Positions 1-64,000 of a stretch of DNA of 64,000 bases are shown piece after piece. The notes beneath the pieces are model-generated. The model saw only the letters and a list, made by a program, of their open reading frames with translations. It made no database searches and had not been told where the DNA came from. The DNA is from Pseudomonas fragi (lineage in GTDB: Bacteria; Pseudomonadota; Gammaproteobacteria; Pseudomonadales; Pseudomonadaceae): the NCBI RefSeq assembly GCF_900105835.1, contig NZ_LT629783.1:3184501-3248500 (forward strand), written 5' to 3'. Position 1 is the stretch's first letter, and every line of letters starts with the position of its first letter. Made by a program: the position numbers and the translations under genes.

Positions 1-57
1 ATTTTCGGTCCGGTACACGGCTTGCTGCGCCGACCGCCTTTGCTGTCATCCCAATGA
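1..57 (+). CDS. C-terminal end of an upstream gene, probably a metal ABC transporter component (partial)
   Basis: Frame 1 is open from the window edge to a TGA at 55-57 and gives an 18-residue tail ending LLRRPPLLSSQ. The stop overlaps an ATG at 54 (ATGA). Because the next gene is a metal-binding lipoprotein/periplasmic protein of an ABC importer, this is most likely the tail of the ATPase or permease of the same system, but the fragment is too short to identify. Confidence 0.35.
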   Translation: MFGPVHGLLRRPPLLSSQ

Positions 58-68
58 GGTGCTACACG

Positions 69-959
69 ATGCGCGCTCTACCCGTGTTGTTCAGTGTGTT
101 TCTGGTAATGGGTTCTTCACTGTCGTTCGCCGCCGAAAACCCGAAAATCCCGGTCGTCACCAGCTTCAGTATTCTGGGGGACATCACCCGGAAAATAGGC
201 GGTGAACGTATTCAGGTCATGGCCCTGGTCGGCCCAGATGAAGACGCTCACACCTACGAGCCTTCACCCGACGACGCCAAGGCTTTGCTCAAGGCCAGGC
301 TGATTATTAAAAATGGATTGGGCTTTGAGCCCTGGCTTGATCGTCTGGTAACCAGTACCGAAACCAGGGCAACGCTGGTCACCGCCAGTGAAGGGGTAAC
401 TGCACATTCAATGGAGGAGGATGGCGCGATCATCCCCGACCCCCATGCCTGGCACGATCTGGCGAATGCCAAGTTGTATGTAAACAACATCACCCGGGCC
501 TTGATCGAGGCTGACCCTGCCGACCAGGCCGACTACACCCGTAACAGCCAGGCCTACCTCAAGGCGCTGGATCATCTGCAAGCCCAGGCCAAAACCAAAC
601 TCGGCAACCTGCCCGCTGGCAACCGCCGTATCGTGACGTCCCACGATGCCTTCGGTTATTTGGGCCAGGCTTATGGCATCGACTTTATGGCGCCTCAAGG
701 TCTGTCGACTGAACGGGAACCCTCTGCCGCTGAAGTCGCTGCGCTGATTCGCCAGATCCGCGACGACAAGGTCAAAGCCGTGTTTATGGAAAACATCAAG
801 GACTCGCGCCTGTTGCAGCAAATTGCCGATGAAAGTGGCGCACAGATTGGCGGCACCCTGTACTCCGATGCCCTGGCGAGTAAAGGCCCGGCCAGCACCT
901 TCCTGGGACTCTTCGAATACAACCTCGACACCCTGAACGCTGCATTGAGCAAACCATGA
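69..959 (+). CDS. Metal (Zn/Mn-type) ABC transporter periplasmic substrate-binding protein
   Basis: Binds a divalent metal, probably zinc, in the periplasm and delivers it to an ABC importer (ZnuA/cluster A-I family). Seen: a signal peptide (MRALPVLFSVFLV... ending near SFAAEN), the family opening VVTSFSILGDI, and the expected metal ligands: His in EDAHTYEPSP, His in PDPHAWHD, His in TSHDAFGYLG and Asp in LYSDALA. There is no long His-rich loop, so manganese cannot be excluded. The start at 69 has GAGG nine bases upstream; an alternative ATG at 54 overlaps the preceding stop as ATGA. The gene overlaps the downstream gamma-carbonic anhydrase by ATGA, so they are translationally coupled. In Pseudomonas this neighbourhood near glmS is known for zinc-limitation (Zur-controlled) genes; Zur control here is inferred. 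Confidence 0.85.
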   Translation: MRALPVLFSVFLVMGSSLSFAAENPKIPVVTSFSILGDITRKIGGERIQVMALVGPDEDAHTYEPSPDDAKALLKARLIIKNGLGFEPWLDRLVTSTETRATLVTASEGVTAHSMEEDGAIIPDPHAWHDLANAKLYVNNITRALIEADPADQADYTRNSQAYLKALDHLQAQAKTKLGNLPAGNRRIVTSHDAFGYLGQAYGIDFMAPQGLSTEREPSAAEVAALIRQIRDDKVKAVFMENIKDSRLLQQIADESGAQIGGTLYSDALASKGPASTFLGLFEYNLDTLNAALSKP

Positions 960-1516
960 TCAGAAAAAACCCTTCCGGGGATTTACCCGTGATTGCCGAG
1001 TCCGCCTATGTAGACCGCACCGCAATCATCTGCGGCAAGGTGGTGATTGGCGAGAATGTGTTTGTCGGGCCCTATGCCGTGATCCGTGCCGATGAAGTCG
1101 ACCAGGACGGCGGCATGCAACCGATCAGCATCGGCGCCAATTCAAATATTCAGGACGGCGTAGTGATTCACTCAAAGTCCGGCGCCGCGGTCACTATCGG
1201 TGAAAGCACTTCGATTGCGCACCGCTCCATCGTTCACGGGCCATGCCGAGTGGGCGATCGAGTGTTTATCGGTTTCAACAGTGTGCTGTTCAATTGCGAG
1301 CTGGGTGACGGCTGCGTGGTGCGGCATAACTCGGTGGTCGATGGCCGCGACCTGCCGGACAACTTCTATGTGCCGTCCACGACCCGCATCGGACCCAACA
1401 CTGACCTGAGCCAGTTTGCGCCGGTCAGTGTCAGCGCATCGGAGTTTTCAGAGGATGTAGCGCGCACCAATGTGGATTTGGTGCGCGGCTATAAAGCGCT
1501 GCAAAACGAGTTTTGA
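956..1516 (+). CDS. Gamma-class carbonic anhydrase family protein (left-handed beta-helix)
   Basis: A 186-residue hexapeptide-repeat protein. The N-terminal two thirds read as left-handed beta-helix coils (VVIGENVFVGPYAVI, SIGANSNIQDGVVIH, VTIGESTSIAHRSIVHG, VGDRVFIGFNSVLFN). His residues in DGVVIHS, TSIAHRSIVHG and the later RHNS are in the right places for the inter-subunit metal site of gamma-carbonic anhydrases, which hydrate CO2. It follows the metal-binding protein gene with an ATGA overlap. A plausible reading is a paralogue expressed under zinc limitation that can use another metal, as for the gamma-CA encoded near glmS in P. aeruginosa; this is inference. Activity cannot be judged from sequence because many family members are inactive. 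Confidence 0.8.
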   Translation: MIRKNPSGDLPVIAESAYVDRTAIICGKVVIGENVFVGPYAVIRADEVDQDGGMQPISIGANSNIQDGVVIHSKSGAAVTIGESTSIAHRSIVHGPCRVGDRVFIGFNSVLFNCELGDGCVVRHNSVVDGRDLPDNFYVPSTTRIGPNTDLSQFAPVSVSASEFSEDVARTNVDLVRGYKALQNEF

Positions 1517-2035
1517 TCAGGTGCGCGGTTTAACTGTTCCACAGTTTTGCCCCAACCACACAGCACGGGTATCCATGCTGCCCTTCTGCTGAATCCCGGT
1601 CGCATTAAAGGTGCCATTTACTTGGGTGGTGAATTCACGATCACTGGCAAACGTTGCCACACCTGCGCCCTGGGCTTTTGGACAACTAAAGCGAAACTTC
1701 CACTGATTTCCACTACGCTCAGTGATCTGCTGATTGCACCCTGACTTGGGGTCTGTCAGCGGAATGTTGTCTGACTTCACTTGCTCGGGCGTCAGGCACA
1801 CTCGCACCCCTTTACCCGCCATGGTCAGCCCTTGGCTTTCCAGTTGGGCTTTTTGTTCCGGGGTCAGCATATTCTGTAATTGGCCTAACATTACCTGCAG
1901 TTCAGGCAACTGTTGGCCATCTACCTGCATATTGCTGGAGCTGAGCTCCCAAAGCCCCGGTTGCAGCATTTGGGCCTGAGCCACAGGAATCGACAAACCA
2001 CAAGCCATGAACAGCCCAAGCAGACGAACATTCAT
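1517..2035 (-). CDS. Exported DUF3617 family protein
   Basis: A 172-residue secreted protein of unknown function. It has a signal peptide (MNVRLLGLFMACGLSIPVAQA) and then the DUF3617 hallmark opening QPGLWELSSSNM, with conserved cysteines (VCLTPEQV, SGCNQQ, FSCPKA, QNCG) likely paired in the periplasm. The ATG at 2035 is chosen because AGGAG lies seven bases upstream; a TTG immediately before it gives one extra residue. The stop abuts the stop of the convergent carbonic anhydrase gene. No function can be assigned. Confidence 0.75.
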   Translation of the reverse strand: MNVRLLGLFMACGLSIPVAQAQMLQPGLWELSSSNMQVDGQQLPELQVMLGQLQNMLTPEQKAQLESQGLTMAGKGVRVCLTPEQVKSDNIPLTDPKSGCNQQITERSGNQWKFRFSCPKAQGAGVATFASDREFTTQVNGTFNATGIQQKGSMDTRAVWLGQNCGTVKPRT

Positions 2036-2169
2036 CAAGCAACTCCTACGCGATTGTCAGCGTTAGACGTCAAAAAAGGGCAAGTGTTGCGCCCACAAAC
2101 AAATAGGACATTCATAACAGATCCTGGTCTGTTAGTACTGGCATTAGACATTTTGGAGTAAGGAGACGC

Positions 2170-3609
2170 ATGGATTATCTAGGCCCGCACGTACTTGGTT
2201 ATCTGATTCTATTAATCCACAGCTTAGGCCTGATTGCCGCCGTGCATGCGGTGCTGACGGTCAGGACTGCGCAGGGCTCGATTGCCTGGGCCATGTCGCT
2301 GTTCTTTATTCCTTACTTCACGCTGATCCCGTATCTGATTTTTGGCCGTAGCACTTTTGACGATTACATTCGCGCCCGACGCGATGCCAACCAGGAAATG
2401 CGTGAAGCCATCACCCATTTGAGCTGGCGCCCGTGGGTCGAAGAAGCTCTCGCGGCACGCAGCTCCAAGGCATACGCCTCGCTGCGCGCGATGCCCAGGC
2501 TGGGGCGCATGCCTTGCCTGGCAAACAACTCGGTACGGTTGCTGATCAATGGCACGGCCACTTTCGACGCGATCTTCGCTGCCATCCGCAGTGCGAAAGA
2601 AGTGGTCCTGGTGCAGTTTTTCATTATCAAGGACGATGACCTGGGCATGAGGCTGCAGGCGCTGCTCCTTGAAAAAGCCGCTCAAGGGGTTGCGGTGCAT
2701 GTGCTCTATGACAGCATCGGCAGCCATGCCCTGCCAAAAGTTTATGCCGAGACCTTGCGCGCAGGTGGCGTGCAAACTTATGCGTTTGCCACCCGTGGCG
2801 GCTGGATCAGTCGTTTCCAGGTCAACTTCCGTAACCATCGCAAAGTGGTGGTGGTGGATGGCGTGCGCGGTTTTGTCGGCGGGCACAACGTAGGTGACGA
2901 GTACCTTGGCGCCAAGCCGCCGTTGTCACCGTGGCGCGATACCCATGTGGAGGTCACCGGGCCTGTGGTCGCCTGCCTGCAGGAGTCCTTTGCCGAAGAC
3001 TGGTTCTGGGCCGCCCGCAAACTGCCGCCTTTGCTTCTGCCACAGAGCTACCCCGACGGTGGCGTGCTTTGCCAGTTCCTGGCCAGCGGCCCGGCAGATC
3101 CATACGAAACCTGCTCGCTGTTTTTCGTTGAGGCCATCCATGCCGCCAATCAAAGGGTGTGGATTACCAGCCCCTACTTTGTGCCTGACGAAGCGGTGTT
3201 TTCCGCGCTCAGGCTGGCCGTTCTGCGCGGTGTGGATGTGCGCATCCTGATCCCGTCCCGCCCGGACCACAAGATTGTTTACGCAGCATCCAGCCTCTAT
3301 GCCTTCGAAGCCGTTCGCGCAGGCGTGCGGATCTTCCGTTACCAGCCCGGTTTTGTGCATCAAAAAGTAGTGTTGATAGACGACGAAATCAGCGCCATCG
3401 GCAGCGCCAACATGGACAACCGTTCATTCCGTCTCAACTTTGAAGTGATGTTGCTGACCGTCGATGAAACGTTTGCCCGTGAGGTCGAGCATATGTTGCT
3501 CGATGACTTCGCCCTGGCGCGTGAAATCACCGAAGCGGATATCAAGTCCACGCACCGGCTACAGCAACTGGGCATGCGAGTAGCGCGGCTGGTTTCGCCT
3601 GTTCTATAA
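2170..3609 (+). CDS. clsA: Cardiolipin synthase A (phospholipase D family)
   Basis: Makes cardiolipin from two phosphatidylglycerol molecules at the inner membrane. The 479-residue length matches ClsA. Seen: two N-terminal membrane helices (about residues 5-30 and 38-58, with the typical [22 protein letters not shown]) and two PLD catalytic HxKxxxxD motifs (HRKVVVVD and HQKVVLID), each followed by a GG or GS and N pattern ([15 protein letters not shown]). AAGGAG lies just upstream of the start (near 2158-2163). The gene stands alone. cfa, which also modifies membrane phospholipid, is about 0.6 kb further on, converging from the other strand. Confidence 0.93.
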
Positions 3610-3669
3610 GCCTGTAGGAAGGGTCTGAATTTCTCGGAGCAGGCAAAAGCATCAAGCAGGTTTCCATAA

Positions 3670-3703
3670 ACTGAACGGCCCGGAATACCCCGGGCCGTTC
3701 AGT
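3670..3703. terminator. Strong hairpin downstream of clsA
   Basis: A perfect 14-bp inverted repeat (ACTGAACGGCCCGG and its complement) with a 6-base loop. There is no clear T-run, so it may be a factor-assisted terminator or a transcript-end stabiliser between clsA and the next gene. Confidence 0.6.
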
Positions 3704-3719
3704 GTAAGGAATAAAAACA

Positions 3720-4205
3720 ATGCGATTCTCGTTACTGGGCATGCTCTTTAGCATCAGCACGCTGGCTTCAGCTCAAGCCAAGGTCACACCGCTCTCCCCG
3801 CCGCTAATCAACGTGGAAGTAGGCCAGCCGACATTTATCCACCGGCTGCACTACAAGAAGATGTACAGCGAAAAACCCTTTGAAGAAGCGGTGCTGTATT
3901 ACTACGACAATGGTCTCTACAAAATCATCTCCCCGGGAGAGAACCACTACGGGGTGTATGTGGTGGAGGGAGCGTTCACTGACGACCAGTACCGCATCAG
4001 TTACATCTCCCTCCCCTCACCGGACTGGGGCGGCAATGTTGCCCGCCACGATCTTGTGTTCAACAAAAGCTCACTGACGTTTGAACAAAATGCCCTGGCC
4101 AAGGTTGACCAAAACATCGGCCTGCAGGATGGGCGCTTTGTCCTGGACCAAAACCGGGTACAGGACCCGCAACCCATCACCTGGGAAAACCACACTCAGC
4201 GATAA
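3720..4205 (+). CDS. Unknown exported protein
   Basis: I do not recognise this 161-residue protein. It has a plausible signal peptide (MRFSLLGMLFSISTLASAQA) and then a soluble, aromatic-rich domain (HRLHYKKMYSEKPFEEAVLYYYD, split here as a description of the region near residues 41-63) with no cysteine and no membrane helix. Codon use looks native. Upstream, TAAGGA lies about ten bases before the ATG. The last 10 bases overlap the 3' end of the convergent cfa gene. Periplasmic location is inferred from the signal peptide only. Confidence 0.6.
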   Translation: MRFSLLGMLFSISTLASAQAKVTPLSPPLINVEVGQPTFIHRLHYKKMYSEKPFEEAVLYYYDNGLYKIISPGENHYGVYVVEGAFTDDQYRISYISLPSPDWGGNVARHDLVFNKSSLTFEQNALAKVDQNIGLQDGRFVLDQNRVQDPQPITWENHTQR

Positions 4206-5380
4206 ATGTCCGCCCGGGTCGGTGGCAGCTCCAGCGAGCCATCGGCATGGGGTTTGGTCGCCAGAATCTGGTCGATGTTGATCCAGCCGTGGGCAAAGGC
4301 GTAGGCACAGCCTGCCAGGTACAAACGCCAAATCCGCAGGGCTTGCTCCGGCACTTGCTTGGCGGCGGCATCCAGCTTTTGCTCCAGGCGCTGGCTCCAA
4401 TGATCCAGCGTACGCGCGTAATGCAGACGCAAGCTTTCAACATCGACCACTTCCAGCCCGGCTTCGCTGATCTCGGCAGTCATCATCGACAGATGGGGCA
4501 ACTCGCCGTTGGGGAACACATAACGGTCGATAAAATCCCCCGCGCCACGCCCGACCTGACGACCATCGGTGTGCTTGGAGGTGATGCCGTGGTTCATGAC
4601 CAACCCGCCCTCGCGCACCGCTCTGGAGAGGATTTCGCAATATTCGCGCAGGTTGGCGTGCCCGACGTGTTCGAACATCCCGACGCTGACGATCTTGTCG
4701 AACCGGCCATCCTGCGGCAGGTCACGATAATCGAGCAGTTGCAGGTCGACCTTGTCTTGCAGGCCTTCGGCGTTGACCCGCTCGCGAGCGAGTTTGAGCT
4801 GCTCCTTGCTCAAGGTAATACCGAACACCTTGACGCCATATTCCCGCGCGGCAAAACGCGCCAGCCCACCCCAGCCACAGCCAACATCCAGCAAGTATTC
4901 GCCGGGCTTGAGCCGCAGCTTGCGGCACAGCAGGCGGAACTTGGCTTGCTGGGCTTCGTCCAGGCTCTCTTCCCCGGTTTCAAAATATCCACAGGAATAG
5001 GCCATGTCGCGGTCAAGCCACAACTGGTAGAAGTCGTTGGACAGGTCGTAGTGATAAGAGATGGATTCGGCGTCGGTCGCCTTGTCGTGGTAAACCCGCG
5101 GTGGCGGAGCGTAGTCATCATCGTCCACCAGTGCCTGGCTTAACTCATCGCATACGCGGATCGCTTCGCTGATGGAGCCCTCCAGCTCCAGCCGGCCCTC
5201 AACAAAAGCGCTGCCCAGCAAGTCGAGACTGGGGTGGGTGAATTGAGCTACCAGGGTCGGGTCCTTGACCACGATCGTGACGCTGGGCGTCGGGCCGAAA
5301 TTGAACTCGTGTCCGTCCCAGAGCCTTAGCCGTAATGGAAGTTGAAGTTTCTGTAAGGCCGGTGGAAGTTGCGCGAGCAT
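4196..5380 (-). CDS. cfa: Cyclopropane-fatty-acyl-phospholipid synthase
   Basis: Transfers a methylene group from S-adenosylmethionine to unsaturated acyl chains of membrane phospholipid, a stationary-phase and stress adaptation. The 394-residue protein has an N-terminal lipid-binding region, the family signature SISYHYDLSNDFYQLWLD (about residues 106-123), the SAM motif LLDVGCGWGG (163-172) and the downstream KIVSVGMFEHVG. AAGGAGG lies seven bases before the ATG. Its 3' end overlaps the end of the unknown exported gene by 10 bases. Confidence 0.95.
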   Translation of the reverse strand: MLAQLPPALQKLQLPLRLRLWDGHEFNFGPTPSVTIVVKDPTLVAQFTHPSLDLLGSAFVEGRLELEGSISEAIRVCDELSQALVDDDDYAPPPRVYHDKATDAESISYHYDLSNDFYQLWLDRDMAYSCGYFETGEESLDEAQQAKFRLLCRKLRLKPGEYLLDVGCGWGGLARFAAREYGVKVFGITLSKEQLKLARERVNAEGLQDKVDLQLLDYRDLPQDGRFDKIVSVGMFEHVGHANLREYCEILSRAVREGGLVMNHGITSKHTDGRQVGRGAGDFIDRYVFPNGELPHLSMMTAEISEAGLEVVDVESLRLHYARTLDHWSQRLEQKLDAAAKQVPEQALRIWRLYLAGCAYAFAHGWINIDQILATKPHADGSLELPPTRADIYR

Positions 5381-5499
5381 CTGTGTTCCTCCTTCATTTC
5401 AGATATCAAAACTATAGGTTAGCCGAATAACCAAAACTGTCAGTTTCGCGGACAGGAGGTCGACGCTAGAGCGGGCGCGACCGTTTATCCGAATCACTT

Positions 5500-7410
5500 T
5501 CACGCAGGCTTCAACGCCTGCAGGGGTTCATGAAAACGTAGCAGGCGCCCGGCATTGCCCAGCACCAACAATGTGCTGAGGTTATGCAGCACCGCGGCGA
5601 TCATCGCCCCGGCAACACCCAGCCAGCCAAAAGCCGCAGCCGCGACAATGGCCAGGGTCCAGCCCAGGCCGATGATCACGTTGACCTGCAAGGTGTGACG
5701 GCACTCACGGCTCAGACGCACGCAGGTGCCCAGCCGACGCAAGTCACTGCCGATCAATACGATATCCGACGACGCCAGCGCGATATCCGCACCGCCTGCC
5801 CCCATCGCAACACCAACCACTCCGGCCTTGAGCGCCAGCGAATCGTTGATGCCATCGCCCACCACCATCGGCCGGAAACCGTTGCCGATTTCACTCAGTA
5901 CTCGGTCGAGCTTGTCTTCGGGCAGCGCCTGCGCCTGGACTTCGTGGATGCCCACCGCGTGCGCCAAATGCTCAGCCACACTCTGGCGGTCACCGGTCAG
6001 CAGCACCTGGCGCCCGAGCCCCAGTTCGCGCAGCTCACTCAACGCCTGCCGGGCTTCGGGTTTGATGCTGTCAGCCAACAACATCCAGCCCAGAAACTGG
6101 CCATTGAGCGACAGCCCGGCGATGGGCCCGTCGTGCTCAGGCACGGCGGTGGTGGTGATCTGCAATTGGTGAAACAACTCGGGGCGGCCCAATGCCGCTT
6201 CGCCCTGCCCGGTGCCAGCCACAACCCCCAACCCCTGACGCTCGCGCACATCAGTGAGGGGCAGCATCTGCTCGTGGCTCACCAATCCGGCCAGGGCCCG
6301 GCTTACCGGGTGGCTACTGGCCGCGCCCAAACTGGCAGCCAGTTGCAGCAGCGGCTGCGGGTCTGTCACATCGGTTTCAACTGCTTGCAGATGCAAGGTG
6401 CCATAGGTCAGGGTGCCGGTTTTATCCACAACCAGTGACGTGAGGTCGGCCAGCTCTTCCAGAAACGCCGAACTGCGGATCAGGATCCCGTGACGTGCAG
6501 CCACGGCAATCCCGGCAATCGCCGTAGCCGGTGCCGACAACACCAACGCACACGGGCAGGCCGCCACCAGCACCGCGAGCATGGCCTGGGCATCGTTGGT
6601 GATAAACCAGGTGACAGCCGCGATCATCAACACCAGCACCATATAGCTGCCTGCATAGCGCTCGAGCAAACGGGTGATCGGAGGTTTTGCACGCTCGGCG
6701 CTTTGCATCAGGGCGATGACTTTACCCAGCGTCGATTCCTCGCCGGTACGGGTAACTTGCACCCGCAGCAGGCCATCCAGGTTAATGGCACCACCAAAGA
6801 TCGGCATGCCGCTACTAACTTCCAGCGGCACTGACTCACCGGTAATCGAGGCCGTGTCGAGGCTGGCCTGCCCTGCCAGTACCAGGCCATCGGCGGGTAC
6901 CCGGTCACCGGCACGCACCTCGACCTGATCACCGCTCTTGAGGGTGGCGTTATCGACTTCCCGCAAGCTGCCGTCAGCCTGAAACAATCGCGCCTGGCTG
7001 CGGGTCAGTTTGCCCAGGGCATGGATCGCTTCCTGGGAGCCAATCACACTGCGCTCTTCCAGCACATGGCCAAAAATCATGATGATCGGCAGCAAAGCTG
7101 CCGTCAGCAAATCGCCGGTAGCCCAGGCACCGAGCATGGCCAAGGCAATCAACTGATCAGTGATGCCATGCAAACTGGGGTAACGCAGGCTGTACCAGGC
7201 CGAACGCATCACCGGCACGGCCACCAATAATGAAGCCACGCCCAGCAGCAACTGACTGACACCGACCTGCGCAGGCATCAGCCAGCGCCACACCAGCCCC
7301 AAGGCCAAAAGGCCCAGCGCCAGCATGGCCAGGGTCAACTGGCGCGCAGCGCGACGTTGTTCAGTACCTGTCAGCAGGCTCGCGACGGGTTGAGTGGCAG
7401 ACGCGTTCAT
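5500..7410 (-). CDS. P1B-type heavy-metal-translocating ATPase, no N-terminal metal-binding domain
   Basis: Probably exports or transports a transition metal with ATP. The 636-residue protein has the P-type ATPase signatures in order: TGES (190-193), CPC in the transport helix (285-287, in the pattern CPCxxxxSxP typical of Zn/Cd/Pb pumps), phosphorylation site DKTGT (329-333), SSHP (366-368 region) and GDGINDS near residue 525. There is no N-terminal HMA or CxxC domain. The last helices read VLHNLSTLL where zinc pumps such as ZntA carry a conserved Asp, so the metal may differ. Its ATG overlaps the stop of the HflC-like gene (ATGA), making it the last gene of an SPFH operon. Substrate unknown. 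Confidence 0.88.
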   Translation of the reverse strand: MNASATQPVASLLTGTEQRRAARQLTLAMLALGLLALGLVWRWLMPAQVGVSQLLLGVASLLVAVPVMRSAWYSLRYPSLHGITDQLIALAMLGAWATGDLLTAALLPIIMIFGHVLEERSVIGSQEAIHALGKLTRSQARLFQADGSLREVDNATLKSGDQVEVRAGDRVPADGLVLAGQASLDTASITGESVPLEVSSGMPIFGGAINLDGLLRVQVTRTGEESTLGKVIALMQSAERAKPPITRLLERYAGSYMVLVLMIAAVTWFITNDAQAMLAVLVAACPCALVLSAPATAIAGIAVAARHGILIRSSAFLEELADLTSLVVDKTGTLTYGTLHLQAVETDVTDPQPLLQLAASLGAASSHPVSRALAGLVSHEQMLPLTDVRERQGLGVVAGTGQGEAALGRPELFHQLQITTTAVPEHDGPIAGLSLNGQFLGWMLLADSIKPEARQALSELRELGLGRQVLLTGDRQSVAEHLAHAVGIHEVQAQALPEDKLDRVLSEIGNGFRPMVVGDGINDSLALKAGVVGVAMGAGGADIALASSDIVLIGSDLRRLGTCVRLSRECRHTLQVNVIIGLGWTLAIVAAAAFGWLGVAGAMIAAVLHNLSTLLVLGNAGRLLRFHEPLQALKPA

Positions 7411-8465
7411 TGTTCAGCTCCCTGAATAATCAGGCGGGAATCATCGTTGGGATCAACACTGGTGACCGATCCGGCCTGCCCCAGAATCCGTGGCATGCGT
7501 TCGCGATACAAACGCAGCATCAAGCCCGGGTCGTTGCCAGCCTGCTGCACCTTGGCCAGATTGCTGATGGTGGCTGTATCCGCCTGGGCCTTGGCCACAC
7601 GCTCACTGGCCTGGGCTTGCGCCTGCTCGACGGCGCGATCGGCCTGTTGCGTGGCTGACTGAGTGACCTTGGCTGCCTCGTTGCGCGCCGTGGCCACCGC
7701 TTGCTCGGCATGCTGACTGGCCGTCAGTACCGCATTGAAGGCATTCACGGCCGGGCCGGGCAAACTCGATTGCACGTCCACCCGTACCACTTGCACACCA
7801 ATGCCCTGCCCGGTGGTACTCAGGGCGGTAAGTTGCTGGTTGATGCCCTGTACCAGATCCCCACGCAAACGCTCACGGCGTTCGGCGGCCTGGCTGTCAG
7901 TGCCGATCAGCTCCGGGCGCGCCACCAGGATCGTGTCCAGATCGCGGGCGGCGGTCAGCGCCACGGCACTGCGCGTCACCAACCGGTCCAGCGCAGGCAG
8001 TACATGCTCGCCTTGCAGCACAAAGGCATAAGGCTCGGTAACGTTGTAGAACACCCGCACATCCAGTTGCACCACCCCGGCATCGCCGGTTAACAAATAC
8101 CCGGAGCCGGCCAGGGCATCGCTGACCGGTGTGGCAAACGAAGCTTTGCGATCGGCCTGCAACGCCACATCCGAACGCAGCAGGTTTTCAATCCGGCGTT
8201 CGCTCACGCGATCAGCTGCCGGCACGATCACCACTTGCTCGAAAGGCCTTGGCCAGGCCCACAACAAACCGGAATTTTGAATGCGATCCAGCGCGCCCAT
8301 GCGCAACACCACGGCGCGGTTTTGCGGATCGATCTGACGCACGTTGGAAACACCCCAGGCAACCGCCGCGAACACCGTCACCGCGTACAAGCCCAAAAAT
8401 GCCAACCGCCCGGCCTGTTGCCAGGGGCTGCTGACACCTTTTATCTCGTCATGGGCCTGGCTCAT
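7407..8465 (-). CDS. SPFH/band-7 membrane protein, HflC-like
   Basis: A 352-residue HflC-type protein with one N-terminal membrane helix (about residues 18-40), an SPFH domain beginning near QNRAVVLRMGAL, and a long Ala/Gln-rich coiled coil (about 245-305, e.g. ATARNEAAKVTQSATQQADRA region). HflC normally pairs with HflK as an oligomeric cage around the FtsH protease; this copy is not beside hflX/hfq, so it is a paralogue. It overlaps its upstream and downstream genes by ATGA, giving tight translational coupling to the HflK-like gene and to the P-type ATPase. The link suggests that the SPFH complex organises or controls the ATPase, which is inference. Confidence 0.8.
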   Translation of the reverse strand: MSQAHDEIKGVSSPWQQAGRLAFLGLYAVTVFAAVAWGVSNVRQIDPQNRAVVLRMGALDRIQNSGLLWAWPRPFEQVVIVPAADRVSERRIENLLRSDVALQADRKASFATPVSDALAGSGYLLTGDAGVVQLDVRVFYNVTEPYAFVLQGEHVLPALDRLVTRSAVALTAARDLDTILVARPELIGTDSQAAERRERLRGDLVQGINQQLTALSTTGQGIGVQVVRVDVQSSLPGPAVNAFNAVLTASQHAEQAVATARNEAAKVTQSATQQADRAVEQAQAQASERVAKAQADTATISNLAKVQQAGNDPGLMLRLYRERMPRILGQAGSVTSVDPNDDSRLIIQGAEQ

Positions 8466-9475
8466 GGTTGCAACTCGGCCTTGGCGTCCAGCGTCGGTGG
8501 GCCGTCAACCAACACCCGGAACGGCGCCGCATCGGTGCGCAAAATAATTTTTGTGCCCGGATTGACCATGCTGCCCAGGGTATCCAGGGAGCGCAGCTCG
8601 TTGTACAGCGCAGGCGAACTGGCATAGGCGCGGCCGTAGATTTGCGCAGCTTCGACCCGGGACTGGGCTTCGATATCAGCCGCCTTGATGCTGGCATCGG
8701 CCTGCAGGATGCGCGCATCGCGCTCGGCAGCGGAGCGGATTTGCGCCGCTTCGCGTTTGCCTACGGCAGTGCGTTCAGTGGCGATGGTTTCGCGCTCGGC
8801 GCGCATGCGGTCAACGGTGGCCGTGAGCGTGACCGAGGGCAACGTCAGGCGCTCAACCCCCACCTGCAACACACGCACACCATAAGTGCTGAGCAATTGC
8901 TGTTCGATCTGCTGGCGCAGTTGCGCTTCGAAGTCGGCAATTCTGACCTGGCTGGCATCGGTATTTACCAGGCTTGAAAGGTCGAAACTGGCAGCGGTGG
9001 TTTCCAGTGCCGAGCCTACAAAGGTACGAATCTGACGGGCCGCTTCATCAGGCTGATTTTGCACGGCGCGCATAAAGCGCTGCACATTGTCGGCATCGGG
9101 CTGCACCTGCCACGCCACATAAGCCTGCACAATAATCCGCAGACCATCGCGGGTGCCCACATCTTGCAAGCCGCTGGAAGTGGTGCGCAAACGCAGATCC
9201 ACCGGCACGCTGACTTCGAACGGCGCCGGCCAGCGCCAGCCCAGGCCGGGCTCCAGCAGCACCCGGGCCGGGTTGCCGAAGCGGGTAATCACCGTCGCTT
9301 CTCCGGAGCGCACTTGCACCAGGCTCGCCGCCGCAACGGCAAACAGCACCAGCAACGCCGCCCAGCCCATGCGTCGCCACGGGAAGGGGCCTGGCTCATG
9401 GGCATCGCCCGGGTGGTGATGGCCGTGGTGTGAACAGCCGTGATGATGGCCGCTGTGATCGTGGGATTGAGACAA
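8462..9475 (-). CDS. SPFH/band-7 membrane protein, HflK-like, with His-rich N-terminus
   Basis: A 337-residue HflK-type protein. The N-terminal tail is strikingly His-rich (HDHSGHHHGCSHHGHHH within the first 21 residues), a likely cytoplasmic metal-binding tail, followed by a membrane helix (about 37-55), an SPFH domain (from VRSGEATVITRFG) and a coiled coil with ERETIATERTAVGKRE. The start codon is a TTG at 9475, supported by AAGGAG seven bases upstream. It ends in an ATGA overlap with the HflC-like gene and starts 11 bases after the larger SPFH gene. The His-rich tail next to a P1B ATPase suggests a metal role rather than the usual FtsH partnership; this is inferred. Confidence 0.8.
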   Translation of the reverse strand: MSQSHDHSGHHHGCSHHGHHHPGDAHEPGPFPWRRMGWAALLVLFAVAAASLVQVRSGEATVITRFGNPARVLLEPGLGWRWPAPFEVSVPVDLRLRTTSSGLQDVGTRDGLRIIVQAYVAWQVQPDADNVQRFMRAVQNQPDEAARQIRTFVGSALETTAASFDLSSLVNTDASQVRIADFEAQLRQQIEQQLLSTYGVRVLQVGVERLTLPSVTLTATVDRMRAERETIATERTAVGKREAAQIRSAAERDARILQADASIKAADIEAQSRVEAAQIYGRAYASSPALYNELRSLDTLGSMVNPGTKIILRTDAAPFRVLVDGPPTLDAKAELQP

Positions 9476-9486
9476 GAGAAGGCTCC

Positions 9487-11421
9487 TTACTGAGCAGCTT
9501 TACGCGGCGCGACAGGATCGGCCGGCAGCGTGAAAGAACGCAGGTCGAGGGTCGGCGCACTGCTGCCCCCGAGGCGATGGTCGAGGATCAGCAATTTGGC
9601 GTTGTTCAGCCCCAGGCTTAACTGGCTTAGGTACTGTTCCAACAGGAACGCATGACCGGCACTGGCGTAGGCTTTTTGCTCGGCGCCAAAGCGCAGGTCG
9701 GCCGTTTGCGCGGTGGCGTTGACTTCACGCGCCAGCGCATGGGCCTGGTCCAGTTCAACGCTGGCCTGCAATTGCGCCACATTGGTTTGTTCGCTAGCCG
9801 CTCCCCGCTCGCGGGCAATCAGCGCCTGGGCACTGATCTGCGCAGCCTGGACACCGTGATAGGCATTGGCTGCCCCCGCCGGCGGGTGAATGGCTTCCAC
9901 TACCGTGGCAAGAATTTCGACGCCGCTGTCCAGAGCATCAAGATCGGCCTGTACCGCGCGGCCGATATCATCGGCCAATGCACTGCGCTGCTCGCCCAGC
10001 ACGCCATCGAGCGTGCGTGAGGCAAAGTCATGAACCAGAATGCGACTCGCGGTGCTGCGAATCAGCGTCGGTACATCGGCGCTGTGATACGTGGCGGCAA
10101 TCGCGGCGCGGTCGCCCAGGCCAATGCGGTAGACAAAGCGCACATCCATATTGACGATCTGAAAGCCCTGCTTGTCGCCGCTGCCGCTGGCAATTACCTG
10201 GGACTTGTCGTTCACATGGGTTGCATCCCACAGGCGATTGGCTGTCAGCGGTGGCAAAGCATCGGCAGGCGTTAACAACGGATCGACAGTCGATTCCGTG
10301 CTAGTGGCCAGCTCATGCACCACACCGTTTTCCACCGCCAGCACCCGCCCCAGAGGCCAAGGCAAACCCGCGTGCAAACCGGGGCCCAACACGGCAACCG
10401 GCTCGCCAAAACGCTCATAAATCCCACGACCTTGCAGCGGGATTTCATTCACGCCGCTCAATACCCAACCGACAGCAGCAACCACCGCCAGTACCGGCAA
10501 GAAGGCTTTGCGCATATAGGTAAAGGCCCAGATTTGCCGCAGGTCAATGCCAAACCGGTTATGCAATTCGCTCTGCAGCGCCAGCAATGGCTGCGGCGGC
10601 CAACGCAACATGCCGGCAACAAAGCTTTGCCCGATCATGCGCGGTTCCAGCCTGTCGCGGCGTGGGCTGAAGAGCGCTGCCAGCGCCCGCAGAATCAGCT
10701 CAATGGCCACGGCTGCAGGCAGCAGCCCCGTCAATACAGCCAGGCGTGCCGGCCACACCGCATCGTCGCTGCTGAAAATCAGGCATACGGCGCTCAGCAG
10801 CAAAGTCAGGATGGGCACGCGCACCAGCGGTGCCAGCAAGCGGGCTTCCGGCCATTGGCCGGGTTGCTGCTGGGCCAGGTAACGTTCAAACACCAGCAGC
10901 GCAAACGCGAGCAAAACAGCGATGCCTGCCGCGACGCTACCCCAAGTCCCCAGTGCCAAACCCGGCAAGGCCAGGTTCCAGGTGTGTTGCACGCTCCACC
11001 AGGCGGCCCCACTTACACCTGTCAGCCACAAGACAGGCGCGCCGATGGTAACCAGCAAACGCCTGGCCCCGGCATCGACCCGCTGGTTAAAACGCTCAAT
11101 GCCACGCACCTGTTCGTCGGGCGCGGCCGCAATCGCTGGTGGTGGGGGGTTGAGTGCGCCATTGCGCCAGTCCGCCACCCAAAAAGCCGATTGGGCACCT
11201 GCGGCCAGCACCAGCATGGCGGCTGCGTTATTGCCCAGCAGTACCGGCCACAGTGACTCCGATGAAAACAGACCAATAAAAAAAGCCAGCGCCCACGCCA
11301 GCAGCGCCAGAAGCGCCAGTGCCACCCCCAACTGATAGAGCTGACGGGCCTGAACTGCGGCGCTTTGAAAACGGGGCAAGGACTCAAGCCTCACCTCCTC
11401 GGCATCTAAATCGACGCGCAT
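9487..11421 (-). CDS. Large polytopic SPFH/HflK-like membrane protein
   Basis: About 644 residues. The first half is unusual for this family: it carries roughly six predicted membrane helices (near residues 33-53, 62-82, 122-145, 155-178, 195-215, 230-250), then another helix near 310 before an SPFH domain that begins near EIPLQGRGIYERFG. The C-terminal region is an Ala/Gln-rich coil. The ATG at 11421 is preferred; a GTG 12 bases upstream is possible, and neither has a strong ribosome site. It is the first gene of the operon hflK-like (large), hflK-like, hflC-like, P1B ATPase. Function not established. Confidence 0.72.
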   Translation of the reverse strand: MRVDLDAEEVRLESLPRFQSAAVQARQLYQLGVALALLALLAWALAFFIGLFSSESLWPVLLGNNAAAMLVLAAGAQSAFWVADWRNGALNPPPPAIAAAPDEQVRGIERFNQRVDAGARRLLVTIGAPVLWLTGVSGAAWWSVQHTWNLALPGLALGTWGSVAAGIAVLLAFALLVFERYLAQQQPGQWPEARLLAPLVRVPILTLLLSAVCLIFSSDDAVWPARLAVLTGLLPAAVAIELILRALAALFSPRRDRLEPRMIGQSFVAGMLRWPPQPLLALQSELHNRFGIDLRQIWAFTYMRKAFLPVLAVVAAVGWVLSGVNEIPLQGRGIYERFGEPVAVLGPGLHAGLPWPLGRVLAVENGVVHELATSTESTVDPLLTPADALPPLTANRLWDATHVNDKSQVIASGSGDKQGFQIVNMDVRFVYRIGLGDRAAIAATYHSADVPTLIRSTASRILVHDFASRTLDGVLGEQRSALADDIGRAVQADLDALDSGVEILATVVEAIHPPAGAANAYHGVQAAQISAQALIARERGAASEQTNVAQLQASVELDQAHALAREVNATAQTADLRFGAEQKAYASAGHAFLLEQYLSQLSLGLNNAKLLILDHRLGGSSAPTLDLRSFTLPADPVAPRKAAQ

Positions 11422-11540
11422 GGAAACACTCACTTATGAAATATCTAGTAACGATATCGCACAAATGATCAAACTTTTGTCCAGCTTACCGATTCTTCAT
11501 CTTGGCTTGAAAACGGCGCGTTAGCCTGTGGGGTTGGGCT

Positions 11541-12107
11541 TTTTGCCATCGCGGGCAAGCCCGCTCCCACAATGGCTGGGGGGGAATTGCAGATTATGTG
11601 CGCACCGCACTACCTGTGGGAGCAGGCTTGCCTGCGATGCAAACACTGCGGTCTGTCTGTTAAACCGCAGGGATGCCATCGCGGGCAAGCCCGCTCCCAC
11701 AAATGTTGGGGGGGAGTTGCAGATTGCGCGCGCACCGCTCTGCCTGTGGGAGCTGGCTTGCCTGCGATGCAAACACTGCGGTCTGTCTGTTAAACCGCAG
11801 GGATGCCATCGCGGGCAAGCCCGCTCCTACAAAGGTTGGGGGGGGGAATTGCAGATTGCGCGCGCACCGCTCTGCCTGTGGGAGCTGGCTTGCCTGCGAT
11901 GCCAACACTGCGGTCTGTCTGTTAAACCGCAGGGATGCCATCGCAGGTAAGCCCGCTCCCACAAAGGTTGGGGGGGGAATTGCAGATTGTGCGCGCACCG
12001 CTCTGCCTGTGGGAGCTGGCTTGCCTGCGATGCCAACACTGCGGTCTGTCTGTTAAACCGCAGGGATGCCATCGCGGGCAAGCCCGCTCCCACAAAGGCG
12101 GGTGGGG
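11541..12107. repeat. Tandem array of ~131-bp units built from Pseudomonas REP palindromes
   Basis: The core ATCGCGGGCAAGCCCGCTCC recurs at about 11546, 11678, 11808, 11939 (one base variant, CGCAGGTAAG) and 12070, giving a period of 128-132 bp. Between successive cores lies the opposite-orientation REP-like arm (CTGTGGGAGCTGGCTTGCCT) plus the link sequence AACACTGCGGTCTGTCTGTT, so each unit is a pair of inverted REPs. Units are nearly identical, implying recent expansion. The array fills the gap between the SPFH operon promoter side and the 3' end of the serine hydrolase gene. The open frames inside it are repeat artefacts. Confidence 0.9.
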
Positions 12108-12133
12108 ATGCCAGCCACAGATTTTTGCGTTAA

Positions 12134-13468
12134 TCAGTCAGGGTGGCTGATCAGCTGTTTGGCCAAGGCCTCGAATGCCGGGATCGTTACCGGGTCGTTT
12201 GCCGAGTTGCTGGCAATCGGGTTGGAGGCGTAACGCACAATAACCATCTCGGCTTTTGGATCGATATAAGTGCGCTGGCCGTAAACACCACGCGCCATAA
12301 AGGCACCATCAGCGTTGTGCGTCACCCACCACATGTCTCGATAGCTGGCGCCCTTGAGCAAATCGTAACCGGCCTTGGCAAAGGCCGCTTTATCACCACC
12401 GCCACGAATGTCGTCGACCACCGCCTTGGGCACAATTTGCTGGCCAAGATACTGGCCATTATTGCGGATCATTTCGCCAAACCGCGCCATATCGCGCAGT
12501 CCGGTATTCAAACCGCCGCCGGCAAACGGTGTGCCGATGGAATCGACGGTGAAATATGCCGATTGTTCAGCGCCGATACGCTGCCAGATTTTCTCCGAGA
12601 GCAGTTGCGCAACGTTGCGCCCTGTCACCCGTGCAATCACCCAGCCCAACACATCCGTGTTGACGGTTTTATAGGCGAATGCCTCGCCGTGCTCACCTTC
12701 TGGCTCAACCGTTTGCAAATATTCCATATAACTTTGCGGGCCGGTGTAGTCCTTGGGCTTTGGCAGCGGGTTACCGGCCTGGGCATGCTTCCAGACTTCC
12801 GCATTGGGGTCGGCATAATCCTCGCTGTATTTAAGCCCTGTGGTCATGTCCAGCACCTGGCGCAGGGTGGCGTTGCCAAACGCAGACTTGGCCAGCTCGG
12901 GCACATAGTCGACGATTTTTTTATTGGCATCGAGGGTGCCATCAGCCACCAGCATTGCGCCCATCGTGCCCACCACCGATTTGGTCATGGACATGGCGCC
13001 GTGCTGGCCTTCGGGGGTCAACACACCAAAGTAACGCTCATAAATAATTTTGCCGCGGTGCAACACGACTATGCCGTCGGTGTAATTCGCAGCCAGTGAC
13101 TGCTCCCAGGTCATCGGCTCCTTGCTGCCCAACGGCAGGAAGGTCAATGCGTCGATATCCGTGCGCAAGGCTTTGGCCAGCGGTACCGGCGCGCCCAGGC
13201 CACGGGAGACATTGGTGGTGGGCATCAATTGACGGAAGTTGGAAACACTCCAGCGCATGGCCGGAAACTGGAAATAACTGCCGTCGGCAAACCGCACGAT
13301 GCGATCCGGCGGTGGCGGCGCGCCGACCATCCAGCCCATCTTCGCCGGGTCGCTGGCAGCAGCATCCGGGTAAGAGGTTTTTTCAGAGGCACAGGCGATG
13401 GAAGCGGCCAGGCAAGACAGTAAAAAAACCGCGCTGACACGCGCCGGTTTTAGAAAGTGTTTAAACAT
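12134..13468 (-). CDS. Exported serine hydrolase, beta-lactamase class C / NylB-like family
   Basis: A 444-residue secreted hydrolase with a signal peptide (about residues 1-27, cleavage after SIACA). The catalytic SxxK is SMTK at 160-163 and the second motif is Y266 in YKTVN; the region around YGQRTYIDPKAEMVIVRYAS fits the family's C-terminal beta strands. Relatives include 6-aminohexanoate-dimer hydrolases, esterases and DD-peptidases, so the substrate cannot be read from sequence and true beta-lactamase activity is not implied. It lies 103 bases downstream of, and on the same strand as, a LysR-type regulator gene. Confidence 0.82.
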   Translation of the reverse strand: MFKHFLKPARVSAVFLLSCLAASIACASEKTSYPDAAASDPAKMGWMVGAPPPPDRIVRFADGSYFQFPAMRWSVSNFRQLMPTTNVSRGLGAPVPLAKALRTDIDALTFLPLGSKEPMTWEQSLAANYTDGIVVLHRGKIIYERYFGVLTPEGQHGAMSMTKSVVGTMGAMLVADGTLDANKKIVDYVPELAKSAFGNATLRQVLDMTTGLKYSEDYADPNAEVWKHAQAGNPLPKPKDYTGPQSYMEYLQTVEPEGEHGEAFAYKTVNTDVLGWVIARVTGRNVAQLLSEKIWQRIGAEQSAYFTVDSIGTPFAGGGLNTGLRDMARFGEMIRNNGQYLGQQIVPKAVVDDIRGGGDKAAFAKAGYDLLKGASYRDMWWVTHNADGAFMARGVYGQRTYIDPKAEMVIVRYASNPIASNSANDPVTIPAFEALAKQLISHPD

Positions 13469-13571
13469 CGAATTTTCCTTTTCAGTTCAAGGCCGCACAC
13501 CACCTTGCGATAGAAGCAGTGGGAATGTATAGCCCACCCCGGCGCCCACAGGTTGGGCAGCCGGGTTTTAT

Positions 13572-14486
13572 TCATGTTTTTATTTTTTCGATCAGCGCTT
13601 CCAGCTCATGAAAGTCGCTGTGGACAGTTCGCTCACGGCTCCAGATCAGGTCCAGAGTAAAGGTCGGAAACCCGGGCGGCGGCTGGAGTATTTTGACGGT
13701 TGGCGGCACATTCAGGGTCGCCACTATTTTTTCCGGGATCACGATCAGTGCCGGTACCGCCAATAAAATATTCACCCCGGCGTGATAGGAATTGGCCCGG
13801 GTAAAAATATTTCTGGATCGCGACTGTTTTTCCAGCCAGCCATCTACCATGTTTTTTTCCGACAGCCACGGCGTAGGAAATATGTGTGGCGCGTCACAAA
13901 ACTCATCAATATCCAAAAAAGATTTGGGCCGATGTTTTGCCACGCTGGACAGGCACACAAAAGAATCTTCAGTAAGGCTGCGATAGCCCAGCAACGGATG
14001 CCGTTGGTGATAGCCCGGGCCGAAGCCAAAGCAAACGTCGGTGTCAGAAGCCAGTAACTCATTGATGGGCAAATCCTTGCCCAGGCGGCTCACACTCAAC
14101 GACCAGTTGCGTCCGGTTGAGCGCACCTGCTGCAACAATGCGGGCAACATGAGAATTTCAAAATATTCCGGGCCCGTGATATTCCACTGACGCAGCGCGG
14201 TGCCCTGCCCTGCTCCTTCCTTGGCACACTGGTTGATGCACTGCAGAATGTTTTGCAGATAGGGCTTTATCGCCAACACCCGTGCCGTGGGCTGCATGGC
14301 GCCCTCAGTGTTCTCGAACAGTTTGTCGTCAAAACAATGCCGAAGTTTTTTCAGGCTGTAACTGATGCTCGACTGGCTCAGATTCAATATTTCTGCAACG
14401 CGTTTGGCACTGCGGTTTTCGATCAACAACAAAACAATCGAAATATCCTGCATATCCAATTGTTTCAACGCATTGGTGTACAGCAT
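13572..14486 (-). CDS. LysR-type transcriptional regulator
   Basis: A 304-residue regulator. The N-terminal winged helix-turn-helix reads SAKRVAEILNLSQSSISYSLKKLRH (described as residues 27-51), the standard LysR DNA-recognition pattern, followed by DDKLFENTEGAMQPTARV and a C-terminal effector-binding domain. The natural ligand is unknown. The next gene on the same strand, 103 bases downstream, is the exported serine hydrolase, a plausible target. The DNA immediately upstream (14487-14783) is about 300 bases without a supported gene and must hold the divergent promoters for this gene and the GNAT-Rnk gene; I see no certain promoter boxes. Confidence 0.88.
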   Translation of the reverse strand: MLYTNALKQLDMQDISIVLLLIENRSAKRVAEILNLSQSSISYSLKKLRHCFDDKLFENTEGAMQPTARVLAIKPYLQNILQCINQCAKEGAGQGTALRQWNITGPEYFEILMLPALLQQVRSTGRNWSLSVSRLGKDLPINELLASDTDVCFGFGPGYHQRHPLLGYRSLTEDSFVCLSSVAKHRPKSFLDIDEFCDAPHIFPTPWLSEKNMVDGWLEKQSRSRNIFTRANSYHAGVNILLAVPALIVIPEKIVATLNVPPTVKILQPPPGFPTFTLDLIWSRERTVHSDFHELEALIEKIKT

Positions 14487-14783
14487 GCCAGCTCCTTGCT
14501 GATTTTATCCACAGCCCAACTACCACTCGACCCGCAGCGCGGGTCGGGTGGGTGCTGAATTTAGAGAATTAGAACTGTTGCTCCCAGTAATCACAAGACA
14601 AGTTGATGGCGCCGCCGGGGCGAGAATCCGGGGCGGATCAAGGGGGCAAAACGATGATTTCCTCGAACGCCCCAGGCTATTCGGCTTTACTCGCGATATA
14701 TCTTAAAATAGCCGGTTGCCGAAAGAACCGTCATGGCCGTAGCCATGAAGGGCTTTCATCCCTTGAAAATAAGTGTGGTGAAG

Positions 14784-15695
14784 ATGAACAAGCCTTTCAT
14801 TTCGCTGTGCCCTGAAATTACTCGGGCGCATGCGTTGACGTTGATGGACTGGTTGGAGGATGAGCGCGTCACCTGTTATCTGAGCGATTCACGTCATGTC
14901 TCCCGCTCAATCGAGCAAGCCATCGATCGAACCCAGTTGCCAATCCTGACCCATCTGTTCAACCAGGGTGGCCGATTCTTCATGGCTTATGACCGGCATG
15001 ACGCCCCGGTGGGCTTTGTCCGTCTCATCAAGACCGGCTCAAATTGCGAGATAGTCCTGGTCATCGGAGACAGCGACAAATGGGGCAGAAACCTTGGCGC
15101 ACGCACGATCCGCGAAGGCATGAAACTGGCCTTCCTCGACATGCGGGCCAAAAAACTCATCGCCAAGATCCACCCGGACAACGCACGCTCGCTGAAAGCC
15201 TTTGTGCGCAGCGGTTTTGTGCTTGAGAGCGAAACGCCGACATTGAAGTCGTTTTCCATGACGGCAGGGCGCTATCTCCAGTTCTTGCGCGAAGGTTCCG
15301 TTAGCGATAGCACCAAGATCTACATCACTGAAATCGACAAGGCCAGGCTCGAGAATCTAATCGCTCTTGAGCAAGGTCCGACGGTTGTTGAGCTCGAACA
15401 TGAGCTTGAACGCGCCATTGTCGTCAAGCCGCAGCAGGTGGCGAGCAATGTCGTCACGATGAATTCCAGGGCTTTGGTGCAACTGGACGACGAAGAGATC
15501 GAAGTGGCCTTGGTCTACCCGCAGGACGCGGACAGCAACTCAGGGAAGCACTCTGTGTATTCCGACATTGGTGCTGCCATCCTGGGTTATCAGGAGGGGG
15601 ACGCCATTGACTGGCGAATTTCTGATCGGACCCGCCGGATTGAGATCAGGAAAGTGCTTTACCAGCCGGAGGCAGCGGGGCATTTCCATCTGTAA
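14784..15695 (+). CDS. Fusion of GNAT N-acetyltransferase and Rnk/GreA-C-like domain
   Basis: About 303 residues in two parts. The first ~170 form a GNAT acetyltransferase fold with the acetyl-CoA region WGRNLGARTIREGMKLAF and the typical KIHPDNARSLKAFVRSGF. The second part (from about IYITEIDKARLENLI to the end) matches Rnk, the regulator of nucleoside diphosphate kinase, an RNA-polymerase-binding GreA/GreB relative: VVTMNSRALVQL and LYQPEAAGHFHL are characteristic. The likely start is the ATG at 14784 (MNKPFISLCPEIT); in-frame ATGs at 14733 and 14745 would add up to 17 residues. A bidirectional-looking terminator follows. The joined function is unknown. Confidence 0.8.
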   Translation: MNKPFISLCPEITRAHALTLMDWLEDERVTCYLSDSRHVSRSIEQAIDRTQLPILTHLFNQGGRFFMAYDRHDAPVGFVRLIKTGSNCEIVLVIGDSDKWGRNLGARTIREGMKLAFLDMRAKKLIAKIHPDNARSLKAFVRSGFVLESETPTLKSFSMTAGRYLQFLREGSVSDSTKIYITEIDKARLENLIALEQGPTVVELEHELERAIVVKPQQVASNVVTMNSRALVQLDDEEIEVALVYPQDADSNSGKHSVYSDIGAAILGYQEGDAIDWRISDRTRRIEIRKVLYQPEAAGHFHL

Positions 15696-15736
15696 TTGAA
15701 TCTTTTGCTCAGTGTTGGTCAAGCAACCTGGAAGAA

Positions 15737-15764
15737 GGGAGCCAGTTAGTGGCTCCCTTTATTC
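15737..15764. terminator. Intrinsic terminator after the GNAT-Rnk gene; could also serve glmS before the insertion
   Basis: GGGAGCCA and TGGCTCCC form a perfect 8-bp stem with loop GTTAG, followed by TTTATT on the plus strand and by TTCTT on the minus strand. In the empty chromosome it would lie about 50 bases past the glmS stop and so could end glmS transcription as well. The Tn7-like element now separates it from glmS by 23.7 kb. Confidence 0.8.
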
Positions 15765-15789
15765 GCGACAGTTTTAACTCTCAAAAACC

Positions 15790-15794
15790 ACTGA
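15790..15794. repeat. Target-site duplication, left copy (ACTGA)
   Basis: The five bases ACTGA directly precede the left terminal TGTGGG. The same five bases follow the right end at 39502-39506. Five-base duplications are the Tn7 hallmark. Confidence 0.95.
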
Positions 15795-15820
15795 TGTGGG
15801 ATGCAAATAAAGTTTCATCC
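15795..15820 (+). repeat. Left terminal inverted repeat with TnsB-type site 1
   Basis: TGTGGGATGCAAATAAAG followed by TTTCATCC. It matches the right end inverted at all but one of 26 positions (AAAGTTTC against AAAGGTTC). The TnsB-type core AAATAAAGtTTCATCC occupies about 15805-15820. Confidence 0.95.
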
Positions 15821-15948
15821 TAACCCTAAAAACAGAGAGAAACGTCGCGCGCTCTCCTATTCATAAAAAATCCCTTTTATATCAGTATGTTGTGAGCACT
15901 TACACCCGAGACTGGATCGTTTTGCCTTTCATGGGAGAATGATTAAGG

Positions 15949-15965
15949 GCGCTAAAGTATCATCC
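15949..15965 (+). repeat. TnsB-type binding site 2, left end
   Basis: GCGCTAAAGTATCATCC resembles the terminal TnsB core and is about 145 bases inside the left end. Widely spaced sites at the left end are typical of Tn7. Confidence 0.75.
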
Positions 15966-16002
15966 TAATTTTCGCCCAGGCTCGAAAAATACGGTAAATG
16001 GT

Positions 16003-16020
16003 GAAAATAAAGATTCATCC
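16003..16020 (+). repeat. TnsB-type binding site 3, left end
   Basis: GAAAATAAAGATTCATCC matches the terminal core closely and lies 200 bases inside the left end. The rest of 15821-16316 is AT-rich, holds no supported gene, and forms the left transposon arm. Confidence 0.8.
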
Positions 16021-16316
16021 TTTTCCGATGTTGCCCGTTTCAACACGTAAGCAGTCAGTCAGAAAAAACACATAGATCCAATCCCTAGCGAGCATTGAGC
16101 TCTCTCATCCGTGCCAACTGCTCCAACCCTTGGACGCCCTAAATGCTTACCCAAAAAAATCAACACCTTCTTTTAAAAACACAATCAAAAATGACACCCT
16201 TATATCCATTTAACCTAAACAGCCTTCCCCCCACTGCACTAGCTAGGGCTCGTAGTTCGGCGCAAGGCTGAAGTCGCTTGGCTGCTTCGCTGTGCAGATC
16301 CATGACCCACTTTCCA

Positions 16317-17480
16317 TCAAACTCCCGGTTGTAGTTCCACAAGCATCTCGCGAGTCTTGCCGGCCCGCTCCACTAACAAGACCACAACATCTCCAACGTT
16401 CTTGTCGTCTAGCCGGGCCTGTAATGTGGTGACGTCGTCGACGGCGATACCGTCGATGCTGATAACGCGATCGCCGGGCACGATGCCGCCTGCGGTGACC
16501 TCGACGCCGACGAGCCCGGCCCTGTGCGCCGCCGAGCCCGGCGTCACGCGCAATACGAATACGCCCTTACTGCCGGTCAGCGCCTGCAGACGCGCGTTGA
16601 GCTGCTCATCCACCTCGATGCCCAGCGCCGGACGGATGTACTTGCCGGTCTTTATGAGTTGCGGCACCACGCGCATGACGGTATCGACCGGCACCGCAAA
16701 GCCGATGCCGGCCGAGGCGCCAGACGGACTGTAGATGGCGGTATTGATGCCGATCAGCCGCCCAGCCGAATCGAGCAGCGGGCCACCGGAATTGCCGGGG
16801 TTGATAGCGGCGTCGGTCTGGATCAGGTGGTCAATGGCCGGGCCACTGGCGTCGCCGGAAAGGGTGCGGTCAAGCGCCGAGACGATGCCGGTGGTGAGCG
16901 TCCAGTCGAGCCCGAAGGGATTGCCAATGGCAAAGACCTTTTGCCCCACCTTGAGATCGGCACTGGTGCCCACCGGCACCGCCGGCGGGCGCTTGAAGCC
17001 GACGCCAATCTTGAGTACCGCGATGTCGTGCGCAGGACTGGCGCCAACGAGCGCAGCCTGATAATCGCGACCGTCGGCCAGTTTGACCGTGGCAGACGAT
17101 GCCCCCTGGATCACGTGGAAGTTGGTCACCACGTGGCCGGCATCGTCCCAGATGAAGCCGGAGCCGGTGCCGCGCGGCACGGAAAAGACATTGCGCGACC
17201 AGACGTCACGCACTAGTTGTGCCGTGGTGATGTAAACCACCGACCCGCGCGATTTTTCGAACAGCTCGATGGTGGTTTTTTCGTCGGCGGCCAGGTCGCC
17301 GCGCGGCGTCACCGTGCGCTCCTGCGTTTCGTGGGGACTGAACCAGGCTTCGATGGCGGGCAGGAACTGCCACAGCAGCATGAGTGCGGCGATGCAGCCA
17401 GTGATGACGAGCCAGCGCCGGATGAAGCGGTCCGGCGCCGGGCGGCTGTAGGGGTCGGGGTAGGTCACGTCATTCTCCAT
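16317..17480 (-). CDS. degP: DegP/HtrA-like membrane-anchored serine protease with PDZ domain
   Basis: Degrades damaged proteins in the periplasm. The 387-residue protein has one N-terminal membrane helix (about residues 22-43), a trypsin-like domain with the full triad H122 (VVTNFHVIQ), D152 (AHDIAVLKI) and S231 (NPGNSGGPLL), and a single C-terminal PDZ domain (about 285-380, with PGDRVISIDGIAV). One PDZ and a membrane anchor make it closer to DegS than to two-PDZ DegP in build, although the island literature calls it degP. It is the last gene of the island operon, 8 bases after the htpX stop. No strong ribosome site is visible before its ATG, so translation may be coupled. Confidence 0.92.
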   Translation of the reverse strand: MENDVTYPDPYSRPAPDRFIRRWLVITGCIAALMLLWQFLPAIEAWFSPHETQERTVTPRGDLAADEKTTIELFEKSRGSVVYITTAQLVRDVWSRNVFSVPRGTGSGFIWDDAGHVVTNFHVIQGASSATVKLADGRDYQAALVGASPAHDIAVLKIGVGFKRPPAVPVGTSADLKVGQKVFAIGNPFGLDWTLTTGIVSALDRTLSGDASGPAIDHLIQTDAAINPGNSGGPLLDSAGRLIGINTAIYSPSGASAGIGFAVPVDTVMRVVPQLIKTGKYIRPALGIEVDEQLNARLQALTGSKGVFVLRVTPGSAAHRAGLVGVEVTAGGIVPGDRVISIDGIAVDDVTTLQARLDDKNVGDVVVLLVERAGKTREMLVELQPGV

Positions 17481-17487
17481 GTTGAAA

Positions 17488-18451
17488 TCAGCGCCAAAGG
17501 CCGCCGGTGCGCCAGCGTGGCGGACGTGGTGATACGGTCACCTCGGGGACGAAACGGGCCGATGGAAACGGCGGCATCGCGGGCGGCGGAGCAAGTTCCA
17601 GCAAGCGCTCAATGCGTTCAGCCGTCGCCGGATGCGTGCGCAACCAGGAGGGTTCCGGATTGCCCCATCCGGGCAGCAGCCAGGCGCGCCAGGAGCGGCT
17701 CACCCGCTCGATCTTGGCGAGCGCCGAGGCCAGCCCGTGCGGGTCGCCGGTCAATTCGGCAGCGAGCCGGTCGGCGTCGAATTCGCGCACCCTGGACAAG
17801 CCCAACTGAGCCAGCAAGGCTAGCTGTGGCGCGACCGCCAGTAGAAGCAACGCGGGCCAATTGACTTCCGTGACTCCAAGCAATAGCGCTGGCAAGCTGA
17901 GCACGATCGCAAGCTGCCCCAACAAGGCTAGAAGATGGGTGAGCCGGCTGATGGAATCGGCCAAGCCCATGACACGCAAATCCTCGTTCGCAATATGCGC
18001 GATTTCGTGGCCGAGCACGCCGGTCAACTCGCGGGGCGTGAGGCTACGCAGCAGGCCGTCGGTCAGCGCGATGGCCGCGTGATGCTTCGAACCGGTGGCG
18101 AAGGCGTTGACGACCCCGCTGGGCACGTAGTGCGGTACCGGCACGGCAGGCAGCCCGGCCCGCGCCGCCAGTTCCGCGCAACACAGCCCAAAGATCGGGC
18201 GCTTCATCCGGGTGCAGGGGGCGTGCGCCATACAGCCGCAAGGTCAGCCCGGAGGCGGCCGCCGGTTCGAGCAGCAGGGTGAACCCCGCGGCCGCAAGCG
18301 CCAGCCAAAGCCCGCCGTCACCCAACAGCAGGCTGCCAGCGACGGCGGCAATCCCGAGCAGGGTCAGCACCAACAGCGCGGTTTGCAGGCGATTGAGCCA
18401 GCGATGCCGCGCGCCGACATTCTGCGCGTGGCGCAGATCACGACTGATCAT
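17488..18451 (-). pseudogene. htpX: HtpX-like M48 metalloprotease, frameshifted
   Basis: The zinc protease HtpX removes damaged membrane proteins. Here it is split over two frames. The 5' part (from ATG 18451, MISRDLRHAQN; an ATG at 18478 is also possible) encodes two membrane helices and runs to ...APDLWAVLR. The 3' part continues ELAARAGLPAVPVP in another frame with the zinc motif HEIAH (LGHEIAHIANEDLR), further helices and the C-terminal FDADRLAAEL zinc-ligand region. The join needs removal of one G in the GG at 18174-18175. The first frame stops at 18044. It overlaps psiE by 14 bases. Either a real inactivation, a sequencing error or a slippage site. Confidence 0.8.
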
Positions 18452-18926
18452 CTGAGCTTTCCCCGGCTGTCCGGTCATCGCGCTCGCGCAGCAGCCAGTA
18501 AGTCGCCCCGAGGGCCAGTGTCGCGCCTGCGAGCGCCGCGACCTTGGCGGGGCCGGTCTCCGGGTCGAGGATCACGAATTTACGCGCCAGGGCGATCAGC
18601 CCGATCAGGATCACCGTCTTGACCTGGATGATGCTGTCGCGCCGCAAGGCCACCCGCACGATGGAATGCTTGAACTCCATGGCGATGAGCAGCGTCATGA
18701 TCATGCCGAACACGGTCTGGAAGACCTTGTGATCGAGCGGATTGAACGCATCAATGATCAGCAGGCTGAAGACGATCGAGATCAGCTGCAGCAGCGAGAC
18801 CACGATAATCACGGCAATGATTGCGGACAGCGCGAGCGCGATCACCTGTTCGAAGCGCTCGTAGAACGTCATCACTGCCCATTGGGCGCGAAATGTTTTG
18901 ATCGGGTCTGCTTGCTTTTCCTTCAT
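18438..18926 (-). CDS. psiE: PsiE family membrane protein
   Basis: About 162 residues with four predicted membrane helices (near 30-52, 58-80, 85-100, 112-132) and a highly charged C-terminus. It matches the PsiE (phosphate-starvation-inducible E) family, whose molecular role is unknown. The ATG at 18926 (MKEKQADPIK) is chosen because AGGAG lies six bases upstream; a start five codons earlier lacks one. It begins 11 bases after the GGDEF gene and overlaps htpX. This gene is a standard member of heat-resistance islands. Confidence 0.85.
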   Translation of the reverse strand: MKEKQADPIKTFRAQWAVMTFYERFEQVIALALSAIIAVIIVVSLLQLISIVFSLLIIDAFNPLDHKVFQTVFGMIMTLLIAMEFKHSIVRVALRRDSIIQVKTVILIGLIALARKFVILDPETGPAKVAALAGATLALGATYWLLRERDDRTAGESSDDQS

Positions 18927-18937
18927 CGCCACTCCTC

Positions 18938-19965
18938 TCAATTCTGAAATACTTGTGCACCCACAACTTGGTTGCGCCCTTGTCTTTTTGCCTGGTAGAG
19001 CGCGCTGTCCGCCTGCTGCATCACCTGCTCGGAAGAGTTTAAGCGGACGTCGAGGGGAGCCACCCCCATGCTGGCGCTATAGCTGATCGAACCTCTCCAC
19101 ACACCAGCGCTGTCGCCGCAACGTCCTGACGAAATCGCTCCGCCCATACTTGGGCGTCTTCTATCGATGCCGCTTCCAACAACACAGCGAATTCCTCCCC
19201 CCCAATCCGTGCAGCCATGTCGGTTGCGCGAACATGTTCCCTCAACCGTGAAGCAAAGTGCTTGAGCACCTCATCGCCGCATCCGTGCCCATAGGTATCA
19301 TTGATGCGCTTGAAGTGATCGATATCGCAGAGCACAAGTGCTGCTTGTATCTCCGGGCTGCGTTTGAGGCGCGCCCATTCCAGCTGTAATCGTTCGTTAA
19401 AAGCCCGCCGGTTCGACAAGCCGGTCAAGGGGTCGGTGATCGCCATGCGCAGCAACCGCTGCTCCATTTCCTTGCGAGAAGAGATGTCGAGCAGAGAGCC
19501 CACCATCAATTGCCTGCCCGTGTCACCCAGCCAACGACCGCGATCCAGCACCCAAATCCAAACGCCGGATCGATGACGAACGCGGTACTCGCACTCCAAT
19601 CGCTCCGACGGATTTTCTTGGTAAGCGCGCACCTTTGCCAGAACGACCGGTAAATCCTCCGGATGAATACGCGCTTGCCATGCGGCATGGGTGGCGCCAA
19701 TCTCCTCGTCGGAGGTCAAGCCGAACATCGCCAGACTGCGGGCAGAAAGCCTGAAGCTGTCGGTGGCAAGATCCCACTCCCAGAATCCCAACTCTGCGCC
19801 TTCCAGGGCGATGGCGATCCGTTCGTTGTCGTCGATTTTCGCTTGTTGGCGATGCTTCAGCTCGTCACGCCTGTGGCGATTGGTACGAGCAAAACGCCAT
19901 AACGCAACCGCCATGCCAACATTGGCAAGTAGCGACACCATCAGCCAGATGGTCGGCCCGTTCAT
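18938..19965 (-). pseudogene. PAS-GGDEF diguanylate cyclase gene with a C-terminal frameshift
   Basis: Would make cyclic di-GMP. Read from 19965: an N-terminal membrane helix (about 5-25), a PAS domain (about 45-165, ending GSLLDISSRKEMEQ) and a GGDEF domain with the catalytic motif GGEEF (255-259) preceded five residues earlier by an inhibitory-site RxxD (RATD, 246-249). Near 19089, after ...VCGEV, the frame changes; the lost end (SMGVAPL... ADSALYQAKRQGRN) continues in another frame to 18938. One base appears missing. The truncated product lacks the last strands and helix of the GGDEF fold and is probably inactive. Its start overlaps the kefB stop by ATGA, so it belongs to the island operon. 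Confidence 0.8.
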
Positions 19966-21668
19966 GGTCTATCCCCGCCTGACTGACTGAGTGCCTGCCG
20001 TAATTCCTCGATCCGGTGGTCGACTTGGTCGGCGTTGATGCCCAACATCAACAGTACCTGCTCGGCCAGTCCCAGTCCCGCAGCCAGGTACAACGGGTAC
20101 AGTCTGACATTGGGCAGATTACGCAAAAGCTGGGCATCCGTTACGCGCTCAGTGGCCACCACCACGGACAAGCTCAGGCGGCGGTCGAGAACCGCCTGAG
20201 CGATACGCAGGGCCGTCTGCGGACGGGCAAACGTCAGCACCACCAGGCGGGCATGGGCCAATCCGGCGGCGGCCAGGGTGTCGAGCCGACTGGCATCGCC
20301 ATACGACACCGGCGCCCCCATCGCACGCCCCGCTTCGACCCGTTGGCGGTCCGATTCCAGCAGCAAATGCGGTATGCCTGCCAGGCGCAGCGTTCGGCTC
20401 AGCAGCAGCCCGACGTCATCCGCCCCACAGATGATCACATGGTCGCGCAACGACCGCGCCCGCTCGGCGACTTCGCCTTCTTCGGCCTGCGGTGGCTGAC
20501 CGAGTGCGCCCGAGCGGCTGAAAGCCCGCGCCCATCGGTCATGGTGTCGGATCAGGAGCGGTGCCAACCCCATGCTCAACACCAGCGCCACCAGCATCGG
20601 TTGCACCATGGTGGCGGCGATCAGGTGCTGCTGCATGACCATGCCCAGGAGCAGCAGCGCAAACTCGCCGCCATGACCCAGCACGATGCCTGCGCGCCAG
20701 GCGTCGAGCGCCGACAGGCGGGTTGCGCGCAGCGCCAGAAAGTTCAGCCCCATCTTGAGAGGCACCAAGGCCAACAGCCAACCCAGTACCGCCAGCGGTG
20801 CGGCCACGATCTGCGCGGTGTCCAGCTGCAGGCCAATGGTCACGAAGAACAGGCCCGACAGCACATCACGAAAGGGCTTGAGGTGGCTTTCCATGTGGTG
20901 CCGGAAGTCGCTCTCGCCCAGGACCATGCCGGCGAGAAAGGCCCCCAGGGCGGCGGATACGCCGACGGCGTGTGCAGCAGCGGCTGCCGCCACGACCACG
21001 CACAAGGAGACCAGCACGAAGGATTCTTCGTGGCCCTGCCGCGCCACCCAGCCCAGCAGGCCATGCAACAGACGACGCGAGGCAACCGCCGCTGCCGCGA
21101 ACAACACCAGCACGCCCAACACTTCGAGCAGCACGCTCTCGATCTTCGGCGAGTCGCCGCGCGCCCAGATCGCCAGCAGGGCCAGCAGGGGCACGCTGGC
21201 CAGGTCCTGAAAGACCAGCACGGCGATGGCACTGCGGCCGTGGCGGGTGGTGAGCTCGCCTTGGTCGGCCAGCTGTCGGCTGACCAGCGCCGTGGACGAC
21301 ATGGCCGCTGCGGCGCCGAGCAGTGCAGCGCTCTGAGCTGGCTGACCCAACCCGATCAGCACCAGGGTCAGTGGCGCGGCCACGACGACCATCTGCAAGC
21401 TGCCGGACGCCAGTACGGTCTTGCGAGTGAGCCAGAAGTGCCCCAGCGAGAATTCCAGTCCGACCATGAACAGCAGCAGGGCCACACCCAGTTCGGATAT
21501 GAAAGTCAACGCCTCTCCCGGCGCGATCACACCGCTGACCGAGGGGCCCAGCAAGGCGCCGACGGCGAGGTAACCCAGCAAGGCGGGTACTCTGAACGCC
21601 GCCGTCGCCACCACCGCGAGGCTGCACGCCGCCAGCAGGATCAGGGTAGTGCCGAGCAAATCCTGCAT
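19962..21668 (-). CDS. kefB: KefB-like cation:proton antiporter with RCK/TrkA-N domain
   Basis: A 568-residue CPA2-family transporter. About twelve membrane helices fill residues 1-390 (family segments LLLFMVGLEFSLGHFW, ALGAFLAGMVLGES, GLFFVTIGLQLD, GHGGEFALLLLG). The cytoplasmic nucleotide-binding RCK domain follows (from HVIICGADDVGLLLSRTL, about 412-530). KefB-type proteins expel potassium with proton entry and acidify the cytoplasm to protect against electrophiles; the role in heat resistance is not settled. It starts three bases after trx and overlaps the GGDEF gene by ATGA. Confidence 0.92.
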   Translation of the reverse strand: MQDLLGTTLILLAACSLAVVATAAFRVPALLGYLAVGALLGPSVSGVIAPGEALTFISELGVALLLFMVGLEFSLGHFWLTRKTVLASGSLQMVVVAAPLTLVLIGLGQPAQSAALLGAAAAMSSTALVSRQLADQGELTTRHGRSAIAVLVFQDLASVPLLALLAIWARGDSPKIESVLLEVLGVLVLFAAAAVASRRLLHGLLGWVARQGHEESFVLVSLCVVVAAAAAAHAVGVSAALGAFLAGMVLGESDFRHHMESHLKPFRDVLSGLFFVTIGLQLDTAQIVAAPLAVLGWLLALVPLKMGLNFLALRATRLSALDAWRAGIVLGHGGEFALLLLGMVMQQHLIAATMVQPMLVALVLSMGLAPLLIRHHDRWARAFSRSGALGQPPQAEEGEVAERARSLRDHVIICGADDVGLLLSRTLRLAGIPHLLLESDRQRVEAGRAMGAPVSYGDASRLDTLAAAGLAHARLVVLTFARPQTALRIAQAVLDRRLSLSVVVATERVTDAQLLRNLPNVRLYPLYLAAGLGLAEQVLLMLGINADQVDHRIEELRQALSQSGGDRP

Positions 21669-21671
21669 CGG

Positions 21672-22112
21672 TCAGCGTCCCACCTGTGCAGAGGCCCAGC
21701 GCACGATGTCCTGCGAGCCCATGGCGCCTGCCTGGCGGGCGATCTCACGTCCGCCCTGGAACAGGGCGAGCGTCGGAATGCTGCGGATACCGAACTGCGC
21801 GGCCAGGTGGGGCTCAGCCTCGGTGTTCACCTTTGCCAGCCTGATCCCGGGTTCGAGCTGGCGCGCGGCTTGTTGAAACTGCGGCGCCATCATCTTGCAC
21901 GGCCCGCACCAGGGCGCCCAGAAATCGACCAGCAGCGGCAGATCGCTGCGCTCCACGTGGCGCGAGAACGTCGCCGTCGTCAACTCGATGGGCTCGCCGG
22001 TGAACAAGGGCTGCTGGCAGCGGCCGCAGTTGGGACGATCCGCGAGCTTGGCGGCCGGCACGCTGTTGATGGACTGGCAATGTGGGCAGACGATGTGGAG
22101 TTCATTTTTCAT
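21672..22112 (-). CDS. trxC: Thioredoxin, TrxC (thioredoxin 2) type
   Basis: A 146-residue cytoplasmic disulfide reductase. It has the N-terminal zinc-binding extension of thioredoxin 2 (CPHC at 9-12 and CGRC at about 29-32) and the active site WCGPC in VDFWAPWCGPCKMM, then the cis-proline region IRSIPTLALF. AAGGAAG lies upstream of the ATG. It overlaps the 3' end of orf11 by 11 bases and is followed by kefB three bases on. Zinc-finger thioredoxins are induced by oxidative stress and can also act as chaperones, which suits the island. Confidence 0.93.
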   Translation of the reverse strand: MKNELHIVCPHCQSINSVPAAKLADRPNCGRCQQPLFTGEPIELTTATFSRHVERSDLPLLVDFWAPWCGPCKMMAPQFQQAARQLEPGIRLAKVNTEAEPHLAAQFGIRSIPTLALFQGGREIARQAGAMGSQDIVRWASAQVGR

Positions 22113-23247
22113 GGTTCGCTTCCTTGGACTGCGGTGAGGTTGCCTCGCTTCGGATCACCGACATCGCCGACCAATTTACGCCTTTGATCCAATCGTTCCC
22201 GTCTTCGCTCACGCCGGCATCTTCCACGTGAGCCGCAATGAAGGCTTCGGCTTGAATGAGCCCCGCTCTGACAGCATCTATCTTATTAGGCATCCGCAGG
22301 ATTTCAGCAGCGCAGCCTGCATCCAGCCCATCCACCCGGATAAGCAGAAAAATGCGGCGCCACAAGTGCGGCATACCCTTCATCAGGTCGAATGCAAATG
22401 CGAATTCGCTCGATCTGTCACCAATTTCCTCCTGTTCGGCGATTGCTGCTGGGTCGGGAAGCCGACTATCAGCCATGACGTCGGCCAGGCTGAGTGCGTC
22501 ATCAGGCTGATAAAACTCGTAGAACTCTTCCTCTACCATGGCCTCCGCCATGTCCTGCGCATCCGCTTCGACCGGCGCATCCAGCGAAACGGCCTCGCCA
22601 TATTGCCGGCTGTTTGCCACTTCGCGATCAATGACGGCAAAAAGATGCTTCAAAAGATCGAGGTAAGCGGCATTTTCTTCTGGAACGGATGTCCATACCG
22701 ATTCAGCCAGAGCAATCGCTTCGTCCACCACGTCGTGCAGCGTCGGATAATCGCGAGGCAAATCACCGGCGGCATGCAGATAAGCCAACTCGCGTTGCGC
22801 AACGGCCTCAACCTTCGGCAGCAGCGTCTCGATTATCCCGCGTGCTTGCTGGACGACAGAGGCAGGTTGAGTGTCGATCCGCGCCTTGAGCTCGCGCAAG
22901 CGTTCACGACGCGCCTTACGCTTGATTTGATCCTGAGCGCTCAGCCGATCAAAGTGCTTCTTGGCCTGCCGGAACAACGCCTGCGCTAGCATGTGCGCGA
23001 GAGGCGTCAGATCGTTATGCGATGCAGTGACGCTGACGATTTTTTTGCCCGGCAAGTGCATGTGGCCACTGGCCGTTAAGCGAGATCCTTTTTTCGCGCG
23101 TTCGAGGACGATTTGAAGACGTACCGAATCTTCGGAGCGCTTTTCGATCAGCGGCTTGAGAGCGGGTTCAACCGCTTTTTCTACAGACATTCGCCAAGGT
23201 TCATGAAATTCTTTTTCGACGAGTCGATAGCTATATTGTATACGCAT
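22102..23247 (-). CDS. Island orf11: HPF/RaiA-like domain plus sigma-region-4-like C-terminus
   Basis: About 381 residues, function unproven. Residues ~1-105 resemble a long ribosome-hibernation factor (HPF/RaiA) fold: VRLQIVLERAKKGSRLTASGHM followed by VSVTASHNDLTPLAHMLAQAL and a basic helix. The middle is a long helical linker rich in acidic residues. Near residues 290-345 the pattern FDLMKGMPHLWRRIFLLIRVDG, then LDAGCAAEILRM, looks like sigma factor region 4 (weak, by eye). The ATG at 23247 has AAGGG seven bases upstream; a TTG two codons earlier is less likely. It sits between hdeD and trx, its usual place in heat-resistance islands. Confidence 0.75.
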   Translation of the reverse strand: MRIQYSYRLVEKEFHEPWRMSVEKAVEPALKPLIEKRSEDSVRLQIVLERAKKGSRLTASGHMHLPGKKIVSVTASHNDLTPLAHMLAQALFRQAKKHFDRLSAQDQIKRKARRERLRELKARIDTQPASVVQQARGIIETLLPKVEAVAQRELAYLHAAGDLPRDYPTLHDVVDEAIALAESVWTSVPEENAAYLDLLKHLFAVIDREVANSRQYGEAVSLDAPVEADAQDMAEAMVEEEFYEFYQPDDALSLADVMADSRLPDPAAIAEQEEIGDRSSEFAFAFDLMKGMPHLWRRIFLLIRVDGLDAGCAAEILRMPNKIDAVRAGLIQAEAFIAAHVEDAGVSEDGNDWIKGVNWSAMSVIRSEATSPQSKEANHEK

Positions 23248-23345
23248 GCTCAAGCCCTTTAGGGTTGTCCGCCCAGGTGAGTGGACCCGGGTGATTGGAT
23301 ATGTTGATTTTCAAAGATGATCTTACGGTTTGGTTTTTCACGCCC

Positions 23346-23957
23346 TTACCGCTGACGCGCTTTGCGCAAACGCCAACTAAGAAGCAAAAGAGTCATACCG
23401 AAGATCGCAGCATGGAAACCCAATACCCAGCCCGCGGCCAGAAATGATTCGATCGGGCGGGTAAAAAACATCCATAGGATGATCGCACCGAGGAGCACGG
23501 AAAGCAGCCCGCTGAGGGCAAGCCAGATCTCGCCCTTGATTTCCCGGCGCAGACGAACGGCGGCGGATATCTCCAGCATACCGGTGAAAATTGCCCAGAA
23601 TGCCACGCTTACCCACAAGAAATAGGCCAACGCCAAAGTGGCAGCCAGAGGGGCAACTACCACAACGACACCGGTGAGTATGCCGACGATGCCGCTGAAC
23701 AACAGCCAGCCCCAGCGCTGCTTTTGCCGCATTTGCCGCACCGCTGCAACCAGGTTGAACGCACCATTGACCAAAGAAAATGCGCCGAACACTATCGTCA
23801 TGGCGAACAAAGCCGAGTGTGGCATCCAGAATGCGAGGACTGCAAAAATCAACGCGAATATGCCGCGCAGCGCAAACAACCACCAATTTTGGGTCAGTGA
23901 ACACACGGCATCGGCAGGGTTATCCGCATTCGAATCGGCGATGGTATTTGCATTCAT
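23346..23957 (-). CDS. hdeD: HdeD family acid-resistance membrane protein
   Basis: A 203-residue inner-membrane protein with six predicted helices in three hairpins, each with the HdeD-like pattern of small residues (ALRGIFALIFAVLAFWMP, GAFSLVNGAFNLVAAV, SGIVGILTGVVVVVAPLAA). HdeD is linked to acid resistance at high cell density in E. coli; the mechanism is unknown. AAGGAG precedes the ATG by seven bases. A strong hairpin separates it from yfdX2, and a 98-base gap separates it from orf11. Confidence 0.9.
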   Translation of the reverse strand: MNANTIADSNADNPADAVCSLTQNWWLFALRGIFALIFAVLAFWMPHSALFAMTIVFGAFSLVNGAFNLVAAVRQMRQKQRWGWLLFSGIVGILTGVVVVVAPLAATLALAYFLWVSVAFWAIFTGMLEISAAVRLRREIKGEIWLALSGLLSVLLGAIILWMFFTRPIESFLAAGWVLGFHAAIFGMTLLLLSWRLRKARQR

Positions 23958-24009
23958 GCGATATCTCCTTGATGGATCATGAGATCAGGAAAATCAAGCC
24001 TTCATGGCG

Positions 24010-24036
24010 AAGAGAGGGGCTATTCGCCCCTCTCTT
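24010..24036. terminator. Intra-operon hairpin between yfdX2 and hdeD
   Basis: AAGAGAGGGGC and GCCCCTCTCTT form a perfect 11-bp stem with a 5-base loop. On the transcribed (minus) strand no T-run follows, so partial termination or mRNA stabilisation is likelier than a full stop. Confidence 0.6.
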
Positions 24037-24042
24037 GCGGTT

Positions 24043-24930
24043 TTAGAACAGCTTTGACAGTCTCGCCTTGATTTCATCGAGCCAGCCTTTTCCGCTCCCG
24101 CCTCCGGCCGTCTTTTCCTTGACTTTCTTGAGTTCAGAGTACAGGGGCTCAAAGTCCTTCTTTTTACCATAGCCCAGCAGTTCTGCCATTTCCAACTGCT
24201 GCCGGGCTTCGTTTAACAAGTCCTGCAGGCGTTCACCGGACGCCTCGCTGCGCTGGCCATCTTCTGTCAAGGTCTCGGCGCGCTTGACGAGCAGTTTGGC
24301 GCGCAGGATGGGCAGCGGGATGACGCTGAGTGTCTCGACGAGCGTGCCGAGCGCCAACTGCAGCGCGGCCTTGGCCTCTTCGATCTTGCCCTGATCGATC
24401 AGCGGCACGACGGATTTCACGGCTGCCGGGTAAGTCGCCAGAGGGATGTTGGTGACCGCAATCACGATTTCGCTGGCCAGCAATGCCAACACGCGACGAG
24501 CGCGTTGCACCTCGCCATGTTTGAGGGCATCCAGCGCCTCGTCAGTCATCGCCTCAACGGTTTCCGTGTTGGCGAACAAGTCGTGCACGATGGTGCGCAC
24601 ATCAACGGGGGCCAGGGCGAGCGTGGGTTCGCGTGCAACGATCAGCTCCAGCTTTCCCGTCACTTCGGCCAGCGTTGCCAGTGCTCGCGCGGATTCTTTT
24701 TCGTCCAGGGCCGCCAGCGCTGATTTGGTCAGCGCCAAGGCCGAGACGGCCTCATCGAGGACTTGTTTACGTTTGTCTGCCGCTTGCGAGTCCGTTTCCT
24801 TCTGAACCTCAGGCTGTACCTCCGTGACGACTTCAGGCTTGGGCTCTGGTCTGGCAGGAAGGCTGCTTACCGCGGCCTGTTCGTTCGTGCCTTCGTTGAT
24901 CGCGTTGGGATTCGATGTTTGCTCATTCAT
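24043..24930 (-). CDS. yfdX2: YfdX family protein (second island copy)
   Basis: A 295-residue largely helical protein. The first ~60 residues are a low-complexity Glu/Pro-rich tail with no signal peptide; the YfdX domain follows (VSALALTKSALAALDEKES, LATYPAAVKSVVPLIDQGKIEEA). It is clearly a paralogue of the adjacent YfdX1: both contain LALAPVDVR, ASEIVI and LGYGKK(K/E)DF and end GWxDExKxRxxKLF. YfdX proteins are reported as periplasmic or chaperone-like; this copy looks cytoplasmic. GAGG lies upstream of the ATG. Followed by a hairpin and hdeD. Confidence 0.88.
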   Translation of the reverse strand: MNEQTSNPNAINEGTNEQAAVSSLPARPEPKPEVVTEVQPEVQKETDSQAADKRKQVLDEAVSALALTKSALAALDEKESARALATLAEVTGKLELIVAREPTLALAPVDVRTIVHDLFANTETVEAMTDEALDALKHGEVQRARRVLALLASEIVIAVTNIPLATYPAAVKSVVPLIDQGKIEEAKAALQLALGTLVETLSVIPLPILRAKLLVKRAETLTEDGQRSEASGERLQDLLNEARQQLEMAELLGYGKKKDFEPLYSELKKVKEKTAGGGSGKGWLDEIKARLSKLF

Positions 24931-25032
24931 GGTGATATGCCTCGTATGAGATAGTGAAAATAGGGGAATCTATTGGGGCCTACTGCGAATATCGCGAGAC
25001 TGACCGATGGAGCAGTCGGCCCCTTCATCACC

Positions 25033-25941
25033 TCAAAACAGCTTTTGGATGCGCGTCTTCAACTCGTCGAACCATCCATTGCCGCTTTTGCCACCAGCCG
25101 ACTTTTGCTCAATGGACTTCACCTGATCGAAGATGGGTTTGAAGTCCTCCTTCTTGCCATAACCCAGGATTTGCGCCAGCTCGATCTCCGTGCGCACGGA
25201 CGACAGCAAGGTGCTGAGCTCCTCGTTCTGCTTGGCATCGCGCTTGTCAGTCTCGGCCAGCTTTTCAGCTTTTGCTATCGCGGCCTCGGCCCGTAGCACG
25301 GGCAGAGGGAGTACAACTTGGATGACCACCAGCGTGTTCAGTGCTCGGGCGAGCTCTGCTTTGGCTTCGTCGATCTTGCCGCTGTCGACGAGCCGTGCAG
25401 CCGACTTGATCGCTGCCGGGTACGTTGCCATGGGCAGGTTGTCGGTTTCGATCACGATTTCGCTGGCCAGATTGGCAACGATGGGCCGGGCCTTTTGCAC
25501 CTCGCCATCACCCAACAACTCCCGAGACAACTTGACCGCTTTCTTTACCGATTCCACGTTGGCGTGGATATCATGGGTGATGACGCGTACATCGACCGGC
25601 GCCAAAGCAAGTTTGGCGTCGCGTGCCAATACCAGTTCCAGCTTTCCGGTGGCCAGTTCCAGCGCAGCGAGCGCCTCCTTGGTCTTATTTGCATCAAGGA
25701 GGGTCAAAGCCTCCTGGGTCTTGGTGAGCGCCGTGATGGCGTCCTGAGTGAGCTCGGAACGCTTTTTTTCGGCTTCCTGGGCGGCCTTGTCGTCTACTTG
25801 TGGCTGCGCCGCCTTGGGTGCGACAGAGGGCGCTGCAGCGCTTGGACTTGCCGCCGATTGGGCCAAAACCGGTCCACTCAGTCCGATGCAGACCGCCAGG
25901 GCAAGTGCGGAACGGATGTATTGGGGCTGTTTGATATTCAT
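25033..25941 (-). CDS. yfdX1: YfdX family exported protein (first island copy)
   Basis: A 302-residue YfdX protein with a signal peptide (MNIKQPQYIRSALALAVCIG, cleavage near VLAQSA), so likely periplasmic, unlike its neighbour. The YfdX domain shares LELVLARDAKLALAPVDVR and NLPMATYPAAIKSAARLVDSG with YfdX2. The ATG at 25941 is preferred with TGGAG about nine bases upstream; a TTG five codons earlier is possible. It lies 21 bases after the second hsp20 gene. Export of one copy and not the other suggests division of labour across compartments, which is inference. Confidence 0.88.
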   Translation of the reverse strand: MNIKQPQYIRSALALAVCIGLSGPVLAQSAASPSAAAPSVAPKAAQPQVDDKAAQEAEKKRSELTQDAITALTKTQEALTLLDANKTKEALAALELATGKLELVLARDAKLALAPVDVRVITHDIHANVESVKKAVKLSRELLGDGEVQKARPIVANLASEIVIETDNLPMATYPAAIKSAARLVDSGKIDEAKAELARALNTLVVIQVVLPLPVLRAEAAIAKAEKLAETDKRDAKQNEELSTLLSSVRTEIELAQILGYGKKEDFKPIFDQVKSIEQKSAGGKSGNGWFDELKTRIQKLF

Positions 25942-25962
25942 GATGTTGGACTCCAATTGAAG

Positions 25963-26421
25963 TTAATTGACTGAAATTTCAATCTGCTTCGGCTTGGCTT
26001 GCTCGGCCTTGACAAGCCGCACTTCCAGCACGCCGTCTTTCATCGAAGCCGTCACCTTGGTCGGATCAACGTTGTCAGGTAAGACAAAGCTGCGCACAAA
26101 GCGGCCATACGCACGTTCGATGCGGTGGAATTTCTTGCCCTGCTCCTCTTTTTCCAGTTTGCGCTCGCCGCTGATGGTGAGTACGCCGTTTTCCGCGCTG
26201 ACGCGCACGGCATCCTTGGGGACCTCCGGCAGATCCAGTTTGAGGAGGAATGCGTTCTCATCCTCGCTGATGTCCACCATTGGTGCCCAGTCCGCCGTGG
26301 TCATGGCTTCGTTGCCGGTACGGGCGCCCTGTCGCTGGGGGGGCCGTCCCAACATCGTCGCCAGGCGGTTTTGCAATTCATCCAGTTCCCGGAAGGGGTC
26401 CCACGGAGTCAATGCAGACAT
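25963..26421 (-). CDS. Small heat-shock protein Hsp20 (island copy 2)
   Basis: A 152-residue ATP-independent holdase that keeps unfolding proteins soluble for ClpK or other disaggregases. The alpha-crystallin domain spans about residues 45-140 (PMVDISEDENAFLLKLDLP, GVLTISGERKLEKEE, FVLPDNVDPTKVTASMKDG, GVLEVRLVKA), followed by a short C-terminal extension with IEI, the I-x-I motif used in oligomer assembly. The ATG at 26421 (MSALTPWDPFRELDEL) has AAGGAG seven bases upstream. It lies directly downstream of clpK. Confidence 0.93.
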   Translation of the reverse strand: MSALTPWDPFRELDELQNRLATMLGRPPQRQGARTGNEAMTTADWAPMVDISEDENAFLLKLDLPEVPKDAVRVSAENGVLTISGERKLEKEEQGKKFHRIERAYGRFVRSFVLPDNVDPTKVTASMKDGVLEVRLVKAEQAKPKQIEISVN

Positions 26422-26567
26422 ATCGGTTCTCCTTGAACAATGCCGGCGAATTGGATGACGCACCGAACAGAGCCGCCGGCGCACTCTGAATAGCGCCTGC
26501 TACTTTTCGTTTCCATCAAGAACAAGTCCTTGGGTCAATTGAAGGATCACGACAGCCTCCCCATGAC

Positions 26568-29417
26568 TCAAGATTCGCCGCCCGCTGACTTTTTCTTGCG
26601 CGCAGGCTTGCTCGCGTCGCTCGGCGGCGTCTCGGCCACGTTCGCGACATCGGGCTTCTCAGGCTCGGCCGGCTTTGCGGGTGGCTCCTGGCGCTCGAAG
26701 ACCACCCGTTCGGCCTTGTCGTCCCAGCGTGCGCTGGCGTGATCGCCCTTGCCGATTCCGCCGCCGAGCATCTCGCGTGCCAGCGCGGTTTCCAGCTCGC
26801 TGCGGATCAGGCGCTTGAGTTCACGCGCACCGAACTCGGGCTTGTAGCCTTCCTCCGCGAAGTGGTCGATCAAGGTCTGATCGAAGGTCAGCGTCACGCC
26901 CTGGCTGGCGGCGTTGCGGGCCACACGATCGAGCTGCAGGCCGACGATATGGCGGATCTCCTCCTTGCCCAGCGCATGGAAGACGATGATCTCGTCGATG
27001 CGGTTGATGAACTCGGGGCGGAAGTGTCCGCGCAGCACGTCCATCACCTCGGACTTGGTCTTCTCGTATTCCTCGCCGGCGGCGCTACGGGCCTTCAGCC
27101 GACGCTGGATGATGTCCGAGCCCAAGTTCGAGGTGGCGATGATGATGGTATTGGTGAAATCCACCACCCGGCCCTTGCCGTCGGTGAGCCGCCCGTCGTC
27201 GAACACCTGCAGCAGGATGTTGTAGACGTCGGGGTGAGCCTTCTCGATCTCGTCCAGCAGCAACACGCTGTAGGGCTTGCGACGCACCTTCTCGGTGAGC
27301 TGGCCGCCCTCGTCATAGCCCACATAACCCGGAGGCGCGCCCACCAGGCGTGCCACGGTATGGCGTTCCCCGTACTCGGACATGTCGATGCGCAGCAGCG
27401 CACCTTCATCGCCATAGATGGACTCGGCCAGCGCCTTGGCGAGCTCGGTCTTGCCCACGCCGGTCGGCCCGAGGAACAGAAAAGTCGCCACCGGCTTGCC
27501 GCCTTCGCGCAGCCCCGCGCGCGACAACCGCACGGCATCGGCCACCGCGCGCACCGCTTCGTCCTGGCCCACCAGGCGCTCGTGCAGCCGCTGTTCCAGA
27601 TGCAACAGCTTCTCGCGTTCTTCCACCGTCAGCTCGTTGACCGGAATGCCGGTCAGGCGCGAGACGATCTGCGCGACATGCTCGGCCTTGACTTCGGCGC
27701 TGCCCGAGGCGCGCTCGCGCTCCCAATCTTCGATGAGCTTCTTGAGTTCGGCCTCTTTTGCCTCGATGCGCTTGCCCAGCTCGGCGGCCTTGTCGTACTG
27801 CTTGCGCGAGGCCATGTAGTCCTGCTCACGCCGCAACTGGTGCAGTTCGGACTCCAGCTCTTGTACGGCCACTGGGCGAGCCGTGGCCGACAGCTTCACG
27901 CGTGCGGCCGCCTGGTCAAGCAGGTCGATGGCCTTGTCAGGCAAAAAGCGCGCGGTGATGTAGCGGTCCGACAACTCGGCGGCGGCGATGATCGCATCCT
28001 CGGTGATGCTGACCTTGTGGTGCGCCTCGAAGGTGTCGCGCAGGCCGCGCAGGATCATCATGGTCTGCGCTACCGTCGGCTCGGGCACCATCACCGGCTG
28101 GAAACGACGCTCCAGCGCGGCGTCCTTCTCGATGTACTTCTGATACTCGTTGAGCGTGGTGGCGCCGATCAGGTTCAGCTCGCCGCGCGCCATCATCGGC
28201 TTGAACACGTTGGCCACGTCCAGCCCGCCTTCGCCGCCACCCTGGCCGGCACCGACGATGGTGTGCACTTCATCGATGAAGAGAATCATCTCGCCCTGGT
28301 GCTCGGTCACTTCCTTGAGCACCTTCTGCACGCGCTCCTCGAACTCGCCGCGATACTTGGCGCCGGCCACCATGGCGTTGATGTTGAGTTCCACCAGACG
28401 CTTGTCGCGCAGCGTCTCGGGCACTTCGCCGGCGACCATCCGCTGCGCCAGTCCTTCGACAATGGCGGTCTTGCCGACGCCGGGCTCACCGATCAACACC
28501 GGGTTGTTTTTCTTGCGCCGGGCCAGCACCTCGATGGTGGTCTCGATCTCCTGCGCACGGCCGATGACCGGATCGAGCTTGCCCTCGCGCGCCATCTTGG
28601 TGAGGTCGCGCGAATACTTGTCGAGTTCCGGCGTATTGGTCGGCGTCTCGGTACGGCCGTCCTCGGCCCCCTTGCCGACCACCTTGCTTACCTGCTGGCG
28701 CAGCGCTTGCGGCGTGAGGCCGTAACGGCGCAGCAGGTTGGCCGCCAAACCTTCGCCTTCCTCGGCGAGCCCGATCAGGAAATGCTCCGGCCCGACATAA
28801 GAGTGGCCGAGTTCGTTGGATGCCACGAAAGCGCGGCTGAGCGCGTCCTTGACCCGGGGCGACACGCCGATCTCGCCCTCGAACGGCTTGTCGCCGCGCT
28901 TGGCTTCGGATTCGATCTGGCGCTTGAGGTCATCGACCTTGATCTTGAACTGCCCCAGGATGGTCTTGACCACATCGCTGTCGGATAGCGCCAGCAGCAG
29001 GTGTTCGGTATCAACTTCGGCGCGCCCGAACTCTGCAGCGTGTCGGGCGGCCTCCTGCAATAGGGCCTCGGACTGTTCGCTGATACGGCTGGCGAGCCCA
29101 CTGCCGCGACGGCGCGCAGTGCCCGTACCGGCCGGGGCGGGTTCGCCGAACGAGGCATCGACCACCTCGTCGCTATCGGCCGCCATGGACGGCGAATCGT
29201 CACCGATGCGGAAGAAGTCGCTGCCGAGGAAGTCTTCGAACAAGCCGCTGCGCGAGCCAAACAAGGCTTCCAGCGGCGAGACGGTGCGCTTTTGCTGGCG
29301 CACCAGTTGGCGATAGTGATCGTCACACAACAGCATGGTGCTGTGACGACCATTGAGATTGGCTTCCACCCGCACTGTGGCGGGCTGGCCGCAGACCTGG
29401 CATTGTTTTCTGGCCAT
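26568..29417 (-). CDS. clpK: ClpK/ClpG disaggregase (ClpB/ClpC-type AAA+ ATPase)
   Basis: The core heat-resistance gene: a stand-alone protein disaggregase. About 949 residues. It has an N-terminal zinc finger (CQVC at 6-9, CDDH at 31-34), a linker, a Clp N domain (about 110-250), AAA1 with Walker A GEPGVGKT (310-317) and Walker B ILFIDEVH (378-385), a middle coiled coil (about 510-570), AAA2 with Walker A GPTGVGKT (650-657) and a C-terminal Ala/Lys-rich tail. The zinc finger and tail mark ClpK rather than ClpB. The ATG at 29417 is seven bases after AAGGAG; another ATG two codons upstream is too close. Flanked by two hsp20 genes. Confidence 0.96.
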
Positions 29418-29446
29418 GCTCATGCTCCTTGAGAGGACTGATTTGA

Positions 29447-29473
29447 CGAGGCGCCGAAGGTCACGGCGCCTCG
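29447..29473. terminator. Intra-operon hairpin between hsp20 copy 1 and clpK
   Basis: CGAGGCGCCG and CGGCGCCTCG form a perfect 10-bp stem with a 7-base loop in the 97-base gap. There is no T-run. It may set the ratio of Hsp20 to ClpK by partial termination or by protecting the hsp20 mRNA end. Confidence 0.6.
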
Positions 29474-29514
29474 CCATTCACTTGGTTTTTCTGTAGAGAA
29501 CGAGCCGATCGGCG

Positions 29515-30084
29515 TCAGCCGTTGATCGGGATCGAGCGGCCCTGCTTGGGCGCACTGGCCTCGCGCTTTTCCATCGTGATCGTGAGTACGCCGTTCTTGA
29601 AAGCGGCCTTGATCGTGTCCTGGTTGGCATCGGTCGGCAGGTTCAGAGCGCGCTGAAAGCTGCCGTAGGAGCGCTCTACCCGGTGGAAACCGCCGTCTTT
29701 CGTTTCCTGCTCCTGACGCTTTTCACCGCGAACCAGCAGCACGTCGTTGTCGAGCGTGATCTGGATGTCTTTTTCCTCGACGCCGGGTACTTCCAGGGCG
29801 ATCTTGTACTGCTTGTCGGTCTCCTGGATGTCCAGCGCCGGCTTCAGCAGGCCCGGCCAGTCCGACGGCCAGCGTGGCATGGCCAGCGCCGGAAAGCCGA
29901 AGCCTCGAAACGTGTCGTCGAACAGGCGGTCGATCTCGCGGTGCAATTGCAGGATGGGACTGACGGGCCCACCCGCTACCGGCAGGTCATTGCGCTGCAC
30001 CGGCAGCGAGGCAGTGCTCTGTTGTTCTTCCTGCTCCTTCTTGAACCAGTTCCAGGGAGCCAACTTCTTGAAATCAATGTCCAT
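29515..30084 (-). CDS. Small heat-shock protein Hsp20 (island copy 1)
   Basis: A 189-residue alpha-crystallin holdase. It has a longer N-terminal arm (KKLAPWNWFKKEQEEQQS, and LHREIDRLFDDTFRGFGFP) and an alpha-crystallin domain at about 85-180 (PALDIQETDKQYKIALEVPG, VLLVRGEKRQE, RALNLPTDANQDTIKAAFKN, GVLTITMEKRE). It ends RSIPING, with an I-x-I motif. GGAGG lies about seven bases before the ATG. It is only moderately similar to copy 2, so the pair is not a recent duplication. Second gene of the island operon. Confidence 0.93.
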   Translation of the reverse strand: MDIDFKKLAPWNWFKKEQEEQQSTASLPVQRNDLPVAGGPVSPILQLHREIDRLFDDTFRGFGFPALAMPRWPSDWPGLLKPALDIQETDKQYKIALEVPGVEEKDIQITLDNDVLLVRGEKRQEQETKDGGFHRVERSYGSFQRALNLPTDANQDTIKAAFKNGVLTITMEKREASAPKQGRSIPING

Positions 30085-30118
30085 GTCACACCTCCAGAAA
30101 AATTGAAAAACGAGTTAC

Positions 30119-30400
30119 TCAAGCCCTTTGCCTGCTGCGACGGGCAGTGCGCCCAGGCGACACGGGCTGCTCGGATGACTTCTGCTGTTCACGCTTGCGC
30201 ATCACCTCCTTCTTTGCTCCGGCTCGGGTCTGATCATTGATCCACTGATCGATTTCACTTTGACGAAACCGCCACGTCCCGCCCACCTTGAAAGCCGGAA
30301 TTTCCCCGTGCGCGGCGAGCCGATAAAGCGTCCGCTTGCCGACTTTCAAGTACGCAGCCAATTCATCGAGCGTGAAAATCACCTGTAGGTGCGCTTTCAT
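30119..30400 (-). CDS. Excisionase/MerR-type helix-turn-helix DNA-binding protein
   Basis: A 93-residue protein at the head of the island operon. Residues ~8-60 form an excisionase-family winged HTH: FTLDELAAYLKVGKRTLYRL followed by GEIPAFKVGGTWRFRQSEIDQWI. The tail is Lys/Arg-rich (RRSRQRA at the end). It is probably an autoregulator of the island, although excisionase-like proteins can also bend DNA in recombination. The ATG at 30400 has GGAGAGG just upstream; an upstream in-frame start at 30493 lacks support. First gene in known heat-resistance islands too. Confidence 0.82.
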   Translation of the reverse strand: MKAHLQVIFTLDELAAYLKVGKRTLYRLAAHGEIPAFKVGGTWRFRQSEIDQWINDQTRAGAKKEVMRKREQQKSSEQPVSPGRTARRSRQRA

Positions 30401-30447
30401 CTCACCCTCTCCAATCGCGTCGCTTTGCGGTTCCGGCCAAGGAAATC

Positions 30448-30494
30448 CTTGCAAGACTTTGCAAGATATTGCGCTTACCAGGACAAACTTCAAG
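30448..30494 (-). promoter_or_regulatory. Candidate promoter and operator of the island operon
   Basis: On the minus strand CTTGAAG (30488-30494) is followed after 16 bases by CAATAT (30466-30471), which fits a sigma-70-like layout and partly a heat-shock sigma-32 layout. Just downstream are two TTGCAAG copies ten bases apart (30449-30455 and 30459-30465), a possible operator for the HTH protein. Read by eye, unproven. Confidence 0.4.
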
Positions 30495-30623
30495 AGTCAA
30501 TGTACAGCGATCTCCCGCCCCATTGATGCAGGTCAACTGCTCAGGCAAGGCGCAGCGGGGCGGCCTGATCAGGCCATGGACAGCGCCTGGCTCGTCAGCC
30601 TGCGTGTGCCACAGGCGCCTCGA

Positions 30624-30898
30624 TCAAACACCGATCCTCACGTTGTAGCCGAGTGCCCGCAGCCCCTTGCTCGTCTGCATGTTCCTTGGCGGAAACTCGT
30701 CTGGGCGCGCCCAGCCGACGCTTTCCCCGAGGCTGCTCAGGCCAACGTGCGGAATTGCCCAGTCGTCGCTGCGGATCGCGTTCCAGAGTCGGGCCGAAAC
30801 ACTTCCGTTGCCCCAGACAGCGTAGTTCAACAGTATCCGTCCGGCCAACACACCTTCCCGACACCGCCGCCGAAGGCCATGGCCCATCAAGCGGATTT
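30624..30898 (-). pseudogene. Unrecognised gene fragment beside the IS66 remnant
   Basis: A minus-strand open frame whose C-terminal ~65 residues look protein-like (NGSVSARLWNAIRSDDWAI, then WARPDEFPPRNMQTSKGLRA, ending YNVRIGV). Its 5' end has no ribosome site and runs into the IS66 remnant on the other strand. I do not recognise the family. It is probably a truncated leftover of DNA that IS66 once entered. Confidence 0.35.
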
Positions 30899-30901
30899 TC
30901 C

Positions 30902-31304
30902 ATGCCCCCTCAGCGCCGTACCTACAGCAAATCTTTCAAGGCCCAGGTCATTCAGGAGTGTTCTGAACCCGGTGCCTCCATCGCAAACATCGCCTTGGGC
31001 TACAGCCTCAATGCCAACCTCGTCCACAAATGGATTCGGCTGCATACCCAGAAAACCACGGCTATCCAGCCAGCGTTCATCCCGTTGCCTTCTCAAATGC
31101 TCGGCGCGGGATCGCATGCTCAAGTGCGCTGCTGCGATCATGAGTTTGATCCAGTCGGCCCGTAATAATGGGCACGATCCGTATGCCTATCTCAAGGATG
31201 TGCTGACACGGTTGCCGACGCAGCGGGCGAGTGAGATTGCAGAGCTGCTGCCGCATAGGTGGCATCCGGCATAGTCGCGCAAGACGGTTTGCCCGCACGC
31301 TTAC
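30902..31304 (+). mobile_element. IS66-family remnant: tnpA start joined to tnpC end by internal deletion
   Basis: From the ATG at 30902 about 60 codons match IS66 TnpA (SYSKSFKAQVI-like YSKSFKAQVIQE, SIANIALGYSLNANLVHKWI, ending FIPLP). From about 31126 to the stop at 31274, in another frame, the sequence matches the C-terminus of the IS66 TnpC transposase (IMSLIQSARNNGHDPYAYL, LPTQRASEIAELLP). The middle of the element (about 1.9 kb in intact relatives) is absent. CGCTTAC at 31298-31304 fits the IS66 terminal repeat end. No functional transposase remains. Confidence 0.8.
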
Positions 31305-31529
31305 GTTCAACAGCTCAAGCACCGTCCGCCCTTCGCGGGATCGTTGCCGCCAGAGCCACACGCCGAACTTTTCCACCTTGTCGTCGCCGGCCTGCGGTCA
31401 GTCAGGCAAGCCCAGGTGCTCGTTTTCCTGCTTGATCGCGTGGTCTCGGATCGCGTGCACCCGGGAAACGGCATCCACGAACTGCCACCATCTCTTAGCT
31501 TGGCGGGGTCAAGCCAGCCGGGATGCCCG

Positions 31530-33372
<1,843 letters not shown>

Positions 33373-33380
<8 letters not shown>

Positions 33381-34875
33381 TCCATCTTCCTATCAATCGA
33401 ATGAACGCAGTGGTCAGTGGTGCCACCCTGCTTTTTTCCAATCCACAACGCTTTTCCAGCTCCCAGCGCCTAGACGTTATGCCTGTCTGTACATCCTTCA
33501 GCATCGCTGCAGTCAGGCGACGGATCTGATACTCGCCGACGGACTCGGCATAGCGATCCAGGAAGGTGCAGCAAAGAGGCAATTGATCGAGACGGTGCTC
33601 GACTGATGCCCGATGGGGTAGCTGCTGCAGGAACCAGTTGCGACTCCTGCGCGGAAGGCCCAGGTCTTCTTCGCTACCTCTACCAATCCGGATCAGCAGG
33701 CGCACCAACCTTATGTCACGCGCTCGCCAGTCGATGTGGCTGTTGTTGCCCTGTCGGCGCTGCCTGACCTGGTTCGCAACCATCAGCCAGTGTCGGTCAT
33801 GACGATAGAGCCAGGCGTAACATGCCCCTGCTCCGTCTTGCCTGGCTGCCTTGGCTCCACCGTGATTAGCCAGTGCTTGCAGCCAAATGGCTCGGTACTG
33901 CTGCTTTTGCTCAAACTCAGCAGGGAGCAGCTGCACTGACCGCTCGGAGGCAAGGTCGACCTGGCGAGTCTTCGCCTCGCTGATCAGCTCGCCAGCATGC
34001 TGGCCAGGGCGCAGGCTGGTCCAGACGATCAGATGCTGCAGCGCACTGAATCCCTTGCGATGCTTCCTGAACATCGCCAACAGCCAAGGTGGAGGCTCTC
34101 CGGATGTCAGCAGACCGTTCGCAGCAAGCCAATCCCTTTGATGGGATGCCAGGATCTTCTCCCAGATGACTTCAGCCCTGACCTGCCGGCCTCGCCTGGC
34201 GCCGCACTCTGTAGCCAGGTACCGGTACAGGTTGGTCCAGCGTCCGTAGCCAGGCGATTGCACCTCTTCGAGCGCCAGCAGCTGCATAGCAGCCTTGGCG
34301 AGCCTGATAGCCTCTTCGCCCACGGGACTCACGCGAAGATCACGGGGCAGAAACAGTGGAGAGGCTGTATGAAACTCGTGCCGCTGCGCTCGACGGAACG
34401 GGATAGGTGAGTTCAGGAGCTGACAGCCATGCTCGGGACAGGCATCTATCCCTTGAATCTGCCAGCTACGCCGCCAGTAGGGTTCACCGTAGCGCGCAGC
34501 CATATCTTCAAAGCAGATCGGGCAGTAACGCAGCCAATCGGGCCACTTGACCAAGGCCGTCGAGGCCCCAGACAGACCAATCGTCGGCCGGTCGGGAGCA
34601 AGCATGGCCTGAAAAAGATCGGTACGGCGCTCCGGCGGAATGAAAGGGGCATAGAGCGGGAACAGCGTGTGATTCAGGATCATGCCTTCCGCATCCAAGC
34701 CCGTGTTGTTCGCCAACGCAGTCAGGTGTGTGGGCAGATCGGTGATCGCGGCAACCTTGCTGTCACCGAAAAGCATGTGCAGCAAGGTCTTGTGGCTGCC
34801 TATCCCCAGATGTACCCGGCACCGGGCAATACCGCTGTAAAGCAGTTCGTCCGGGTAGAGCCTGGGGAAGTACAT
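33373..34875 (-). CDS. tnsD: TnsD (TniQ family) attTn7 site-selection protein
   Basis: Binds the conserved 3' end of glmS and recruits TnsC, placing the element in attTn7. The 500-residue protein starts with the TniQ pattern MYFPRLYPDELLYSGIARC and has a CCCH zinc finger (YCPICFEDMAARYGEP followed by GIDACPEHG). The rest is the long DNA-binding region expected for TnsD rather than for short TniQ proteins. It starts one base after the tnsC stop and overlaps tnsE. The element's actual position beside glmS is direct evidence that this targeting specificity works. Confidence 0.93.
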
Positions 34876-34876
34876 G

Positions 34877-36487
34877 TCAGCTCGCTCTCAGCAGAGGCCG
34901 CAGATCGAGGATCAAGCCAGCCTGCTTGAATCTGTCATAGGCCTCGCTTTCAGGCCCATCGGCATAACGTCGGCGCAGATCCTCCTCGGATAGGCACCCC
35001 CACTCCGTCCGCTTAACTCTGGAAATGCCGGGCCTCTTGGGAGCGTCCTGCGCGAGGTAGGCCGTGGCCTTGTGAATCAGGGCCGCCAGCGGGATGTCCG
35101 GATTCTCCGCCAACAATTCATCGGCCATGGGAATGGCGATGTCCCTCGGGATTTCCATACCTTCGAGCAGGGCGGCCAACCGCTTTGCCTTGTCATCAGC
35201 CGGAGGGGCCGGTGGTTTAGGTTGGGGGACGCTATCCAGAGAGCGAGTCAGGGTCAGCAACCGTCCCTCGATCTCTGGCATCAGCAGGTCGTCATATTTG
35301 GCGATCAGCTCGGGCCTACCGCTCCGCAAGGCCGCCAGCATCGGATGGACCGGTTTGAACTCGTCCTCGAAAACCCTGCGCAGCAACAGCGGCTTAATGC
35401 ACTCGACACCTGTCACTATCGCCCGGATCTGCGCCAGCGCGAACAGCTTGATGACGATGTCCATGACCCCTTGGGTGAGGTCGTACATCGTAGCCTCCAG
35501 TTCATCATCCAGCGGCGCCGCATTTCGCAGCCACTGATACTTCCAAAGCCGCTTCAACAGACGCTTCCAATGCTCGTCCCGAGGCAACCTATCCCAGCGG
35601 ATGCTGCCCAACCCGGAGACCCGCCGAGCAGCCCGGAACGTGCGCTGGAAGAACTTGCTGGCCCGGTGGGTGCCGACCTGAATGATCGGAACACCGATGG
35701 TGTTCACCAGCGACACGAAGAAATTGTGCATTTTTTCGGCACCACCGGAGCGTGCCTCGTTGAGGTTCTGAACCTCGTCGATGATCAGCACTCCGAGCGT
35801 GTGCAGATTGGCCACCTGGCACATGGATGCCAGCAGACGTTTGGTACCCAGCTTCTTGCGTCCGTGGCTACGGCTGTAGTGGGTACCCAGGATCTTGTCT
35901 ACTTCGTTGAAGAAGCTCAGGCACAGCTCATCCAAGTCACCGTCAATTGGGCAGTCGATCTTCAGGTAGACCAGTTGGGTGATGTTGTAATCAGGGTGAT
36001 GGAGAGCTTGGGGGTACATGCCCAGAATCCGCTCCAGCGTGCGCGTCTTGCCGCAACCGGAGCAGCCGAACAGCGACAGGCTGTTGGCCGTAGAGGAGAC
36101 ACTCTGGTACACCGCCGCATCCAGATCCTCCTCCTCGACACGGCGATAGCCATTCTGCAGGTGCGCATACCAGGCACCGCTGGCCGGATTCCGACCGATG
36201 TACCCTTGACGGATCATCAGGCTGATCTTGCTCTCCAGCTCCAAGTGATGGCTCAGCGGCTGGAAGAAGCCGTGCAACAGGCGGGCAATCGCATGTGCCC
36301 TGAGCCGACCATCCAGAAGCGCCTCCTGCGGCTCGAAACCGGGAAGCTGCTGCAATAGATCGACCACCTCCTGCAGATCAGGAATCGGAGGCAATGCGCT
36401 GATGAGCGGATTGTCCTGATACTCGGGAAGCTGCTGCTCCTGGTAACGCGCCAGGGGAATGACTCCGCGCTGGAATTCTTCAGTCAT
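34877..36487 (-). CDS. tnsC: TnsC, AAA+ regulator of transposition
   Basis: ATP-dependent matchmaker that links the targeting proteins TnsD or TnsE to the TnsAB transposase and gives target immunity. The 536-residue protein carries Walker A GCSGCGKT (141-148), Walker B LGVLIIDE (231-238) and the sensor-like TIGVPIIQVGTHRA. The C-terminal Pro-rich tail is where Tn7 TnsC contacts TnsA and TnsB. It overlaps the 3' end of tnsB by 8 bases. Confidence 0.94.
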   Translation of the reverse strand: MTEEFQRGVIPLARYQEQQLPEYQDNPLISALPPIPDLQEVVDLLQQLPGFEPQEALLDGRLRAHAIARLLHGFFQPLSHHLELESKISLMIRQGYIGRNPASGAWYAHLQNGYRRVEEEDLDAAVYQSVSSTANSLSLFGCSGCGKTRTLERILGMYPQALHHPDYNITQLVYLKIDCPIDGDLDELCLSFFNEVDKILGTHYSRSHGRKKLGTKRLLASMCQVANLHTLGVLIIDEVQNLNEARSGGAEKMHNFFVSLVNTIGVPIIQVGTHRASKFFQRTFRAARRVSGLGSIRWDRLPRDEHWKRLLKRLWKYQWLRNAAPLDDELEATMYDLTQGVMDIVIKLFALAQIRAIVTGVECIKPLLLRRVFEDEFKPVHPMLAALRSGRPELIAKYDDLLMPEIEGRLLTLTRSLDSVPQPKPPAPPADDKAKRLAALLEGMEIPRDIAIPMADELLAENPDIPLAALIHKATAYLAQDAPKRPGISRVKRTEWGCLSEEDLRRRYADGPESEAYDRFKQAGLILDLRPLLRAS

Positions 36488-38567
36488 CCTCTTCCTCCTT
36501 GAATATCAGGTCACTGAGATCTGGGAAGGCATAATCTTCCTGCTTCTCGCCCCGCAGTGGGATCACCTCGGCTGGCTTTTCCTGCTGTGCTTTATCCGGT
36601 TTGAATGCTGCTTTCTGGCGTTCCTGGCGCTTTTCCTGCTGCTTGTTCTCGCGGATCTGGGTTCCCAGATCCTTCGTGGTCATACCCGTTTTGACCGGAC
36701 TGGCATCCTCTGCCTGGGCAACGATGGACTCGATCTGCTTCAGAAGATTGCCTCTCTCTACCAAAGCTTCCGCCGCCGCGTTGGTATCGCTACGCCGTTC
36801 CTCTCTGGACAGCAGCCAGACATCCCAGAAGGTCATCCCCCTGAAGCGTCGACTGCGGTCGGCAAGATCGCAAACCCAGTAGTCCTTGAGACTATTGGAC
36901 GGCCGCAGGTAGATGTGGTCGGCGCTACGCGGATCGTATGCGACCGTTACCCCTGTCGGCCGGCGCCCCTGGCCTCGGTGAAACCAACCCTCCCTGATTG
37001 CTTCCTGGCAGGTGTAGAAGCAGCCGAACAGCCTGATTCCCAGCTCCGAAACCGTGGCCGACTCATGGGGCAAGAGATTTATCCGCACCAGCTCCTCGGG
37101 CGCAGTACGTAACCGGCCGGTCAAGTTGGCCAAGCCCCAGTTCCACAGCATGACCGGGATGGCTGGCAGATCGCCCGGCATACCAGAGGTTCTGTCGTAT
37201 TTGCTCAAGGTATGAAAGTTGTTGTGGTAGAGGATGCCGGCAATGATGATCTGGGTGAACTCGGGCAAGGTCAGACTGGCATCAAGTCTGTAGTCGTGGC
37301 CACCCCGCTTCCGGCTGGTGGTGTCCTCGACCACACCGCTGGCATAGGGCTTGAAACGCTCCTGCACCGTCCGGAAATAACGCTCGACGATCCCCTTGGC
37401 ATCTCCTCGCCTGGCCGGTGCATTCTCGATGCGAACGCCGAAGGCTTGGGAAAATGCTTCCACCTTGGTGCCATTCAGTTCGCCCTTATCGGCCAGCACC
37501 ACATCCGGCAAGCCTTTGACCGGCCAGTCGCTGGCATCGATCTCCACGCTATACTGGCGGCAATACTCAACCTTGTCGGCGACCGTGTTGGCCAATGCCA
37601 CCATGGCACTGACCCAGGAAGGTCCCTCGAATCCGACGTACATACCAACGACCATGCGGCTGAACACGTCGATCACCATGTAAACGACAGGCCTGCCGAC
37701 GATAAGGCTGCGATCATGTTCTGAAACCAGATAGATATCGGCGATGGTGGCATCGATCTGGTAGCGGTATCCGGGCCCCAGTGCCTCGGTCGTCGATGTA
37801 CTGCTGAGCGGTCGGAAGTCCTTGGCAAAATCCACTGCGGACACCCTGCATGGCAAGGTGTCGGTGAAGTGATATTCGCGCCCATAGAAGTAACGGAACT
37901 GCCCCAATGTAGGCAGTTCGGAGGTCGGCAGCTCCGTCAGAACAGCACGGAGCAGATTCAGCCCGGCGGCGTAGGCATCAGGAATGGACGGATGTTTTTC
38001 CTTGAGCAAACGTTCCTCGATGACCCGGCGAAAAATGCGCTCGATGTCCGGCGTGACATTGCTCCCTTTCCCCTCCATCACCACTCTGGGCCTGCCCAGC
38101 TTGGCCTGGTTCGGCTTTCTGCGCTTGCCACGGGCGCCCGAGTTGACATAGTCCGGCAAGAGGGCATTCCTGCACATGCCTCGCTGCCAGTAGCGCCTCA
38201 GTAACCTATACACCGTCTGATTGGTGACACCATGGCGCTCCATGATGCCTCTGACAATGAGCCCTCTGGGGCGCCGCACGAAAAGCTGGGGGTCGTGCAC
38301 AAAATCCGCCAGCATTCCCCAAGCTTCATCACGCTTCTGCTGATCAAGGGAACCTTCCTCAACCTCCCGTAGGACTGTTTCCTCGAAGGGATCGGCAATG
38401 CTCTCCAGCTCCCGCTCCATGATCAGACGCTCCAGCTCTACAATCGATATCGGTTCGGGCAACGCCGTGTCCGAATCGATATCGATCCAGATTGCCTGCT
38501 CGGTACCGGACCAAAGCAGGCGCTTTCGCAGTTCCCCCATCCGGAACACCTGATTAACGGGCAACAC
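36480..38567 (-). CDS. tnsB: TnsB, DDE transposase subunit
   Basis: Binds the transposon ends and carries out 3'-end cleavage and strand transfer. The 695-residue protein has N-terminal HTH end-binding domains (RHGVTNQTVYRLLRRYW region) and an RNase-H fold with the DDE triad D272 (YQIDATIADIY), D360 (VVLADKGELNG) and E395 (GDAKGIVERYFRT). These lie one residue from the Tn7 positions D273/D361/E396. The C-terminal tail is acidic (EEEDD), as in TnsB proteins that contact TnsC. Overlaps tnsA by 14 bases. Confidence 0.96.
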   Translation of the reverse strand: MLPVNQVFRMGELRKRLLWSGTEQAIWIDIDSDTALPEPISIVELERLIMERELESIADPFEETVLREVEEGSLDQQKRDEAWGMLADFVHDPQLFVRRPRGLIVRGIMERHGVTNQTVYRLLRRYWQRGMCRNALLPDYVNSGARGKRRKPNQAKLGRPRVVMEGKGSNVTPDIERIFRRVIEERLLKEKHPSIPDAYAAGLNLLRAVLTELPTSELPTLGQFRYFYGREYHFTDTLPCRVSAVDFAKDFRPLSSTSTTEALGPGYRYQIDATIADIYLVSEHDRSLIVGRPVVYMVIDVFSRMVVGMYVGFEGPSWVSAMVALANTVADKVEYCRQYSVEIDASDWPVKGLPDVVLADKGELNGTKVEAFSQAFGVRIENAPARRGDAKGIVERYFRTVQERFKPYASGVVEDTTSRKRGGHDYRLDASLTLPEFTQIIIAGILYHNNFHTLSKYDRTSGMPGDLPAIPVMLWNWGLANLTGRLRTAPEELVRINLLPHESATVSELGIRLFGCFYTCQEAIREGWFHRGQGRRPTGVTVAYDPRSADHIYLRPSNSLKDYWVCDLADRSRRFRGMTFWDVWLLSREERRSDTNAAAEALVERGNLLKQIESIVAQAEDASPVKTGMTTKDLGTQIRENKQQEKRQERQKAAFKPDKAQQEKPAEVIPLRGEKQEDYAFPDLSDLIFKEEEDD

Positions 38568-39381
38568 TGCTCAGCTCCTGATGCATTTGATGAGAGTTGG
38601 CAACCAGGTCTTTCGGCTTCAGCTCCCGGTAAGGAGTGTCAAGATCGAAAAGGAAACAGTGCCGGGCCAGCAACTGGCGTAGCCAATAGAGCGCCTGACC
38701 GGCCTCCAGCTGGCCGGAGGTATCCAGTCCTTGGGCAATAGCGGTCAGCTTCCGGTCTGGGTGACGCTGAAACTCGAGCAGAAACAGCTGCTGGTAATGG
38801 GCGAGATCGTCCTGAGCGATGTCGCCTTCAGCATGGGCAGGATAGAGCCATTGGATATTGGCAAATGCCACCTTGGATACCTCGCGCTCCGTGACGATGA
38901 CCCAGGGAATACCTTTTTCCTGCCAGTAGCGCCTTTCAAGCTCAAGCCTCTCGATAACTTCAGGCTTCTGCAGGTCGGTACTGTACTTGGCCTGAATCGC
39001 GATGCTCGGGCGCTGAGGATCTTCGAAATCCACCAGAAAGTCGCTGGTCAGTACCTGCGGGGTACCCTTGTAACAACCGTGGGGCAGGCCAAGCTCCTCG
39101 GCGATGCGCACCGTATCTTCGACTCGCATCGGAAACTGTTCACGGATATCGGTGACATGGGGAGACCGATCCAAGGTCAGGAAGATGGCCAGTTCAAGAT
39201 CGGATAGAAGATGGTGTAAACGCCGGGTCTTGCTGCCAGGCAGGCGGTGGGAGCGACCCAGCGAGGACACGTCCCTGGTGTAGATGAACGGCTTGTAGTC
39301 TGATCCCTGGCCTTGGCCACGCCCGTCCTTGAGCCTTCTATCGATCTGGGCCTGGGTCAGCCCCTTGAATGTTCCAGACAT
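38554..39381 (-). CDS. tnsA: TnsA, endonuclease subunit of the Tn7 transposase
   Basis: Cuts the 5' strands so that the element is excised by cut-and-paste. The 275-residue protein has the restriction-endonuclease-like catalytic residues E63 (SDLELAIF), D114 (TSDFLVDFE) and K132 (IAIQAKYS), exactly at the numbers known for Tn7 TnsA, and a C-terminal winged domain. It is the first tns gene, starting 120 bases inside the right end; the three TnsB-type sites lie upstream of it, so TnsB could repress its own operon. All five tns genes overlap or nearly abut. Confidence 0.95.
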   Translation of the reverse strand: MSGTFKGLTQAQIDRRLKDGRGQGQGSDYKPFIYTRDVSSLGRSHRLPGSKTRRLHHLLSDLELAIFLTLDRSPHVTDIREQFPMRVEDTVRIAEELGLPHGCYKGTPQVLTSDFLVDFEDPQRPSIAIQAKYSTDLQKPEVIERLELERRYWQEKGIPWVIVTEREVSKVAFANIQWLYPAHAEGDIAQDDLAHYQQLFLLEFQRHPDRKLTAIAQGLDTSGQLEAGQALYWLRQLLARHCFLFDLDTPYRELKPKDLVANSHQMHQELSSVAR

Positions 39382-39435
39382 GAGAAAGCCTGCCCCCGCT
39401 GTGTCGATGACCTCAACATAGCGGATGCAGGCTCA

Positions 39436-39493
39436 GAATGAAACTTTATTTATACGGACGATACTTTATTTATACGGATGAACCTTTATTTGC
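39436..39493 (-). repeat. Right-end TnsB-type sites, three in tandem at 20-bp period
   Basis: Cores at 39436-39453, 39456-39473 and 39476-39493 read, on the minus strand, AAATAAAG followed by TnC(A/G)TyC, each 20 bases apart. Close-packed sites at the right end and dispersed ones at the left are the Tn7 pattern that sets insertion orientation. Confidence 0.88.
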
Positions 39494-39501
39494 ATCCCAC
39501 A
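39476..39501 (-). repeat. Right terminal inverted repeat
   Basis: Minus strand TGTGGGATGCAAATAAAG followed by GTTCATCC, complementary to the left end except for one base. Confidence 0.95.
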
Positions 39502-39506
39502 ACTGA
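39502..39506. repeat. Target-site duplication, right copy (ACTGA), in attTn7
   Basis: It matches 15790-15794. Its centre is 22 bases from the last base of the glmS stop codon, within the position used by Tn7 (about 22-25 bases past the stop). Confidence 0.95.
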
Positions 39507-39525
39507 GTAGTGTCGCAGCTGCGAT

Positions 39526-41361
39526 TTATTCCACAGTCACGGATTTAGCCAGGTTACGCGGCTGGTCCACGTCGGTGCCTTTAAGTACGGCAACGTAGTA
39601 CGACAGCAGTTGCAGCGGGATGGTGTAGAGGATCGGCGCCAGCACATCGTGGATATGCGGCATGTTGATCACATGGGTGCCTTCGCCGTTGCTCATACCT
39701 GCCTGTTCATCAGCAAACACGATCAGCTCGCCACCGCGGGCACGCACTTCTTGCAGGTTGGATTTCAGTTTTTCCAACAGCTCATTGTTCGGTGCAACAG
39801 TTACCACCGGCATGTCGTTATCCACAAGCGCCAGCGGACCGTGCTTCAACTCGCCCGCCGGATACGCTTCGGCGTGGATGTACGAAATTTCTTTGAGTTT
39901 GAGTGCGCCTTCCATTGCTACCGGGAACTGAGCGCCGCGACCCAGGAACAGGGTGTGGTGTTTGTCGGCAAACAACTCAGCTACTTTTTCAACCACCGAA
40001 TCCATCGCCAGGGCTTCACCCAGACGCGCTGGCAAACGGCGCAGCTCTTCAACCAGCTGTGCTTCGACACCCTCTTCCAGGGTGCCGCGCACTTGACCCA
40101 GGGACAGGGTCAGCAGCAACAGGCCTACCAGCTGAGTGGTAAATGCCTTGGTGGAAGCTACACCGATTTCGCGACCGGCTTGGGTCAGCAGCGTCAGATC
40201 CGACTCACGAACCAAGGAGCTGATACCGACGTTGCAAATCGCCAGGCTACCCAGGAAGCCCAATTCTTTGGCATTGCGCAGTGCGGCCAGGGTGTCGGCG
40301 GTTTCGCCCGATTGCGAGATTGAAACAAACAGGGTGTCCGGTTGCACCACAACTTTGCGGTAGCGGAACTCGCTGGCCACTTCGACCTGGCACGGAATAC
40401 CGGCCAGGCTTTCGAGCCAGTAACGGGCAACCATACCTGCGTGGTAGCTGGTACCACAGGCGACGATCTGAACATTGCGGACTTTAGCGAACAATTCTTT
40501 CGCCTGTGGACCGAAAGCCTGAACCAGTACATGGTCCTGGCCCAGACGGTTTTCCAGGGTGCGCTGCACGACTGCAGGCTGCTCGTGGATTTCCTTGAGC
40601 ATGTAGTGGCGGTATTCGCCCTTGTCGGCCGCTTCTGCGCCATCGCTGTATTGCACGGCTTCGCGCTGAACGCTCTGACCGTTCACATCCCAGATCTGCA
40701 CGCTGTCACGACGGATTTCAGCGATGTCGCCTTCTTCCAGGTACATGAAACGGTCAGTGACCTGGCGCAGTGCCAGTTGGTCGGAGGCCAGGAAGTTTTC
40801 ACCCAGGCCCAGGCCAATCACCAGCGGGCTGCCGCTGCGGGCTGCAACCAGACGGTCAGGTTGTTTGGCGCTGATCACGGCCAAACCGTAGGCACCGTGC
40901 AACTCCTTGACGGTGGCCTTGAGCGCCGCAGTCAGGTCGTTGTGGTCTTTGAGTTTGTGGTTGAGCAGGTGAGCAATCACTTCGGTATCGGTATCCGAGG
41001 TGAATGTGTAGCCCAGGCCTTTGAGCTGTTCACGCAGGGCTTCATGGTTTTCGATGATGCCGTTGTGCACTACAGCCAGATCGGAACCGGAGAAATGCGG
41101 GTGAGCGTTACGCTCGCAAGGCGCACCGTGAGTTGCCCAACGGGTGTGGGCAATACCCAGGCGGCCGGCCAGGGGTTCACCGGCCAGGGCTTGCTCCAGC
41201 TCGGCCACTTTACCGTTGCGGCGCATGCGCTCCAGGGTGCCATTGTTGGTGAAGACAGCCACACCTGCGCTGTCGTAACCACGGTATTCAAGACGTTTCA
41301 GGCCTTCCAGCAGAATGGCCGTGATATTACGTTCAGCGACTGCGCCAACGATCCCACACAT
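39526..41361 (-). CDS. glmS: Glutamine:fructose-6-phosphate aminotransferase (isomerising)
   Basis: Makes glucosamine-6-phosphate, the first step towards UDP-GlcNAc for peptidoglycan and LPS. The 611-residue enzyme has the N-terminal glutaminase with catalytic Cys2 ([10 protein letters not shown]) and two SIS sugar-isomerase domains ([39 protein letters not shown]), ending KSVTVE. AGGAG precedes the ATG. It lies nine bases after the DeoR-type regulator gene. Its 3' coding end is the TnsD recognition sequence, and the Tn7-like element sits just beyond its stop. Confidence 0.98.
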
Positions 41362-41370
41362 AAAGTTCTC

Positions 41371-42138
41371 CTAGCTTAGAGCCGCGCATAACAGTGTTAT
41401 GCCCCGGGCCTGAATCTGTTCGCGTGCCTCAAGGGGCAGGCGATCATCGGTAATAAGGGTATGGACGCTGCTCCAGGGCAGTTCCAGGTTGGGTATTTTG
41501 CGACCAATCTTGTCCGACTCGACCATCACGATCACTTCACGCGCAACGTCAGCCATGACCCGGCTCAGACCCAACAACTCGTTAAAAGTTGTCGTGCCGC
41601 GCTGCAGGTCTATGCCGTCAGCACCGATGAACAGTTGATCGAAGTCGTAGGAGCGCAACACCTGCTCGGCAACCTGTCCCTGAAAGGACTCGGAATGCGG
41701 ATCCCAGGTGCCCCCGGTCATCAGCAATACAGGCTCATGTTCCAGTTCGCTGAGTGCATTGGCGACGTGCAGGGAGTTGGTCATCACTACCAGGCCAGGT
41801 TGCAGGCCCAGTTGTGGAATCATCGAGGCTGTGGTGCTGCCACTGTCGATGATGATGCGGGCGTGCTCTTTAATCAGCCCCACTGCCGCGCGGGCAATGG
41901 CTTGCTTATAAAGAGAAACAGGTTGCGGTACATCACTGACCAGTTCTTGCGGCATGGTGATGGCACCGCCATAACGACGTAATAACAGCCCGTTACTTTC
42001 GAGTGCAGCCAGATCCTTGCGAATCGTAACCTCAGAGGTTTCGAATCGCTTGGCCAGTTCATCCACACTGACTTCGCCCTGCTCGGCAAGCAGGGCCAGA
42101 ATGTTGTGTCTGCGTTGTGGCGTATTACGTTTAGACAT
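41371..42138 (-). CDS. glmR: DeoR/GlpR-family transcriptional regulator of glmS
   Basis: A 255-residue repressor-type protein with an N-terminal DeoR winged HTH (ILALLAEQGEVSVDELAKRF and ETSEVTIRKDLAALESNG) and a sugar-phosphate sensor domain (IIIDSGSTTASMI, MTNSLHVANAL, FIGADGIDL). In Pseudomonas the gene between glmU and glmS is GlmR, proposed to sense amino-sugar metabolites; the role here is by position and family. It is separated from glmU by a 269-base gap containing a terminator and probably its own promoter, and it is co-transcribed with glmS. Confidence 0.88.
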   Translation of the reverse strand: MSKRNTPQRRHNILALLAEQGEVSVDELAKRFETSEVTIRKDLAALESNGLLLRRYGGAITMPQELVSDVPQPVSLYKQAIARAAVGLIKEHARIIIDSGSTTASMIPQLGLQPGLVVMTNSLHVANALSELEHEPVLLMTGGTWDPHSESFQGQVAEQVLRSYDFDQLFIGADGIDLQRGTTTFNELLGLSRVMADVAREVIVMVESDKIGRKIPNLELPWSSVHTLITDDRLPLEAREQIQARGITLLCAALS

Positions 42139-42149
42139 AACGGCTTAAG

Positions 42150-42172
42150 TTTCGTTTCGAAAGATAACGAAA
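42150..42172. promoter_or_regulatory. Candidate operator upstream of glmR
   Basis: TTTCGTTTCGAAAG followed by ATAACGAAA holds inverted TTTCG/CGAAA half-sites, similar in style to DeoR/GlpR operators, 12 bases before the glmR start. It may be an autoregulatory site. Read by eye only. Confidence 0.4.
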
Positions 42173-42285
42173 GCAATGAAACCGTATCTCGAAACCTTCG
42201 TCAAGAAAATGTTGCGGGTTATTTTCTGTGAATAAGTCGATATAGGCCTGTATTTATTGGCCAAAACCCTTGTTTATCCTCGCAA

Positions 42286-42323
42286 AAAATAAAGCCTTAT
42301 CCACAGGGCGCGGATAAGGCTTT
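42286..42323 (-). terminator. Intrinsic terminator of glmU
   Basis: AAAGCCTTATCC and GGATAAGGCTTT form a 12-bp stem; on the minus strand the stem is followed by ATTTTTT. One arm contains a perfect DnaA-box sequence TTATCCACA (42298-42306). Confidence 0.85.
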
Positions 42324-42407
42324 AGGTAACCTATTGATTTAAAACAGTTATAGGATAACTTGTTAATAACGCTAAATCGTCACCCCGTAGCTGTGGATAA
42401 GTTTAAA

Positions 42408-43775
42408 TCAAGGCTTTGATTGTTTGACCGGACGCTTCCAGCCATCAATATTGCGCTGGCGCGCACGACCAACGGCCAGTTGCTCCTGGGCGACGTACTG
42501 GTTGATGGTCGAACCCGCTGCAGTGGTGGCACCGTTGGAGATATCCACAGGTGCAACCAGCGAGTTGTTGGAACCGATAAATACATCGGCGCCCAACACG
42601 GTCTTCCACTTGTTGGCGCCATCGTAGTTGCAGGTGATGGTGCCCGCACCGATATTGGTGCGTGGGCCGACTTCGGCATCACCCAGGTAAGTCAGGTGGC
42701 CGCACTTGGCGTCTTCACCCAGGTGGGCGTTTTTCAATTCGACAAAGTTACCCACATGGGCACGGGCATCCAGCACGCTGCCCGGGCGCAGACGGGCGAA
42801 CGGGCCGGCATCGCTATGCTCACCCATCACGGCACCGTCGAGATGGCTATTGGCTTTGACCACCACCCCCTTGCGCAGGGTGCTGTCCTTGATCACGCAG
42901 TTCGGGCCGATGACCACGTCGTCTTCAATCACCACGCGACCTTCAAGAATCACGTTGATATCGATCAGCACATCACGACCAACGGTCACTTCACCACGCA
43001 CATCGAAACGGGCCGGGTCACGCAAAGTCACACCCAATGCCATCAGACGACGGGCTTCGCGCAACTGATAATGACGCTCCAGCTCACTGAGCTGTTTACG
43101 GTCGTTGGCGCCCTGCACTTCCATCGGGTCCAGTGCATGCTCGGTGGCCACCACCAGGCCATCGTTCACCGCCATCGCAATTACGTCAGTCAGGTAGTAC
43201 TCACCCTGTGCATTGTTGTTCGACAGACGGCCCATCCAGTCAGCCAGACGCTGAGTCGGCAAGGCCAGGATTCCGGTGTTGCCTTCGGTGATGGCACGTT
43301 GAGCTTCAGTCGCATCCTTGTGCTCAACAATAGCGCTGACCTTGCCGCTGGCATCACGCACGATACGGCCATAGCCAGTCGGGTCGGCCAGGTTGACGGT
43401 CAGCAGGCCCAGTTGCTCGGGGCCCACTTGCTTGAGCAAACGCTGCAGGGTCTCGACCTCGATCAGCGGTACATCGCCGTACAGGATCAACACATTTTGC
43501 GCGGTCAAAAACGGCAACGCCTGAGCCACGGCGTGGCCGGTACCCAGTTGCTTGTCTTGCAGGACAAAATTCAGATCATCGGCTGCCAGGCGTTCACGCA
43601 CCAGTTCGGCACCGTGGCCGATAACAACATGGATGCCGGTCGGCTTGAGCTGGCGGGCGCTGTGGATAACATGACCCAGCATGGAATTGCCGGCTACGGG
43701 GTGCAGAACCTTGGGCAGGGCGGAACGCATGCGGGTGCCCTGACCTGCGGCGAGAATAACGATATCGAGAGACAT
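42408..43775 (-). CDS. glmU: Bifunctional GlmU: GlcN-1-P acetyltransferase / GlcNAc-1-P uridyltransferase
   Basis: Makes UDP-GlcNAc in two steps, acetylation then uridylation. The 455-residue protein has the N-terminal nucleotidyltransferase motif [20 protein letters not shown] and a C-terminal left-handed beta-helix ([20 protein letters not shown], ending NRYVAQE-like [19 protein letters not shown]) that binds acetyl-CoA. It lies upstream of, and in the same pathway as, glmS, between the atp operon terminator and its own terminator. Confidence 0.97.
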
Positions 43776-43835
43776 GACTGGCTACCAATCCTGGGTGGTC
43801 AGCGGTTGCGACCAAAAAGTATTTCGCGGAAAAAG

Positions 43836-43863
43836 AAAAAGGGTAGCCGAGGCTACCCTTTTT
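43836..43863 (-). terminator. Intrinsic terminator of the atp operon
   Basis: AAAAAGGGTAGCC and GGCTACCCTTTTT form a long stem with a 2-base tip; the minus strand continues CTTTTTCC. It ends transcription after atpC. Confidence 0.92.
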
Positions 43864-43890
43864 AATCAATCACACAATAAGACAGGAGGC

Positions 43891-44322
43891 TTAGCCGCCG
43901 AACTTCTTGCGGATTTGCTGGACGGTGCGCAGCTGAGCTGCGGCTTCGGCCAGACGTGCAGCAGCAGATCCGTAATCGAAATCTGCGCCTTTTTCGTTCA
44001 GTGCCTTCTCGGCAGCCTTTACGGCTTCCTGAGCAGAGGCTTCATCCAGGTCGGCAGCACGTTGCACGGTGTCGGCAAGAACCTTGACCATGTTCGGCTG
44101 AACCTCGAGGTAACCACCGGAGATGTAAAACACCTCCGATTCCCCGCCCAGCTTGATCAGGCGGATCGGACCTGGCTTGAGTTCAGTGATCAGCGGAGCG
44201 TGACCCAGAGCGATACCAAGATCACCCAGGCTGCCGTGCGCAATCACCATCTCGACCTGACCGGAAAAGATTTCTCCTTCCGCACTGACGATATCGCAAT
44301 GGACTGTCATCATATTAGCCAT
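43891..44322 (-). CDS. atpC: ATP synthase F1 epsilon subunit
   Basis: Part of the F1 central stalk and an inhibitor of ATP hydrolysis. The 143-residue protein has the N-terminal beta-sandwich ([36 protein letters not shown]) and a C-terminal helical hairpin ([20 protein letters not shown]). GAGG lies eight bases before the ATG. Last gene of the atpIBEFHAGDC operon, followed by a clear terminator. Confidence 0.97.
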
Positions 44323-44366
44323 CTGATTGCCTCAACCTGATTAGCGCCCGTTGCCGGGCGCTGGAA

Positions 44367-45773
<1,407 letters not shown>

Positions 45774-46634
45774 TTAAACCGCGGCAGCGCCGCCGACGAT
45801 TTCCGAGATCTCTTGGGTGATCGCAGCCTGACGCGCCTTGTTGTAGATCAGCTGCAAATCGCTGATCAAGTCACCGGCGTTATCAGTGGCGTTCTTCATT
45901 GCGATCATCCGCGCAGCTTGTTCAGCTGCACTGTTCTCGACCACCGCCTGGTACACCTGCGACTCCACGTAACGCACCATCAAGCCGTCAAGCAGCTCTT
46001 TGGCATCCGGTTCGTAGAGATAGTCCCAGTGGTGCTTGAGTTCTTGATCCGGGGTCGCCACCAGTGGAATCAATTGCTCCACAGTAGGCTGTTGCGTCAT
46101 GGTGTTGATGAACTTGTTGGATACCACGGACAGGCGGTCAATACGGCCTTCCAGGTAAGCATCCAGCATCACCTTAACGCTGCCGATCAAATCATTGATC
46201 GACGGTTCTTCACCCAGATGGCTGATAGCAGCGACGACGTTACCGCCGAAGTTACGGAAAAATGCCGCACCCTTGCTGCCGACCACGCACAGATCAATCT
46301 CGACGCCGTTTTCACGGTTTACCGCCATGTCCTTGACCAAAGCCTTGAACAGGTTGGTATTCAAACCACCGCACAAACCACGGTCACTGCTCACAACCAC
46401 ATAACCCACACGCTTAACTTCGCGGTCGATCATGAACGGGTGGCGGTATTCCGGGTTGGCGTTGGCCAAATGCCCAATAACCTGGCGGATACGCTCCGCA
46501 TAAGGACGGCTAGCAGCCATGCGCATTTGTGCCTTGCGCATTTTGCTGACCGCCACTTTTTCCATGGCGCTGGTAATCTTTTGCGTGCTTTTGATGCTCG
46601 CAATCTTACTGCGAATCTCTTTTGCGCCTGCCAT
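45774..46634 (-). CDS. atpG: ATP synthase F1 gamma subunit
   Basis: Rotating shaft of F1. The 286-residue protein has N- and C-terminal long helices ([40 protein letters not shown]) that form the coiled-coil axle, with an alpha/beta domain between ([15 protein letters not shown]). The conserved ends confirm a full-length gene. Confidence 0.98.
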
Positions 46635-46684
46635 GTAACACCTATCAGGTTAGCAAGCGGGAGCCTTGCGGCTCCCGCTGCGGC

Positions 46685-48229
46685 TTACCAGGTTTGGGTG
46701 GCCTTGAACTTCTCGATACCGGCTTTGATGCCAGCGTCGATTTCGTCATTGAAGTCACCTTTAACGTTGATCTTCGCCATAAGCTCGGCGTGATCGCGGT
46801 TGAAGTAAGCAATCAGCGCTTGTTCAAAGCTACCGACCTTGGTGATTTCGACGTCAGTCAGGAACCCACGCTCAGCGGCATACAGCGACAGCGCCATGTC
46901 AGCGATCGACATTGGTGCGTATTGCTTCTGCTTCATCAGCTCGGTAACGCGCTGACCATGCTCAAGTTGCTTACGGGTCGCTTCGTCCAGGTCAGAAGCG
47001 AACTGGGCAAATGCTGCCAGTTCACGGTACTGAGCCAGAGCGGTACGGATACCACCGGACAGCTTCTTGATGATCTTGGTCTGAGCGGCACCACCCACAC
47101 GGGATACCGAAACACCGGCGTTCACTGCAGGACGGATCCCGGAGTTGAACATGGCCGATTCCAGGAAGATCTGACCGTCAGTGATGGAAATCACGTTGGT
47201 CGGAACGAACGCGGAAACGTCGCCAGCCTGGGTTTCGATGATCGGCAGTGCGGTCAGGGAACCGGTTTTGCCGGTCACTGCGCCGTTGGTGAACTTCTCT
47301 ACGTATTCTTCGGATACGCGGGATGCGCGCTCCAGAAGACGGGAGTGGAGATAGAACACGTCGCCTGGGTAAGCTTCACGGCCTGGTGGACGGCGCAGCA
47401 GCAGGGAAATCTGGCGGTAAGCCACTGCTTGCTTGGACAGATCGTCATAAACGATCAGCGCGTCTTTACCGCGGTCGCGGAAGTATTCGCCCATGGTGCA
47501 ACCGGAGTACGGTGCCAGGAACTGCAGCGCTGCGGATTCGGATGCACTGGCAGCAACGACGATGGTGTTAGCCAGCGCGCCGTTTTCTTCCAGCTTGCGA
47601 ACCACGTTGGCGATGGTCGATTGCTTCTGACCGATCGCTACGTATACACAGAAAATGCCGCTGTTCTTCTGGTTGATGATCGCGTCGATCGCCAGAGCGG
47701 TTTTACCGATCTGACGGTCACCGATGATCAGCTCACGCTGGCCACGGCCGACAGGGATCATGGCATCGACAGCCTTGTAGCCAGTCTGTACAGGCTGGTC
47801 TACCGACTTACGCCAGATCACGCCTGGAGCAACTTTCTCGACTGCATCAGTCTCGGTGTTGCCCAGTGGACCTTTACCATCAACAGGGTTACCCAGTGCG
47901 TCGACAACGCGACCCAGCAGTTCCTTACCAACCGGAACTTCCAGGATACGGCCAGTGCACTTGGCGCTCATGCCTTCAGCCAGAGTCGTGTATGCGCCCA
48001 GTACTACGGCACCTACAGAGTCTTGCTCGAGGTTGAGAGCCATACCGAAGACGCTGCCCGGAAACTCGATCATCTCGCCGTACATTACGTCGGCCAGACC
48101 GTGAATCCGCACAATGCCGTCAGATACGCTGACGACAGTGCCTTCGTTACGGGCTTGGGAGGTCACATCGAGTTTTTCGATGCGGCCCTTGATAATTTCA
48201 CTTATTTCGGAAGGATTGAGTTGCTGCAT
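46685..48229 (-). CDS. atpA: ATP synthase F1 alpha subunit
   Basis: Regulatory nucleotide-binding subunit, three per F1. The 514-residue protein has the P-loop [15 protein letters not shown], the family segment [19 protein letters not shown] and the signature [14 protein letters not shown]. It starts 21 bases after atpH. Confidence 0.99.
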
Positions 48230-48250
48230 TGCTCTGCTGCCCCTTCAAAC

Positions 48251-48787
48251 TCAAGATTTCAATGCTTCGGCAAGGCTTGCGAGTTTCCCGCGAACCGAGC
48301 CATCGATAACCAGGTCGCCGGCGCGGATGATGACACCACCTATAAGGCTGGCATCCTCCGCAACTTGCAGGCGCACTTCCCGGTCGAGTCGTGCACTGAG
48401 AACCTTGGCGAGTTTGTCTTGCTGTTCTTGGTTCAATGCAAAAGCACTGGTCACTTCAACGTCTACCGATTTCTCTTGTTCGGCCTTGTACAGGTCAAAC
48501 AGAGCGGCGATCTCCGGCAAAAGCGGGAGACGGTCGTTTTCGGCAACGACGTTGATGAAGTTCTGTGCTTCTACAGTGAACTTGTCGCCGCACACATCAA
48601 TAAATGTGGCGGCCTTTTCTGCGCTCGTCAGTCGCGGGGCCTTGAGCACGCGCTGCATAGTGTCGTCTTGCGACACTGCTGCAGCCAGGCCGAGCATGGC
48701 TGACCAAGAGGCCAGTTGCTGGTGGGCCTGGGCGTGCTCGAAGGCTGCCTTAGCGTAAGGTCGGGCCAACGTGGTCAATTCTGCCAT
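48251..48787 (-). CDS. atpH: ATP synthase F1 delta subunit
   Basis: Links F1 to the peripheral stalk (b subunits). The 178-residue protein begins with the helical domain [16 protein letters not shown] and ends with the conserved [20 protein letters not shown]. Confidence 0.97.
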
Positions 48788-48799
48788 GATCGCCCTCGC

Positions 48800-49270
48800 T
48801 TAAATTTCAGCAGCCAGTTTAGTAACCAGCTCCGCGTGCGCGTTTTGATCGATTGTGGCACCCAGGATCTTCTCTGCGCCTTCAACAGCCAGGCTACCCA
48901 ATTGGGCACGCAGGGCGTCTTTAACGCTGTTCAGTTCCTGTTCGATCTCGGCCTGAGCCTGAGCCTTCACACGGTCAGCTTCAACGCGAGCCTGTTCACG
49001 GGCTTCGTCTACGATCTGAGTACCGCGTTTCTTGGCTTGCTCAATGATTTCAGCTGCTTGAGCCTTAGCTTCGCGCAGTTGTTGACCCGCTTTATCTTGG
49101 GCCAACTCCAGGTCGCGAGCTGCTCGGTTAGCAGCGTCCAGTCCAGCCGCAATCTTCTTCTGACGTTCTTGCAATGCCGCGATGACCGGAGGCCACACGA
49201 ACTTCATGCAAAACAGTACAAAAATGAAGAACGCAACGGACTGGCCAATCAGGGTTGCATTAATGTTCAC
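48800..49270 (-). CDS. atpF: ATP synthase Fo b subunit
   Basis: Peripheral stalk. The 156-residue protein has one N-terminal membrane helix ([20 protein letters not shown]) and a long polar helix rich in Ala, Glu and Lys for dimerisation. It lies 57 bases after atpE. Confidence 0.97.
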
Positions 49271-49327
49271 GCCAACACCTCGCTCGTTCGTTGTCCATCA
49301 CTCTAATCAACTCGAAAATTCGAGTGA

Positions 49328-49600
<273 letters not shown>

Positions 49601-49707
49601 TTACGTCGTATGGTTTAGGTTTTTAGATTAAAGCGGTAAAACAAAATCATTTTGCGACGCCCTCTCACCCGAGGGTGAGAGGAGCACCAGATTCGCCGAA
49701 GCGGATC

Positions 49708-51001
<1,294 letters not shown>

Positions 51002-51149
51002 CACAACTGCTCCTCAAAGGTCGGCTACCAAAGATTGAAAACTTGGCATAATTTGTGCCGACAAAATGCGCGCAGAGTATAGGGGCGACGAAGCCCCTAT
51101 TCAACTGTCAGGTAGTGATTTCCGACTGCGCGCTACATGAGGAAATGTT

Positions 51150-52022
51150 TCAGCGGATGTGAGCAAGCACTCCTTGCAGCTCATCCAGAGAATTGTAACC
51201 AATCACTAACTGGCCTTTTCCCTTCTTTCCGTGGCGGATCTGCACCGCAGAGCCTAGCCGCTCTGCCAGACGCTGTTCGAGCCTGGCAATGTCCGGATCG
51301 GCTTTTACCGGTTCAGCGGGCTCTTGTTTGCCGCTCAACCACTGGCGAACCAGGGCTTCAGTCTGACGTACCGTCAGGCCGCGTGCGACAACGTGTCGCG
51401 CCCCTTCAACCTGCTGAGTATCAGGCAAACCGAGCAGTGCGCGTGCGTGGCCCATTTCCAGGTCGCCGTGGGACAGCATGGTCTTGATCACTTCCGGCAA
51501 GGAAATCAATCGCAACAAGTTGGCCACAGACACCCGGGACTTGCCCACAGCGTCGGCCACTTGCTGTTGAGTCAGCTGGAACTCTTGCTGCAAGCGCTGC
51601 AAGGCGACGGCTTCTTCAATCGGATTGAGGTCTTCGCGCTGGATGTTCTCGATCAACGCCATCGCAATGGCGGTTTCGTCCGGCACGTCTTTGACCATCG
51701 CCGGGATCGTGTCTTTGCCAGCCTGCTGGCTGGCACGCCAGCGACGCTCACCTGCGATGATCTCGAAGCGATTGCCTTCGATCGGGCGCACCACGATCGG
51801 CTGCATCACGCCCTGGGTGCGGATCGAGCTGGCCAGTTCTTCAAGCGCCTGCGGATCCATGTCGCGACGAGGCTGGTACTTGCCGCGCTGGATCAGGTCC
51901 AGGGGCAGGTGTTGCAGTTCGCTTTGATCAACCTTGACCGCTTGCTCTTCCAGCGAGCTGACCGTTGGACCACTCAGGAGTGCATCCAGTCCGCGTCCGA
52001 GACCTCGTTTCTTGACGGCCAT
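51150..52022 (-). CDS. parB: Chromosome-partitioning protein ParB
   Basis: A CTP-dependent DNA clamp that loads at parS sites and spreads to organise the origin. The 290-residue protein begins KKRGLGRGLDALLSG, has the CTP-binding box (GERRWRASQQAG) and the HTH FQLTQQQVADAVGKSRVSVA. It follows parA by nine bases. I did not find a clear parS palindrome in the window. Confidence 0.97.
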   Translation of the reverse strand: MAVKKRGLGRGLDALLSGPTVSSLEEQAVKVDQSELQHLPLDLIQRGKYQPRRDMDPQALEELASSIRTQGVMQPIVVRPIEGNRFEIIAGERRWRASQQAGKDTIPAMVKDVPDETAIAMALIENIQREDLNPIEEAVALQRLQQEFQLTQQQVADAVGKSRVSVANLLRLISLPEVIKTMLSHGDLEMGHARALLGLPDTQQVEGARHVVARGLTVRQTEALVRQWLSGKQEPAEPVKADPDIARLEQRLAERLGSAVQIRHGKKGKGQLVIGYNSLDELQGVLAHIR

Positions 52023-52031
52023 GGGATTTCC

Positions 52032-52823
52032 TTAAGTTGGCTGAGGCGTGCGGGTAGAACGACGTTGACGACGAACCAGCTCGCCCGCCAGGGCAAGGTA
52101 AGCAATCGCGCCACGGGAATTTTTGTCATACGCCAGCGCCGGCATGCCGTAGCTCGGTGCTTCGGCCAGGCGGATGTTGCGCGGAATCACGGTGTCGTAG
52201 AGCTGCTCACCGAAGTGTTCCTTGAGCTGCGCCGAAACATCGTTCATCAGGCTCAGGCGCGGGTCATACATGGTCCGCAACAGGCCTTCGATCTTCAGGT
52301 TCGGGTTCAGCAGCTCGGCGATGCGCTTGATGTTATCCACAAGGTCGCTCAAGCCTTCGAGTGCGAAGTACTCGCACTGCATGGGGATAATGACCCCATC
52401 GGCAGCCACCAGAGCATTCAGGGTCAACATCGACAGCGACGGCGGGCAATCGATCAGGATGTAATCGTAGCTCTCGCGAACCGGTGCCAGGGCCGTGCGC
52501 AGACGGCTTTCCTTCATCTGCATTTCGAGCAGCACGACTTCGGCTGCCGTCAGATCGCGGTTGGCCGGCAGAAGCTGGTAACCACCGTGCTCGGATACGT
52601 GCATGGCTTGCGCCAGGTCGCATTCGCCGATCAACAGGTCGTAGACCGAATTCTCCAGACCGTGTTTATCCACACCGCTACCCATGGTGGCGTTGCCCTG
52701 TGGATCGAGGTCGATCAGCAGCACGCGGCGCTTGGTGGCGACCAGCGATGCTGCGAGGTTGATACAGGTGGTGGTTTTACCCACACCACCCTTTTGGTTC
52801 GCTATTGCGAATACCTTAGCCAT
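52032..52823 (-). CDS. parA: Chromosome-partitioning ATPase ParA (Soj)
   Basis: Uses ATP-dependent DNA binding to move ParB-bound origins apart. About 263 residues from MAKVFAIANQKGG; the deviant Walker A KGGVGKTTT is at residues 11-19, and the Walker B region YDILI-like YDYILIDCPPSLSML follows. An upstream in-frame TTG would add six residues, but relatives start at MAKVFAIANQ. Operon order mnmG-rsmG-parA-parB. Confidence 0.97.
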   Translation of the reverse strand: MAKVFAIANQKGGVGKTTTCINLAASLVATKRRVLLIDLDPQGNATMGSGVDKHGLENSVYDLLIGECDLAQAMHVSEHGGYQLLPANRDLTAAEVVLLEMQMKESRLRTALAPVRESYDYILIDCPPSLSMLTLNALVAADGVIIPMQCEYFALEGLSDLVDNIKRIAELLNPNLKIEGLLRTMYDPRLSLMNDVSAQLKEHFGEQLYDTVIPRNIRLAEAPSYGMPALAYDKNSRGAIAYLALAGELVRRQRRSTRTPQPT

Positions 52824-52841
52824 TCTTGCTTGCGTTCCCAA

Positions 52842-53486
52842 TCATGCCGTGCGGCGCAGTATCAGCAGATGGCGTTGGCCTTGGCAACCCGGAACGGTCA
52901 AGGCGTGTTCGCTATCTAGACGAAAATCAGACGGCAATGCTACCAGCTCATCGGCCGGATGGACGCCCTTCATTGCCAACCAGCGGGTTTCGCTGTTGCC
53001 CAGGTGACGGGTCCAGTTGCTGAAATTCTCCATGCTGCTGAAAGCCCTGGAAACAATTCCGTTGAAAGGCTGCTCAGGCTTGAACTCCTCGACGCGACTG
53101 TGGATAACTTGCAGGTTATCCAGCTTCAGCTCGAGTTTTACCTGGGTCAGGAAACGGGTTTTCTTGCCGTTGCTGTCCAGGCAGGTCACTTGCGACTCGG
53201 GAAACAGGATCGCCAGGGGAATACCCGGCATGCCGCCGCCACTGCCCACATCCAGCCAACGGCCGTTTTCGATGAAGGGCATCACACTCAGACTGTCGAG
53301 CAAATGGCGTGACACCATTTCGTCCGGGTTACGCACAGCCGTGAGGTTGTAGGCCTTGTTCCATTTGATCAACAGGGCCAGATAACCCAGCAATTGCTGA
53401 TGCTGGCTTTCGGTCAGTGCAACGCCCAACTGGCGTGCACCTGTGGATAACTCTTCGGCGTGTTGTGCGGTTACCAGCGAACTCAA
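52842..53486 (-). CDS. rsmG: 16S rRNA (guanine527-N7)-methyltransferase
   Basis: Methylates G527 of 16S rRNA. The 214-residue protein has the SAM motif [18 protein letters not shown] and the GidB signature [20 protein letters not shown]. The start codon is a TTG overlapping the mnmG stop (TTGA), with GGAG eight bases upstream. Confidence 0.96.
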
Positions 53487-55375
53487 GCGTTTTGCTCCAA
53501 CGTGCGGCCAGCGCCGCGCTTTTTCAGGTGAATCATCAACAAGGAAATCGCCGCGGGGGTCACACCCGGGATACGCGAAGCCTGGCCCAGGGTCTCGGGA
53601 CGGGTAGCGCCCAGCTTGCTCTGGATCTCTTTCGACAGACCGGAGATGGTCGTGTAATCGATATCCACAGGCAGCTTGGTGTTTTCACTGGCACGCAGAC
53701 GGGCAATTTCGTCCTGTTGACGATCGATATAACCGGCGTACTTGGTCTTGATTTCAACCTGCTCGGCAACCAGCGGGTCTTCTGCGCCCTGCCCGGTCAC
53801 TTCAACCAGACCGGCGTAATCGATTTCGGGACGGGTCAGCAGGTTGAGCAAATTGTATTCATGGGTCAGCGGCGTGCCGAACTTGGCTGCAATGGCATCG
53901 CCCTGCTCGGTACCCGGGCGAACCCAGGTACTTTTGAGGCGCTGTTCTTCCTGCGCGATGCTTTCGCGCTTGGTGCAGAAAGCCGCCCAACGGGCGTCGT
54001 CGACCAGGCCCAGTTCGCGGCCTTTTTCGGTCAAACGCATGTCGGCGTTGTCTTCGCGCAGGATCAGGCGGTATTCGGCGCGGGAAGTGAACATCCGGTA
54101 CGGTTCTTGAGTACCCAGGGTAATCAGGTCGTCGACCAATACTCCGATGTATGCCTCATCACGACGCGGGCACCAGCTTTCCTTGCCCTGTGCGAGCAAT
54201 GCCGCGTTGGCGCCAGCCAGCAAACCTTGCGCACCGGCCTCTTCGTAGCCGGTGGTGCCATTGATTTGCCCGGCAAAGAACAAGCCGCCAATGACTTTGG
54301 TTTCGAGGCTGTACTTGAGGTCACGCGGGTCGAAGTAGTCGTACTCGATGGCGTAGCCCGGACGCACGATATGGGCGTTTTCCATGCCGCGAATCGATTG
54401 CACGATCTGGATTTGCACGTCGAACGGCAAGGAGGTGGAAATCCCGTTCGGGTACAGCTCGTGGGTGGTCAAACCTTCCGGCTCGATAAAGACCTGATGG
54501 CTTTCCTTGTCGGCAAAGCGATGGATCTTGTCTTCGATCGACGGGCAGTAACGCGGGCCGATACCTTCGATCACACCGGAATACATCGGCGAACGATCAA
54601 GATTGGACGCGATGATTTCGTGTGTCCGTGCGTTGGTATGGGTAATCCAGCAACTGACCTGGGCCGGGTGCTGTTCCTTGTTGCCCATGAACGACATCAC
54701 GGGAATCGGGGTATCGCCCGGTTGCTCGGTCATAACCGAGAAATCCACAGAGCGGCCATCGATACGCGGTGGGGTACCGGTTTTCAGGCGGCCGACTCGC
54801 AGCGGCAGTTCACGCAGACGGTGTGCCAGGGCGATCGAAGGTGGATCACCGGCGCGGCCGCCCGAGTAATTCTGCATCCCGATGTGGATAAGTCCACCGA
54901 GGAAGGTGCCTGTTGTCAAAACCACGGCATCAGCCATGAAACGCAGGCCCATTTGGGTCACTACGCCACGCACTTGATCCTGTTCAACGATCAGGTCATC
55001 AGCGGCCTGTTGAAATATCCACAGGTTGGGCTGGTTTTCAAGAATTTCGCGTACCGCCGCCTTGTACAAGATGCGGTCGGCCTGTGCGCGGGTTGCCCGC
55101 ACTGCCGGGCCTTTACGGCCATTGAGTACGCGGAACTGAATGCCGCCTTTATCGGTGGCAATCGCCATCGCGCCGCCCAGGGCGTCGATTTCTTTAACCA
55201 GATGGCTTTTACCAATCCCGCCAATTGCAGGATTGCAGCTCATTTGCCCGAGGGTTTCCACGTTGTGGGTCAACAGCAGGGTTTTTACGCCCATGCGTGC
55301 TGAAGCAAGTGCAGCCTCGGTTCCGGCGTGACCGCCGCCGATGACGATCACTGCAAAACGGGAAGGGAAATTCAC
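53483..55375 (-). CDS. mnmG: tRNA uridine-5-carboxymethylaminomethyl modification enzyme MnmG (GidA)
   Basis: With MnmE it installs cmnm5 on wobble uridine 34 of several tRNAs. About 630 residues: N-terminal FAD-binding [20 protein letters not shown], the GidA signature [14 protein letters not shown], and the C-terminal helical MnmE-interacting region ending [20 protein letters not shown] start at 55375 is chosen with GAGG six bases upstream; the preceding GTG at 55378 is also possible. First gene of the mnmG-rsmG-parAB cluster. Confidence 0.97.
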
Positions 55376-55474
55376 CACGCACCTCGTGCCTGTTACTAGG
55401 GGTTTTTTGGATAGACCGCGAAGTATAGGGACTTCGCCCTTCTTAAAGAACCCTTTGCACAAAATTTAACCAGC

Positions 55475-55748
55475 TGTGGATAAAGGCAAGATAGATAAAT
55501 AAATAGAGAAGAAATTTATAAAGCTTTGTTTTTATGTTTATTTCTACTGAGGCACCTTTCTGTGGATAGATTGCTACAGGCCTTATTTTACATACTGTAC
55601 AGAGATTCAAAAGTCTGTGGTTATGCACCGATGAGGGGTTGGGATAAGTGCTTTAAGCCTGTGGGTAAAACAGGTGCTTATCCACAGGGGTGGTTATCTT
55701 CAGTTTTCATGCCTACTTACCCACTGACCTGAAGGGCAGTTATGCACA
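55475..55748. other. Secondary DnaA-box cluster upstream of mnmG
   Basis: The ~500-base gap 55376-55879 holds no supported gene. It contains perfect DnaA boxes at 55475-55483 (minus orientation) and 55678-55686, TTATGCACA at 55740-55748, and near matches at 55561-55569 and 55621-55629, beside an AT-rich run (55485-55545). It may bind DnaA to control mnmG or titrate it. Confidence 0.6.
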
Positions 55749-55879
55749 GGGCTTATTCCCGTGTTTGAGCGTTTCAGGGCCCATAAACAGGCAGCCGAAA
55801 ACCGCTTGCAGGCGCATTCCAGCAAGCGGTCGGATGATCGGTCGGTGATTGAAGTGATAAACGGTAGAGGCCGGCAGGC

Positions 55880-57496
55880 TTACACAGCAGTTTTCAGCCA
55901 GCCTGTGGATGATGCCTGGAGCTTGTGGGTCATTCCGATTGCCGTGATAAACAGCTCATCGTGAGAAGTGACCACCAGCGTTCCCCGGTACTGATTGAGC
56001 ATGCTTTGAAGTGCCAGAATCGAAGGCAAATCCAGATGATTGGCGGGTTCATCGAGTAACAGCAGCGGTGGTGGCACCTGAGCATAAAATACGCAGGCCA
56101 TCGCGGCTTTCAATCTTTCACCACCACTGAGCTCCCCGCATGGCATGCAGACCTGATCGGCATTGAGGCCCAATTGCGCCAGCCGGGTACGCAATTGGCC
56201 TTCATTGAGTTGCCGGTTGAGAGACTGCAATTGATCAAGAACTGAGCGATCAGCTGCCAATATCTCCAGGTTCTGATCCAGATAAGCGGTGCTGACGAAG
56301 GTATGTGCCCGGCCCGAAACAACCGGCAGTTGCCCGGCCAGCACCCTGAGCAATGTCGATTTGCCGCAACCGTTCGGTCCCAGCAAAGCCACCCGCTGGC
56401 CACGGGTAAGGGTCAGATCGATGGCGCGCAAATGTTCTGCACCCTGGGGCAGGCGCGCATTGATCAATTCTGCAATTTGCACCGGTGTAGTCAAACAGTC
56501 TTGAGGTGGATGGACAAAGATAGCCTGCTGCTCTTCAACCCGGTTCGCGGCCAGGCGAACTTGAGTATCCAACAGCTCACGCGCCGCATCCTGTTGCATG
56601 CGCATTTTGCCGCTACTGGCCTGGCTACGCTCCTTTTGACGTCCCAGCAGGATTTTTGCCTGATTGGCCTCGCTGGCCTGCTTGTTACCCCGCGATTGTC
56701 TGCGCTCAAGGCTTTCCCTTTGCTCACGCAATACCTGTTCCTGCCGCTTGCGCTCAAGCCTGGCCAAGGCCAGTTGATGTTGCGCTGCCTCCCCTTGCTG
56801 GGCCCTGGCCAGTGCATAAAACGAGTAACCACCGCCATAGCCGGTGAGCCCCAAGGATGAAAGCTCAAGGATGCGCTCCATCCGTTCGAGCAAGTCGCGA
56901 TCATGGCTGATGACCAGCAAGCCGTTGGTCCACCGCTCTAACTGCTCATAAAGCGTCATGCGGTGTTGTCGATCCAGATGATTAGTCGGTTCATCCAGGA
57001 TCAGCAGGTCGGCTTCAGACATAAGGGCGCCCATCAGTGCCACGCGCATGGCTTCGCCACCGCTCAGGCTTGAGACAGGTGTGGAGGGTGTCAGATGTGA
57101 AAGGTTGTTGTGCCCAAGTTGATCGTGCAATTGCTGGCGGATAGCCCAGCGATCACCGACGCAGTCAAAGTCCGCTTGCGCGCTGCTGCCTTGCTCAATG
57201 CGCTCAAGCGCGGCAAGGATGGGTTGCACACCGGCGAGGCTGGCAACGGTCTGTTCAGGATCCGGACTGATTTGCTGAGCCAGGTAATGCACAGAGCCGT
57301 TGCGAATGCAGCGGCCTCTTGAGGGGGAAATATCTCCGGCGATCAGCTGAGCCAATATGCTTTTACCCACACCATTTCTACCCACCAGGCCGGTGCGGCG
57401 CTGGTCGAGGTGCAGATCAAGATCGGAAAACAGGCAACTGCCACCGGGCAGATGATAAGAAACGCTTTCCAGCGTCACACAGGTCACGAGAGCCAT
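55880..57496 (-). CDS. ABC-F family ATPase
   Basis: A 538-residue soluble protein with two ATP-binding cassettes and no membrane helices, as in ABC-F translation factors. Cassette 1 has GRNGVGKS and the signature SSLSGGEAMRVAL with LILDEPTNHLD; cassette 2 has GPNGCGKST, GELSGGERLKAAM and LLLDEPANHLD. A charged linker between them (about residues 240-300, ERKRQEQVLREQRESLERRQ) is the likely P-site tRNA-interacting arm. Several subfamilies exist (EttA, Uup, YheS, antibiotic-protection), and I cannot place this one. ATG 57496 has GGAG five bases upstream. Stands alone. Confidence 0.88.
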   Translation of the reverse strand: MALVTCVTLESVSYHLPGGSCLFSDLDLHLDQRRTGLVGRNGVGKSILAQLIAGDISPSRGRCIRNGSVHYLAQQISPDPEQTVASLAGVQPILAALERIEQGSSAQADFDCVGDRWAIRQQLHDQLGHNNLSHLTPSTPVSSLSGGEAMRVALMGALMSEADLLILDEPTNHLDRQHRMTLYEQLERWTNGLLVISHDRDLLERMERILELSSLGLTGYGGGYSFYALARAQQGEAAQHQLALARLERKRQEQVLREQRESLERRQSRGNKQASEANQAKILLGRQKERSQASSGKMRMQQDAARELLDTQVRLAANRVEEQQAIFVHPPQDCLTTPVQIAELINARLPQGAEHLRAIDLTLTRGQRVALLGPNGCGKSTLLRVLAGQLPVVSGRAHTFVSTAYLDQNLEILAADRSVLDQLQSLNRQLNEGQLRTRLAQLGLNADQVCMPCGELSGGERLKAAMACVFYAQVPPPLLLLDEPANHLDLPSILALQSMLNQYRGTLVVTSHDELFITAIGMTHKLQASSTGWLKTAV

Positions 57497-57631
57497 ACGC
57501 ACTCCAAAGATGCACAGATCTACCCCCTGTTGCAGGGGAATGAAGAACTGGCCGCAAGCATCGCGGCGGCATCAATTGCGCATTGGACTAATACCTCGTG
57601 TGAATGTGTACCGCAAAATTATAGTGCAAGA

Positions 57632-57722
57632 CTTGTGGGAGCGGGCTTGCTCGCGATGGCAGTGACGCGGTGTACCTGTCACACCACGGCGATCCAATCG
57701 CGAGCAAGCCCGCTCCTACAAG
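57632..57722. repeat. Inverted pair of REP elements
   Basis: TGTGGGAGCGGGCTTGCTCG and, about 55 bases on, CGAGCAAGCCCGCTCCTACA, form a classic Pseudomonas REP doublet between the mnmE stop and the ABC-F gene start. It can fold into a large hairpin and may end or stabilise the mnmE transcript. Confidence 0.88.
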
Positions 57723-57731
57723 GTTGAGGGA

Positions 57732-59099
57732 TTATTTGCCGATGCAGAAGCTGGAGAAAATCCGCCCCAGCAGGTCATCCGAGCTGAACGCCCCGGTAAT
57801 TTCGCCAAGGGAATGTTGCGCCTGGCGCAAATCTTCGGCCAGTAGCTCCCCTGCACCCGCCAGGGTCAATTGTGCCCTGCCGTGCTCAAGTGCATGGCTG
57901 GCGTGCTGCAGTGCCTCCAGATGGCGTCGGCGTGCGCTGAAGCTGCTCTCCGAGGTCTGCTCATAGCCCATGCAGGCCTTGAGGTGTTCGCGCAGCAAGT
58001 CCAGCCCTTCTGTGGATCTGGCACTCAGGCTGATGGTGACATGGCCATCTTCGCTGACTTCCAGGGCAATGTTCTCACCGCTCAGATCCGCCTTGTTGCG
58101 GATCAAGGTCACTTTCGCCGGATCCGGGCGCTGTTCCAGAAACTCTGGCCACAGGGTAAACGGGTCATCCGCTTCAGGCGCCGTGGCATCGACCACCAGC
58201 AACACCCGATCAGCCTCGCCAATAGCCTTGAGTGCCCGCTGCACGCCGATTTTTTCCACATGGTCGTCGGTGTCGCGCAGGCCGGCAGTGTCGACCACGT
58301 GCAACGGCATGCCATCGATGTGGATATGTTCGCGCAACACATCACGGGTAGTGCCGGCGATCTCGGTCACGATTGCCGCTTCACGACCGGCCAGGGCATT
58401 GAGCAGGCTCGACTTGCCAGCATTGGGCCGCCCGGCAATCACCACGGTCATGCCGTCGCGCAGCAAGGCCCCCTGCCCGGCTTCGCGCTGAACTGTGGAT
58501 AACTCTTCGCGCACCTTGTCGAGCATACCGAGCACATGGCCATCGGCCAAAAAGTCGATTTCTTCTTCCGGGAAATCAATCGCGGCTTCGACATAGATAC
58601 GCAAACTGATCAATTGCTCGGTCAAGTTATGCACACGTTGAGAGAAAGCCCCCTGCAGGGAGCGCAATGCATTACGTGCAGCCTGTGCAGAACTTGCCTC
58701 GATCAGGTCGGCAATCGCCTCGGCCTGGGCCAGGTCGAGCTTGTCATTCAAAAATGCCCGCTCACTGAATTCCCCGGGGCGTGCCAGTCGGCAGCCCAGC
58801 TGGATGCAGCGCTGCAGCAGCATGTCGAGAACGATCGGGCCGCCGTGGCCCTGCAGTTCAAGCACGTCTTCGCCGGTAAAGGAGTTCGGGCCCGGGAAAT
58901 ACAGCGCAATGCCTTCATCGAGCACTTCACGGTTTTCGCCGTAAAAAGGGCCGTAATGGGCATAGCGCGGTTTCAGTTCGCGTTCACTGAACGCTTTGGC
59001 CGCAACACGGGCGAGCGGCCCGGAAATACGTACGATCCCCACACCACCTCGGCCTTGGGCGGTCGCTACTGCGGCAATGGTCTCAGCCGGAACACTCAT
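57732..59099 (-). CDS. mnmE: tRNA modification GTPase MnmE (TrmE)
   Basis: Partner of MnmG in U34 modification. The 455-residue protein has the N-terminal tetrahydrofolate-binding domain, a helical domain split by a Ras-like G domain with [22 protein letters not shown] and the NKAD switch region, and the catalytic C-terminal CIGK. It lies 80 bases downstream of yidC with a terminator between. Confidence 0.98.
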
Positions 59100-59130
59100 A
59101 AACAGGCCTCAAAACAAAAGTGACGGATAG

Positions 59131-59157
59131 CAAAACGCCCCACTAGGGGGCGTTTTG
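59131..59157 (-). terminator. Terminator after yidC
   Basis: CAAAACGCCCC and GGGGCGTTTTG form an 11-bp stem with a 5-base loop; on the minus strand the second arm ends GTTTTGC. It ends the rpmH-rnpA-yidD-yidC unit. Confidence 0.8.
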
Positions 59158-59178
59158 AGTGGTGCTTATCAGAGTAAG

Positions 59179-60861
59179 TTACTCAGCGACTTTTTTGGTA
59201 GCCGCTTCGACTTTACGCGTGATGTACCACTGTTGAGCGATGGACAGGCAGTTGTTCACAACCCAGTACAGCACCAGACCAGCCGGGAACCACAGGAAGA
59301 AGAAGGTGAAGATGATTGGCATCAGCTTCATCACCTTGGCCTGCATCGGGTCCGGCGGAGTCGGGTTCAGACGCTGCTGGATGAACATGGTTGCGCCCAT
59401 GATGATCGGCAGAATGAAGAACGGGTCCTTGATCGACAGGTCGGTAATCCAGAGCATGAACGGCGCCTGGCGCATTTCAACACTTTCCAGAAGTACCCAG
59501 TACAAGGACAGGAAGACCGGCATCTGCACCAGGATCGGCAAGCAGCCGCCCAGTGGATTGATCTTCTCTTTCTTGTACAGCTCCATCATCGCTTGCGACA
59601 TTTTCTGGCGGTCATCACCGAACTGCTCTTTCAGAGCGGCCAGTTTTGGTGCCACAGCGCGCATGCGAGCCATCGACTTGTAGCTGGCGGCCGACAGAGG
59701 GAAGAAGATCCCCTTGATCAGCATGGTCAGGAAGATGATCGACCAGCCCCAGTTACCGACCAGGCTGTGGATATGTTGCAGCAGCCAGAAAATAGGCTGG
59801 GCAATGAACCACAGGATGCCGTAGTCGACGGTCAGTTCCAGGCCTGGGGACAACTCTTTGAGTACACCCTGGCTTTTCGGACCGGCGTACAGGGTAGCGC
59901 TGGTTTCAGCGGTTTTGCCCGGCTCAACGGTCAAGGTTGGGCCAGTGAAACCGATGATGTAGTTGCCCTGGTTGTCTTTGCGGGTCTGAACGACGTTGTT
60001 ATCGCCTTTCTGAGGGATCCACGCGGTCACAAAGTAGTGCTGCAACCAGGCAACCCAGCCGCCTTGTACGGTTTCTTTCAGCTGAGCCTTGTCGATATCT
60101 TTCATCGACACTTTTTTGTACGGCTCTGCACTTGTCCACAGGGCTGCGCCCAGGTAAGTCGCAGTGCCGGTGGCGGTGCTGGAAGAAGGATCGGAACTGG
60201 CGTCACGCTTCAATTGCGCGAACAGGTTGCCGTTCCACGGCTTGCCGCTCTCGTTATCAATCAGATAGCTGACTTGTACATCGTACAAACCACGCTTGAG
60301 CGTGAAGCGCTTGATGTAGTTGATGCCGTTTTCGCTGAATTTCAGGTCAACAACCAGTTGATCCTGGCCTGGGGCCAGTTCGTAGGTCTTTTTCTCAGTG
60401 CTGAAAACAGGACGACCTGACGGACGGGCGTCCGGGCCATCAACGCCTGTCAGGCCACTTTGTGCCAGATAGGTGCGTTCGTTGCCGTTATCGAACAACT
60501 GGAAAGGAACATCCGGGTGATCCTGGCGACGTGGGTACAGCGGCAGACGCAGCTGGGCAATGTCGCCACCCTGTGGATCAATCGCGATATCCAGAACATC
60601 CGTTTTTACATGGATGAGGTCTTTGCTTGCAGCCACCGGGGTTTCAGTCGGTGTGCTGGTATCAGTATTGGCGCTGGGTACATCGGCACTGTTCGAAGCG
60701 TTGTTACCTGAAACCGTGTCGGGCAAAGCCGGCGCGGTGGTGCTGGCGGCAACATTCTGAGTCGGCAGGGCAGCTTGGCCGTAGTCCTGGTTCCATTTCA
60801 GAACCATAACGTAGGACACGACTGCGAGAGCGACGATCAGGATCGTGCGTTTAATATCCAT
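59179..60861 (-). CDS. yidC: Membrane protein insertase YidC
   Basis: Inserts and folds inner-membrane proteins with or without SecYEG. 560 residues: an N-terminal helix (MDIKRTILIVALAVVSYVMV), a large periplasmic beta domain (about 60-340), then the conserved core with helices around GNWGWSIIFLTMLIKGIFFP, MQMPVFLSLYWVL-like VQMPVFLSLYWVLLESVEM and FFLWFPAGLVLYWVVNN. The core arginine expected in the hydrophilic groove lies in the LIKGIFFPLSAASYKSMARM stretch. The ATG at 60861 is the family start; an upstream start would add 20 residues overlapping yidD. Confidence 0.98.
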   Translation of the reverse strand: MDIKRTILIVALAVVSYVMVLKWNQDYGQAALPTQNVAASTTAPALPDTVSGNNASNSADVPSANTDTSTPTETPVAASKDLIHVKTDVLDIAIDPQGGDIAQLRLPLYPRRQDHPDVPFQLFDNGNERTYLAQSGLTGVDGPDARPSGRPVFSTEKKTYELAPGQDQLVVDLKFSENGINYIKRFTLKRGLYDVQVSYLIDNESGKPWNGNLFAQLKRDASSDPSSSTATGTATYLGAALWTSAEPYKKVSMKDIDKAQLKETVQGGWVAWLQHYFVTAWIPQKGDNNVVQTRKDNQGNYIIGFTGPTLTVEPGKTAETSATLYAGPKSQGVLKELSPGLELTVDYGILWFIAQPIFWLLQHIHSLVGNWGWSIIFLTMLIKGIFFPLSAASYKSMARMRAVAPKLAALKEQFGDDRQKMSQAMMELYKKEKINPLGGCLPILVQMPVFLSLYWVLLESVEMRQAPFMLWITDLSIKDPFFILPIIMGATMFIQQRLNPTPPDPMQAKVMKLMPIIFTFFFLWFPAGLVLYWVVNNCLSIAQQWYITRKVEAATKKVAE

Positions 60862-60874
60862 GATTACTCGGCCA

Positions 60875-61108
60875 TCAAGAAGAACGGGAGGTAGGGATAG
60901 GCGGAACCGGGTCGTAACCACCGGGATTCCACGGGTGACAGCGACCTAAACGACGAAAGGTCAGCCAGCCGCCGCGCAGAAGGCCATGATTTTCGATGGC
61001 TTCCAACGCGTAGCAGGAACAACTGGGGTAGAAACGGCAGTGGCTGGCCATCAAAGGACTAATGGCATAGCGATAAAACTGGATCGGAACGAGTGCCAGT
61101 TTACGCAT
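60875..61108 (-). CDS. yidD: YidD membrane-protein insertion efficiency factor
   Basis: A 77-residue protein thought to assist YidC. It has the family core [20 protein letters not shown], with conserved cysteines in [11 protein letters not shown], and [14 protein letters not shown]. It overlaps the rnpA 3' end by 8 bases and precedes yidC by 13 bases. Confidence 0.95.
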
Positions 61109-61508
61109 CAGGACTGCCTACCCCTACAGTTTCGGTTTTAACCGCTGGAACTGGCGTGTTACGGGCCAGACGCTTCCAGAGTTTGCCGAAATGCTGAATC
61201 AATTCGGGGTTCTCTACGTCACCCAAACCTTTGCGCGCGACGATAACGATATCCCAACCAACCAGTAAATCCTGGTGGAGACGAAACGATTCACGCATCA
61301 AACGCTTAAGGCGATTGCGCTCAACGGAGAGCTTTACGCTCTTTTTCCCGATCACTAACCCCAGGCGGGGGTGATCAAGATCGTTGCTACGCGCAAGGAG
61401 CAGGAGATTTTTCCCCGGAACCTTGCCGGTGGGGGAGTCAAAGACTGCCTTGAAATGTCGGGGAGTGAGTAACCGCTTTTCCCGACTGAAGTCCTGACTC
61501 ACCACCAT
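61101..61508 (-). CDS. rnpA: Ribonuclease P protein component
   Basis: Protein subunit of RNase P, which trims tRNA 5' ends. About 135 residues with the RNR motif [18 protein letters not shown] and DIVIVARKG. The ATG at 61508 ([14 protein letters not shown]) is chosen by comparison with Pseudomonas RnpA; a GTG two codons on is possible. It begins ten bases after rpmH. Confidence 0.95.
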
Positions 61509-61518
61509 TGTCTGATTA

Positions 61519-61653
61519 TCAAACTGCCAGACGTGCACGGCCTTTGGCGCGGCGACGCGACAGGACTGCACGGCCGTTTTTAGTAGCCATGCGAGCACGG
61601 AAACCGTGAGTGCGGGCGCGTTTGATAGTGCTTGGTTGGAAAGTACGTTTCAT
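61519..61653 (-). CDS. rpmH: Ribosomal protein L34
   Basis: A 44-residue gene: [18 protein letters not shown], then [20 protein letters not shown], ending RARLAV. It is the invariant L34 protein of the large subunit. It sits at the origin boundary, upstream of rnpA, in the order universal in gammaproteobacteria. Confidence 0.98.
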
Positions 61654-62216
61654 GTCGTGCTACCTGGTTCGTCCACAACGGGCCGGAATGGCCCCCGTTT
61701 TAAGAGACCGGCGATTCTAGAGAATGCAAGCCGATAGGTCAATTTCCAACCAACGTTTACTGCTAAATAGATGTTTGCCGTTTTACACCTGCCTGGTGCC
61801 TGCCAACTATAGAAATAAAAAAACGAAGTATTTAAAGCTCTTTTAAAGAACTTACTACTTTTATAGAGCCAGTTATCTGTGGATAACTCTATGCAGCCCT
61901 TGTACAGCAAGGTTTTCAGAGATCAGAAAGGTTGTCCACAAGCGGTGCTTTGCCTGTGCTGCGCACGCGGATAAGCTGTGCATGAAAGGGCTCTTTATCC
62001 ACAGGCGGGTTATGCACAGAGTTTTACCCCCACTTGTGCAACGAGCTCAGGCCCGCTTATCCACAGACCTTATGCACATACCATTTGTCGCTTTGTTCAC
62101 AGCAAAAAGCCGGTTAACCCCCTATATGCAGCGCAGCTACATGTGGATAAGTGCGACCGCGGTCGCTACAATGGCGCCTGTTTTTGCCTCACCGGCTTTC
62201 AACTTAGGGGATATCC
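61654..62216. other. oriC: Chromosomal replication origin oriC (rpmH-dnaA intergenic region)
   Basis: DnaA-box sequences: TGTGGATAA at 61878-61886 and 62142-62150 (minus orientation), TTATCCACA at 61995-62003 and 62057-62065, TTATGCACA at 62010-62018 and 62070-62078, and TTGTCCACA at 61932-61940 (one mismatch). The two TTATCCACA/TTATGCACA pairs are arranged with 13-15 base spacing and repeat at 60-62 bp. The stretch 61795-61865 is AT-rich (poly-A and TTTAAAG runs) and is the likely unwinding element. This gap in Pseudomonas is an experimentally known origin. Confidence 0.92.
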
Positions 62217-63725
62217 GTGTCAGTGGAACTTTGGCAGCAGTGCGTGGAGCTTTTGCGCGATGAGCTGCCTGCCCAGCAATTCAACACCTGGATCCGTCCA
62301 CTACAGGTCGAAGCCGAAGGCGACGAGTTGCGTGTGTATGCACCCAACCGATTCGTTCTCGACTGGGTCAACGAAAAGTACTTGAGCCGTTTGCTTGAAC
62401 TGCTTAATGAGCACAGCAATGGCATGGCGCCAGCGTTGTCCTTGTTAATAGGCAGCAAACGCAGCTCGGCGCCTCGTGCTGCGCCCAATGCGCCTCTGGC
62501 TGCAGCGGCCTCCCAACAGGCCCCGGCGCCGAGCGCTCCTGCGCCAACGGCTACAGCGGCGCCCGCCCCTGCTCCAAAGCAGGCCGAGGCCGCCAGTGAA
62601 GAGCCTTCGCGCGCCAGCTTCGATCCGATGGCCGGCGCCAGCTCGCAGCAAGCGCCTGTGCGTGCCGAGCAGCGCACCGTCCAGGTTGAAGGTGCGCTCA
62701 AGCACACCAGCTACCTGAACCGCACCTTTACCTTCGAAAACTTCGTTGAGGGCAAGTCCAACCAACTGGCTCGCGCTGCGGCGTGGCAGGTGGCAGACAA
62801 CCCCAAGCACGGTTACAACCCGCTCTTCCTTTATGGCGGCGTAGGTCTGGGTAAGACTCACTTGATGCACGCGGTGGGTAACCACCTGCTGAAGAAAAAC
62901 CCGAATGCCAAGGTCGTGTACCTGCATTCCGAGCGTTTTGTAGCGGATATGGTCAAAGCCCTGCAGCTCAATGCCATCAACGAGTTCAAGCGCTTCTACC
63001 GTTCGGTGGATGCCTTGCTGATCGATGACATTCAATTCTTTGCGCGCAAGGAACGGTCCCAGGAAGAGTTCTTCCACACCTTCAACGCCCTGCTTGAAGG
63101 TGGTCAGCAAGTGATTCTGACCAGTGACCGCTACCCTAAAGAGATCGAAGGCCTCGAAGAGCGTCTCAAGTCGCGTTTTGGCTGGGGCTTGACGGTTGCC
63201 GTCGAACCGCCGGAGCTTGAGACCCGCGTAGCGATCCTGATGAAGAAGGCCGATCAGGCCAAGGTCGACCTGCCCCACGATGCAGCCTTCTTTATCGCCC
63301 AGCGTATTCGCTCCAACGTGCGTGAGCTCGAAGGCGCGCTCAAGCGCGTTATTGCCCACTCGCACTTTATGGGCCGCGACATCACCATCGAGTTGATTCG
63401 CGAGTCGCTGAAGGACTTGCTGGCGCTGCAAGATAAACTCGTCTCTGTGGATAACATCCAGCGTACGGTGGCCGAGTACTACAAGATCAAGATTTCGGAC
63501 TTGCTGTCCAAGCGCCGCTCGCGCTCGGTAGCGCGACCACGCCAGGTCGCGATGGCACTGTCCAAAGAACTGACCAACCACAGCCTGCCGGAAATCGGCG
63601 ACGTGTTTGGCGGTCGTGATCACACTACGGTTTTGCACGCATGCCGCAAGATCAACGAACTCAAGGAATCCGACGCGGACATCCGTGAGGACTACAAGAA
63701 CCTGCTGCGAACTCTGACAACCTGA
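62217..63725 (+). CDS. dnaA: Replication initiator DnaA
   Basis: Binds DnaA boxes and opens oriC. The 502-residue protein has domain I ([20 protein letters not shown]), an Ala/Pro-rich domain II (about 80-160), AAA+ domain III with Walker [10 protein letters not shown] and Walker [11 protein letters not shown], and domain IV with the box-binding [20 protein letters not shown] and [13 protein letters not shown]. Start is a GTG with AGGGGA upstream. First gene on the right replichore. Confidence 0.99.
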
Positions 63726-63763
63726 TGACACCAGCGCAGCTTATTAAGGCAAGGGACTAGACC

Positions 63764-64000
63764 ATGCATTTCACCATTCAACGCGAAGCCCTGTTGAAAC
63801 CCCTGCAACTGGTCGCCGGCGTAGTTGAACGCCGCCAGACCTTGCCGGTATTGTCCAACGTGCTGTTGGTTGTCGAAGGCCAGCAACTGTCGCTGACCGG
63901 TACCGACCTTGAGGTCGAGCTGGTTGGTCGTGTGCAACTTGAAGAGCCGGCTGAACCAGGCGAAATCACTGTGCCTGCGCGCAAGCTGATGGATATCTGC
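63764..64000 (+). CDS. dnaN: DNA polymerase III beta sliding clamp (5' part, cut by window end)
   Basis: The first 79 codons (MHFTIQREALLKPLQLVAGV, QTLPVLSNVLLVVEGQQLSL) match DnaN, which encircles DNA and holds polymerase III. Starts 38 bases after dnaA, so they are likely co-transcribed. Confidence 0.97.
   Translation, partial: MHFTIQREALLKPLQLVAGVVERRQTLPVLSNVLLVVEGQQLSLTGTDLEVELVGRVQLEEPAEPGEITVPARKLMDIC

What the first reader, a model, noticed from the sequence alone, without database searches (positions are those of the whole stretch)
16317..30400. Heat-resistance / protein-quality-control island delivered as Tn7 cargo
The gene set HTH, Hsp20, ClpK, Hsp20, YfdX x2, HdeD, orf11, Trx, KefB, PsiE, HtpX, DegP matches the LHR/tLST/TLPQC island. 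Such islands are known on plasmids and other mobile DNA. Here the island is inside an element that inserts at a neutral, conserved site beside oriC, which gives stable inheritance and a high gene dosage in growing cells. I see no ftsH copy.
Basis: partly seen in the sequence, partly recalled or inferred. Interest (0 to 1): 0.75.

Follow-up and report, generated by a model that had tools for sequence, protein, structure and literature searches.

The report
Heat-resistance island riding a Tn7-like transposon
A known package of heat- and chlorine-survival genes sits here inside a complete-looking Tn7-like jumping element next to the glmS gene of a Pseudomonas; near-identical copies sit in Pantoea and E. 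coli chromosomes and in enterobacterial plasmids, and the package's temperature-sensing gene is broken in most copies examined.

Summary
Confirmed, and largely already published. Window 15795-39501 (23,707 bp) is a structurally complete Tn7-like transposon: 18-bp inverted ends, three end repeats per side, tnsABCDE, ACTGA target duplication, 25 bp from the glmS stop. [quoted passage not shown] The pairing was reported for P. aeruginosa CF39S (PMC8012707).

Here tdcA and htpX are frame-broken. FtsH is absent but its last 48 bp remain.

Added here: of 16 two-ended copies that I picked and read, 15 have perfect 5-bp duplications, at 14 sites (four at glmS). tdcA is full-length in 2 of 18 copies, with at least four distinct breaks, while hsp20c, clpK, hsp20GI, yfdX1/2, hdeD and trx are full-length in every copy that spans them. 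orf11, of unknown function, is predicted to join a ribosome-hibernation (HPF/RaiA) fold to an ECF-sigma/PhyR-like fold.

Against a general vehicle: 1270 plasmids carry clpK, 45 the tns block, and the five tns genes are whole in 12 of 19 copies. Phenotype and transposition were not tested.

The parts
15790..15794 (.). Target-site duplication ACTGA, left copy
15795..15812 (+). Left terminal inverted repeat (18 bp)
   Evidence: exact inverted copy of the right end
15795..39501 (.). Whole Tn7-like element, 23,707 bp
   Evidence: TIRs, TSDs, tns genes
15808..16023 (+). Three dispersed left-end repeats (TnsB-site-like) at 15808, 15953, 16008
   Evidence: 6 motif hits in the element, all at its ends
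16317..17468 (-). degP/htrA-like protease (orf16)
17488..18451 (-). htpX/M48 protease (orf15), frame-broken at about codon 92/93
   Evidence: same break in 3 other non-enteric copies
18438..18926 (-). psiE-like (orf14)
18941..19965 (-). tdcA, thermosensory PAS-GGDEF diguanylate cyclase, frame-broken near the 3' end (remaining ORF 19039-19965, 308 aa; GGEEF at residue 255)
19962..21668 (-). kefB-like K+/H+ antiporter
21672..22112 (-). thioredoxin trxGI
22102..23247 (-). orf11: predicted HPF/RaiA fold (residues 1-108) plus ECF-sigma/PhyR-like fold (about 129-352)
23346..23957 (-). hdeD (DUF308)
24043..24930 (-). yfdX2
25033..25941 (-). yfdX1
25963..26421 (-). small heat-shock protein hsp20GI
26500..26547 (-). 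48-bp remnant of the ftsH 3' end (scar of cls-ftsH loss)
   Evidence: coordinates worked out from its alignment
26568..29417 (-). clpK/clpG-GI stand-alone disaggregase (949 aa; ORF open to 29477)
29515..30084 (-). small heat-shock protein hsp20c
30119..30400 (-). orf1/dna, HTH_17 regulator
30430..30500 (-). Upstream region of the island operon with a promoter-like element and a direct repeat
   Evidence: closely similar in 14 of 16 copies aligned; promoter activity not tested
30520..31757 (.). Insertion-sequence relics (IS66 C-terminal fragment and others) between island and tnsE
31758..33380 (-). tnsE
33373..34875 (-). tnsD (TniQ/TnsD)
34877..36487 (-). tnsC
36480..38567 (-). tnsB transposase
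38554..39381 (-). tnsA endonuclease
39440..39501 (-). Right end: three tightly spaced repeats and terminal inverted repeat
39502..39506 (.). Target-site duplication ACTGA, right copy
39526..41361 (-). glmS, whose 3' end is the attTn7 recognition site

Best explanation
This is a tLST (locus of heat resistance) carried as the whole cargo of a structurally complete Tn7-like transposon that inserted at attTn7 downstream of glmS. Shown from sequence: boundaries, target duplication, five full-length tns genes with the known TnsA and TnsB catalytic residues, cargo gene content, and near-identical copies at glmS and at other sites in other genera. Inferred: TnsABC+TnsD directs insertion to glmS, and a second route (TnsE in classical Tn7) to the other sites, most of them on plasmids, so the element shuttles the island between chromosomes and plasmids. 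Inferred from published work on the same genes: sHsp20s hold unfolding proteins, ClpK resolubilises aggregates, YfdX/HdeD protect the envelope, and Trx/KefB serve in oxidant stress, giving heat and chlorine tolerance. In this copy the ftsH, htpX and thermosensory tdcA functions are probably absent, leaving the proteostasis and envelope modules plus Trx, KefB, PsiE, DegP and orf11.
For: Exact 18-bp TIRs and ACTGA duplications; 25 bp from the glmS stop; tnsABCDE 99-100% identical to an E. coli plasmid copy, without in-frame stops; TnsA and TnsB align to Tn7 structures 1f1z and 7pik with catalytic residues conserved (residue numbers recalled). Of 16 copies in which both ends were read (window, L115-L118, L120-L128, Pantoea, P. 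fragi), 15 have perfect 5-bp duplications, at 14 distinct sites: 4 at glmS (window, E. coli 873.10, E. coli mussel strain, Pantoea), 7 on plasmids, 3 elsewhere in chromosomes. E. coli 873.10 carries one copy at glmS and one in an IS1 copy on its plasmid. ClpK 2162.5 bits, cut-off 1900.
Against: No transposition, transcription or heat assay is available. L118 lacks a duplication and L119, L129 and L130 keep only the right end, and only 12 of 19 copies that span the tns block have all five genes whole and free of stops, so some copies can no longer move by themselves. Most clpK plasmids are not in the complete element: 1270 plasmids carry at least 80% of clpK, 45 at least 80% of the tns block. 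Divergence is uneven: bins in orf11-hdeD fall to 76-82% DNA identity against some copies whose tns genes are at least 95% identical in most bins, so recombination inside the cargo also spreads genes.
Confidence: 0.92

Rival explanations
1. The element is a fossil at attTn7: it arrived once, is now immobile, and its cargo spreads mainly by homologous recombination or as part of larger plasmids.
For: Some copies have lost, split or stopped tns genes or lack an end (P. fragi NMC25 plasmid, G116, L119, L122, L123, L124, L126, L127, L129, L130). Cargo shows mosaic divergence.
Against: In the window all five tns genes, both ends and the duplication are whole. 98.7% DNA identity over 22 kb with the Pantoea copy, which sits at its own glmS with a different duplication, is best read as recent movement of the whole element.
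Confidence: 0.15
2. The heat-resistance cargo is silent or decaying here and confers little: broken tdcA and htpX and lost cls-ftsH are the start of general decay.
For: Two broken frames and one deletion scar in the cargo.
Against: hsp20c and clpK are full-length without stops in 19 of 19, and hsp20GI, yfdX1, yfdX2, hdeD and trx in 20 of 20, copies that span them. dN/dS of window against the E. coli plasmid copy is below 0.25 for 10 of 11 genes, and 0.33 for yfdX1, which has very few changes. The promoter region is similar in 14 of 16 copies. By published work ftsH is not needed for tLST heat resistance in E. coli (PMC8290217 passage).
Confidence: 0.1
3. tdcA breaks reflect sequencing or assembly errors rather than repeated loss.
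For: The window's own tdcA break was not found in the four other copies aligned with it.
Against: The enteric breaks recur in 12-13 records, though these are related, and the Pantoea/G116 break in two. Deleting the corresponding gene (orfE) in E. coli FAM21805 did not change biofilm (PMC5383660 section 25), as expected of a broken gene; that copy lies in three pieces.
Confidence: 0.15

Closest known systems
Tn7-like transposon with tdcA and LHR in P. aeruginosa CF39S (Almblad et al. 2021, PMC8012707)
   Same: Tn7-like element in the chromosome, LHR-syntenic cargo, tdcA in the operon (sections 6, 7 and 10 read).
   Different: The CF39S sequence was not among the records retrieved here, so ends, site and gene-by-gene identity could not be compared. 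TdcA there is 342 aa and active; here the frame is broken.
tLST2/LHR2 on E. coli pFAM21805 and S. Senftenberg pSSE-ATCC-43845 (PMC5383660, PMC5347186)
   Same: Inside the same Tn7-like element with near-identical tns genes and TIRs. A word-start search finds neither 'Tn7' nor 'tns' in the main text of those two papers.
   Different: They carry cls and ftsH and have orf11 interrupted; tdcA is broken at other points.
tLST1/LHR1 of E. coli (Mercer et al. 2015, gene list as given in PMC8290217 section 12)
   Same: Same gene order without cls and ftsH.
   Different: tLST1 has no tdcA in that list; the E. coli AW1.7 LHR lacks a tdcA ortholog. Its sequence was not compared here.
Pantoea agglomerans HJS002 chromosomal copy (L003/L168/L171)
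   Same: At glmS, same htpX break, same cls-ftsH scar, 98.7% DNA identity over 22 kb.
   Different: Other duplication (GGGCC), diverged clpK 5'/hsp20c segment, a different tdcA break.
Tn7
   Same: TnsABCDE, repeats at both ends, glmS target 25 bp downstream, 5-bp duplication (Tn7 features partly recalled).
   Different: Proteins are homologous but diverged from Tn7 (TnsB 627 bits against Tn7 TnsB); no antibiotic-resistance integron seen; cargo is tLST.

Membership tests
tLST / LHR / TLPQC | core dna-hsp20-clpK(clpG) | tested here: met
tLST / LHR / TLPQC | envelope module yfdX1-yfdX2-hdeD | tested here: met
tLST / LHR / TLPQC | oxidative module orf11-trx-kefB-psiE-htpX-degP | tested here: met
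   all present in order; htpX frame-broken
tLST / LHR / TLPQC | G+C about 61% | tested here: met
   61.6%; published value
tLST / LHR / TLPQC | confers heat, pressure or chlorine tolerance | not testable with these tools
   needs cells
tLST2 (LHR2) | cls, ftsH and orfC/orfD present | tested here: not met
   cls and ftsH absent, 48-bp ftsH scar, orf11 uninterrupted
tLST1 (LHR1) | no diguanylate cyclase gene | tested here: not met
   tdcA present though broken
Tn7-like transposon | heteromeric transposase tnsA+tnsB with tnsC | tested here: met
Tn7-like transposon | TniQ/TnsD target selector and insertion 3' of glmS | tested here: met
Tn7-like transposon | terminal inverted repeats, end repeats, 5-bp target duplication | tested here: met
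Tn7-like transposon | transposition activity | not testable with these tools
   needs an assay
TdcA thermosensory diguanylate cyclase | 342-aa PAS3-GGEEF protein in one frame | tested here: not met
   308-aa ORF, frame broken near codon 293-301
HPF/RaiA ribosome-hibernation domain (orf11 N-terminus) | fold | tested here: met
HPF/RaiA ribosome-hibernation domain (orf11 N-terminus) | ribosome binding | not testable with these tools
   -
ECF sigma factor / PhyR sigma-like (orf11 C-terminus) | sigma2-sigma4 fold and family match | tested here: inconclusive

The most novel reading that the evidence does not exclude
This Tn7-like lineage is an active two-target shuttle that moves the heat-resistance island between glmS sites and plasmids across Pseudomonas, Pantoea and Enterobacteriaceae; while it moves, its thermosensory c-di-GMP switch (tdcA) is lost again and again but the disaggregase/chaperone core is kept; and orf11 is a ribosome-hibernation/sigma-like fusion that links translation arrest to transcription during heat survival.
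Probability: 0.25. Interest if true: 0.6.

Novelty: new member of a known kind. Interest (0 to 1): 0.38.

Why it matters
The tLST is called transmissible, but the 2021 review says data on complete genomes were too scarce for a systematic analysis of its flanking elements, Tn7 among them (PMC8290217 section 11). Here two published plasmid islands (pSSE-ATCC-43845, pFAM21805) prove to be cargo of one Tn7-like element with clean ends and duplications, which supplies a concrete vehicle for a fraction of tLSTs. The uneven fate of cargo genes (chaperone core kept, thermosensor lost) and the predicted fold of orf11 give testable questions about which parts of the island pay their way.

Tried and rejected
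The empty site could not be shown. The gene left of the element lies elsewhere (no glmS match within 1.5 kb) in the 5 relatives that have it. Of 18 glmS loci of relatives (L149-L166), 17 show no match to the window's left flank within about 1.5 kb and one (L153) a 28-bp match to 15766-15793. Insertion rests on TIRs plus duplication instead. A heat-shock sigma-32 promoter upstream of dna was considered; the CTTGA...GCGCAATAT stretch is similar in 14 of 16 copies aligned (not L055, L108) but fits a sigma-70-like reading as well, so no claim is made. RNA thermometers: one sub-threshold Rfam match (ALIL, 21.2 bits, cut-off 50), rejected. The HTH gene matches MAD1 of a phage-defence system at 79 bits (NCBIfam cut-off 80) and 32.8 bits in PADLOC; taken as a shared HTH domain, since it is the tLST orf1. 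Phage carriage: no match in 50,697 phage records. A first reading that Pantoea and G116 share the window's tdcA break was withdrawn after alignment showed different positions. A first count of 15 of 19 copies with all five tns genes full ignored in-frame stops; one search gives 12 of 19. The end sequence also occurs in G163, G391 and G063 in fetched stretches with no match to these tns or cargo proteins; in G391 both ends lie 1 kb apart without a duplication (L112). That short element was not counted among the 16. The species of the host was not established.

Literature: searched for tLST/LHR/clpK with or without Tn7. The full-text search for 'Tn7' with 'locus of heat resistance' gave PMC8012707, PMC8290217 and PMC13104619. 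What I saw: PMC8012707 passages and sections 6, 7, 10; PMC8290217 outline, passages and sections 6, 9-12; PMC5383660 passages and sections 21, 25; PMC5347186, PMC8407380, PMC7685784, PMC13104619 and PMC12383092 passages only; others search listings only. The fusion reading of orf11 was looked for and not seen there (listings and passages); automated names for relatives ('RaiA', 'sigma24') already exist. Subscription-journal papers are mostly not covered. Lee, Mercer and other works are cited only through these papers.
Full report
What is there. The minus strand of 16317-30400 reads, in transcription order, dna/orf1, hsp20c, clpK, hsp20GI, yfdX1, yfdX2, hdeD, orf11, trx, kefB, tdcA, psiE, htpX, degP. 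This is the tLST/LHR gene order with tdcA added. The ClpK model is exceeded (2162.5 bits, cut-off 1900). G+C of the island is 61.6%, the published value being about 61% (PMC8290217 section 11). The host's own genome has one match over the ClpK cut-off and weaker matches in frames of 856 and 759 aa, the sizes of ClpB and ClpA (names inferred).

The vehicle. Between the island and glmS lie insertion-sequence relics and tnsE, tnsD, tnsC, tnsB, tnsA. The ends are exact 18-bp inverted repeats at 15795 and 39501, flanked by ACTGA on both sides. A TnsB-site-like motif occurs six times in the element, three dispersed at the left end and three 20 bp apart at the right, and seven times in the whole 64 kb. 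The right end is 25 bp from the glmS stop codon. TnsB and TnsA align along most of their length with Tn7 TnsB (7pik, 627 bits) and TnsA (1f1z), and residues 3-301 of TnsD with Tn7 TnsD (8glu); the TnsA E/D/K and TnsB D/D/E positions, whose numbers I recall, are conserved in the alignments. dnaA starts 22.7 kb beyond the right end.

The same element elsewhere. Against 72,556 plasmid records the whole element matches S. Senftenberg pSSE-ATCC-43845 at 100% coverage and 96.5% identity; 28 records are covered at 80% or more. Against 5,426 E. coli genomes, 166 match and 19 are covered at 80% or more. From the listed best hits I picked 16 places (L115-L130) and read their ends, plus Pantoea agglomerans HJS002 and the P. 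fragi NMC25 plasmid. The choice favours well-covered copies. Sixteen copies show both ends (14 of the 17 made up of the window and L115-L130, plus Pantoea and P. fragi); 15 have a perfect 5-bp duplication (not L118), at 14 distinct sites because L121 and L128 share one. Four sites are at glmS: window, E. coli 873.10, an E. coli mussel strain, Pantoea. Seven are on plasmids and three elsewhere in E. coli chromosomes. Strain 873.10 has a glmS copy and a plasmid copy inside an IS1. L119, L129 and L130 keep only the right end; L119 shares its right flank with L121/L128, and L118, L129 and L130 share theirs. All five tns genes are full-length and free of stops in 12 of the 19 copies that span them; tnsD has an in-frame stop in L122, L126 and L127, tnsB in L124, and L119, L123 and the P. 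fragi plasmid have split or lost genes.

Limits of the vehicle claim. On plasmids, 1270 records hold at least 80% of clpK, 45 at least 80% of the tns block and 60 at least 80% of the 522-bp left end. These lists were not intersected, but the complete element can hold only a small part of plasmid tLSTs. In the 60 rows shown of 116 records that match the tns block, 18 Klebsiella plasmids hold only a 1,076-bp tnsE piece. The insertion-sequence relics next to the island match 1275 plasmids, 63 at 80% coverage or more, so they go with the island more widely than the tns genes do. Among 398 Pseudomonas genomes 25 have a ClpK/ClpG-type match at E <= 1e-200, 12 at 90% identity or more and 13 at 61-64%. 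Six of 396 have at least 2 kb of tnsAB. The two are shown together only in the window and on one contig of G116, where tnsC and tnsD are lost; G255 has them far apart (3.2 Mb and 0.5 Mb), and in G269 they lie on different contigs. Of the ten genomes behind loci L001-L004, L009, L011, L013, L056, L060 and L072, only Pantoea (L003) holds the end sequence with up to one mismatch. So the pairing is real but uncommon in the genus.

Broken and lost parts. Tblastn with the intact proteins of the E. coli 873.10 plasmid copy shows two frame breaks in the window: htpX at about codon 92/93 and tdcA near codon 293-301 of 342. The htpX break is shared with Pantoea, G116 and the P. fragi plasmid and with none of the 16 enteric copies, so it marks one lineage. 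tdcA is full-length in 2 of 18 copies that carry it (E. coli 873.10 plasmid, P. fragi NMC25); L129 and L130 have none. The breaks differ: one near codon 19/20 in 12 enteric copies (L115 also lacks the first 18 codons), one near codon 254-256 in the same 12 (in L123 in a different frame), one shared by Pantoea and G116, and one in the window alone. CF39 carries yet another, published break (PMC8012707 section 6). In FAM21805, whose tdcA (taken to be orfE, from its place between orf13 and orf14) lies in three pieces here, removal of orfE did not alter biofilm (PMC5383660 sections 21 and 25). By contrast hsp20c and clpK are full-length without stops in 19 of 19, and hsp20GI, yfdX1, yfdX2, hdeD and trx in 20 of 20, copies that span them. 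Others vary: dna/orf1 is full-length in 11 of 19 (absent in L116, L119, L121, L128; diverged or partial in L122, L125-L127), cls in 15 of 16, ftsH in 10 of 16, orf11 in 9 of 20, kefB in 18 of 19, psiE in 19 of 20, htpX in 16 of 20; degP has a stop in L126. So the regulator is not kept everywhere, which narrows the 'core' to the chaperone, disaggregase, envelope and thioredoxin genes. Counts are of records, many closely related, so they are not independent events. The window lacks cls and ftsH: relative to the cls-ftsH copy, about 3.2 kb is missing and the last 48 bp of ftsH remain, as in Pantoea, P. fragi and G116.

Mosaic cargo. In 500-bp bins most of the tns block is 99-100% identical to several E. 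coli copies and 90-99% to others, while hdeD-orf11 bins are 100% identical to E. coli G3/10, ABWA45, Pantoea and G116 but 76-83% to the other copies that match there, and the clpK 5' part is diverged in Pantoea and G116. Cargo therefore also recombines within the element. dN/dS of window against the 873.10 plasmid copy is below 0.25 in 10 of 11 genes and 0.33 in yfdX1; for tdcA, P. fragi against that copy gives 0.28.

How it likely works. Published work on the same gene families assigns holding to sHsp20s, stand-alone disaggregation to ClpK/ClpG, heat and chlorine protection to YfdX/HdeD, and chlorine-linked protection to the oxidative module with KefB (PMC8290217 passages and sections 9 and 10). 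I infer that this host gains heat and oxidant tolerance from the intact genes and does not have a working TdcA switch; the loss of only the last part of the GGDEF domain has not been tested in anything I read. Insertion by TnsD at glmS is well supported by position; use of TnsE for plasmid sites is by analogy with Tn7.

Novelty. The combination of Tn7-like element, LHR and tdcA was published for P. aeruginosa CF39S (PMC8012707) and repeated in a 2026 review (PMC13104619, passages). Kamal et al. mention Tn7 elements among those that flank tLSTs. I found no report, in the open papers searched (mostly listings), of the duplications at many sites, of LHR2 plasmids as cargo of this element, or of repeated tdcA loss. 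Hence: a new member of a known kind with useful additions.

Noticed in passing
window 15760-15793: Just left of the element lies a sequence resembling the end of another Tn7-like element; similar strings stand near glmS in relatives L150, L153 (28-bp match) and L154, so attTn7 looks repeatedly used.
   Followed up: partly
window 11544-12108: Array of about 130-bp repeats (four copies of 137 nt at 93-100%), REP-like.
   Followed up: no
window 4196-11433: Three consecutive SPFH/Band-7 genes and a heavy-metal P-type ATPase beside a cyclopropane fatty acid synthase, outside the element.
   Followed up: no
window 14733-15695: Gene with an acetyltransferase domain fused to a GreA/Rnk-like domain; found in 6 of 29 genomes searched (own genome included), with no glmS within 1.5 kb in the 5 relatives.
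   Followed up: partly
L172 11898-17436: The P. fragi NMC25 meat plasmid with a tns-deleted copy of the element also carries the mrkABCDF type 3 fimbria cluster, as does pFAM21805 in print.
   Followed up: no
window 30430-30500: Conserved stretch upstream of orf1 with two direct TCTTGCAA repeats next to a promoter-like element, a candidate operator for the orf1 HTH protein.
   Followed up: partly
H94-H111 (PLSDB): 18 Klebsiella plasmids in the rows shown hold only a 1,076-bp tnsE 3' fragment at 98.1%, perhaps a relic of this element; what lies beside it was not looked at.
   Followed up: no
G255:C1: A Pseudomonas genome with a ClpK 99% identical to the window's but one in-frame TAG reported, in a tLSTa-like island without tns genes beside it.
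   Followed up: no
L112 (G391:C11): Two copies of the element's end sequence (one with a mismatch) about 1 kb apart, no duplication: possibly a short non-autonomous relative.
   Followed up: no
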